Shown here: positions 1-34,519 of the stretch, piece after piece | Layout: every line of letters begins with the position of its first letter | How positions within the stretch are numbered: position 1 is the stretch's first letter | NCBI RefSeq assembly: GCF_015731765.1 | Contig: NZ_VRYY01000734.1 | Span: 1 to 34,519, forward strand | Direction: 5' to 3' | DNA: 34,519 bases | DNA from: Nitratidesulfovibrio oxamicus | GTDB lineage: Bacteria > Desulfobacterota > Desulfovibrionia > Desulfovibrionales > Desulfovibrionaceae | Program-made: the position numbers and the translations under genes | The notes under the pieces: model-generated | Told to the model about the DNA's origin: nothing | Seen by the model: only the letters and a program-made list of their open reading frames with translations | Databases searched by the model: none

Positions 1-881
1 CGCACCTGCCTGCCGGTGGCGGCGGACCAGCGGGCGCAGTCCGGGCAGCAGGCGGGCCACGCGTCCTCGCCGGTTCCGTCAGCATCAGCCCCGCCCGAAC
101 GATGCCCCTCCGGGCAACGTCCACCCGGCCCCGCACTCGCCACGGCCTTGCAGGTCACCACCACCTTGTCGGTGGCGGTGGTCAGGGCGGTCACGTTGCC
201 TGCCTCGTCGAATTGCAGCGAGTTCAGGTCCGCAGCCATGCCGCCCTCGGGATCGTTATCAAAGGCCAGCACGGTACCCACGGGGGTCTTGGCCTCGAAG
301 GGGGCGTCCGGCTCGAACGAACGCAGCGCGCCCGACTCGTGGAACGAAAACCCCACGCTTACGCTGGCCGGACCCTGCGGTGTGACGATGGTCAACCGCT
401 CGCCGGGCCACAGGGTGACGCTGCGTAACGCACCGGACGGAAAGAAGTGCGCGGAGATGATCCGCGCGCTGACAACGCCGATGGGCGTTGCCATGCGCTG
501 CGGCCCGGCAAGGGCCGTTTCGTGCTCCACGCTCCAGTAGGCGGAAATCTTGCCATCCAGTGGAAACACCCGGCGCAACTGGCCGCCGGGGTGAAAGGTG
601 ACCCGCTCCGCCACCATGGACCCCACGGGCGTTTCGATCACCGCCCTTTCCTGCAACGACACCGCCTTCAGCCCGCCACCGGGGTGCAGTTCCACCGGCT
701 GCACCCGCTGCCTGCGGGGGTCTTCCGGCGCGTACTGGGGCACCAGCACGCCCGCAGGGGTGGGCAGTTCCATCCGTCCTTCCAACAGCACCTCTGCCGG
801 ACTGCCGTCCAGTTGGAGGCACTGCACCACCGCGCCCGGAACCGCCGTGACATCCGGCTGCGCTGTCCGATGGTCGCCCAT
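1..881 (-). CDS. hypothetical protein, partial (runs off the left edge)
   Basis: I do not recognise this gene. The minus strand is open from the ATG at 881 to the window edge, about 293 codons without a stop. The start is supported by an AGGGAGG ribosome site a few bases upstream; an in-frame ATG at 911 is possible but has no such site. The translation reads like a real protein made of repeated beta-rich units of the type 'ETPVGSM...VTFHPGGQLR', 'ATPIGVV...AHFFPSGALR' and 'VTPQGPA...FSFHESGALR', each about 50-60 residues. Such G-x-L-R units resemble the antiparallel repeat proteins of the MORN/YwqK kind, but I cannot assign a family. A C-P-x-C-like cysteine cluster sits in the last residues before the edge. 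It is divergent from adhE. The competing frames over the same DNA lack this repeat logic and are GC-rich shadows. Confidence 0.7.
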   Translation of the reverse strand, partial: MGDHRTAQPDVTAVPGAVVQCLQLDGSPAEVLLEGRMELPTPAGVLVPQYAPEDPRRQRVQPVELHPGGGLKAVSLQERAVIETPVGSMVAERVTFHPGGQLRRVFPLDGKISAYWSVEHETALAGPQRMATPIGVVSARIISAHFFPSGALRSVTLWPGERLTIVTPQGPASVSVGFSFHESGALRSFEPDAPFEAKTPVGTVLAFDNDPEGGMAADLNSLQFDEAGNVTALTTATDKVVVTCKAVASAGPGGRCPEGHRSGGADADGTGEDAWPACCPDCARWSAATGRQV

Positions 882-1375
882 GTGGCCTCCCTGGCTGTTT
901 CGTTGCCGCATTTGAGGGGTTGTCGTCGCCCGAACACGCGGACATCCCGCAGGCGGGCGCTCGGATCGCCTATTGCCGAAAACGTGAATCAACGCCTCGT
1001 CACCATGCCCAATCCGCCGCCGTCCGTCGAGAGGCAAGGACTGTACACGTTCTGAGCAGATAGCACGACCAACACTGACTACATCGCATCATCCTGCATT
1101 CCCATATATATTAGTATAAAGGTCCTCCACACGACTACAATTCACAAAAAAGTCACACCATACCCATCCGGCAAGCCTGCAACGACCGGCACGCTCCCAT
1201 TCCGGACCATGCCGGTCTTGACGCCCTCGCCCATGAATGGTTGCATGCACAAATATAGACGCAGCCTCCGCCCATCCCGACACGGCGGCGGCCACGGGCA
1301 ACCCGCAAGCGGCGCAACGGACGCCGGAACTCGTCCGCCGGGCAGGCACCGCCTTCCCGTCGGCAAGGAGCCCCC
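882..1375. promoter_or_regulatory. divergent intergenic region between the hypothetical gene and adhE
   Basis: About 490 bp with no convincing gene. It contains a short AT-rich island (about 1100-1150) inside otherwise GC-rich DNA, with TATATAT and TAGTATAAA stretches that could serve as a -10 region for adhE. A single TTCACAA at 1141-1147 matches one half of the usual Rex (redox repressor) operator. The other half is absent, so Rex control is only a guess. A clear ribosome site AAGGAG precedes the adhE ATG. Confidence 0.4.
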
Positions 1376-4099
1376 ATGAGCAAGAAGCCCAACGCACAGG
1401 GCGCGAAACCGGCCACCACGCCGGACGCCATCTCCCTGGACAACATCTCCCCAAACAACATTTCCCCAAGCAACGTCTGCGTAGACGACATCGTCACCCG
1501 CGTGAACGAGGCGCAGCGCGCCTTCGCCACCTTCACCCAGCAGCAGGTGGACGCCATCTTCCACGCCGCCGCTGCAGCCGCCACGGCCCAGCGCATCCAC
1601 CTTGCCCGCATGGCCGTGCAGGAAACGGGCATGGGCATCCTGGAAGACAAGGTGATCAAGAACCATTTCGCCTCGGAATACATCTACAACAAATACAAGG
1701 ACGACAAGACCTGCGGGGTCATCCGCGACGACCCGGCCTACGGCTACCGCGAGGTGGCCGCGCCCATCGGGGTCATTGCGGGCATCATCCCCACCACCAA
1801 CCCCACCTCCACCACCATCTTCAAGGCGCTGCTGGCGCTGAAGACGCGCAACGGCATCATCTTCGCGCCGCACCCGCGCGCCGCGAAATGCACGGTGGAG
1901 GCCGCGCGCATCGTGCATGAGGCCGCCGTGGCCGCAGGCGCGCCGCGCGGGGTCATCGGCTGGGTGGAAGCGCCCACGCCTGACACCACCCGCCAGCTCA
2001 TGCAACACCGGGGCGTGTCGCTGATTCTTGCCACCGGCGGGCCGGGCATGGTGCATGCCGCCTACAGCTCGGGCAAGCCCGCCATCGGCGTGGGCGCGGG
2101 CAACACCCCGGTGGTGGTGGACGCCACCGCCAACGTGAAGATGGCGGTGAACTCCATCATACTGTCGAAAACCTTCGACAACGGGATGATCTGCGCCTCT
2201 GAGCAGGCGGTGATCGTGGAAGACGCGGCGGCGGACGCGGTGAAGGCCGAATTCGCGGCGCGCGGCTGCCACTTCGCCTCTCCGCAAGAGGCGGAGGCCC
2301 TTGCGGGCGTGGTGTTCACCGACGGCAGGCTCAACGCGGCCATCGTGGGCCGATCGGCGGCGGAAATCGCGGCCATGGCGGGCATCACCGTGCCGCCGAC
2401 CACCAAGATCCTCATCGCGGAACGCGACGCCATCGACCCGCTGGACCCGTTCGCGCACGAGAAGCTTTCGCCAGTGCTGGGCTTCTACCCCGCGCCCGAC
2501 TTTTCCACCGCCGTGGACATGGCCCAGCGTCTGGTGGAACTGGGCGGGGCCGGGCACACATCGGTGCTGTACACCGACGAATCCAACCGCGAGCGCATCG
2601 TCCACTTCCAGAACGTGCTGACCACCGGGCGCACGCTCATCAACATGCCCTCGTCGCAGGGAGCCATCGGCGACGTGTACAACTTCGAACTGGCGCCCTC
2701 GCTGACGCTGGGCTGCGGCTCGTGGGGCGGCAATTCCGTCAGCGAAAACATCGGGGTGAAGCATCTCATGAACGTGAAGACCGTGGCCGAACGGCGCGAG
2801 AACATGCTGTGGTTCCGGGTGCCCCCGAAAATCTACTTCAAGATGGGGGCGCTGCGCCTGGCGCTGGAAGACATGCGCGACAGAAAGCGCGCCTTCGTCG
2901 TCACCGACCGCACCATGGAAGCCCTGGGCCACGTGGGCAAGGTGACCGCCGTGCTGGAAAAGCTGGGCATCCAGTACCGGGTGTTCAGCGACGTGAAGCC
3001 AGACCCGGACCTTACCGGCACCTACGCCGCGCTCGATTCCATCCGCGCCTTCCAGCCGGACATGTTCATTGCCCTTGGCGGCGGATCGCCCATGGACGCG
3101 GCCAAGATCATGTGGCTGATGTACGAGCAGCCGGATTTGAAGTTCGAGGAAATATCCATGCGCTTCATGGACATCCGCAAACGGGTCCATGCCTTTCCGG
3201 AGCTGGGCAAGAAGGCCGTGATGGTGGCGGTGCCCACCACGTCCGGCACCGGGTCGGAGGTGACGCCCTTTGCCGTCATCACCGACGACGCCACGGGCAT
3301 GAAGTACCCCATCGCCGACTATGCACTGACGCCGGACATGGCCATCGTGGACCCGGAATTCGTCATGGACATGCCGAAGACGCTTACCGCGCATTCCGGG
3401 CTGGACGCCCTGACCCACGCGGTGGAGGCCTTCACCTCCACCTATGCCAACAACTTCAGCGACGGCAACGCGCTGGAGGCCGTGCGTCTGGTCTTCAAGT
3501 ACCTGCGCCGGGCGTACAATGATGGCGCGCGCGACGTGATGGCCCGCGAAAAGATGCACTACGCAGGCACCATTGCGGGCATGGCCTTCGCCAACGCGTT
3601 CCTTGGCGTGTGCCATTCCATGGCGCACAAGCTGGGGGCCACGTTCCACATGCCGCACGGCCTTGCCAACGCGCTGCTGCTTTCGCACGTCATCGAGTAC
3701 AACGCCACCGACACCCCCACCAAGCAGGGACTGATGCCGCAGTACCGCTACCCCTTCGTCAAGGGGCGCTACGCGCGCATCGCCGACATGCTGGGACTGA
3801 CCGAAGGCTGCGGCGACGACCGCGACAGCAAGGTGGCCCGGCTGGTGCAGGCCATAGAAACGCTGAAGGCCGACCTGAACGTTCCCGGCTCGTTGCGCGA
3901 GGCGGGCATTGCCGAGGCGGACTTTCTGGACCGGGTGGACCTGCTGGCCGAACAGGCCTTTGACGACCAGTGCACCGGCGGCAACCCGCGCTACCCGCTG
4001 ATCGCGGAAATCCGCGAACTGTACCTGAAGGCGTACTACGGCGCGCCGCTGGCGTCGTTGTCCTCGCTGTCCTCGTTGCCCCCTGCCGACGTGAGGTAA
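1376..4099 (+). CDS. adhE: bifunctional acetaldehyde-CoA / alcohol dehydrogenase
   Basis: AdhE reduces acetyl-CoA to acetaldehyde and then to ethanol with two NADH, in large cytoplasmic spirosome filaments. The 907-residue length fits the family. The N-terminal aldehyde dehydrogenase half (about residues 40-460) carries the catalytic cysteine in DNGMICASEQ (C273). The C-terminal iron alcohol dehydrogenase half (about 480-890) has the NAD-binding GGGSPMDAAK (from G568). Its iron ligands D677, H681, H747 and H761 have the family's spacing of 4 and 14 residues. An AAGGAG lies 6-7 bases before the ATG. The N-terminus has an unusual 35-residue polar leader with a repeated NISPxN element, absent from most AdhE. 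No active-site residue is missing. It stands alone and is followed by three hairpin repeats. Confidence 0.95.
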   Translation: MSKKPNAQGAKPATTPDAISLDNISPNNISPSNVCVDDIVTRVNEAQRAFATFTQQQVDAIFHAAAAAATAQRIHLARMAVQETGMGILEDKVIKNHFASEYIYNKYKDDKTCGVIRDDPAYGYREVAAPIGVIAGIIPTTNPTSTTIFKALLALKTRNGIIFAPHPRAAKCTVEAARIVHEAAVAAGAPRGVIGWVEAPTPDTTRQLMQHRGVSLILATGGPGMVHAAYSSGKPAIGVGAGNTPVVVDATANVKMAVNSIILSKTFDNGMICASEQAVIVEDAAADAVKAEFAARGCHFASPQEAEALAGVVFTDGRLNAAIVGRSAAEIAAMAGITVPPTTKILIAERDAIDPLDPFAHEKLSPVLGFYPAPDFSTAVDMAQRLVELGGAGHTSVLYTDESNRERIVHFQNVLTTGRTLINMPSSQGAIGDVYNFELAPSLTLGCGSWGGNSVSENIGVKHLMNVKTVAERRENMLWFRVPPKIYFKMGALRLALEDMRDRKRAFVVTDRTMEALGHVGKVTAVLEKLGIQYRVFSDVKPDPDLTGTYAALDSIRAFQPDMFIALGGGSPMDAAKIMWLMYEQPDLKFEEISMRFMDIRKRVHAFPELGKKAVMVAVPTTSGTGSEVTPFAVITDDATGMKYPIADYALTPDMAIVDPEFVMDMPKTLTAHSGLDALTHAVEAFTSTYANNFSDGNALEAVRLVFKYLRRAYNDGARDVMAREKMHYAGTIAGMAFANAFLGVCHSMAHKLGATFHMPHGLANALLLSHVIEYNATDTPTKQGLMPQYRYPFVKGRYARIADMLGLTEGCGDDRDSKVARLVQAIETLKADLNVPGSLREAGIAEADFLDRVDLLAEQAFDDQCTGGNPRYPLIAEIRELYLKAYYGAPLASLSSLSSLPPADVR

Positions 4100-4129
4100 C
4101 CGGGGAATACAGCGATGCATACCCGACGG

Positions 4130-4252
4130 GGCGGACCAGCCGAAAGCTGGACCGCCCCCCTTTCGCATGGCACGGACCAGCCGAAAGCTGGGCCGCCCCG
4201 TTTCGAATGACACGGACCAGCCGAAAGCCGGGCCGCCCCGTTCTGCATGACG
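4130..4252. repeat. three tandem 40-bp hairpin repeats downstream of adhE
   Basis: Three near-identical copies begin with CGGACCAGCCGAAAGC at about 4132, 4173 and 4213. Each can fold: CCAGC pairs with GCTGG around a CGAAA loop, flanked by CGG/CCG with one A-A mismatch. They follow the adhE stop by about 30 bases. They could be a transcription end, an mRNA 3'-end stabiliser, or a REP-like intergenic element. No coding meaning is seen. Confidence 0.75.
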
Positions 4253-4475
4253 CGCCCATCTCACCGGCTGGCCCGCCCGTAGCCCCCCCCGCTTGAAAAA
4301 CCCCGCGCCCCGGTGTAGACCCGGAACCGGTCGGCAGTTCACCAAGGCGTCACTGTCCCCCTGAGGGAAGCTAAACCTGCCATCTCTCCATCCCGACACG
4401 CACCTGCCTCGTGCCGCGTCGAAAGCCAGTGACCATCGACACCCCATCCGGACCGGCACGTCGAGAGGATAGGTG
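4253..4475. other. spacer before the DUF2087 gene
   Basis: GC-rich spacer with no gene. No strong promoter can be named. GAGAGG at 4464-4469 serves as the ribosome site of the next gene. Confidence 0.4.
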
Positions 4476-5237
4476 ATGTCCAGACCTCGTTTTCCCTTCA
4501 TCGCCAAGGACGTCTCCGCACTGGCCCGTTCGCTGCAACGCGAACTGGCGGCGTGCGCCATGCCGTTGCAACTGGCAGGCCATGGTGGCCGCCCAACTGA
4601 CGATGCCTGCGGCAACCCCGCCCACGATGCCACTGGCAGCCCCACTGTCGGTTCCGCCGGTGATGCCGCGTGCGTTCCCGCGAATGCACCCGGCCCCGTC
4701 AGCCCTGTAAGCCATGTCAGCCATGTCCAGTTGCTGAACATGCTGGTCCGCGCCGTGGGCTACCGCAACTTCCAGCACTATCGCGCCCAGTTCGCGGCGC
4801 AGGAACGGCTGGAACGCCTTGCCGCGCCGCAGCCCGCCAATCCGGAAGAGCCGGTGGACCTGCGCCGCGTGGAACGCGCCGCCCGCCACTTCGGGCCGGA
4901 CGGGCTGCTGGCCCGCTGGCCGGGCAAGGTCAGCCTGCAACGGCTCTGCCTGTGGTGGGTGTGGTCGCGCCTGCCCGCCGGGCACGAACTGACTGGCACC
5001 CAGATGGACGACGCCCTGCGCGCCTGCCATCACTTCGGCGATCATGCCCTGTTGCGCCGCTGGTTGTGCGACCTTGGCATGACCACCCGCACCCCGGATG
5101 GCCGCCAGTACCGCCGCGTGGAGCAGCGCCCCCCGCAAGAGGCCCTGGCCCTGCTCCAGCATCTGCGCGACCGTGAGCGGCACGCGCGGCTGGCGGACCG
5201 CACCCGGCAGGCAGGACACGGCGTGCCGGCGGCATAG
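4476..5237 (+). CDS. DUF2087-type protein with glyoxalase-superfamily-like N-terminus
   Basis: A 253-residue protein of unknown role. The C-terminal part (about residues 170-215) matches the DUF2087 pattern of a small helical unit ending 'LLRRWLCDLGMTTR...YRRV', seen in proteins often attached to HTH regulators. The N-terminal part has SALARSLQREL and later SHVQLLNMLVRAVGYRNFQ, which resembles the small helical domain annotated as glyoxalase superfamily protein. Between them lies a low-complexity Gly/Ala/Pro linker (about residues 35-75). The ATG at 4476 is preferred over the overlapping GTG at 4473 because the GAGAGG site is then 6 bases away. No membrane segment or catalytic motif is evident. 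Family assignment of the C-terminus is from memory of the family's look. Confidence 0.65.
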   Translation: MSRPRFPFIAKDVSALARSLQRELAACAMPLQLAGHGGRPTDDACGNPAHDATGSPTVGSAGDAACVPANAPGPVSPVSHVSHVQLLNMLVRAVGYRNFQHYRAQFAAQERLERLAAPQPANPEEPVDLRRVERAARHFGPDGLLARWPGKVSLQRLCLWWVWSRLPAGHELTGTQMDDALRACHHFGDHALLRRWLCDLGMTTRTPDGRQYRRVEQRPPQEALALLQHLRDRERHARLADRTRQAGHGVPAA

Positions 5238-5379
5238 AGGGGCATAAGGGGACAGCCCGCGCGGGGCTCACGAACCCCACTACCCCGACGGGCCACACGG
5301 GCCGCCAACGGCGGCATGCCCGTCACTGCCATTCCAATGGTGGCACCCCGCGGCTGCCCCCAGCCCCCCACACACAACC

Positions 5380-5436
5380 AAGGCGGACCGTCCGTCCTCG
5401 CCCCCGCACACGGGACGAGGCCGCACGGTCCGCCTT
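5380..5436 (+). terminator. long GC-rich hairpin
   Basis: AAGGCGGACCGT at 5380-5391 pairs perfectly with ACGGTCCGCCTT at 5425-5436. Inside the loop CCTCG pairs with CGAGG. It is followed by TTTCCGTATTGT. It sits 140 bp after the DUF2087 gene and just before the promoter of the next gene, so it most likely ends transcription of the former. Confidence 0.7.
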
Positions 5437-5442
5437 TCCGTA

Positions 5443-5470
5443 TTGTAAAACGCGTCAGGCGTCCTATACT
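5443..5470 (+). promoter_or_regulatory. sigma70-like promoter for the dehydrogenase gene
   Basis: TTGTAA (5443-5448) and TATACT (5465-5470) are 16 bp apart, in the only AT-rich spot of the 5238-5659 gap. A leader of about 180 bases would separate it from the ATG at 5660. The rest of the gap shows no gene. Confidence 0.5.
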
Positions 5471-5659
5471 GAACAAAGGCCGCCGTCCCCTGCGGCGGAC
5501 CGGCGCGGGGGCCGTCACCGTCAGCCCCGTCCGTTCAGTCAGCCCGCGTCCGCTCATGTCTTCCTCGCATCGGCTCCGCATCGGTCACGCTCGGCCACAT
5601 CGGGCCACGTCCTCCCAAATCGGGGCAACCAACCCGCATCGCGACCAAGGAGCATCATC

Positions 5660-6523
5660 ATGTCCCATATCGCCGTGCTGGGCCTTGGAGCAATGGGCAG
5701 GCGCATGGCCGCCAACCTGCTGAAGGCCGGGCATCAGGTCACCGTCTGGAACCGCACCGCCAGGGCGACGGAGCCGCTGCTGGCCCTGGGGGCCACGCAG
5801 GCCGCCACGCCCAGGGATGCCGCCGCCGGGGCGGACTTCGTGCTGGCCATGGTGCGCGACGACGCCGCATCCGCCACGGTCTGGCTGGACGCCGAAACCG
5901 GGGCCTTCGCGGGTATGCGGCCTGGCGCCATCGCCATGGACAGTTCCACGCTGTCGGTGGACTGGATCAAAAATCTGGGCGCGGAGGCGGTCAGCCGGGG
6001 CGTGACCCTGCTGGAAACCCCGGTATCCGGGTCGCTGCCACAGGCAGACGCCGCGCAGCTCATCTTTCTGGTGGGCGGCAGCGCAGACGCCTGCAACAAG
6101 GCCGAGCCGGTACTGCTGGCCATGGGCAACTCGGTGAACCATACTGGGGAAATCGGCGCGGGCGCGCTGACCAAGCTGGCCACCAACGCCCTGCTGGGCG
6201 TCCAGGTGACCGCCATCGCCGAACTGATCGGCATGCTGCGCCGCAACGGCGCGGATGCCCGGAAGATCATGGGCATCATCGCCGGTACGGCGGTATGGAG
6301 CCCCTACGCCCAGCGGGCCATTGGCTCGCTGCTTTCGGGCGAGGCGCCCGTGATGTTTCCTGTTGATCTGGTCGAAAAGGACTTCGGCTACGCGCTCAAG
6401 GCCGCCGGCTCGCCCGATGCCGCACCCACCATAGCCGCCGCGCGCTCGGTATTCCGGCGCGGCATTGACGAAGGCCTTGGCGACGCCAACCTGACCAGCG
6501 TGGTGAAGCTGTTCCCGGCGTAG
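5660..6523 (+). CDS. NAD(P)-dependent beta-hydroxyacid dehydrogenase family oxidoreductase
   Basis: A 287-residue soluble enzyme of the 3-hydroxyisobutyrate / tartronate-semialdehyde / glyoxylate reductase family, which interconverts short beta-hydroxyacids and their semialdehydes. The N-terminal Rossmann fold starts at once with GLGAMG (residues 8-13). The substrate-binding signature appears as ETPVSGS instead of the common DAPVSGG. The catalytic lysine is K172 in GALTKLATNA, in the helical C-terminal domain that ends the protein. The ATG is fixed by AAGGAG 8 bases upstream. It is a single gene with its own promoter and terminators on either side. The exact substrate cannot be read from the sequence. 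Confidence 0.88.
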   Translation: MSHIAVLGLGAMGRRMAANLLKAGHQVTVWNRTARATEPLLALGATQAATPRDAAAGADFVLAMVRDDAASATVWLDAETGAFAGMRPGAIAMDSSTLSVDWIKNLGAEAVSRGVTLLETPVSGSLPQADAAQLIFLVGGSADACNKAEPVLLAMGNSVNHTGEIGAGALTKLATNALLGVQVTAIAELIGMLRRNGADARKIMGIIAGTAVWSPYAQRAIGSLLSGEAPVMFPVDLVEKDFGYALKAAGSPDAAPTIAAARSVFRRGIDEGLGDANLTSVVKLFPA

Positions 6524-6693
6524 CGCGGGTGGGTTGGGGGGACAGAAGGCATCCGCCGGGTAAGGGGCCTCGCCACTCGAAAGAGTTGAGAGAATCTCCG
6601 CACATCTTGCGGCGATTGGAGCTGTATTCCCCTCACCCCGTGCAACCTTGCAGAAATGCTGCAAAAAACCAACGCAACGCGCAGAACAAGCAA

Positions 6694-6725
6694 GAAGGCC
6701 CTGAAAGTTGCCTTTCAGGGCCTTC
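6694..6725. terminator. bidirectional hairpin downstream of the tRNA
   Basis: GAAGGCCCTGAAAG and CTTTCAGGGCCTTC form a perfect 14-bp stem around TTGC. It lies six bases from the 3' end of the tRNA-fMet fragment. It was presumably the tRNA terminator and may also stop transcription from the dehydrogenase gene. Confidence 0.8.
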
Positions 6726-6730
6726 AAATA

Positions 6731-6778
6731 TGGTTGCGGGGGCCGGATTTGAACCGACGACCTTCGGGTTATGAGCCC
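6731..6778 (-). other. 3' half of initiator tRNA-fMet: residual attachment site of a genomic island
   Basis: Read on the minus strand, the segment gives GGGCTCATAACCCGAAGG, then the variable, T-arm and acceptor sequence ending CCCCCGCAACCA. This matches the 3' half of bacterial initiator tRNA-Met, including the CAU anticodon and CCA end. Beyond the anticodon stem (above 6778) the sequence no longer matches the D-arm or 5' acceptor, so this is not a working tRNA. A tyrosine recombinase gene lies 210 bp inside. The picture is the leftover 3' copy created when an element integrates into a tRNA 3' end. The complete tRNA should be at the other island end, and no second copy is visible in the window. 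Confidence 0.85.
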
Positions 6779-6988
6779 AAGAGTTTCGCAGTAAACCACA
6801 CTAAACAAAACACTGCCTAACAAATTAATATGCTAATATTCAAAGAATTTTTTTATCTCTTTTGCTTCTGATTAGTCTCCAGCATGAGCTCGCCGGTTGG
6901 AAATTTGGTTGGATTTTGCTTTACAGTATGGAAATAGGGTTGGAAAATACCACCACACCACCCCACCCCATCTACCAAGGAAGGAAGC
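6779..6988 (+). promoter_or_regulatory. island end and integrase leader with three GGTTGGA repeats
   Basis: AT-rich spacer between the tRNA scar and the integrase. The heptamer GGTTGGA occurs three times in direct orientation, at 6895-6901, 6907-6913 and 6938-6944. Such short direct repeats near att are typical of arm-type integrase or excisionase binding sites. AAGGAAGG precedes the integrase ATG. Confidence 0.4.
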
Positions 6989-8161
6989 ATGCCACCCTCG
7001 AAACGAATCAAGACGGCCTACCCAGGCGTCTATTACCGTGAAACCATACGAACAGGCGGCAACGGTATTGAGCGCGTATACTACGCAGTTTATAAACGAG
7101 ATGGAAAGCTCATCGAAACAAAGGTGGGCCGACAATACGCCGACGACATGACCCCGGCCAGAGCCTCGATAATCCGCGGCCAACTACTTGAAGGCAAACG
7201 CCTCACCCGAAAAGAGACCCGTGAAGCGGAAAAAAGCGCCCTTTCCACCAAAGAGTGGACAATCCATAGCCTTTGGGAAGAGTACAAACGCCGGAATGAA
7301 AACCTCAAAGGACTTACAGCCGACCAAAACAGGTTCACTGTCCACCTGAACGCCTTTAAGAGCCTGAAGCCTGAAGAGATCACAACGACACATGTCGACA
7401 ACCTACGCCTGGCACTTACAAAATCCGGAAAGAAGCCCGGAACAATTAGGAACATTCTGGAACTACTACGTCGAATTATATCATTTGGCGTCAAAAAAGG
7501 ATTGATACTTCAATCACAAATTGCTGTTCAGTTCGAAATGCCGCGCCTTAACAATGAAAGAACCGAAGACCTCTCACCAGAGCAACTGATTTCGCTTCTT
7601 GATGCTATTGCGAATACAAGACACAAAAAGGCTGGCAACATGATGCTGCTCGCCCTATACACTGGCATGCGTAGAGGAGAAATGTTCAGCCTAAAATGGG
7701 AGCATATTGACTGGGAACGAGGTTTCATCAATCTTGTTGGGAACGATGATGGCAAGGGAGCGAAGTCTGGACAATCCGAGCGCATCCCCCTCAACGACCT
7801 CGCACGCGAAGTGCTAATGTCGATTCCGCCCTTGATCAGCACTTACGTTTTCCCAGGCAAGGGTGGTGGAAGACTGGTTGATATCCGGAAGCAGGCCGAC
7901 GCAATCAAAAAAGAAGCAGGCCTCCCAGAGGGCTTTCGTCCATTTCACGGTCTACGACATGTGTATGCAAGCATGCTGGCAAGCTCTGGCAAGGTCAGCA
8001 TGTACGAGCTACAAAAGCTCATGACACATAAAAGCCCCGCAATGACTCAGCGCTATGCCCACCTCAGGGATGACGCACTTAAAAGAGCTGCGGAAGCCGC
8101 AACACAAACCATAGCCCACGCACTCAACCGCCCCACAGACACGGAGATAAAAAAGCCATGA
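6989..8161 (+). CDS. tyrosine recombinase / island integrase
   Basis: A 390-residue phage-type integrase expected to recombine the element's att site with the 3' end of tRNA-fMet. Domains: an N-terminal arm-binding region (about 1-90), a SAM-like core-binding helical domain (about 95-180), and the catalytic domain (about 190-375). Catalytic residues are visible: R228 in TGMRRGEMFSLKW, the HGLRH box with H320 and R323, and the nucleophile Y356 in MTQRYAHL. The start is supported by AAGGAAGG upstream. The stop overlaps the ATG of the next gene by 4 bases (ATGA). It lies 210 bp from the att scar and points into the island, as usual. Confidence 0.93.
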   Translation: MPPSKRIKTAYPGVYYRETIRTGGNGIERVYYAVYKRDGKLIETKVGRQYADDMTPARASIIRGQLLEGKRLTRKETREAEKSALSTKEWTIHSLWEEYKRRNENLKGLTADQNRFTVHLNAFKSLKPEEITTTHVDNLRLALTKSGKKPGTIRNILELLRRIISFGVKKGLILQSQIAVQFEMPRLNNERTEDLSPEQLISLLDAIANTRHKKAGNMMLLALYTGMRRGEMFSLKWEHIDWERGFINLVGNDDGKGAKSGQSERIPLNDLAREVLMSIPPLISTYVFPGKGGGRLVDIRKQADAIKKEAGLPEGFRPFHGLRHVYASMLASSGKVSMYELQKLMTHKSPAMTQRYAHLRDDALKRAAEAATQTIAHALNRPTDTEIKKP

Positions 8162-9198
8162 AAAAACAAAATGCGGACCTAGGAGGATATCGCTTAAAAC
8201 TTTCTGCCTTCTTCAACAACGAATACGCACTCAGGCACATCGTTACAAACCCTAAATATGAAGAACATTTATCACTCCTCCCGGCGCTGAAGACTGACCT
8301 ACAAAACACACTTGGAGAACTTTACACCGAACATTCTGCAGACGCATTTGTAGAATATTACACCTTTATGGATAAAGACAATGAAGATATGGACATATAC
8401 AATCAAGCGCTTTTACGACGAGTGATGGACCATGCGCATGGCGACGATTTCGACAAACACTGGAAATTCATGGACGTATACAATGAATACATATCTAACA
8501 AAGCAAACGAAGCATTAATAAGCGGCCTATCAAAAATATCCCTTGAGCACGGAGTATACGCTACGCACGCAGACACTTTCCGTAACAAGGAATACTCTAT
8601 GCTTGCCATCAGCGAAAAAAACATCACGGCCTCCATAGAACCAATATTCCCAAAAAAAGAATTCTTCCTCAATATCAACTGGATGCCATTATGGGCATCA
8701 ATAGAAGAAACGTATAACACACCCCTTGCAGATAAAAGCAAAGCACTGCAACACCTATGCTTTTTTATTGATTTTGAGGAACTCGACCAGCATTACGATG
8801 ACGTTCTCAACAGAATCAAGTCAACCCTTTCGATGATCGCCTACGAGCAAAATCCACAGAAACACACAAACGATGACACAATAACACGCCACTACTTCAA
8901 TACGTTCTTCAACACTACAAAACTTAAAGACGTAGAGGCCGAAATATCTAACCGATTATTTTCGCTCGTGCTCTGGGACAACATAAACTTCAAGAAAATG
9001 AATAAAACCGAAGCATTTATCGAGACACAAAAGACTATCAGGTCACGCAGAAAGACTGCTATATGTGAGAAAGACTCCTGCCTTAACCTCTCAAAAAAAT
9101 GTGATTACTTCAGCGAATGTTACAATCTGGCACAACATACGTACGACGCAACAGATAAATCCATCAAAAAAGGCAGGCTTGCCACTTCAAAGGAATAA
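8158..9198 (+). CDS. unrecognised island protein translationally coupled to the integrase
   Basis: I do not recognise this 346-residue protein. It starts inside the integrase stop (ATGA overlap), so the two are co-translated. It is rich in Lys, Asn, Asp, Glu and aromatic residues and mostly helical in appearance. It has no signal peptide or membrane segment. Near the C-terminus is a cysteine cluster, C-x5-C-x6-C-x5-C (in CEKDSCLNLSKKCDYFSEC), that could bind zinc. Genes in this slot of small satellites are often regulatory or anti-phage cargo, but nothing in the sequence decides that. Convergent with the nuclease gene after 46 bp. Confidence 0.75.
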   Translation: MKKQNADLGGYRLKLSAFFNNEYALRHIVTNPKYEEHLSLLPALKTDLQNTLGELYTEHSADAFVEYYTFMDKDNEDMDIYNQALLRRVMDHAHGDDFDKHWKFMDVYNEYISNKANEALISGLSKISLEHGVYATHADTFRNKEYSMLAISEKNITASIEPIFPKKEFFLNINWMPLWASIEETYNTPLADKSKALQHLCFFIDFEELDQHYDDVLNRIKSTLSMIAYEQNPQKHTNDDTITRHYFNTFFNTTKLKDVEAEISNRLFSLVLWDNINFKKMNKTEAFIETQKTIRSRRKTAICEKDSCLNLSKKCDYFSECYNLAQHTYDATDKSIKKGRLATSKE

Positions 9199-9244
9199 AA
9201 AAAACGATTCAACAAAAGCGAACAAACAACAAAACACAGAAGCC

Positions 9245-9943
9245 CTAAGGCCGACACACGCCACAAGGCCTAAAGCCTTTCTTTATTGCATCCTCACGCG
9301 TCTCAAAAATAACGACACAATTGGGGCAGTCATAATCCTTGCAGCCTGAACGGTGAAAAACGTGGCTACGTTGATTGCCGTGATATCCTACCCCGGAAGG
9401 CTGGCCTCCAACGCCACTCTCATGCTGGACACCCTGCGTGGACGCCCCCCTCCTACTCTTCCGCCATTCCCACGGTGGCGTGGGGCGCTGATCACCCCAC
9501 AACCCCAAAGACGAATCACGCGCGACATGCTCTAACCGTCGCCAATCGACACATACCGCATCACGACAGTAAGAATCATACACCCACGCCATCCCCCGCC
9601 TGACTTGCTCCGCATTGATATCAACCTGGCCGACATGCAAACGAGCGACAACCCTACCGTATCTATCAACATCGACCTCATCAACCTCTACTGTCTTACC
9701 AAACAGTAAACCCGACAGGCTCTGCTTGGATTTCGTGCCAAAAGGCTGCTCGCTCTCAGGAGCATCAATTCCATACAGACGAACACGAATTTGCTCATGG
9801 CTGCTGCTGAGCACAGTAACCGTATCGCCATCTGAGACACCAACAACCTTCCCGCCCCACGCGAAAGACAACGTAGTGGGGAATGCCAAAAACAGGAAAA
9901 ACACTGCGGCCACATACAGGCGCTTGAAATTTCTACAAGTCAC
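9245..9943 (-). CDS. exported staphylococcal-nuclease-like protein with C-terminal zinc-type domain
   Basis: A thermonuclease (SNase, OB-fold) homologue that would cut DNA or RNA outside the cytoplasm. A GTG start at 9943 is chosen because AGGGAG lies six bases upstream; longer forms up to 9985 are possible. It begins with a signal peptide or anchor (RLYVAAVFFLFLAF...). The SNase core follows, with GVSDGDTVTV, RVRLYGIDAPE (catalytic Arg and Glu) and DRYGRVVARL (second catalytic Arg). After a Gly/Ser-rich linker the last 45 residues hold FHRSGCKDYDCPNC and CGVC, resembling the metal-binding Ada-type domain attached to some SNases. It is divergent from the replication gene across an AT-rich gap. 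Nuclease identity is solid; its role in the island is unknown. Confidence 0.85.
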   Translation of the reverse strand: MTCRNFKRLYVAAVFFLFLAFPTTLSFAWGGKVVGVSDGDTVTVLSSSHEQIRVRLYGIDAPESEQPFGTKSKQSLSGLLFGKTVEVDEVDVDRYGRVVARLHVGQVDINAEQVRRGMAWVYDSYCRDAVCVDWRRLEHVARDSSLGLWGDQRPTPPWEWRKSRRGASTQGVQHESGVGGQPSGVGYHGNQRSHVFHRSGCKDYDCPNCVVIFETREDAIKKGFRPCGVCRP

Positions 9944-10290
9944 CACTCGCTCCCTACATAGTATGTAAAAAAATAAGTCTGACAAAAAATCAGCACATCA
10001 AACTTCACCAGCAATCAAGTTCAAACCCACAAATATCCAGCATATCACTTTTATATTCAAAAAATTACACATGCTAAAATGGTAATATCTCTCTTATATC
10101 TATTATAGACACATTATTCATTATCCTCCTTATTAATATTTCATATCTATTTTTCTTGTTTAATATTTCTTATTTATAAACAAAGACTAAATACATAAAG
10201 AGACACAAAAAATAAATATCGGAATATAAACATACACACACGACAAAAACTACACCAACACATCACCAGCTAGCCAAAGCTAGCCATACC
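9944..10290. promoter_or_regulatory. very AT-rich divergent region, possible replication origin
   Basis: About 350 bp with no open frame of note, strikingly AT-rich between about 9990 and 10260. It lies between the nuclease and the YagK-like replication gene. Near its end is GCTAGC-CAAA-GCTAGC (10269-10284), two copies of a palindromic hexamer that could be a protein-binding site. Promoters for both flanking genes must lie here, and an origin of the element is plausible. Confidence 0.4.
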
Positions 10291-10323
10291 AAGAGCCGAC
10301 ATCACGAGTGTCGGCTTCTTTTT
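10291..10323 (+). terminator. rho-independent terminator-like hairpin
   Basis: GCCGACA (10295-10301) pairs with TGTCGGC (10309-10315) and is followed by TTCTTTTTG. It lies 55 bp before the YagK-like gene, so it either ends a short leader or small RNA transcribed from the AT-rich region, or attenuates the gene. Confidence 0.7.
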
Positions 10324-10376
10324 GTGTAACAAATAACACTCTCCATTAATTCAATAGCCAAACAAAGGAGTACGCC

Positions 10377-10970
10377 ATGTTCATAACAGAAAAAACCCAC
10401 AGAGACTATCCAGTTCAAGCGTATGACGACAAACCATGTCGCATCGATATCCTTGATACCATCATTGACCGCATAGAGTACATGACGAGTAGATTCAGCA
10501 GAGTGCTCTTCATTCGCTTTGACTTACGATATCCGAGAGACTTCTATTCATCCCGTAAAAACAACGACATTCAGCGCTTTTTCAACAGCTTTACACGCTA
10601 TTTATCCCGCAAGGGGATAGCCTTCCAGTACGCCTGGGCACGTGAACAATCCAGAGAAAAACACCAGCATTACCACGTAATGCTGCTTCTAAATGGCAAC
10701 CTAACAAAAAGCAGTTGGAACCACATGGAGAAGGCTGAACAACTCTGGCAGAGAGCCCTTGGGATCGACTACCCTGGCCTCCTTCAAAAATGCGACCAAA
10801 GCAGAGACGGCAACAGACACCCTGACTTCATCCACCTGGATCGTCATGATGCCTGCTATGAACGAGATATCCAAAGATGCGTGGAGTGGGCCAGCTACCT
10901 GGCCAAAACGAGGACCAAGGGCTATGTCCCCTTGAATGTGAGAGAATGGGGAGCGAGCGCATTACGGTAA
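10377..10970 (+). CDS. YagK/YfjJ (inovirus Gp2-like) family protein
   Basis: A 197-residue protein resembling the YagK/YfjJ C-terminal domain family, found on cryptic prophages, satellites and filamentous-phage-like elements and related to rolling-circle replication initiators. Support: an FIRFDLRYP beta strand, then KHQHYHVMLLLNGN with an H-x-x-H metal-binding-type motif (usually HxH in HUH enzymes), then a conserved WASYLAKTRTKGY segment that would carry the helix with the active tyrosine or lysine. AAAGGAG lies six bases before the ATG. It ends near VREWGASALR, as family members end, so it seems complete. It sits beside an AT-rich region that would be a natural origin. The exact enzymatic role is inferred. 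Confidence 0.75.
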   Translation: MFITEKTHRDYPVQAYDDKPCRIDILDTIIDRIEYMTSRFSRVLFIRFDLRYPRDFYSSRKNNDIQRFFNSFTRYLSRKGIAFQYAWAREQSREKHQHYHVMLLLNGNLTKSSWNHMEKAEQLWQRALGIDYPGLLQKCDQSRDGNRHPDFIHLDRHDACYERDIQRCVEWASYLAKTRTKGYVPLNVREWGASALR

Positions 10971-11245
10971 ATTCGCCTAAAAACAAAGTACCGCAAAAAC
11001 TCGCGCGAGCGTTTACTGGAGTTGCTCCTAGTTTCAACCGACCAGCCCGCCAACTGTTCATGGAGATTTGTCTGTCCAGAATGTGGGGAGATATCCTGAC
11101 ATAAGGCGAGCTAGTCACTACTGGATTAGGCGCTCTCCTCTCCAACAGGGTCCCATCTCCAGAGCCAAGATCAACTTCACAGGTTGCGTAGTGTGACCGG
11201 GCGTCGTGGCCCAGCCCGTGGCGAAGTCTCGGTATATATGCCACA
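10971..11245. other. spacer with no recognised gene
   Basis: About 275 bp between the YagK-like stop and the GIY-YIG stop. I see no gene and no clear hairpin terminator. Confidence 0.4.
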
Positions 11246-11574
11246 CTACGCTTTCCGCTTCGGTGAGCGGTGTCTATCGTTGTATTTTGGCAACCTACCA
11301 AACAACTCTGCATAATTCGCGAACGCTATGTACTCAGCACGAACGACCTCCCCCATAGCCTCAAGATCCTTGCGATCAATAGATGTTACATCGCATTCAA
11401 ATGGACAGATCGCCACGTAGAGCTTTCGGGAAAGTATTTCGCCATCCTCATAATCGTAACGAAAACGTTCAGCCCCGCCGTGACCAGGCCCCGACTTATC
11501 TCGAAGCGTGTTATTAAATGCGTTCAATCGTCTCCGCAAGCCAACCCTTGAATTTGTCATTCCGAAATAAACAA

Positions 11575-12296
11575 GGCTCTAGACCATCAGGTCTTCGTTT
11601 TTTGATACCAGTAGCTTCAGTTCGGCAATGAGCTGGGATAGGGGCTTGTTGTAGCGCCATTCACATTCTTTGAGGTGTAATTCAAAGTTCCTTTTCACCC
11701 CATTGAATTTTGTGAGGCGGCGCTTGGTGAAACTCCAGAAAGCCTCTATCCCATTAATATGAACGTTATTCTCGACGAAGTGCTTGGCTTTGTTGACGCG
11801 AAAGTGCTTGTCATAACCGACGTCAACCAAGCCTTCGTATCCTCGCCATCCATCGGAGTGGACGACGCTTTCAAGGGCGACCTTCCCCCGGATAATCGCC
11901 TGGAGCGACTTGGCCGAGCAGTCCGGCACCAGTTCGGTATATACGGAGCCGTTTCGCTCGTAGATCCCAAACACTGGCTGCTTGAGCGTGCCTCTTCCTC
12001 GCTTTCTGGGGCCGGGGCGTCCTCTGACCCTGGCGGGGCCGAAAAAACTTTCGTCAACCTCAACAACCCCCAGGATTTTCTCCTTTTGGGATGTCTGGTG
12101 AGCGTGAATCAGCGTCCTGAATGCCAGAAAATACCTGTTCACGGTCTTCCGGTTGAGCTTCAGGAGCAAGGCAGTTTTGGTGGCATCAATATCGATGCAA
12201 AAGCATTCAGCAATTTTTCCGGCTTTGTATCGGCTTAATTTGCTGTTTTTAAACATGATTCTAGCCTATCAGGGCTTAACCTGATGGTCTAGAGCC
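11575..12296 (-). mobile_element. complete IS1595-family insertion sequence (722 bp)
   Basis: The ends are perfect 17-bp inverted repeats: GGCTCTAGACCATCAGG at 11575-11591 and its complement at 12280-12296. The direct repeat TAAACAA flanks it at 11568-11574 and 12297-12303 as the target duplication. The family usually gives 8 bp, but only 7 match here. It holds one transposase gene and nothing else, the size of the small IS1016-like subgroup. Perfect repeats and an intact transposase suggest a recent insertion. Confidence 0.9.
11579..12256 (-). CDS. IS1595-family (IS1016-like) transposase
   Basis: A 225-residue DDE-type transposase, intact. The N-terminus carries a short HTH (KTALLLKLNRKTVNRYFLAF) without the zinc ribbon of longer IS1595 members. 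The catalytic core shows VVEVDESFFG (first Asp), a basic GRPGPRKRGRG stretch, VHSDGWRGY (second Asp), and HINGIEAFWSFTKRR (the N/E third ligand region of the ISXO2-type domain). It ends 4 bases from the left inverted repeat. It would catalyse cut-and-paste or copy movement of the 722-bp element. Confidence 0.9.
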   Translation of the reverse strand: MFKNSKLSRYKAGKIAECFCIDIDATKTALLLKLNRKTVNRYFLAFRTLIHAHQTSQKEKILGVVEVDESFFGPARVRGRPGPRKRGRGTLKQPVFGIYERNGSVYTELVPDCSAKSLQAIIRGKVALESVVHSDGWRGYEGLVDVGYDKHFRVNKAKHFVENNVHINGIEAFWSFTKRRLTKFNGVKRNFELHLKECEWRYNKPLSQLIAELKLLVSKNEDLMV

Positions 12297-12487
12297 TAAA
12301 CAATTTCTTTCACATAGCCGAACGGCGTGCCCGCGATATTTCGACTAGAAATTGCCAGTGCATAGATTCCTGGAAAACGAAAACCCCTAAGTTTCTCCCG
12401 ATTCTCAAATCTCTCCCACGGCGAGAATCTCATTGACACTCCTTTGGCTAGCATTTCGTGAATAATTCCCAAAAAAGCATTCAACAT

Positions 12488-12520
12488 CCCCCTGCCTCCG
12501 AACAAGGCAGCGGGGCTTTT
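12488..12520. terminator. GC-rich hairpin at the junction of two modules
   Basis: CCCC...TGCCT (12488-12497) pairs with AGGCA...GGGG (12504-12515), followed on the plus strand by CTTTTC. It lies directly between the GIY-YIG gene start and the broken end of the DUF262 gene, so it may be an end structure of one of the joined elements, or a terminator. Confidence 0.45.
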
Positions 12521-12527
12521 CGGCCTG

Positions 12528-12659
12528 ATCATCGAACAGCTCTGTGGCCTGCTCGGTTGTCCAGGCGTAGGGGCGCTGGTAGTCCGGAATCTCGAACTGG
12601 TAGCTGCCTTCGAAGATATCCCGGATCAGTTTGTCGTGGGCTTCAAGTGTCTTGGCCAT
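12528..12659 (-). pseudogene. 5' stub of a DUF262 (GmrSD-type) gene
   Basis: Only the first 44 or so codons remain: FEGSYQFEIPDYQRPYAW followed by TTEQATELFDD. This is the hallmark N-terminus of DUF262 proteins, the ParB-like nucleotide-binding domain of type IV GmrS/GmrSD restriction enzymes. After ELFDD the sequence changes abruptly to unrelated frame-filling residues and stops at 12405, so several hundred residues have been lost. The ATG at 12659 lies 15 bp after the stop of the WYL regulator on the same strand, implying a former WYL-DUF262 operon. The break marks a deletion or recombination boundary. Confidence 0.75.
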
Positions 12660-12674
12660 TGGCGTTTTTCTTTC

Positions 12675-13574
12675 CTATCGTTTCTTTGGGCTGCTCGGGG
12701 CTTGGTAGCCCGGAGCCAGCTTGGCGTTCTCGACGCCGTACAGCGCCAGCGGATCGCTGAGCCACAGGCGGTACTGTTCTTCCTTGAGACGATGGTCGGG
12801 CGAGCAGTCCACGCTCCAGCGCAGCAGCATGTAGCCCGCGACGGCGGCACGAACGCGCATCCGGATCGAGCCGTCGGTCATCCCGTAGTCCATCTTGATG
12901 ATCTCGGGGCGCTCAAGGCGCGGGTGCGGCACGAAGTCCAGCTCGACGATGCGCGTCCACTGGATGTCGTTGTCCGGCCGCTCAAAGGCCTGTGGCTCCT
13001 CGTCGAGCAGCGTTGGCGCTTCGATACGGGTAACGACGAAGTCCCGAAACTCTCCGCTCTTGCGATCAAAGGCTCGGACGTGCCAACGCAGACCGGTGTC
13101 CACCAGGGCAAAGGGCACGATGACCCGCTCGGACTCTCCGCTGCTCATCGAGTGGTAGCGGATGGCGACGGGTCGCTTGGCGTGGATCGCCCGGCAGACC
13201 GGGGCCAACACATCCATCCTGGGATTGCTCAGGGCGGTGGGTGACTCGCACGGCAGCAGCGGCTGCGTTGCGCCGTTCACGCCATCGCCGAAGCCCAGAG
13301 CCAGCGCCGACAGCACGCGCTGCGATGCGTGATCGAACAGAGGGGAGAACGCCTGCCCGATGCGGTAGATCTTGTTGCTGCCGTCGAAGGTGATGTTCTG
13401 CGGCGCGATTTCTCGGTACAGCGCCAAATCGCGTGTCGCCCCTGCCGGAGCCACACCGAAGCGCTCAATCAGGTCTGGGCGACCGATCTCACCGAAGAAG
13501 TAGAGCCGGAAGTCGATGTAGGCCAGCCGCTCGCGCTGGGCGTGGCTCAAGCTCTCAACGCGCTGGGGATGCAT
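12675..13574 (-). CDS. WYL-domain transcriptional regulator (BrxR/CapW-like)
   Basis: A 299-residue regulator with three parts: an N-terminal winged helix (about residues 1-90, with 'ERLAYIDFRLYFFGEIGRPDLIERFG'-type helices), a central WYL ligand-sensing domain (about 120-205, with PVAIRYHSMSSGESERVIVP, then LRWHVRAFDRKSGEF), and a C-terminal WCX-like domain. This layout matches the BrxR/CapW repressors that guard BREX, CBASS and other defence islands and are thought to sense nucleic acid or nucleotide signals. ATG 13574 is preferred over a GTG at 13595 because GGTGAGG precedes it. It is transcribed away from the RtcR-like gene, and the shared 290-bp gap is a natural place for its operator. 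Confidence 0.85.
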   Translation of the reverse strand: MHPQRVESLSHAQRERLAYIDFRLYFFGEIGRPDLIERFGVAPAGATRDLALYREIAPQNITFDGSNKIYRIGQAFSPLFDHASQRVLSALALGFGDGVNGATQPLLPCESPTALSNPRMDVLAPVCRAIHAKRPVAIRYHSMSSGESERVIVPFALVDTGLRWHVRAFDRKSGEFRDFVVTRIEAPTLLDEEPQAFERPDNDIQWTRIVELDFVPHPRLERPEIIKMDYGMTDGSIRMRVRAAVAGYMLLRWSVDCSPDHRLKEEQYRLWLSDPLALYGVENAKLAPGYQAPSSPKKR

Positions 13575-13862
13575 GGTCAGGTGATCCTCACCCACGGAAG
13601 ATGACGGTTAGACCGAAATTGGTTGTTCGATTGCTCATTGCTAGGCAGTTTACATCATCAAATTGATGACATAATACTCTGCGACGGAAGCTGGGGCAAT
13701 GAGGTATGGCGAGTGAATGCCGGGGTAGTGTGAAGTTGATCGGTTTGCGCTCCTCGCCGTCCAGGATTTCGCTTGTCATCAGCCAGCGCCTACGACGCTT
13801 TCCATATGCATATGACCCACGATAGAATGAAATTTATGTAGTCACATAATTTCTTATGCCTG
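13575..13862. promoter_or_regulatory. divergent regulatory region of the defence-like module
   Basis: Two dyads are visible. CATATGCATATG at 13803-13814 is a perfect 12-bp palindrome. GAAATTTATGT (13829-13839) faces ACATAATTTC (13844-13853) with one bulged T, just upstream of the RtcR-like start. Either may be the WYL regulator's operator. No convincing -24/-12 sigma54 promoter was found. Confidence 0.45.
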
Positions 13863-15380
13863 ATGCCCACACTTTTTGCCTGGCTTGGTAACTCAGACCT
13901 TCGCGCCTCGGAAGATGCGTCGGGCACAGACTTCGGTCCCATCTTGATGGCGCTGGAGACCGGGGTGTATGACCGTCTAGTGCTCCTATCAGATCACGGT
14001 CAGCAGAAAACGCAGAACTTCGTGGCGTGGCTGAGCGGCAAATTCACGGGAGCTACAGAGGTGCGGTACGCAAAACTGCGTAGCCCCACCGATTTCGAAG
14101 ACATATACGTCGCAGCCAACGGAGCGGTGTCCGCGACGCTCTCTTCTTCTCCTGAGCTGCCGGTCACTTTTCACGTGAGCCCTGGCACCCCTGCCATGGC
14201 TGCTGTCTGGGTGCTGTTGGCGAAAGCCAAGTACGGGGCCAACCTCATCGAATCCTCTCGTGAACACGGCGTGCGTCCTGTCGTTGTTCCATTCGACCTG
14301 GCCGCTGAGTTCCTTCCAGTTGCGAACAAGCAAGCTGACGAAGCTCTCGCACACCTTGTCCAAGGATTGCCCCCGGCAGCGCCGGAGTTCGCCAGCATCA
14401 TTCACCGCTGCAATGCGATGAAGCGTGTAGTCGCGATGGCGCAGCGATTGGCGCAACGGGATCTGCCCGTATTGATCCAAGGGGAGTCCGGGACCGGCAA
14501 GGAACTCTTTGCACGTGCGATCCACGCTTCCAGCAAGCGAAAAGGCGCTCCCTTTGTTGCAGTCAACTGTGGGGCCATCCCGCTCGAACTGATCGACTCC
14601 GAGCTTTTCGGTCATGAAAAGGGTGCGTTTACCGGCGCCCATGCAACCCGTGCTGGCTACTTTGAGGCAGCTGATGGCGGGACGCTTTTTTTGGACGAAA
14701 TCGGTGAACTGCCGCTGCAGTCACAGGTTTGATTGCTGCGCGTACTCCAGGAGCATGAGGTGACGCGCCTGGGGGCCAGTAAGTCCCGAAAAAACGATGT
14801 GCGCATCGTCGCCGCTACCAACCGAGTTCTGCCGGAAGAAGTTCGGGCGGGGCGATTCAGAGAGGATGTGTTTCATCGAATCGCGGTTGGCATCTTGGCA
14901 TTGCCTCCCCTGCGCGCTCGCGAAGGGGACCTCAATCTATTGATCGACGCTTTGCTGGCGCAGATCAATCGCGAAGCAACTTCCCAGCCGGGCTTTAAAC
15001 ATAAGACATTATCTGTTGGCGCAAGAAATCTTCTTCTTCGCCGCGCCTGGCCGGGCAATGTGAGGGAGCTGCACAACGCGCTTTTGAGGGCGTCCATCTG
15101 GGCGCCAGGAGAGGAGATAGCCACCGAGGATGTCGATGAGGTTCTCTCGCTCACAACCACCGGCACCGACGACGCCATTCTCGGGGCTGCAATTGGCGAG
15201 GGGTTTTCGCTGCCTGACCTGATGGCAGATGTAGCCCGGCACTACTTGGATAGGGCCATGGAGCAGAGTCGTGGCAACAAGACTGAGGCAGCGAAGCTGT
15301 TGGGTCTTGGCAGTTACCAAACTTTGACGAATTGGTTGCTCAAGTACCAGTCCAAAAAAGCTGGCACGGATGGTGCGTAA
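13863..15380 (+). pseudogene. RtcR-like CARF sigma54-dependent activator with an in-frame TGA
   Basis: Together the two halves make a 505-codon RtcR-type regulator. The N-terminal part (about 1-170) looks like a CARF/Rossmann ligand domain, with [18 protein letters not shown] in the place of the TGTH motif of E. coli RtcR. A sigma54 AAA+ domain follows, with Walker A GESGTGKE (from G207), GAFTGA (254-259) and Walker B FLDEIG (D278). The C-terminus has a Fis-type HTH, GNKTEAAKLLGL. Codon 290 (14730-14732) is TGA, between LPLQSQV and LLRVLQE, where relatives have Lys or Arg. A single C-to-T change of CGA explains it. Both halves are otherwise intact, so the loss is recent, or the base is an error. 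A truncated product would lack sensor II and DNA binding. Normally such proteins activate genes by opening sigma54 promoters upon ligand binding. Confidence 0.85.
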
Positions 15381-15413
15381 GCATAAGAACTTTTATGAAT
15401 TGGAGGCTGGATC

Positions 15414-16232
15414 ATGGGGTTTGCCAAATACCAAGAAGACATCGTGAGTCGATACGTCGGCGATCTCGCGATGCGTTCCATCAAGGTGCCGGTTTCACCA
15501 CCCAAGCCCTCAAGCCCGAATGCCAAAAATCAACCTGATCAAAGGACAAAGAAGATGAGCAGTCTCAAAAAATTCGCTGTCGCCACGCCCCGGCCTCTCC
15601 CCGTGATCGTCTTGGCTGACACAAGTGGCAGCATGGGGGAGAACGGCAAGATCGAAGCGCTAAATGCTGCGATGAAGGACATGGTCTCGACTTTCGCCAA
15701 GGAAAGTCGTTTGCGCACCGAGATCCAGGTGGGCCTGATCACCTTTGGTGGCAAGGCGCAGATGCACTTGCCATTGGTTGCGGCACATGGCGTCGCAGGG
15801 TTCTCGGAATTTAAGGCAGACGGTGTCACGCCGATGGGTGCGGCATTTGATCTCGCGCGTCAGTTGCTGGAGGACAAGGATCGCATCCCCTCCAGAGCCT
15901 ATCGCCCCGTCTTGATTCTGTTGTCTGATGGACAACCGACCGACGACTGGGAGGCTCCTTTCAAGGCTCTTTGCGACTCCGAGCGGGCACAGAAGGCGAC
16001 CCGGCTAGCTATGGCGATTGGGCCGGATGCCGATGAAGCAATGCTGAAGGATTTTGCGAACGACGTAGAGGCTCCTATTTTCAAGGCCCACAACGCCCGG
16101 GACATCCACCGTTTCTTCCGTGCAGTGACCATGAGTGTGACCACTCGCACGGCAAGCCAAAATCCAGACATCTCAACCGCATTCGTTGTCCCGCCGCCGG
16201 ATGACGACGCACTGGACCTCGACTTCCAATGA
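15414..16232 (+). CDS. TerY-like von Willebrand A (VWA) domain protein
   Basis: A 272-residue protein with a single VWA domain (about residues 60-235). Its metal-ion-dependent adhesion site is complete: D69-T-S-G-S (DTSGSMGE), T139 in GVTPMG, and D172 in LLSDGQPTD. In the Ter stress systems, TerY forms a conserved triad with a PP2C phosphatase and a zinc-ribbon kinase (TerY-P), which is exactly what follows here. GGAGG lies nine bases before the ATG. This gives a 45-residue polar N-terminal extension not seen in short TerY; an internal ATG at 15555 is the alternative. Its stop overlaps the phosphatase start by 4 bases. It is the first gene of a seven-gene run. Its likely role is metal-dependent scaffold or phosphorylation target. 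Confidence 0.88.
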   Translation: MGFAKYQEDIVSRYVGDLAMRSIKVPVSPPKPSSPNAKNQPDQRTKKMSSLKKFAVATPRPLPVIVLADTSGSMGENGKIEALNAAMKDMVSTFAKESRLRTEIQVGLITFGGKAQMHLPLVAAHGVAGFSEFKADGVTPMGAAFDLARQLLEDKDRIPSRAYRPVLILLSDGQPTDDWEAPFKALCDSERAQKATRLAMAIGPDADEAMLKDFANDVEAPIFKAHNARDIHRFFRAVTMSVTTRTASQNPDISTAFVVPPPDDDALDLDFQ

Positions 16233-16933
16233 GGTTTATTGCCTGCGGCGCGAGCGTCATTGGCCCCCGACACCGGGATCTGGGCGAGCCTAATCAGGAC
16301 GCGATGGTTCTGGCGGGTTGCCGAGGTGGCTGGATTGCGGCTGTGGCAGACGGATTGGGATCGAGAGCACGTAGTGATCTGGGGGCACGTAGTGCCTGCC
16401 AAGTTACCCGGCGGATCTTGCGCGCTACATCGAGCAGTTTCGATCTGCCGGCAACGCTGCCCTTGATTCATCAGCAATGGCTTGAAGCGATCGTTCCGAC
16501 AACTCCTCGAGACGCCGCGACCACGCTGCTGTTCGGCCGCGTGACAGATCAAGGCGAGGTCCATGCAGCCCAATTGGGTGATGGTCTTCTGCTGGTGAAA
16601 TGCGCTGGCGAGTTCCGTCGCATCACGCCAGAGCGCACAGCCTATGGCAATCAGACTTGGGCACTTGAGTCCACGCACCTGCAGGACAAATGGAGCTGTA
16701 CGAAAGGCCGATTCACCGAGCCGGGTGATGGTGTTGTCTTGATGACAGATGGCGTGGCCGATGACCTCGAACCTGCACATCTTGCCGACTTCTTTGATGC
16801 GCTTTACCAAGACTTAAGCGCTCGAAATCGGCGCAGAGGCAGACGCTGGTTGCAGTCTGAACTGAATGACTGGGCGACACCCTTACACAGCGACGACAAA
16901 ACACTCGTGGCCATTTTTAGGACGTCTGAATGA
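16229..16933 (+). CDS. PP2C-family serine/threonine phosphatase
   Basis: A 234-residue PP2C (PPM) phosphatase expected to remove phosphate from Ser/Thr with two Mn/Mg ions. The metal ligands are readable in order: GEPNQDAM, VADGLGSRARSDLGA, RDAATTLLFG, QLGDGLLLV, VLMTDGVADDL and SDDKTLVAIF. It is the compact form without extra domains. It overlaps both neighbours by 4 bases (ATGA), so its dose is tied to the VWA protein and the kinase. In TerY-P triads this enzyme opposes the kinase. It is soluble and cytoplasmic. Confidence 0.9.
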   Translation: MRFIACGASVIGPRHRDLGEPNQDAMVLAGCRGGWIAAVADGLGSRARSDLGARSACQVTRRILRATSSSFDLPATLPLIHQQWLEAIVPTTPRDAATTLLFGRVTDQGEVHAAQLGDGLLLVKCAGEFRRITPERTAYGNQTWALESTHLQDKWSCTKGRFTEPGDGVVLMTDGVADDLEPAHLADFFDALYQDLSARNRRRGRRWLQSELNDWATPLHSDDKTLVAIFRTSE

Positions 16934-18357
16934 GCACAGCAACACCAGAGGCACCAAAGAAAAACAGGACGGTGCTGGACCAACACGGTCAGTCCTATGA
17001 ACTGACAGGGCGTATCGGCGAAGGCGGTCAGGGGATCGTTTGCACGACCAACTACCCAAATGTACTCGTCAAAGTCTCTCGCGCAACCACAGAAGAAAAG
17101 CGAAACAGTTGGACGAGCAAGATTCGCGCACTTATGCGTCAGCCACTTGAGGGCCTTCCTATCGCTCATCCACAAGCTCTTATTACGCAGCCGCAGCCCG
17201 GCTACGTCATGGAACTGATGGATGGACTGGCCCCAATGACTGAACTGATGCAGGTGGCGACGGACGCCTTGATGTCAGATGAAGGCCTCTCGGGCTATGT
17301 GAAGACAGGCGGTCTGTTGCGCCGGTTGAAGATGCTCGCGCGACTGGCTCGGGTCCTGGCGGAGTTGCATGGCCGAGGACTCGCCTATGGCGATCTTTCT
17401 CCTGCAAATGTCTTCGTATCGCAGTCACTAGAGTACGCCGAAGTCTGGTTAATCGACGCCGACAACGTTGCGAGTCAGTCGCGTGACGGTCAGCAAGGTG
17501 TATTCACCCCCGACTACGGGGCTCCAGAGATTCTGAGGGGAGAGTCCGGCATCAATACACTGACCGACAGCTGGAGTTTTGCGGTCATGGCGTATCGCAT
17601 CCTCACGCTGGTTCACCCCCTCAAGGGGGACGTTGTGCTTGAGGGTGAACCCGAGCGTGAAGAGGCAGCCCTCCGCGGCGAACTCCCTTGGGTAGATCAC
17701 CCAGTTGATCGCAGCAATGTCTTGTCGATAGGTCTGCCTCGCGAAATCACGCTCAATGCGCCACTGCGTGCGCTGTTTGAACGATGCTTCAATGCCGGGC
17801 TGAACAATCCGGGTGAGCGGCCAAGTCTGAATGAGTGGGCAGATGCCTTCGAGGCTGCCACAGGCCATTGCGATCAATGCGAGTCTTGCGGCAGCACGTT
17901 TTTCTACACCTCGAAGCACATCTGTCCATTTTGCGATCACGCCCAGGACACGAATCGCACGATCCTCTTGCAGGAATATCGCTATATGCCTCCGGATCTG
18001 CTCCGGGAGGGCTTGCCGGAAGATGTTCCAGAGTCGTTGATTCGAAAAGAGTGCTGGACTCGCACAGGCAAGGCGATGGTTTTGAGTATGAGCCCTGCCG
18101 AGTTAAAGACTTTGCCTTTGGGGACGTCCCTGTACGCGGATGCCCGTCCGCTATGCACTGTCGAACTTGCTCAGGATGGGTTGTGGATAGAGCCATCAGT
18201 CGGTACGCAAGTTTCCTTGCAGAGAGCATCTGATGACAAAGTCGTCGCGGTTGTGCGTCGTCAGCGGCTCAAGTCAGACAGTCGTTCAGGAGTGTCTTTC
18301 TGGCTCCACCTAGGCGCAGTAGAAGAAGAGCACGTCGTTTGGCGTTTCAATTGGTGA
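16930..18357 (+). CDS. serine/threonine protein kinase with C-terminal zinc ribbon (TerY-P type)
   Basis: A 475-residue kinase. The N-terminal kinase domain (about 22-305) has glycine loop GRIGEGGQG, Lys48 in VLVKVS, and a catalytic loop of the form YGDLSPANV with D155, so the usual HRD is YGD. The metal-binding DFG is replaced by DAD (176-178), and an APE-like YGAPEI follows. A zinc ribbon, CDQCESCG...CPFC, covers about 313-336. A further 130-residue beta-rich domain closes the protein (SMSPAEL...WLHLG); it could be FHA-like but I cannot prove it. Kinase plus zinc ribbon next to VWA and PP2C defines the TerY-P triad. The helicase begins 8 bp later. Substrates are probably the downstream machinery, by inference. 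Confidence 0.9.
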   Translation: MSTATPEAPKKNRTVLDQHGQSYELTGRIGEGGQGIVCTTNYPNVLVKVSRATTEEKRNSWTSKIRALMRQPLEGLPIAHPQALITQPQPGYVMELMDGLAPMTELMQVATDALMSDEGLSGYVKTGGLLRRLKMLARLARVLAELHGRGLAYGDLSPANVFVSQSLEYAEVWLIDADNVASQSRDGQQGVFTPDYGAPEILRGESGINTLTDSWSFAVMAYRILTLVHPLKGDVVLEGEPEREEAALRGELPWVDHPVDRSNVLSIGLPREITLNAPLRALFERCFNAGLNNPGERPSLNEWADAFEAATGHCDQCESCGSTFFYTSKHICPFCDHAQDTNRTILLQEYRYMPPDLLREGLPEDVPESLIRKECWTRTGKAMVLSMSPAELKTLPLGTSLYADARPLCTVELAQDGLWIEPSVGTQVSLQRASDDKVVAVVRRQRLKSDSRSGVSFWLHLGAVEEEHVVWRFNW

Positions 18358-18364
18358 GGCAACG

Positions 18365-21300
18365 ATGAATCTCTGCGACTTTCCTCTTCTGTCGGGTGAA
18401 CTTGCCCAGTTCACTTGTGACGATCTAGGTGCCGATTGGCAGATTGGTGAGGCCGTATCAGTACAGGCACACGGCCATGACTATCTCCTCCGCCAGGGCG
18501 ATTCCGTCTGCGTTGGCAAAGCAGAAGGTCGCCAAGATCGAACTGCGCTTCAGGTCCAACGAGGTCTGACGTTGTGGGTGTTAAGAAATCGACATGGAGA
18601 TGTTCTCCAACTTCAATCGCTGGATTTGGTCGAGCAGATCCAGCTGGATATGGCGATTTCTGTTGATGAGGCCATTGCGGAGCAATTGGTCAGCAGAGGG
18701 GAGATTTCTGCTCCGGACGTACCCACTGCAGTTGGTTGGTTGAATGAGCAATTCATCTCTGCCGAGAAAGCACCGAACCCAGAAATGGATCGTGTTTTTC
18801 TTGGCCGGTTCGACAACGCTTCCGATGAGAGTTTCGTTCTGTTTGGTGCAGGCTGGCGCGGCAACGTCAAACGAGATGCTGGCGTGCTGAAACTGATGAG
18901 CGTCACTCGTCTCAAGGGGGCTACAGCACGTGTAGCGATGGCCGTTGGCAAGATCTCTTTCCAAGATGCCAGTGTCGCCGTGCGTCTCCAGAGTACAGAG
19001 CAACGCGCACTTTTGGATGCCGCGCTGCGCGACAACGGCAGCTACCTACGTTTATGGCAAGAGTATGGTGCGCTCGAATGGGAGCAGGCTCGAGATTGCG
19101 CGAGGGAACTGGGTTCTCTTCGTTTCAAGAGTGCGGAGCTCGTCGAAGGTGAACTGTGGGCATGGTTTCTAAAAGTTGATGCTGATCATCTCAAGGATTT
19201 CCGGAAACGATGGAAAGCTTTGGGGCTGGCGAACACGACGCAAGTGGAGCTTGGGGATCGGGAGCTTGATCTTGATTCCGAGGTTGAAGACGCGCCGGAC
19301 AGAGCTGATCGAGCACGCCGTCGCCCGGTTCGTGGTGTATTACGGTTCGAGCGAGAGGGTGTGGTCTTGGTTCCGAGCCAGGATCGGCGTTCAGAACGCC
19401 CCCCAACCAAGGGGTTCATCTACTACTCGCTATCAGGTGATGAAGCCGTACAGACACGTCGTGCGCGCGCAAGGCAATCTATCAATGAAGGGCGGCGACT
19501 GCCGCAACTGAGCTACTTGCTGGAAGGGGTGGCTCCGCCAAGCGCCCGGCGACGTCAGCTCGACGGCTTATCCACCTACGCCAAATCTTGCTTCAAGGGT
19601 GTTCCGACCAAGCGCCAGATTGAGGCGCTGGAGAAGGCGATAAATACACCTGATATCGCACTCATCGTTGGCCCACCAGGAACGGGCAAGACCCAGGTCA
19701 TTGCAGCTTTGCAGCGGCGCCTTGCCGAAACACTCGGTGAAAACTCGCTGCAGCACCAAGTGCTGATTAGCAGTTACCAGCACGATGCAGTCGATAACGC
19801 CCTGAATCGTGCTGAAGTCTTTGGCTTGCCTGCCGTTCGAATTGGCGGCCGAGGGCGCCGTGACGAAGGCGGTGTCGACCCCGTTAGTGTTTGGTGTGAA
19901 CGCAAACGGAAAGAAATCTCAGTTCGACTCGACGCGATTCGGCTGAATGAGCCGCTGACTCAACCATTGGAAGAGCTGGATCGACGTATCACAGCATTGA
20001 GACTCGCGAGCATGTCGGCACAGGAACGCCAAACACAGTTCGAGCAAATTGATGTCCTTTTGCGTCAGCTGTTCGAGCTAGATATTCGTCTTCCGGCCCA
20101 TATTAAGGACCGATGGGATGAGTTTCTTGCTCAGCAGAAAAGAGTCGAAACCCAGCGTCAGGCCAATGAGCCTGCTGGGCTTGTGCGCTTGGTGAGGGCC
20201 CTGCGCACCAGTTCTATTGGGTTCGCCGACGACGGTCCGGACAGAGTTCACCAGCTCGAGCGTACGCTGCGACGTAACAAGGGCAACCTTAATGATTCGG
20301 AATGGAGCTTGCTCCAGCGTCTTTCAACGGTTGCCGATGCAACAGAAGCAGATCTTGCTGAATTGGCCGCGTTTAAGCAGTCCATGCTGGATCGACTTAG
20401 CCCCGATTACAGGCCCCCGCAGCTTAAGCAGGCGTTGAGCGGAGAAGCGCTCGGGCTCTTGGCCGAGATCGAGCACGCAATCGATGCGCCTTTACGCCAA
20501 TCTCGCCGTGGCATCTCTGCGGTAGTGGCCTCGTACCAGGCGGCACTTTACCAAGCCCCCAATGAGGCAGCTAGAGCGGTCCGCGAGTACGCCAGCATTG
20601 TCGGTGCGACATGCCAGCAGTCAGCTAGTAAGGCGATGAGCAGCTTGAAGGAGTTGAGCGACCTAGATGCATCAGAAGGAATTGAATTCGACACGGTTGT
20701 CATTGACGAAGCCGCAAGAGCGAATCCTCTCGATCTTTTCGTTCCAATGGCGATGGCGCGGCGTCGCATCATCCTGGTCGGCGACCATCGACAACTGCCT
20801 CACCTTGTTCAGCGAGAGTTGGAAGATGAACTCATTTCCAGGCAAAGCCTGACTGAGGCTCAAGCGAAGGCGTATGAGCAGAGCCTTTTTGAGCGGCTGG
20901 TAAAGCAGCTTAGAGAGCAAGAGAAAGTCGACAACATCAAGCGCGTGGTGATGCTCGATACGCAGTACAGAATGCATCCGACACTGGGTGACTTCATCAG
21001 CAAACAGTTCTATGAATCTGAGGGGTTGGACGTCTTGCACTCGGGGCGACCTGCGGAGGATTTCGCTCACACGATTCCTGGCTACCAAGGCAAATGTGCG
21101 GCTTGGTTGGATGTGCCTCTGCAGGACGGGAAAGAAAGATTCCTAAAACCCGGTTATGAAAGACGGGCGGAGGCAATTTCTATTGCAAAAGAGGTTAAGC
21201 GGATTGCAGATTCTTGTGGGCCGTCGCTGAGCATTGGGGTCATCAGTTTCTACCGCGCCCAGTGTGACCTGATACTTGATGCACTGGCTGACGAGGGCTT

Positions 21301-21679
21301 GGCAGAGGAAGAGGATGGGGAAATCCGGATCGCGCGCTCCTACCGGCAGACTGAATCAGGTGATGAGCGACTGCGCGTCGGCACGGTTGACGCGTTTCAA
21401 GGCAAAGAGTTTGACCTCGTCTTTCTGTCCGTAGTGCGAGCTAACGACGTGGTGATTCCCGATCACAAGGAAGGGGAAGAGCGCGAACGATTGCTAAACA
21501 GCAAGTATGGACACTTACGGTTGGCAAATCGCATGAACGTGGCGATGAGTCGCCAGAGGAAGCTCCTCGTCGCCGTCGGTGCCAAACACATGGCCGAAGG
21601 GCCCGAGACCGAGGAAGGTGTCCCAGCCCTGGCTGCATTCCTCAAGCTTTGCAGAGAGGAGATGGCGCATGGCCGCTGA
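18365..21679 (+). CDS. superfamily 1 helicase of the UPF1/DNA2-like class
   Basis: An 1104-residue ATPase. The first 410 residues are a large unassigned N-terminal region with a charged stretch (about 285-320). The helicase motifs are complete: Walker A GPPGTGKT (436-443), motif II VIDEAA (D781, E782), motif III GDHRQLP (806), QYRMHP (around 868), motif V VDAFQGKE (1008) and motif VI MNVAMSRQ (S1062). A 300-residue helical insert separates motifs I and II, as in DNA2/UPF1 relatives. No nuclease domain is seen. It follows the kinase by 7 bp and overlaps the next gene by 11 bp. Such enzymes unwind DNA or RNA 5' to 3'; here it probably acts with the McrBC-like pair. Confidence 0.9.
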   Translation: MNLCDFPLLSGELAQFTCDDLGADWQIGEAVSVQAHGHDYLLRQGDSVCVGKAEGRQDRTALQVQRGLTLWVLRNRHGDVLQLQSLDLVEQIQLDMAISVDEAIAEQLVSRGEISAPDVPTAVGWLNEQFISAEKAPNPEMDRVFLGRFDNASDESFVLFGAGWRGNVKRDAGVLKLMSVTRLKGATARVAMAVGKISFQDASVAVRLQSTEQRALLDAALRDNGSYLRLWQEYGALEWEQARDCARELGSLRFKSAELVEGELWAWFLKVDADHLKDFRKRWKALGLANTTQVELGDRELDLDSEVEDAPDRADRARRRPVRGVLRFEREGVVLVPSQDRRSERPPTKGFIYYSLSGDEAVQTRRARARQSINEGRRLPQLSYLLEGVAPPSARRRQLDGLSTYAKSCFKGVPTKRQIEALEKAINTPDIALIVGPPGTGKTQVIAALQRRLAETLGENSLQHQVLISSYQHDAVDNALNRAEVFGLPAVRIGGRGRRDEGGVDPVSVWCERKRKEISVRLDAIRLNEPLTQPLEELDRRITALRLASMSAQERQTQFEQIDVLLRQLFELDIRLPAHIKDRWDEFLAQQKRVETQRQANEPAGLVRLVRALRTSSIGFADDGPDRVHQLERTLRRNKGNLNDSEWSLLQRLSTVADATEADLAELAAFKQSMLDRLSPDYRPPQLKQALSGEALGLLAEIEHAIDAPLRQSRRGISAVVASYQAALYQAPNEAARAVREYASIVGATCQQSASKAMSSLKELSDLDASEGIEFDTVVIDEAARANPLDLFVPMAMARRRIILVGDHRQLPHLVQRELEDELISRQSLTEAQAKAYEQSLFERLVKQLREQEKVDNIKRVVMLDTQYRMHPTLGDFISKQFYESEGLDVLHSGRPAEDFAHTIPGYQGKCAAWLDVPLQDGKERFLKPGYERRAEAISIAKEVKRIADSCGPSLSIGVISFYRAQCDLILDALADEGLAEEEDGEIRIARSYRQTESGDERLRVGTVDAFQGKEFDLVFLSVVRANDVVIPDHKEGEERERLLNSKYGHLRLANRMNVAMSRQRKLLVAVGAKHMAEGPETEEGVPALAAFLKLCREEMAHGR

Positions 21680-23132
21680 CCGCTATCTTTGCTTCGATGT
21701 CCGTCGCCCCCCGGGTGGGCGGCCGCTCTTGTGGCCTGTCCGCGTTTGGAAGGTTCTTTATCCAACAAATCGTGTCCTCAAGTTGAACCTGTTCCAGCAG
21801 GCGATCCTTGGACTGGCAAGGGCCAGATGCCAGGACAGTTCGGAAATGGCTGAGTTGCTGGGGCTGGACCGAGAACTGGTGGCATTCATCATTGCAACCC
21901 AACTGATCCCGAACGGCTGGATGACCACCTCGGGATCAGTCACCTCTCAAGGTGAGCGTGTCCTCGAAGAGGCTCAGGATGCCAGCGAGGAAGTCCGCAT
22001 GGGGTACGCATATCAGGACGCGATTTCGGGGAACTGGCTGCCGCGATTCACTGAAGAGCTTCCAGAGATCGAAGCGAAGCGAGTCGATGAACGTGGTTAC
22101 CCAGTGTTCCTGCGAGACCTCGATTCCGGAAAGGAGGATCGCCCCTTCCGCCTCAATCACTTCCGAGAGGACGCACTGGATACAGCGGCCCTCTTTGATG
22201 CGTTTCAGCGCTATCGGACGGATCATGACCACGCCAAACAGCGTGATGACGAGCTTTCGGCACGTGTCCGTATTGACAGCCTGAGCTTCGTCGAAGATTC
22301 GGCGCAGCCGATGTGGTTGTGGACATGGATCTTTCCAGACGAGGCAGGGGCACAACCCTGGTTGGTTGCCGATCCGTTCGGGTTGCAGCAGGCTGCGTCG
22401 TGGTTACGCAAACCCCTGCAGGAAGTCTTGCCGCGAAACGATGGACTTGCAAGATACATCGCTGACGCGGTGGGTGAGACAAGATCGAACGATTTATCGG
22501 CAGAGGAGTGGCTCCGATCCCTGGAGAACCAGATCGACTTGACACTGCTTGCAGACTACAACTGGTCGCGGAAGGTGCCGATTGTTGAGGGATACCTCGC
22601 CAGCGTTCTGAGACGAAGATCCGTGCTGGCCAGTCAGGAGAGGTCTTGGCAGGAGGATGTGACTAGCCTTCTCATTGAGACTCACAACCTGGCAGAAAGC
22701 GTGCTGCAGTGGCTGTTGAAGCAATTTTCCGTTGATGTCCGCAGACTCCCAGATAGAAGCCAAGATAACAAGTGGACGAAGGAAATCGCCGTACAAACAC
22801 TGCAGGCGCTTCCGATAGCACAACTCGATGACGAATTAGTTCGACGCCTTGCGTCACAGAATTTGCGAGAGATTAGAAATGCGCTGATCCGAGGCAATAG
22901 CTCACTGAAAGCTCTGATGTTTGCTGCACTGCTTTCTACCATCGAGCACTCCGATCACCCCTTCCTCAAGCTATCCGCTGATGAGCTTCGACTGACTCGT
23001 CTGCTTGATATGGCAGATGCTCGCAACAAAAAAGCCGGGCATTCAGGTAGCGAGAGAATCGATATAGAAGAATCCATGGAACACGCTGACTTTGTCATCG
23101 AATGGGTTCAAATTTTTAAGGGCTGGTATTGA
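21669..23132 (+). CDS. unrecognised protein of the module, possible N-terminal winged helix
   Basis: A 487-residue soluble protein I cannot place in a family. The ATG at 21669 lies inside the helicase end (11-bp overlap), so coupling is tight. A possible winged-helix segment (about residues 35-85: FQQAILGLARARC, AELLGLDRELVAFIIATQL, GWMTTSGSVTSQG) resembles the DNA-binding or adaptor domain of DUF-type defence proteins. The middle has WLWTWIFPDEAGAQPWLVADPFG, reminiscent of a nuclease-associated beta sheet, without visible catalytic residues. The C-terminal 200 residues are helical. It sits between helicase and McrB-like ATPase, so it is probably a structural or loading subunit of their complex. 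Confidence 0.8.
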   Translation: MAADRYLCFDVRRPPGGRPLLWPVRVWKVLYPTNRVLKLNLFQQAILGLARARCQDSSEMAELLGLDRELVAFIIATQLIPNGWMTTSGSVTSQGERVLEEAQDASEEVRMGYAYQDAISGNWLPRFTEELPEIEAKRVDERGYPVFLRDLDSGKEDRPFRLNHFREDALDTAALFDAFQRYRTDHDHAKQRDDELSARVRIDSLSFVEDSAQPMWLWTWIFPDEAGAQPWLVADPFGLQQAASWLRKPLQEVLPRNDGLARYIADAVGETRSNDLSAEEWLRSLENQIDLTLLADYNWSRKVPIVEGYLASVLRRRSVLASQERSWQEDVTSLLIETHNLAESVLQWLLKQFSVDVRRLPDRSQDNKWTKEIAVQTLQALPIAQLDDELVRRLASQNLREIRNALIRGNSSLKALMFAALLSTIEHSDHPFLKLSADELRLTRLLDMADARNKKAGHSGSERIDIEESMEHADFVIEWVQIFKGWY

Positions 23133-23133
23133 A

Positions 23134-25506
23134 ATGGCAAAACACAATAAGGGGAACAAAGCCCCAGTCGCGCAAAACGCAAATACTGCACAAAGTGCGG
23201 TCGCGTCGGCATGGCAGAAAGCAACTGCTGGAATTGGCTCCCTTGCATCGCTGGTGCAAGGCGATGCTTCCGCTGTGGCACTCCCCGACTTGGAGAAAGA
23301 TCAGGTCAGCGAGTTGGATAAGGCAGAGCCCGAGAAAAAAATCGAGCTCGAGAGGTTGTTGGCGGATATCTCTGATGTCGCAAAGAGAGTTCGTGATCTA
23401 CATGAAGACGCACAGAAGCGCACCGATGACTTGGCTCGCAAGGAGGAGGCATTCTCCCGCCGAAGTGATGAGAACAAGAAGCGAACCGAAGAGATCAACA
23501 AACTCGACGAAGAGTTGAAGCAAAGACAAGTTGAGATAAAGAAATCCGAATCAAGTTTGGCCGATAAGGAGCGTGAACTTGAGAAGCGAGAACTGGATGC
23601 GCGTTCCGGTTTTGCCGCCCAAAACGTGGCCGCACTCAGTGATCTCAAGAAAGAAATCGTGGAGCTCGAGTCTAGGAAGACTGAAATTCAACTCGGCATC
23701 CTTCAAGCGGAGCAGAAAGCACGTGACGATGAGTCCGCGCGCGCATCCGAAGTGATGGAACGTGAAGCGGAGATTGCAAACAAGGAGAGATCTCTACAGC
23801 AGCAGCAACGGCGACTAGATGCAGAGTGGAAAGAGCTTGAGCGTGAACGGGTACAGATCCGCGAAGATTCACTTCGCGAGGCCAGTCAGGAAATTGCCAG
23901 ATTGACCGATGCTCGACTACGCGCAGAGGCACGCCTTGAAAAGGTTTACCGCGATTGGACATTGACTGAACAGAAACTAGAGCAATACCAGGAGTTCTCA
24001 GAGGCATTGGCAGGGAGGTCTGCCCGCGAGATACTTGACGAGTTGGCTGCCCAAAAACGTCGAGTCACTCAATTGGAAAACCAAATTGCAAACAGCCAGG
24101 ATGATCAGTTGCAATTTGAGAACGAGGCGCTGCGAAAACTCCGTGATGAGCAAAAGGCTCAACTCGACGAGGTTCATTTGGATTTGGCTGATGCAAAAGC
24201 TCAGCTTCATCGCCTCCGCCTCGGCGTGAGTGACAAAGAGAACCTGGAAAGAGAAAAGCGCGCCCTGGAAAAGAACAATCAGATCTTGAGTGCAAGGCTC
24301 AATGACTTGGGCAAAACGGTAGATGACCTAACCCAGTCACAGCAATCTGAGAAGCCGTTCCCTCAAATGGCATGGATGGATTCCGCATCCACTGCCGATT
24401 GGATCAAGGATCGCAAGGCCAAGGAGTTGAGCCTGCCGGAGCAAGACGTTCCTGATCTGAAAAAATTCTCGGTTGAATTGCAGCACCGGATCGCTCAAGC
24501 GGAGGAAGGCGCGATGCTGCATTTCCGCCTAGAAGATATTCAGTTGCTTATTGCCGGGTTGGCCATGAGCCAGCTTCACATCTTTCAGGGAATCAGCGGC
24601 ACAGGCAAAACAAGCTTGGCGAAGGCATTTGCAAAGGCTGTCGGGGGGCATTGCACTGACATCGCCGTCCAGGCTGGCTGGCGAGACCGTGATGATCTAC
24701 TGGGGCACTACAACGCTTTCGAAAAGCGCTTCTATGAGCGCGACTGCCTGCAAGGTCTCTACCGTGCGCAAACTGCCGCTTACAAGGACCGGTGCAACAT
24801 CATCTTGCTGGACGAGATGAACCTGTCGCGCCCGGAGCAGTATTTTGCTGAATTCCTCTCGGCGCTCGAAAAGAATGACCCAATAGATCGACTCATCAGT
24901 TTGTCGGAGAGCCAGTTGCCGAACGCCCCAGCGCTGCTGGTCGAGGGGCGAAGGATTCGGGTTCCCCACAACGTCTGGTTTGTAGGCACTGCTAACCACG
25001 ATGAAACAACGAACGAGTTCGCTGACAAAACCTACGACCGTGCTCATGTCATGACGCTTCCCCGCCACGAAGCGGGATTCAAGGTGGAGCCAAAGCCGAA
25101 GGCCAGCTTTAGCTATGGATCTTTGATGGAGCGATTCGATGCTGCTGTGACACAAAACGCTGATGAGGTTTCAGAGTTGTTGGCGGAGTTGACCACGGGC
25201 CCGCTCACGAGCATCTTGCAGGATCGTTTTGACTTGGGTTGGGGCAATCGACTCGAACGTCAGGCCATGCGATTTGTCCCTGTTTACATGGCTGCCGGCG
25301 GTCGCAAAGAAGATGCTCTGGACCATTTGCTTGCCAGCAGAGTATTCAGGCGCGGGAAGGTCACTGGTAGATACGATGCGACCATCGATGATCTTGCCGC
25401 CATCGAACAAGCGCTGACCACAGTATGGAAGGGGTGGAAATCGGAGCCTCGCCGTTCCATTGCCTTGTTGGCTGAAGACCGTCGCCGCAAGGAACGTGGG
25501 GCATGA
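23134..25506 (+). CDS. McrB-like AAA+ ATPase with long coiled coil
   Basis: A 790-residue protein. Residues about 60-420 form an almost unbroken charged coiled coil (repeating EEINKLDEELKQRQ-type heptads). The C-terminal AAA+ domain is of the McrB/MoxR type: Walker A GISGTGKT (486-493), Walker B NIILLDEMNLSRPEQYF (D560, E561), the McrB sensor GTANHDETT (from G618), and a DRAHVM segment in the sensor-II region. McrB itself hydrolyses GTP; this motif fits either nucleotide. McrB's N-terminal methyl-DNA-binding domain is missing, replaced by the coiled coil. The start follows the previous stop by one base and the stop overlaps the next ATG by 4. Alternative larger frames starting at 23092 have no support. 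Confidence 0.9.
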   Translation: MAKHNKGNKAPVAQNANTAQSAVASAWQKATAGIGSLASLVQGDASAVALPDLEKDQVSELDKAEPEKKIELERLLADISDVAKRVRDLHEDAQKRTDDLARKEEAFSRRSDENKKRTEEINKLDEELKQRQVEIKKSESSLADKERELEKRELDARSGFAAQNVAALSDLKKEIVELESRKTEIQLGILQAEQKARDDESARASEVMEREAEIANKERSLQQQQRRLDAEWKELERERVQIREDSLREASQEIARLTDARLRAEARLEKVYRDWTLTEQKLEQYQEFSEALAGRSAREILDELAAQKRRVTQLENQIANSQDDQLQFENEALRKLRDEQKAQLDEVHLDLADAKAQLHRLRLGVSDKENLEREKRALEKNNQILSARLNDLGKTVDDLTQSQQSEKPFPQMAWMDSASTADWIKDRKAKELSLPEQDVPDLKKFSVELQHRIAQAEEGAMLHFRLEDIQLLIAGLAMSQLHIFQGISGTGKTSLAKAFAKAVGGHCTDIAVQAGWRDRDDLLGHYNAFEKRFYERDCLQGLYRAQTAAYKDRCNIILLDEMNLSRPEQYFAEFLSALEKNDPIDRLISLSESQLPNAPALLVEGRRIRVPHNVWFVGTANHDETTNEFADKTYDRAHVMTLPRHEAGFKVEPKPKASFSYGSLMERFDAAVTQNADEVSELLAELTTGPLTSILQDRFDLGWGNRLERQAMRFVPVYMAAGGRKEDALDHLLASRVFRRGKVTGRYDATIDDLAAIEQALTTVWKGWKSEPRRSIALLAEDRRRKERGA

Positions 25507-27326
25507 TATTTCTGGACCGTCTTACGGGTAGCAAACTCAGCCGCCTACCCGACGCGCTTCTGCCGGGGCGGTATTGCTTGCTTGAGCCACTCGTGGTCAA
25601 TGGACACAGCCGCTTGCAGCCCGGCGATCTGCTCTCGGATGACGGATCGGGCGTCCTCCGGATTCAAGACACTGAATCCCAGGTGCTCACTATCGATCAG
25701 TCTGACGACGATCAGGCGGACTCCGATCTGTCTGCAGAGGCGATTATTTCCATTGCCGGAAAAATCGCTCACGCACATGATGCAAATGTCTCGCCCATGC
25801 TGCCCGCTGAGATGGCCGCCCAATGCACGCTCGAAGATCTCGAGCGCGACTTGGCGGCGGTACTCAGAGATGGTCATCTGCATTCAATATCTGACCGCCC
25901 CCGCAGAGACCTTCGATATGACGACTTGGTTGCGCCAGTGGCGCGAGCTCGACGCCTCGCGACTTCGGCATTAAGTCACCTGGCATCACACTCTGATTGT
26001 TGGCAGCAGCGTACGCTCAGTGGTGTTCAACCGCGCAAGGTTCTTGCACGTTTCAGCGAGGACGACTATGCCATCTATGAGAACAGACTCTACAAGCGGC
26101 TACTAGATCGCCTTGATCGACACCTTGCTAGGAGATTGGCTCGCATACGGGGAGTCAATTCACGACTGGAGCGAGCTTTGGAGTTCCAGGACTCTGAGCA
26201 GACGCATTTTCGACTTCGCCAGGATATCTGTCGCCTTTGGGGGGAGTCATATCTTGATGACAAGACCGGGATGCAGTTGGAGGCAGGAAAGCGTGCACTC
26301 AGCGACTTGGAGTCCCAGTTGCGTGCAATCAGAGGGTTGAAGCAAAGGGGGCTTTATTCGCTGGTGCCTCCTGCATCTGTGGTTCCTGCCCAAGTTCACC
26401 GGACAAACATTCTCAACCACGACCCGCACTATCGTCATCTGCCCCCGCTTTGGGAGAAGTTGAAAGATGATCGAGAAGACCGGCTCTTACCCCCGGAAGA
26501 GCGCTTGGCGCGGCAACTGCAATTGCAACTGGCTTACGTCGGTTACGTTGGCCTTGTGATCAGGCGGGCGCTTGAACGGTATGGTCTGCGCAAGGTTGAT
26601 GGAAATTTCGTCTTCAGTTGGGCGGGACGGCGTTTCGTACTACGGCGTGATGTACATGATTGGGTCGTAACTCAGTCTGAGGGATCTACTCTGAGGATCG
26701 TGCCGATTGCCTGGTTCGGCGCGTCAATAAATATCAGTGAGAGTCTGGAGCCTGATCGCATCGTGTGTTGGCCAGGCGTGCCAACCAGTGTCGCATCGCC
26801 GCGGAGTCTTCCTGTCTCACCGCTGGACCTTTATGTCGTGGAGAAGGTGGGGAAGTTGATCGATGAGTGGATGTTGCGGCAGTTGCTCCAAGGTCATGGC
26901 CGAAAACTGGGGCCGTTGCCGACGCCGTCCAAAAAGCTAACCGAGGCTTGGCCGGAACAGTTTGAATCTGTTTCGTCTACCCACGTCAGGATCCTCGCGC
27001 CAGTCGATGCTCAGAAAGCAGCCGAACTGAAGGCTTCTCTCAAAGGTTCAGCTAATTCGCAAGTTGAGGACGCCGTCGGGGATGCCATCGAACAGATCGC
27101 TGCGCTTGCCCAACTTTGTGGACATCCGGCGCGATTCGAGCGCGGGCAGCAGCAGGATTTCTACTGTCAATGCGGAACTTGCCAGGCAACTTGGTCGCTC
27201 AAGACAACAGGGAAAAGGCGACACTTTTCTATGCGGCCGAAGGGGGCATCTGCCATACCAGAAGATGACGGCTTTCTTTGGTCTGGGAGGGATTGGCTGG
27301 AGTTCGATTTGGGTTCAGAACAGTGA
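25503..27326 (+). CDS. McrC-like DUF2357-type partner protein
   Basis: A 607-residue protein. The DUF2357-like signature YENRLYKRLLDRL starts at Y192, in the helical domain typical of partners of McrB-like ATPases. The N-terminal 100 residues look like a beta-sheet domain. The C-terminus carries cysteines C539, C555, C557 and C560 (FYCQCGTCQATW) that could hold zinc. Classic McrC has a PD-(D/E)xK nuclease; I see no clear D...ExK motif here, so either it is diverged or the protein only regulates. It overlaps the ATPase gene by 4 bases and ends the seven-gene run. A terminator follows at 27431. Confidence 0.8.
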   Translation: MIFLDRLTGSKLSRLPDALLPGRYCLLEPLVVNGHSRLQPGDLLSDDGSGVLRIQDTESQVLTIDQSDDDQADSDLSAEAIISIAGKIAHAHDANVSPMLPAEMAAQCTLEDLERDLAAVLRDGHLHSISDRPRRDLRYDDLVAPVARARRLATSALSHLASHSDCWQQRTLSGVQPRKVLARFSEDDYAIYENRLYKRLLDRLDRHLARRLARIRGVNSRLERALEFQDSEQTHFRLRQDICRLWGESYLDDKTGMQLEAGKRALSDLESQLRAIRGLKQRGLYSLVPPASVVPAQVHRTNILNHDPHYRHLPPLWEKLKDDREDRLLPPEERLARQLQLQLAYVGYVGLVIRRALERYGLRKVDGNFVFSWAGRRFVLRRDVHDWVVTQSEGSTLRIVPIAWFGASINISESLEPDRIVCWPGVPTSVASPRSLPVSPLDLYVVEKVGKLIDEWMLRQLLQGHGRKLGPLPTPSKKLTEAWPEQFESVSSTHVRILAPVDAQKAAELKASLKGSANSQVEDAVGDAIEQIAALAQLCGHPARFERGQQQDFYCQCGTCQATWSLKTTGKRRHFSMRPKGASAIPEDDGFLWSGRDWLEFDLGSEQ

Positions 27327-27388
27327 CGGTGGCCAAATCGTCGAATCCACGCCCTCAAGGCCAAGGTGTTACTATCTGGCTCTGAAAG
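27327..27388. other. short spacer at the end of the defence-like module
   Basis: Only 60 bp between the stop of the DUF2357 gene and the tRNA-like fragment; nothing else is seen. Confidence 0.3.
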
Positions 27389-27421
27389 CGGACGCGGGTT
27401 CGGTTCCGTGTTCCGCCACCA
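27389..27421 (+). other. degenerate tRNA-like 3' end, probable attachment-site remnant
   Basis: GGACGCGGGTTCGGTTCCG followed by TGTTCCGCCACCA has a T-loop-like GTTCGGTT, a CCGCC acceptor strand and a CCA end, as in tRNA-Ser or tmRNA 3' ends. It is not intact: A58 of the T loop is G and the T-stem pairs poorly. It also folds as GCGG ACGCGG / CCGTGT t CCGC. The fragment directly precedes an integrase gene, which favours an att site. Confidence 0.4.
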
Positions 27422-27430
27422 ATTTGGAAG

Positions 27431-27474
27431 AAAGCCTTACCTTTTGGCAACATGCTGGCAGGTAAGGCTTTTTT
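27431..27474 (+). terminator. rho-independent terminator of the defence-like operon
   Basis: AAAGCCTTACC (27431-27441) pairs perfectly with GGTAAGGCTTT (27461-27471) and is followed by TTTTC. An 11-bp stem plus a T run is a strong terminator. Confidence 0.85.
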
Positions 27475-27482
27475 CTTTGCCC

Positions 27483-27510
27483 TGCTCCATTCAACTGTTA
27501 CAGTGGAGCA
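27483..27510. promoter_or_regulatory. inverted repeat before the truncated integrase
   Basis: TGCTCCA (27483-27489) and TGGAGCA (27504-27510) are exact inverted 7-mers, 14 bases apart, and end right at the candidate ATG (27511). It could be an operator or a translation-blocking hairpin. No ribosome site is clear. Confidence 0.4.
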
Positions 27511-27519
27511 ATGGAAGCG

Positions 27520-27845
27520 ATGCCCAAACACCCTCGCCTTTTCCGTCGTGGTGCCACCTACTACCACCGCGCAGTCGTCCCCCAAGACCTGAAGGCCACC
27601 TACCCCAAGACCGAAGAAACCTCCTCCTTGAAGACCACCGACTACAAGGAAGCCCTCAAGCGCGTCCGCATCGCCGCCGTTGAGGTTGACCGCCGGTTCG
27701 AGGCGCATCGCCGCATGCTTGCCGAGAGCGGCACCAAACCCCCACTCAAGGAACTGGCTGATTCCGACATCAAGCGCGTGGCAGATGCCTACTTCGCCAA
27801 CCTGCTCGAGGAGGACAAAGAGACACGGCTTCAGGGCTTGGTTGA
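27520..27845 (+). pseudogene. truncated tyrosine-recombinase integrase (N-terminal stub)
   Basis: The stub begins MPKHPRLFRRGATYYHRAVV, the N-terminal beta-hairpin domain (DUF6538 type) of integrases that use tRNA or tmRNA sites. It continues with LKTTDYKEALKRVRIAAVEV, the usual arm-binding helices. It ends after about 108 residues near LQGLVDEW, where sequence of an IS3-like element begins, so the whole catalytic domain is missing. Two ATGs are possible (27511 and 27520). The gene sits directly after a tRNA-like fragment, the standard att-int order, and points away from the defence module. It therefore probably belonged to a second, tandem element. Confidence 0.8.
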
Positions 27846-28218
27846 CGAGTGGAGTAGCCCCCATTTGGACCGGACACCCCGCCAACGACAGGAGATAGGT
27901 CTAGCCCTATGCCCAGACCTAGTGCTAACGGGGAAGCTGTGCTGGAGGTGTTGACCAAAGCCCAGCGTCGACGCTGGGCTTTGGCGAAGAAGGTTCAACT
28001 GGTCCAGGAGTCGTTGCAGCCGGGGATGAACGTCTCGTACGTCGCCCGCAGAAACGGCCTTCTCCCAGCCAATTGTTTCGCTGAAGGAAGCTCATAACCG
28101 ACGGAGGCAAGACCGCTGTCCAGCGGATGGCCAGGTCGTCGGAACCGGGGAGGGCCGGCGCTCAAGGAGCGGATTCGGGAGTAGGATCGGCTTCTGCACA
28201 AGAAGGCGATAGCAGTGG
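27846..28218 (+). mobile_element. decayed IS3-type OrfA remnant
   Basis: 27909 starts an OrfA-like frame: AVLEVLTKAQRRRWALAKK, then VQESLQPGMNVSYVARRNG, the HTH of IS3/IS66-type OrfA. The frame breaks at FAEGSS, but the sequence continues in other frames as GGKTAVQ, DGQVVGTGE and ALKERIRE-stop-DRLLHKKAIAVE, the leucine-zipper end. At least two frameshifts and one stop are needed, so it is dead. No inverted repeats or OrfB are found. The left border cuts the integrase stub. Confidence 0.75.
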
Positions 28219-28516
28219 AGGGTACTGGTGGCTCGGTGATATCGCACGTGAAGATGCGTATTTCGTGCGCGTCGCTGCCCTTATGGAGGGTTCCCTGTGA
28301 CGAGGGCGGCAGAGGCTTTCGGCGTGGTTCTTCCCTCGTTGCCCGAACGACCGACAGTCGACTCAAGGTTCCGCACGCTGCATCGGTAAGATCCCACTTC
28401 AACCAGATACTGTGAGATCAAAACAAGTTTTGACTGCGGCCTTCCAACAAGAAAGTGCCTAGGCATAGGTGAATTTTTGGAAACATGCAATATTTTCAAG
28501 TAAATGGTGCCACGGG
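28219..28516. other. decayed sequence with an inverted partial copy of the LprI-like gene end
   Basis: On the plus strand near 28380-28428, FNQIL-stop-DQNKF-stop matches the C-terminus SDQILRDQNRY of the minus-strand gene at 30719. The flanking CTTCCAACAAGAAAG (28441-28455) matches the left arm of the terminator at 30671. It is therefore an inverted, diverged duplicate of about 80 bp. Nothing else is recognisable between 28219 and 28380. Confidence 0.5.
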
Positions 28517-28891
28517 TTACCGGTAGGGAGTAAAACCGCCATCCCCGCGCCAAGGGTTTATCTGAACATCAAAATCGGACCCGGGTATTTTACGCATCTT
28601 CCTATCCAAATAATAGCACCTGTATGTTCTTTTCATCGAAAGGTTGAGCGTAAAATTGTCACTGCATTTAACCATTAGTCCAGATTCTGGAATGACATAT
28701 ACATTTCTGTAGCCAGGCAAGGGAACAAACCCTTCCTCTCTCAAGTTGCTTACGGGATTCCCCGCGTTCATCGCGTACTCCATGGATGCTTTATCTTCTT
28801 CATACGCGCGCGAGTTTTCATAATATCCATCACCCTGCCGCGCCACGCAGCCACCAAGCATCAACATAGCAACAAGAGCAGCAAAACGCAT
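28517..28891 (-). CDS. small lipoprotein of unknown function
   Basis: A 124-residue exported lipoprotein. It starts at 28891 with GGAGG seven bases upstream. The signal peptide MRFAALVAMLMLGGC has a clean LGGC lipobox, so Cys15 becomes lipidated. The mature part is rich in Tyr, Asn and Arg, with two further cysteines (VKCSDNF and YRCYYLD) that may pair. No family recognised. It is divergent from a frameshifted exported gene. Confidence 0.75.
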   Translation of the reverse strand: MRFAALVAMLMLGGCVARQGDGYYENSRAYEEDKASMEYAMNAGNPVSNLREEGFVPLPGYRNVYVIPESGLMVKCSDNFTLNLSMKRTYRCYYLDRKMRKIPGSDFDVQINPWRGDGGFTPYR

Positions 28892-29201
28892 TGCATGCCT
28901 CCGCACTAGTGCAAACTCTACACAAATCCAGATTACATCAGTCAACTAAAGAGTTGCCTCAAACAAATCACTACAGAAAGCCCTTCCCCTACTACCATGC
29001 CAAACCGAAACAACTCAATACCTTTATAAAATATCGACGATTTCTCCAAATCTAGCCACCCTTTTCTCCTGCGTGCACCTTTTGCCCCCCCCAACGGGCC
29101 CCATAAAAAGTTATAATCACATTTTCATAACACAAAAAAAAGCGTACGTGCGAAAGAACACCCATCACACCGCCCAGCATTTGCGCAGCAAGGACACCAC
29201 C
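28892..29201. promoter_or_regulatory. divergent spacer between two exported-protein genes
   Basis: About 310 bp without a gene. It holds an AT-rich tract with TATAAT near 29110, likely the -10 of the plus-strand gene; a matching -35 at the right spacing is not convincing. A CCCCCCCC run lies just before it. Confidence 0.4.
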
Positions 29202-29739
29202 ATGAGATGGTTTGCCGTTCTCGCTTTTCTTGCCATAATTCTCGTTTGCCCAATTCAAGCACATGCAGGCGGATGGTACAAAACGGAACGGGGAATGACC
29301 GAGAATGAGAAGTAGCAAAAGCTCTCGGCATGTATCCAGCCCCATACTCCGACACCCCGAACAAAAAGGATGGACTCAACTACAGAATAAAGAATTTTCC
29401 AATTGCGAACAAGAAATACTACATATTTTACGCCATACACAAAAATGGACTATCTGAAGTTGCAATAACAGAAGATGACACCCACCTTGATGACGACGTA
29501 GATTCCCCAATATACTTGCAAATAAATGCAGATACCCAAAAGAAAAAGATAAAGAAATTAACATCGGAAACAACAAAAAATAAAAATCACCCTATGAAAC
29601 ACAGAAGATACAAAAACAATGCTCGCGCACAACCTTCAAGGATCAGAAATACACAGTGTCAATAGAAAAATATACATCCATTACAAGCAAAAATACAATC
29701 AGGACAAAAAACAAAAATAATGGCGAAGACAAATTGTAG
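29202..29739 (+). pseudogene. exported protein gene broken by two frameshifts
   Basis: The first part (29202-29315) is a signal peptide, MRWFAVLAFLAIILV with AHA cleavage site, then GGWYKTERGMTENE. Moving one base back continues as VAKALGMYPAPYSDTPN and a folded-looking segment (IANKKYYIFYAIHKNG, VAITEDD). A second step of one base near 29585, in an A-rich tract, continues as PYETQKIQKQCSRTTF and KDQKYTVSIEKY to a stop at 29739. Both steps equal loss of one base. AAGGA precedes the ATG. The restored protein would be about 180 residues, periplasmic, and of unknown family. Either the gene is dead or the A-rich runs were misread. Confidence 0.6.
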
Positions 29740-29792
29740 CACAACAATAAAACACAAAAACAAACAAAAAACACACCGCAGGACAACCCCAC

Positions 29793-30569
29793 ATGAAAAA
29801 AACCATCAATATTGACGGAAAAGAAATCTGGTTTTCCTTCATTGCAGGCGAGGTAATGTCTGCCACAAAACACAGCACAACAGAGATATTTGGCAGTGGT
29901 GGCGGCGGAAGCATTGATACGAGCCTTTACAACTCGCTCGGCCCTCGCGTACATGGAAAAATGAAAGACATAGAAATATCTTCTAAAACAAATACTGCAA
30001 CAGAGCTATGGATAAAGGGCAGCGACGACAAAGAAACGCGGATCGTAATGCAAAACACCGATATACCCTGCAGACAAGGACATCGCGTTGCATTTGTAAC
30101 TGCAGGAAAGAATTCTACATATTATATCTCTCTATTCATAAACTTCAACGCGCGAACCACAACACATCTCATAAAAAAAGAAAATCTTCTTGATTTACTT
30201 GAAATCAGAGACACTCCTGCAGAAACAAAACTTTCCGGAACGACAAAATCTATAACAACAGCAGTAGCAGTCAGCGCCGCCGGCATTACTACTGCCTCGC
30301 TCACAAACAGCATAGAGTTTAACATCATAGGAATCGTTGCCGGCATATGTATTGGGTTCATGATGCTAGGCAGAAAAGAAATACCGCGCCCGCAAAGCTA
30401 CGTTGCAAACACAGATATTTTCGCAACAGAATACGAAGAGGCCGTAACTTGGGCGATGAGCAATCTTTACGACCCCGCAAACGCAGACCTCCGCTACCTA
30501 ACCGCGCAGCCCAAGATCCTGCAGGCAATCGAGGGGCAAAATGAATCCGGAATTTTAGACCTTAAATAG
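29793..30569 (+). CDS. membrane protein of unknown function
   Basis: A 258-residue protein that I do not recognise. It has a soluble, beta-rich N-terminal domain (about 1-145) with a glycine run (GSGGGG at about residues 34-39) and no signal peptide. Two hydrophobic segments follow (about 155-175 and 178-195: TAVAVSAAGITTASL, IIGIVAGICIGFMML), forming a hairpin in the membrane, and then a 60-residue cytoplasmic tail ending ESGILDLK. The N-terminal domain would be cytoplasmic by the positive-inside rule. The A/T-rich, Lys-rich codon use is unlike the core genome, pointing to transfer. A downstream dyad (TGCCGTC/GACGGCA, 30608-30637) may end its transcript. Confidence 0.7.
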   Translation: MKKTINIDGKEIWFSFIAGEVMSATKHSTTEIFGSGGGGSIDTSLYNSLGPRVHGKMKDIEISSKTNTATELWIKGSDDKETRIVMQNTDIPCRQGHRVAFVTAGKNSTYYISLFINFNARTTTHLIKKENLLDLLEIRDTPAETKLSGTTKSITTAVAVSAAGITTASLTNSIEFNIIGIVAGICIGFMMLGRKEIPRPQSYVANTDIFATEYEEAVTWAMSNLYDPANADLRYLTAQPKILQAIEGQNESGILDLK

Positions 30570-30670
30570 CATCAACAAACAGAGAGTCCTTCTCTTGCAA
30601 TAAAGAATGCCGTCCTAACGACATCGTGAAGACGGCAATGCTGTCGTCAGCCTGAAGAAAATTGCAGTCT

Positions 30671-30710
30671 TCCAACAAGAAAGCCCCCTTGCGGGGGCTT
30701 TCTTGTTGGA
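30671..30710. terminator. strong bidirectional terminator hairpin
   Basis: TCCAACAAGAAAGCCCCC and its complement form an uninterrupted 18-bp stem around TTGC. It ends the minus-strand operon (last stop at 30719). A partial copy of one arm occurs at 28441-28455. Confidence 0.9.
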
Positions 30711-30718
30711 GCATGTGG

Positions 30719-31624
30719 TCAGTACCTGTTTTGGTCTCGCAGTATCTGGTCAGAGTTGATTATTATCGGTGTAGGGGGCGGTGCTGGTTGCACCGGCGTT
30801 GCCGGGGCCGTGGGGGGGGCGGTTGCGGCAATGTCTCCCCCTGCTGCCGTGTGCGTGCTGGAAACGCCCTCTGTAGCTGACTCTACATCGGGAACCGCTA
30901 TCGCCGATCCTGCTTGTGTTTGGCCGGTACCCGTCGCGGTCGCGGTGCCGCTCGCGGCAGGCGAGGGCGGGGCTGTGTTTGTTGCCCCAGAATCTCCGGA
31001 GCTGTCTGGCTTTATTACAGAGACTTTGAATCGCGCCTTTGGGTCGAAGCTCTCCGGGGTTGCAAGCTTTCCGGTTACGCGAACCTTGGTGCCTTTTCCG
31101 GAAAGCTGTTCCAGCGTGCTGAAGAATTTGGGGTCCTGAGGGTACTCGGTTTCATACGCAATGCGCACCCCTGCAACCTCTCCTTCGGGCATCAGGCATA
31201 GGCCTTTCAACCCTTCCGCATCGCGGCACGTTGAAAGTACCCCGGTATAGGCTGTGCGCGAATTGAGCTCCATCTGCTGCCGAAACGTTTCAATGCGTGC
31301 GGCCCGTTCGTTTGTGACCGTTGCGTATGCCGTGCCCTTGTCTAGGCCGTTCACGTCCATAAGCTTTGCTGCCAATTCGTCGCGACGTTTCTGCAGCCAA
31401 AGCTTCTGGTCTGCCAAAAGCGCCTTCAGCTCTGCTTGGGCTAACTCTCCTCGAACCTTGTCCCAGGCAGATGCAAGCTTTTGCTCGGCTGAACTGAAGG
31501 CAGGGGAATTTTGTTTGAGACTCTTGTACTCGGCGTCGGTCAGGGCCCAGCCTGGGGTGGTGGCGCAAAGAAAGGCCATAGCGCACAGCATGAGGAACAG
31601 GTGGTAGAGGGCTTGCGGCTTCAT
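30719..31624 (-). CDS. exported LprI/DUF1311-like protein
   Basis: A 301-residue periplasmic protein. ATG 31624 is chosen because it starts the signal peptide (YHLFLMLCAMAFLCATT, cleavage after GWA); an in-frame ATG at 31681 would precede it. The N-terminal helical domain (about 30-120) has the DUF1311/LprI pattern: ALLADQKLWLQKRRDELA followed by NERAARIETFRQQ. LprI proteins inhibit lysozyme in mycobacteria, but that function cannot be claimed here; the cysteines of the family are absent. A small beta domain (about 145-215) follows, ending GTKVRVTGKL. A Pro/Ala/Thr-rich tail carries the end SDQILRDQNRY. It is last in a four-gene run, 59 bp after the lipoprotein gene. Confidence 0.75.
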   Translation of the reverse strand: MKPQALYHLFLMLCAMAFLCATTPGWALTDAEYKSLKQNSPAFSSAEQKLASAWDKVRGELAQAELKALLADQKLWLQKRRDELAAKLMDVNGLDKGTAYATVTNERAARIETFRQQMELNSRTAYTGVLSTCRDAEGLKGLCLMPEGEVAGVRIAYETEYPQDPKFFSTLEQLSGKGTKVRVTGKLATPESFDPKARFKVSVIKPDSSGDSGATNTAPPSPAASGTATATGTGQTQAGSAIAVPDVESATEGVSSTHTAAGGDIAATAPPTAPATPVQPAPPPTPIIINSDQILRDQNRY

Positions 31625-31683
31625 GTGCTGGCTGTGTTGGTTGTGGTGGGCGGGGGCCAGAGTGGCCCCCGTGAGATACACGA

Positions 31684-32712
31684 CTAACTGCTCGATACCA
31701 TGGAAGAGTGAATGGCGTCCATCTGCAGCATTCTGCTTTCGATGGCGACCTTTTGGGCCTGAGCATCTTCGGCTGCATTGCGGTGGGCGACAACACCAGC
31801 GGAAACGGCTTCAAGTGATCCCTCGTCCAATCCTTCGATGAAGTTGCGATCCGGGGTCTTGGAGTTGTCTGCCAGGATCACGTTTTGAGTCGGCTTTGCC
31901 GTATCCGCTTCAATGGTGTTCTCGGTAGCGGTGGGTTCGGATGTCGGCGCAGGGCTGGTCTTGGCCTTGCTGGTTGTGTTGGTCTTCTTGCTGCTGGTCG
32001 TGTTGCCCTTGGGTTTGCTGGCAGCGGCCTGTTTGGTCGCAGGAGCGGCAGCAACCGCCACAGGTTCTGGTGTTGTCGGTTTTGTTGCGGCAGGCACTGC
32101 TGTGCCCGCCTTTTTGGCTTCGTCTTCCAGTGCAGCTTGGTACTGCTGCTCTTTTTCTTTGGCGCCTGTATACACTTGGCCAAGAAGCGATGCCGCCTCG
32201 GTCAGGCCGTTGCGAATTTCCTGATAACGAAGGGTGTATTCTTCTTTGCTGATCTGCTTGTTCTTGTACTGCGCTGCCAGCAGGACAAATTGCTGATCAT
32301 AGCAGCCACTTGCGGCCTTGGCGGCCAGCGCAAGCTGGTCCATTTGCTTGATGTCGTTGGATATATCTTTAACGTAGCTAACGTACCTGGTGCGCGTGTC
32401 GGAAATGTCTTTCTGGCGCTGTGCAGCATAGCCCAGCGTGCCGCCAGCAAGAGCGCCTGCGCCTGCGCCTATCAGGGCGCCTTCAGCCCTGCCTGTGGCA
32501 AGGTAGCCCACGACGCCACCGACCACAGCGCCGCCTACTGCGCCAATTACTGCAGATTGAGTTGCCTTTTTGTCGGCATCACGCAGGTCTCCGATAGTTT
32601 GGTAGCACTGGGGATAATAGTTTACGTCCGTGATTTTTGGTGGAAGGTTTTTGGATGCACAGCCCGTCAGGCCCAGGAGTGCGATCATGGCAAGGACAAC
32701 TAACCGTTTCAT
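31684..32712 (-). CDS. glycine-zipper lipoprotein
   Basis: A 342-residue lipoprotein. The signal peptide MKRLVVLAMIALLGLTGC has an LTGC lipobox, with lipidated Cys18. A glycine-zipper membrane-spanning hairpin follows (about 55-95: GAVGGAVVGGVVGYLATG and GAGAGALAGGTLGYAAQ), as in Gly-zipper outer-membrane proteins of the YMGG type. Then come a helical region and a low-complexity Lys/Thr/Pro/Ala segment (about 200-265). The C-terminal 60 residues are helical. Its ATG overlaps the upstream stop by 4 bases (ATGA), so it is coupled to the coiled-coil membrane protein. It probably spans or perforates the outer membrane, or is tethered there; its role is unknown. Confidence 0.8.
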   Translation of the reverse strand: MKRLVVLAMIALLGLTGCASKNLPPKITDVNYYPQCYQTIGDLRDADKKATQSAVIGAVGGAVVGGVVGYLATGRAEGALIGAGAGALAGGTLGYAAQRQKDISDTRTRYVSYVKDISNDIKQMDQLALAAKAASGCYDQQFVLLAAQYKNKQISKEEYTLRYQEIRNGLTEAASLLGQVYTGAKEKEQQYQAALEDEAKKAGTAVPAATKPTTPEPVAVAAAPATKQAAASKPKGNTTSSKKTNTTSKAKTSPAPTSEPTATENTIEADTAKPTQNVILADNSKTPDRNFIEGLDEGSLEAVSAGVVAHRNAAEDAQAQKVAIESRMLQMDAIHSSMVSSS

Positions 32713-33494
32713 GCTTCAGCTCCTTCTGCATGGGAATTTTTACATGTATCAAGTCGAATGGTGTAGATATTCTTGTCGATGCTAAAGAGCAGGAGGATTA
32801 TGGTGGTGAAGATAAATGATCCAAAAGATCCGCCAGCCCACATGAACACAACAACAGATTTGGCTTTTCTTATCTCAGCTTCTGCTTTTGCCTGCTCAAT
32901 TGCTTGAAGCTGGCTGTTGATGTTCTTTTTGTATGCGTTGAAGAAAAAACTCAGAAACTCTGGCCATTCAATGTATTCTTCATCAGTTTTTTGGAGCTGA
33001 GCTATGCTGTCCGCATCGGTTTCAAGTGCTTTTGCTTCAGTTTCCAGAGCCGCAAGCGTTTTTGAAATGGGAACGAACCGCTCGAATTCCTTGGCTGCGT
33101 GGTAGATATTAGAGCGCAGCTTGTCTTGTACTCTGGGTTGGCCGGTTTTGAGCGCAAACTTGTCAATCGAGCTTTCAATTCTGTTGAGAACTTCACGAGC
33201 ATCGGGGGGGATGGCTTCTTCCTCTTCGGCCTTGGCCCCGAATTCCGGGGTTGCGGGCTTGCCCGGTGCCGCTGTCGCGGCCTCTGCCCTTGCTTGCTTT
33301 CGTGCCTTTTGATTTGTTTTGTCTGCCTTGAGGGCGGAGTAGTTCGCAGTGGGCTGTGTTATCGTGCTGTTAACGTGCGAGCTTTGCAGCATAAGGCCAT
33401 ATATTGCACCGCCAATTGCAGAGAGCAGAGCCAGGGATGCCACGATCATCATGAAGACATTTGCTATTTTGAAGAATTTTCTTTCGAGGCTCAT
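32709..33494 (-). CDS. two-TM protein with long coiled region
   Basis: A 261-residue inner-membrane protein of unknown family. The ATG at 33494 is set by AAAGGAG six bases upstream. One transmembrane helix lies near the N-terminus (about 14-35, MMIVASLALLSAIGGAIYGL) and one near the C-terminus (about 218-240, SFIFTTIILLLF). Between them is a periplasmic domain of about 180 residues with a low-complexity Ala/Lys/Gly linker and helical segments rich in Glu. Its stop overlaps the lipoprotein start. The layout would suit a bridge or sensor between the inner membrane and the lipoprotein. Confidence 0.75.
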   Translation of the reverse strand: MSLERKFFKIANVFMMIVASLALLSAIGGAIYGLMLQSSHVNSTITQPTANYSALKADKTNQKARKQARAEAATAAPGKPATPEFGAKAEEEEAIPPDAREVLNRIESSIDKFALKTGQPRVQDKLRSNIYHAAKEFERFVPISKTLAALETEAKALETDADSIAQLQKTDEEYIEWPEFLSFFFNAYKKNINSQLQAIEQAKAEAEIRKAKSVVVFMWAGGSFGSFIFTTIILLLFSIDKNIYTIRLDTCKNSHAEGAEA

Positions 33495-33505
33495 TTGCTG
33501 CTCCT

Positions 33506-34258
33506 TTAGTAGTTCCACTTTTTCAGCTCTTCGAATGATTTGAGTCTTTCCTGGATGGCTGTGCGCAATTCAGGGTCTGTAGTGTATCGGTAGGCAAAAG
33601 AGTAGTATTTTTGAGCTTGCTCTGCGTTGTTTGAAGAAAGGTACGAATCACCCAGGAGCATGCCGCATTCTGCGGCTTGTTCCTGCTTTTGCAGCTGCCC
33701 AAGTGCCTTTTCAAGTTCGGCAATTGCTTCTGGATATTTTTTGCTGAGGTAGTAGGCCTTCCCAAGTCGCATTCTGTACAGCCCGCTATTCGGGTTCATC
33801 TCTACAGCCTTTGACAAGTCCTGTATGGCTCTTTCGAAATTTTTCGCGTCTCTGAATGCCATTCCACGCAGGCTATATAGCCTGTCGTCAGCTGGTGTTA
33901 AGGTGATAGCTGAAGTAAAACTCTCTGCACTGTCGTTGTACTTTTTCATGTCATACAAGAGAGTAGCTTTCAGCTCGAAGTTTCTTGATGCTGTTTTGTC
34001 TAATTCTATCGCAGTATTGGCATAAAGAAGTGCTTGTTCTTTGTTTTTTTCGCGTGCGCCGAGCATGTAGTACGCCGCAGACTTAACCTGGCTTGGGGAT
34101 GCATCAGAATTCGCAAGGGCTCGAATAATGGACATGCCTTCGCTTTCTCGGCCAGATTTGATCATTGTAACTGCGTTGTTCAGTTCTTCGACAGGGCTTG
34201 CGTTTGCGTTTGCGGTGAGTAGCAGGAGAAGTGCGGAAGCGATAATTCGTTTTTTCAT
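33506..34258 (-). CDS. exported TPR-repeat protein
   Basis: A 250-residue periplasmic protein. The signal peptide MKKRIIASALLLLLTANANA is followed by 5 or so tetratricopeptide repeats, with typical motifs AANTAIELD-type, AIQDLSKAVEMNPNSGLYR and AIAELEKALGQL. TPR arrays hold partner proteins. AGGAAG lies upstream of the ATG. It is first in the operon and is separated from the two-TM gene by 11 bp, so it may be the periplasmic scaffold for the other three products. Confidence 0.85.
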   Translation of the reverse strand: MKKRIIASALLLLLTANANASPVEELNNAVTMIKSGRESEGMSIIRALANSDASPSQVKSAAYYMLGAREKNKEQALLYANTAIELDKTASRNFELKATLLYDMKKYNDSAESFTSAITLTPADDRLYSLRGMAFRDAKNFERAIQDLSKAVEMNPNSGLYRMRLGKAYYLSKKYPEAIAELEKALGQLQKQEQAAECGMLLGDSYLSSNNAEQAQKYYSFAYRYTTDPELRTAIQERLKSFEELKKWNY

Positions 34259-34310
34259 ACGTACTTCCTGGGATTTGGGTGAGGGCGAAAAAACTGTTTG
34301 ACCATAGAAA

Positions 34311-34340
34311 ACACAGCCGACCTATGTAGGTCAGCTGTGT
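34311..34340. terminator. hairpin upstream of the TPR gene
   Basis: ACACAGC-GACCTA and TAGGTC-GCTGTGT pair as 13 bp with one mismatch around TG. On the minus strand it is followed by TTTTC, so it could end a transcript arriving from the right, or act in the leader of the TPR operon. Confidence 0.55.
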
Positions 34341-34358
34341 GTGTAAACAGGTTGTGAT

Positions 34359-34519
34359 TAGCTTTGTCGATAACCTGTTGCTGGCTATTTTTGGTTCTTC
34401 GACGTTTAATGTGGAATTGACCGACCTCGCCCAGTTTGGATAGCCCTCCCTCAGGAGGATTGCCATGCTTGCCGAACAAATATTCGCCTTGGGTCTTGGT
34501 CTCACGCCACCCTGGAAAG
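34359..34519 (+). mobile_element. left end of an ISL3-like insertion sequence, partial
   Basis: A sequence beginning TAGCTTTGTCGATAACCTG looks like an ISL3-type left inverted repeat, and a transposase start follows. The exact left edge is uncertain; the right end lies outside the window. Confidence 0.45.
34465..34519 (+). CDS. ISL3-family transposase, first 18 codons only
   Basis: MLAEQIFALGLGLTPPWK is the characteristic opening of ISL3 transposases, in which the 'LGL..PPW' string is widespread. CAGGAGG precedes the ATG by six to eight bases. The gene is cut by the window edge. Confidence 0.6.
   Translation, partial: MLAEQIFALGLGLTPPWK

Follow-up and report, generated by a model that had tools for sequence, protein, structure and literature searches.

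Type II CoCoNuTs consist of CnuH, CnuE, CnuB and CnuC together with the TerY-P triad, which is usually present; they are often located behind an RtcR-like CARF regulator and are predicted to cut RNA (Bell et al. 2024, eLife, PMC11090510). According to the accessible text of this article, the helicase of Type II CnuH is accompanied by SmpB-like, RNase-toxin-like and OB/stalk domains, CnuB contains a long fused coiled coil, and CnuC combines a zinc ribbon and an N-terminal beta-sandwich with a nuclease fold that is inactivated. The Type II systems have been predicted in print, and within the portions of the literature accessible to our search no experiment on any of them was found. Druantia I and II, which are known anti-phage systems, have been classed as Type IV CoCoNuT (PMC12458937), and Mokosh degrades viral transcripts (PMC11291487), as stated in the sections available of these two articles.

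We analyzed a stretch of 34,519 nucleotides from Nitratidesulfovibrio oxamicus, called the window in the following. Between positions 15414 and 27326 of the plus strand it contains seven co-directional genes which overlap at most junctions and whose frames are all open:

15414-16232, plus strand: VWA (TerY-like) protein (Pfam VWA, E 1e-13)
16229-16933, plus strand: PP2C phosphatase (Pfam PP2C_2, E 4.9e-40)
16930-18357, plus strand: Ser/Thr kinase with C-terminal zinc ribbon (Pfam protein kinase, E 7e-12; the zinc ribbon is below the Pfam cut-off)
18365-21679, plus strand: CnuH, UPF1-like SF1 helicase (Pfam AAA_11 and AAA_12, E 4e-34 and 3e-37)
21669-23132, plus strand: CnuE, wHTH and HEPN RNase-like putative effector with R452 and H458 (AF2 fold, conserved residues)
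23134-25506, plus strand: CnuB, McrB-like AAA protein with an NxD motif after a long charged coiled-coil-like region (Pfam AAA_5, E 1e-5)
25503-27326, plus strand: CnuC, DUF2357 McrC-like protein with a nuclease-dead region and a Cys cluster (Pfam DUF2357, E 8e-6)

An earlier note, made from the sequence alone, had described the same seven genes, and all seven reading frames were recovered on the plus strand at the place it gave. We used the ATG at 21669 as start of gene 5 and the ATG at 23134 as start of gene 6 (GTG 21579 and TTG 23092 in the list of open reading frames). With these starts the junctions from gene 1 to gene 7 are an overlap of 4, an overlap of 4, a gap of 7, an overlap of 11, a gap of 1 and an overlap of 4 bases. 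The overlaps of 4, 4, 11 and 4 bases had thus been read correctly, and the description of the operon as being without gaps is nearly right, except for the gaps of 7 and 1. That the overlaps imply one complex made in fixed ratio does not follow, as gene overlaps do not show this.

The locus agrees with the accessible description of the Type II CoCoNuT in the order of the seven genes, the NxD motif of CnuB, the nuclease-dead DUF2357 protein CnuC, the UPF1-like CnuH, the wHTH and the single HEPN motif of CnuE, the TerY-P triad and the upstream RtcR gene (PMC11090510). It differs in that its regulator is broken and its HEPN motif is one residue longer, and CnuH of the window was assigned by its SF1 helicase part. 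The statement that no described system has exactly this seven-gene content is therefore wrong, whereas the proposal of a phosphorylation-gated nucleic-acid-processing defence system matches the prediction in the literature (PMC11090510). Type III-A CoCoNuTs share TerY-P, CnuH, CnuE and CnuB with the locus; their CnuE has two HEPN domains and their CnuCD is of the Hsp70 type, whereas the window has one HEPN motif and a CnuC of 607 residues with no Hsp70 match in Pfam, and Type III-A is excluded by these two differences.

A single PADLOC model, MkoA of Mokosh, spans two proteins of the locus: its positions 8-282 align with the kinase (E 5.7e-10) and its positions 348-1082 with the helicase (E 8.9e-94). 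For the kinase, the MAD6 kinase model is slightly better (9.4e-12). An MkoB model has its match in the wHTH part of CnuE (E 3.4e-7). In type I Mokosh, however, kinase and helicase are fused in MkoA, whereas here they are encoded by the separate genes at 16930-18357 and 18365-21679, and the Mokosh type I models are without CnuB/CnuC, VWA and PP2C. Other genomes match the C-terminal half of MkoB in two stretches, which we take to be a PLD nuclease; CnuE of the window has a HEPN region instead. The match ties kinase and helicase of the locus to a system said, in the available part of the source, to degrade viral transcripts (PMC11291487).

The identity of the first three genes as a TerY-P triad, as had been proposed, is borne out by their architecture and active-site residues. 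The MIDAS residues D69, S71, S73, T139 and D172 of the VWA protein are conserved (36 sequences), and K48, D155, N160 and D176 of the kinase as well as C317, C320, C332 and C335 of its zinc ribbon are kept in 37-38 of 38 sequences. The PADLOC TerY model itself gives a weak match (E 0.006).

Next to CnuH, in an order kept in 36 loci, lies CnuE, the gene 5 product that had been regarded as unrecognised and which we assign as a wHTH-HEPN protein. The winged helix suspected in it was found in the predicted fold (AF2 model, pLDDT 84.8): residues 35-105 form a winged HTH similar to the MarR-type structure 3nrv_B (VIA Z 11.7, rmsd 1.6, 70 residues aligned), the wHTH being also the one Pfam match, below threshold. 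CnuE has one C-terminal R-x4/5-H HEPN motif, with R452 present in 35 of 38 sequences (absent from 3) and H458 in all 38; in the window and its near relatives the motif reads R-x5-H and is one residue longer than RxxxxH. The HEPN region resembles Roquin 4txa (Z 9.0, rmsd 3.1, 121 residues aligned), a modest match below the Z of 13 under which caution is due for helical folds, and the Csm6 rows of Foldseek are weak (E 0.63 and worse). Foldseek gave no match under E 0.001 for either CnuE or CnuC, and absence of a family from these lists carries no meaning.

Upstream of the operon we identified three further elements:

12678-13595, minus strand: WYL-domain regulator gene, divergent from rtcR (Pfam WYL, E 1.5e-14)
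13863-15380, plus strand: RtcR-type CARF, sigma-54 AAA and HTH activator (PADLOC RtcR_PspF2)
15362-15376, plus strand: sigma-54-type -24/-12 promoter-like element 5' of the VWA gene, within the 3' end of the rtcR frame (from the sequence)

The RtcR-type gene, missing from the gene count of the earlier note, lies 33 bp upstream of the operon and is matched by RtcR_PspF2 in its N part (E 1.2e-110) and C part (E 2.6e-78). Its frame is broken by an in-frame stop at 14730-14732. The full frame is open in six of six near relatives, and all 16 loci inspected have a sense codon at the stop position. A simple nonsense mutation, or an error in the assembly of this 818-contig draft, is thus a simpler explanation than programmed readthrough or an alternative code, both of which we reject. 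As the other rtcR matches in the same genome cover the AAA part only, the interrupted gene is the sole CARF-bearing copy found, and the operon may therefore be silent or otherwise driven. In at least 16 of 36 complete loci an RtcR-type gene precedes the operon in the same orientation (in L035 and L038 judged from partial matches); the true number may be higher because most loci reach only about 2 kb 5' of the VWA gene. The -24/-12 element is present in 6 of the 18 loci examined, at the same place in L003, L007, L008, L009 and L011, and variants were seen by eye in L010 and L016. The WYL gene precedes rtcR in three of six near relatives: for L008 and L011 it lies on the upstream stretches L072 and L074, with 98% and 97% identity, and in L009 it is matched partially at 91%. 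It was not found in the upstream stretches L070, L078 and L077 of L007, L010 and L062.

The stop in the sole CARF-RtcR copy could also mean that the operon persists in this genome as a decaying passenger, with a truncated regulator and a cassette being lost, and in the same direction point two relatives with internally deleted operons (L018, L041) and an early stop in the VWA gene of L008. This explanation is compatible with a Type II CoCoNuT. We regard it as rather unlikely: the seven operon frames are open in the window, the WYL regulator is also present, and in a draft of 818 contigs the rtcR stop might reflect a sequencing error or a strain difference.

The assignment of gene 6 as a McrB-like AAA protein (Pfam AAA_5) and of gene 7 as its DUF2357 partner was confirmed, the latter with 25.6 bits against a curated cut-off of 23.3. 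The NxD motif of CnuB, N621-x-D623-E624, is present in 39 of 39 sequences. Residues 1-420 of CnuB show a hydrophobic period of 3.4-3.6, but in some segments as many as 49 of 300 shuffles attain this periodicity, and one segment of the AAA part scores equally; from residue 43 on, 44-57% of the residues are E/K/R/D/Q, and SMC and ATG14 are matched weakly. A search of PDB sequences gave nothing for CnuB; for CnuC it gave DksA (E 0.046), which is not convincing. For CnuC the best match to the AF2 model (pLDDT 87.8) is McrC 6ut5_G (Z 9.0); McrC 6hz4_M matches over residues 105-454, but with an rmsd of 16.1. The model has strands at residues 3-61, and Cys 539, 557 and 560 are conserved. Among 41 sequences no conserved D/E..K set was found in the nuclease-like region; at 80% conservation, residues 363-480 retain only P401, P440, E447 and P473.

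This kinship with McrB and McrC, together with the ability of SF1 helicases to act on DNA and the closeness of the CnuE wHTH to MarR-type DNA binders, would suit a DNA-restriction machine, in which CnuB and CnuC process modified DNA in the manner of McrBC, the helicase unwinds this DNA and the HEPN region is secondary. Canonical McrBC, however, has an NxxD motif, an active PD-(D/E)xK nuclease and other partners, whereas the locus has NxD and lacks the conserved acidic/Lys set. The closest solved relatives of CnuH are the RNA helicases UPF1/NAM7 and SEN1 (best E 2.6e-17), though DNA2 is also in the list, and the HEPN motif is conserved. We thus consider DNA restriction quite unlikely.

The seven genes travel together, as had been expected: all were found in the same order and strand in 36 of 42 relatives fetched, the other six being four loci at contig ends and the two internally deleted ones, so that the order is kept in 36 of 38 relatives with enough sequence. 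Among relatives of CnuB we found neither that the downstream genes mostly occur without the triad nor a linkage to housekeeping genes, and the idea of one system stood. The spread is patchy, with 1 of 348 genomes positive in the host class, 13 of 395 in the family of L007 and 4 of 399 in that of L011, and some relatives are located on plasmids. The neighbours include varied defence genes, no family occurring in more than 5 of 63, with PADLOC matches to DruH, a Type I restriction enzyme, DrmD and LeoBC. Carriage by phages was rejected, as no CnuE relative was found in 50,697 phage records or in a scan of viral contigs, the latter with six short patterns by which close relatives alone are detectable. 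In E. coli there is no DNA match to 13863-27326 at megablast sensitivity.

Behind CnuC we found a further element:

27389-27440, plus strand: sequence like the 3' end of ssrA (tmRNA), probable attachment site (comparison with the genome's own ssrA)

It is identical in 44 of 52 columns to the 3' end and downstream sequence of the genome's own ssrA, and similar sequences follow CnuC in L008, L009, L011, L041 and L066. Rfam gave no tmRNA match at 27300-27500, and the assignment therefore rests on the direct comparison, in which the genome's own ssrA alone scored above the cut, unlike those of the L007, L008 and L011 genomes. One might see in this sequence, and in the accessible accounts that connect TerY-P with resistance to tellurite and RtcR with RNA repair (PMC11090510), signs of a stress or RNA quality-control system of TerY-P/tellurite or tmRNA/RNA-repair type instead of defence. 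The patchy spread, the plasmid locations and the defence-gene neighbours speak against this, and we hold it to be very improbable. Since ssrA is a common integration site of islands, its link to RNA quality control may mean nothing. A tellurite-type TerY-P system was dismissed, as no ter gene was named among the scanned proteins of the window.

We consider it probable that the locus represents a Type II CoCoNuT controlled by an RtcR-type CARF activator, serving RNA-targeting defence through a triad-gated helicase-HEPN RNase aided by a McrBC-like GTPase. Following the available text of Bell et al. (PMC11090510), infection or an anticodon nuclease would generate RNA ends with 2',3'-cyclic phosphate which the CARF domain of RtcR would sense. 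RtcR would then drive the promoter-like element at 15362-15376, and the operon would be made. VWA protein, phosphatase and kinase may set a phosphorylation switch on the helicase-effector pair; the single MkoA model over kinase and helicase fits a direct contact of the two. Judging from the domains, the UPF1-like CnuH would bring CnuE to RNA, where the HEPN site may cut, and translation of the phage and/or the host would be halted. CnuB as an NxD GTPase and the nuclease-dead CnuC would together act as an RNA-sensing motor, not as a DNA cutter. Less favourable to this scheme are the modest HEPN match, the longer motif with its R lacking from 3 of 38 CnuE sequences, the RtcR-type gene seen in 16 of 36 loci, the promoter-like element in 6 of 18 and the interrupted regulator of the window.

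Comparison of nucleotide identities revealed two stretches that are unlike in otherwise similar near relatives:

22760-23000, plus strand: exchanged block of CnuE at the front of the HEPN region, approximately residues 364-445 (about 80 residues)
26500-27300, plus strand: exchanged C-terminal half of CnuC

The CnuE block is 54-56% identical to L007, L008, L062, L011 and L010 at the nucleotide level, whereas the flanks are 86-99% identical before and 89-95% after it. In the C-terminal half of CnuC, L009 and L011 share 95% of nucleotides, but 57-60% with six other operons compared, while the N part is 82-88% identical among seven near operons. By these identities the two stretches have been exchanged separately among relatives. 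An intrinsically fast clock of the CnuE block was tested and rejected: for pairs with 30-40, 40-50 and 50-70% CnuH identity the mean identities are 26, 35 and 52% for the rest of CnuE and 22, 32 and 49% for the block. In some ordinary pairs, though, the block is clearly lower, namely in L033/L042 (55 versus 68%), L017/L024 (50 versus 61%) and L017/L021 (70 versus 80%). The C-terminal half of CnuC changes faster in general, and hence only the likeness of L009 and L011 argues for exchange there. A donor of the CnuE block of the window was not found, the best match being L009 (67% over 83 residues) and plasmids reaching 48% and 35%. The accessible text of Bell et al. (2024, PMC11090510), searched for recombination wording, does not mention block exchange in CnuE or CnuC.

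Tentatively, we suggest that the front of the HEPN region in CnuE and the C-terminal CnuC half might both be exchangeable specificity cassettes facing fast-changing phage molecules, either targets or inhibitors, and swapped separately by recombination between islands, with the motors and the phospho-switch kept constant. The relatives, alike over most genes and unlike in the CnuE and CnuC blocks, constitute a natural experiment. If the suggestion is true, the sequence marks two phage-facing surfaces of a CoCoNuT, which we have not seen located by experiment.

The seven open reading frames described in the earlier note are all present on the + strand of the window:

15414-16232, + strand, VWA gene
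16229-16933, + strand, PP2C gene
16930-18357, + strand, kinase gene
18365-21679, + strand, helicase gene, CnuH
21669-23132, + strand, gene 5, CnuE; start taken as ATG (ORF list start GTG 21579)
23134-25506, + strand, gene 6, AAA protein CnuB; start taken as ATG (ORF list start TTG 23092)
25503-27326, + strand, gene 7, DUF2357 protein CnuC

Of the labels proposed, VWA, PP2C, kinase, helicase, AAA and DUF2357 are supported by Pfam, while Pfam gave only sub-threshold hits for the kinase zinc ribbon and the gene 5 winged helix. According to Bell et al. (2024; PMC11090510), a Type II CoCoNuT usually consists of the TerY-P triad together with the UPF1-like helicase CnuH, the wHTH-HEPN protein CnuE, the coiled-coil NxD GTPase CnuB and CnuC, a DUF2357 protein with a dead nuclease, and an RtcR homologue is often linked to it. 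The window agrees with this description gene for gene. We therefore conclude that the operon is a further Type II CoCoNuT, and the claim that no described system has this content was wrong.

Residues were compared in 38 named-genome loci found via CnuB and in four plasmid loci. The NxD motif of CnuB is invariant (39/39 sequences), and the HEPN residues of CnuE are kept in 38/38 (His) and 35/38 sequences (Arg). The kinase keeps K48, D155, N160, D176 and four cysteines, the VWA protein its MIDAS residues and PP2C several aspartates. Across residues 363-480 of CnuC, which form its nuclease-like region, an alignment of 41 sequences has E447 as the only acidic or lysine column at 80% conservation; Cys 539, 557 and 560 are conserved. 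The closest solved relatives of CnuH are UPF1/NAM7 and SEN1. In the AlphaFold2 model of CnuE (pLDDT 84.8, pTM 0.47) residues 35-105 are predicted to form a winged helix (3nrv_B, Z 11.7, rmsd 1.6, 70 aligned), and the HEPN end best matches Roquin 4txa, a protein with HEPN domains, with values (Z 9.0, rmsd 3.1, 121 aligned) that fall short of the caution threshold for helical folds. The CnuC model (pLDDT 87.8, pTM 0.85) is closest to McrC 6ut5_G (Z 9.0, rmsd 5.0, 141 aligned); residues 105-454 also match McrC 6hz4_M with Z 8.8, but with an rmsd of 16.1. Composition and a weak periodicity suggest a putative coiled coil in CnuB.

The complete set of seven genes, with order and strand unchanged, is found in 36 of the 42 loci. 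Four of the six misses are contig ends (L012, L019, L043, L044; L numbers denote the loci of relatives) and two are internal deletions (L018, L041), so that the order is kept in 36 of the 38 loci with sufficient sequence. L008, a Burkholderiales bin, is counted despite an early stop in the VWA frame and L022 despite a CnuC cut by the contig end. As CnuB was the query, the search can show whether the four-gene half exists without the triad, among relatives of at least 35% identity, and there the downstream genes are not usually found without it. The near relative L018 has lost the last part of rtcR, VWA, the remainder of CnuH, CnuE and the beginning of CnuB; in L041, also a near relative, the CnuE tail, both CnuB ends and CnuC remain. 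These deletions are either real decay or assembly artefacts. The VWA frame of L008 (L008:2323-3141) has its stop at codon 13, and an ATG at codon 20 could still serve as start. Among 63 neighbouring ORFs the PADLOC matches include RtcR, LeoBC, DruH, a Type I restriction enzyme, DrmD and PDC-M26B; no PADLOC family occurs in more than two ORFs among the matches listed (25 of 167 families), and no Pfam family in more than five (top: Dynamin_N) among those listed (25 of 126). On a Polaromonas conjugative plasmid an annotated Zorya gene, zorA (L004:29037-30436), lies about 11 kb from the CoCoNuT.

An eighth gene, encoding an RtcR-type activator, belongs ahead of the operon:

13863-15380, RtcR-type CARF-AAA-HTH activator (PADLOC RtcR_PspF2: N part E 1.2e-110, C part E 2.6e-78)
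15362-15376, -24/-12-like element, loose pattern match

In 16 of the 36 complete loci (two via partial matches) such a gene precedes the operon on its strand, a lower bound given about 2 kb of upstream sequence for most loci; L021 has it upstream but divergent, and L026 and L027 have it behind CnuC. In the window the frame is interrupted by a stop at 14730-14732, and it is open in 6/6 near relatives. Since this is the sole CARF-RtcR found in the host genome, activity of the operon there is doubtful. Among 18 loci examined, L003, L007, L008, L009 and L011 have the -24/-12-like element at the corresponding position; L010 and L016 have near-matches by eye, L020 a match elsewhere and the remaining 10 no match. 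The rtcR frame of near relatives encloses the element, so that its conservation is not independent evidence.

What the analysis establishes is the domain content, the conservation of active-site residues, the order of the genes and the -24/-12-like element. In the mechanism that we consider beyond this, RtcR would sense RNA ends, phosphorylation would gate the machinery of the operon, the HEPN domain may cleave RNA and the outcome may be abortive. The earlier proposal of a phosphorylation-switched nucleic-acid-processing defence is right in outline. No experiment on a Type II CoCoNuT was found in the literature searched. The PADLOC model MkoA of the defence system Mokosh type I matches the kinase (model positions 8-282, E 5.7e-10, with a slightly better score for the MAD6 kinase model) and the helicase (model positions 348-1082, E 8.9e-94), and MkoB matches the winged-helix part of CnuE (E 3.4e-7); judging by these matches, Mokosh type I resembles a fused form of the kinase-helicase-wHTH chassis. 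Mokosh is not mentioned in PMC11090510. The known anti-phage systems Druantia I and II were later put into Type IV CoCoNuT by the same group (PMC12458937).

Identity of the seven proteins to their counterparts in Azospira sp. I13 (L007) and L008 is 88-99%. Of the 348 genomes of the host's class in the collection, this one alone has a CnuC match. Matches, some of them fragments, were found in 13 of 395 genomes of the family of L007 (an even sample of a larger group) and in 4 of 399 of that of L011. Since the host's class holds 348 genomes and the Azospira family alone more than 395, the near relatives probably lie outside the host's class, which suggests transfer across classes.

The left island edge is formed by part of a tRNA gene (6741-6799, - strand, Rfam 29.2 bits, just above cut-off, reading like tRNA-Met) and the adjoining tyrosine recombinase gene (6989-8161), near which GC falls from 65-69% to about 46%. 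The island also carries an SNase-like nuclease with Ada-type zinc domain (-) and a YagK/YfjJ-type replication protein (+) at 9245-10970, and two proteins (8158-9198, 29793-30569) with no Pfam match at E 0.01. At 11574-12297 lies a transposase of the IS1595 family, whose inverted ends are perfect over 19 bp. A COG3860 RNA motif lies at 4328-4382 (RF02940, 67.4 bits). A WYL gene (12678-13595) precedes rtcR and is also found there in L008, L009 and L011, and not in L007, L010 and L062; the left end therefore varies. Behind CnuC there is

27389-27440, ssrA (tmRNA) 3'-end sequence, 44 of 52 columns shared with the end of the host's ssrA and the sequence downstream of it

Such a sequence directly follows CnuC in L008, L041 and L066, lies about 1.5 kb (L011) or 4-6 kb (L009) behind it, and was not found by sequence search in L007, L010, L062 and L003. 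The true ssrA is located on the same contig about 33 kb (L008) and 106 kb (L011) before it. In the window the ssrA end and a terminator-like hairpin (27389-27475) are followed by a short frame (27511-27954) with an N-terminal DUF6538 domain, which we read as a truncated integrase; 27389-27954 is perhaps a second, damaged integration module.

Seven near operons (the window, L007, L008, L009, L010, L011 and L062) and the plasmid operon L003 were compared for mosaic segments. In CnuE the window block 22760-23000 shares 54-56% DNA identity with L007, L008, L062, L011 and L010, against 86-99% before and 89-95% after it; the block of L009 is related but distinct (65% to the window, 50-51% to these five). 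In CnuC 26500-27300, a C half that is faster-changing in general, L009 and L011 are 95% identical and both 57-60% identical to the six other operons, with 82-88% in the N part among the near operons.

Combinations of CnuE block and CnuC C-type
Window: block 1, C-type 1
L007, L008, L010, L062: block 2, C-type 1
L009: block 1-like, C-type 2
L011: block 2, C-type 2

Taking the blocks of the window and L009 as one class, all four combinations are present. Even without this merging, block 2 is combined with either C-type and two different blocks accompany C-type 2, which argues that the two segments moved separately. A fast clock for the CnuE block was ruled out, as in ordinary pairs its pace is about that of the rest of CnuE (block/rest 67/65 in L030/L040, 53/55 in L013/L014, 69/61 in L007/L016; exception 55/68 in L033/L042). 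The drop of the block to 48-49 beside 96-99 thus reflects exchange. The kinase of L011 (L011:3797-5266) has a different, 14-residue-longer segment at residues ~101-165, perhaps a third exchanged block. The rtcR gene is mosaic as well (98% among the window, L008 and L011; these three 82-86% to L007 and L062). Word stems for recombination, mosaicism or swapping are absent from PMC11090510. It is this pattern of module exchange that makes the locus worth keeping.
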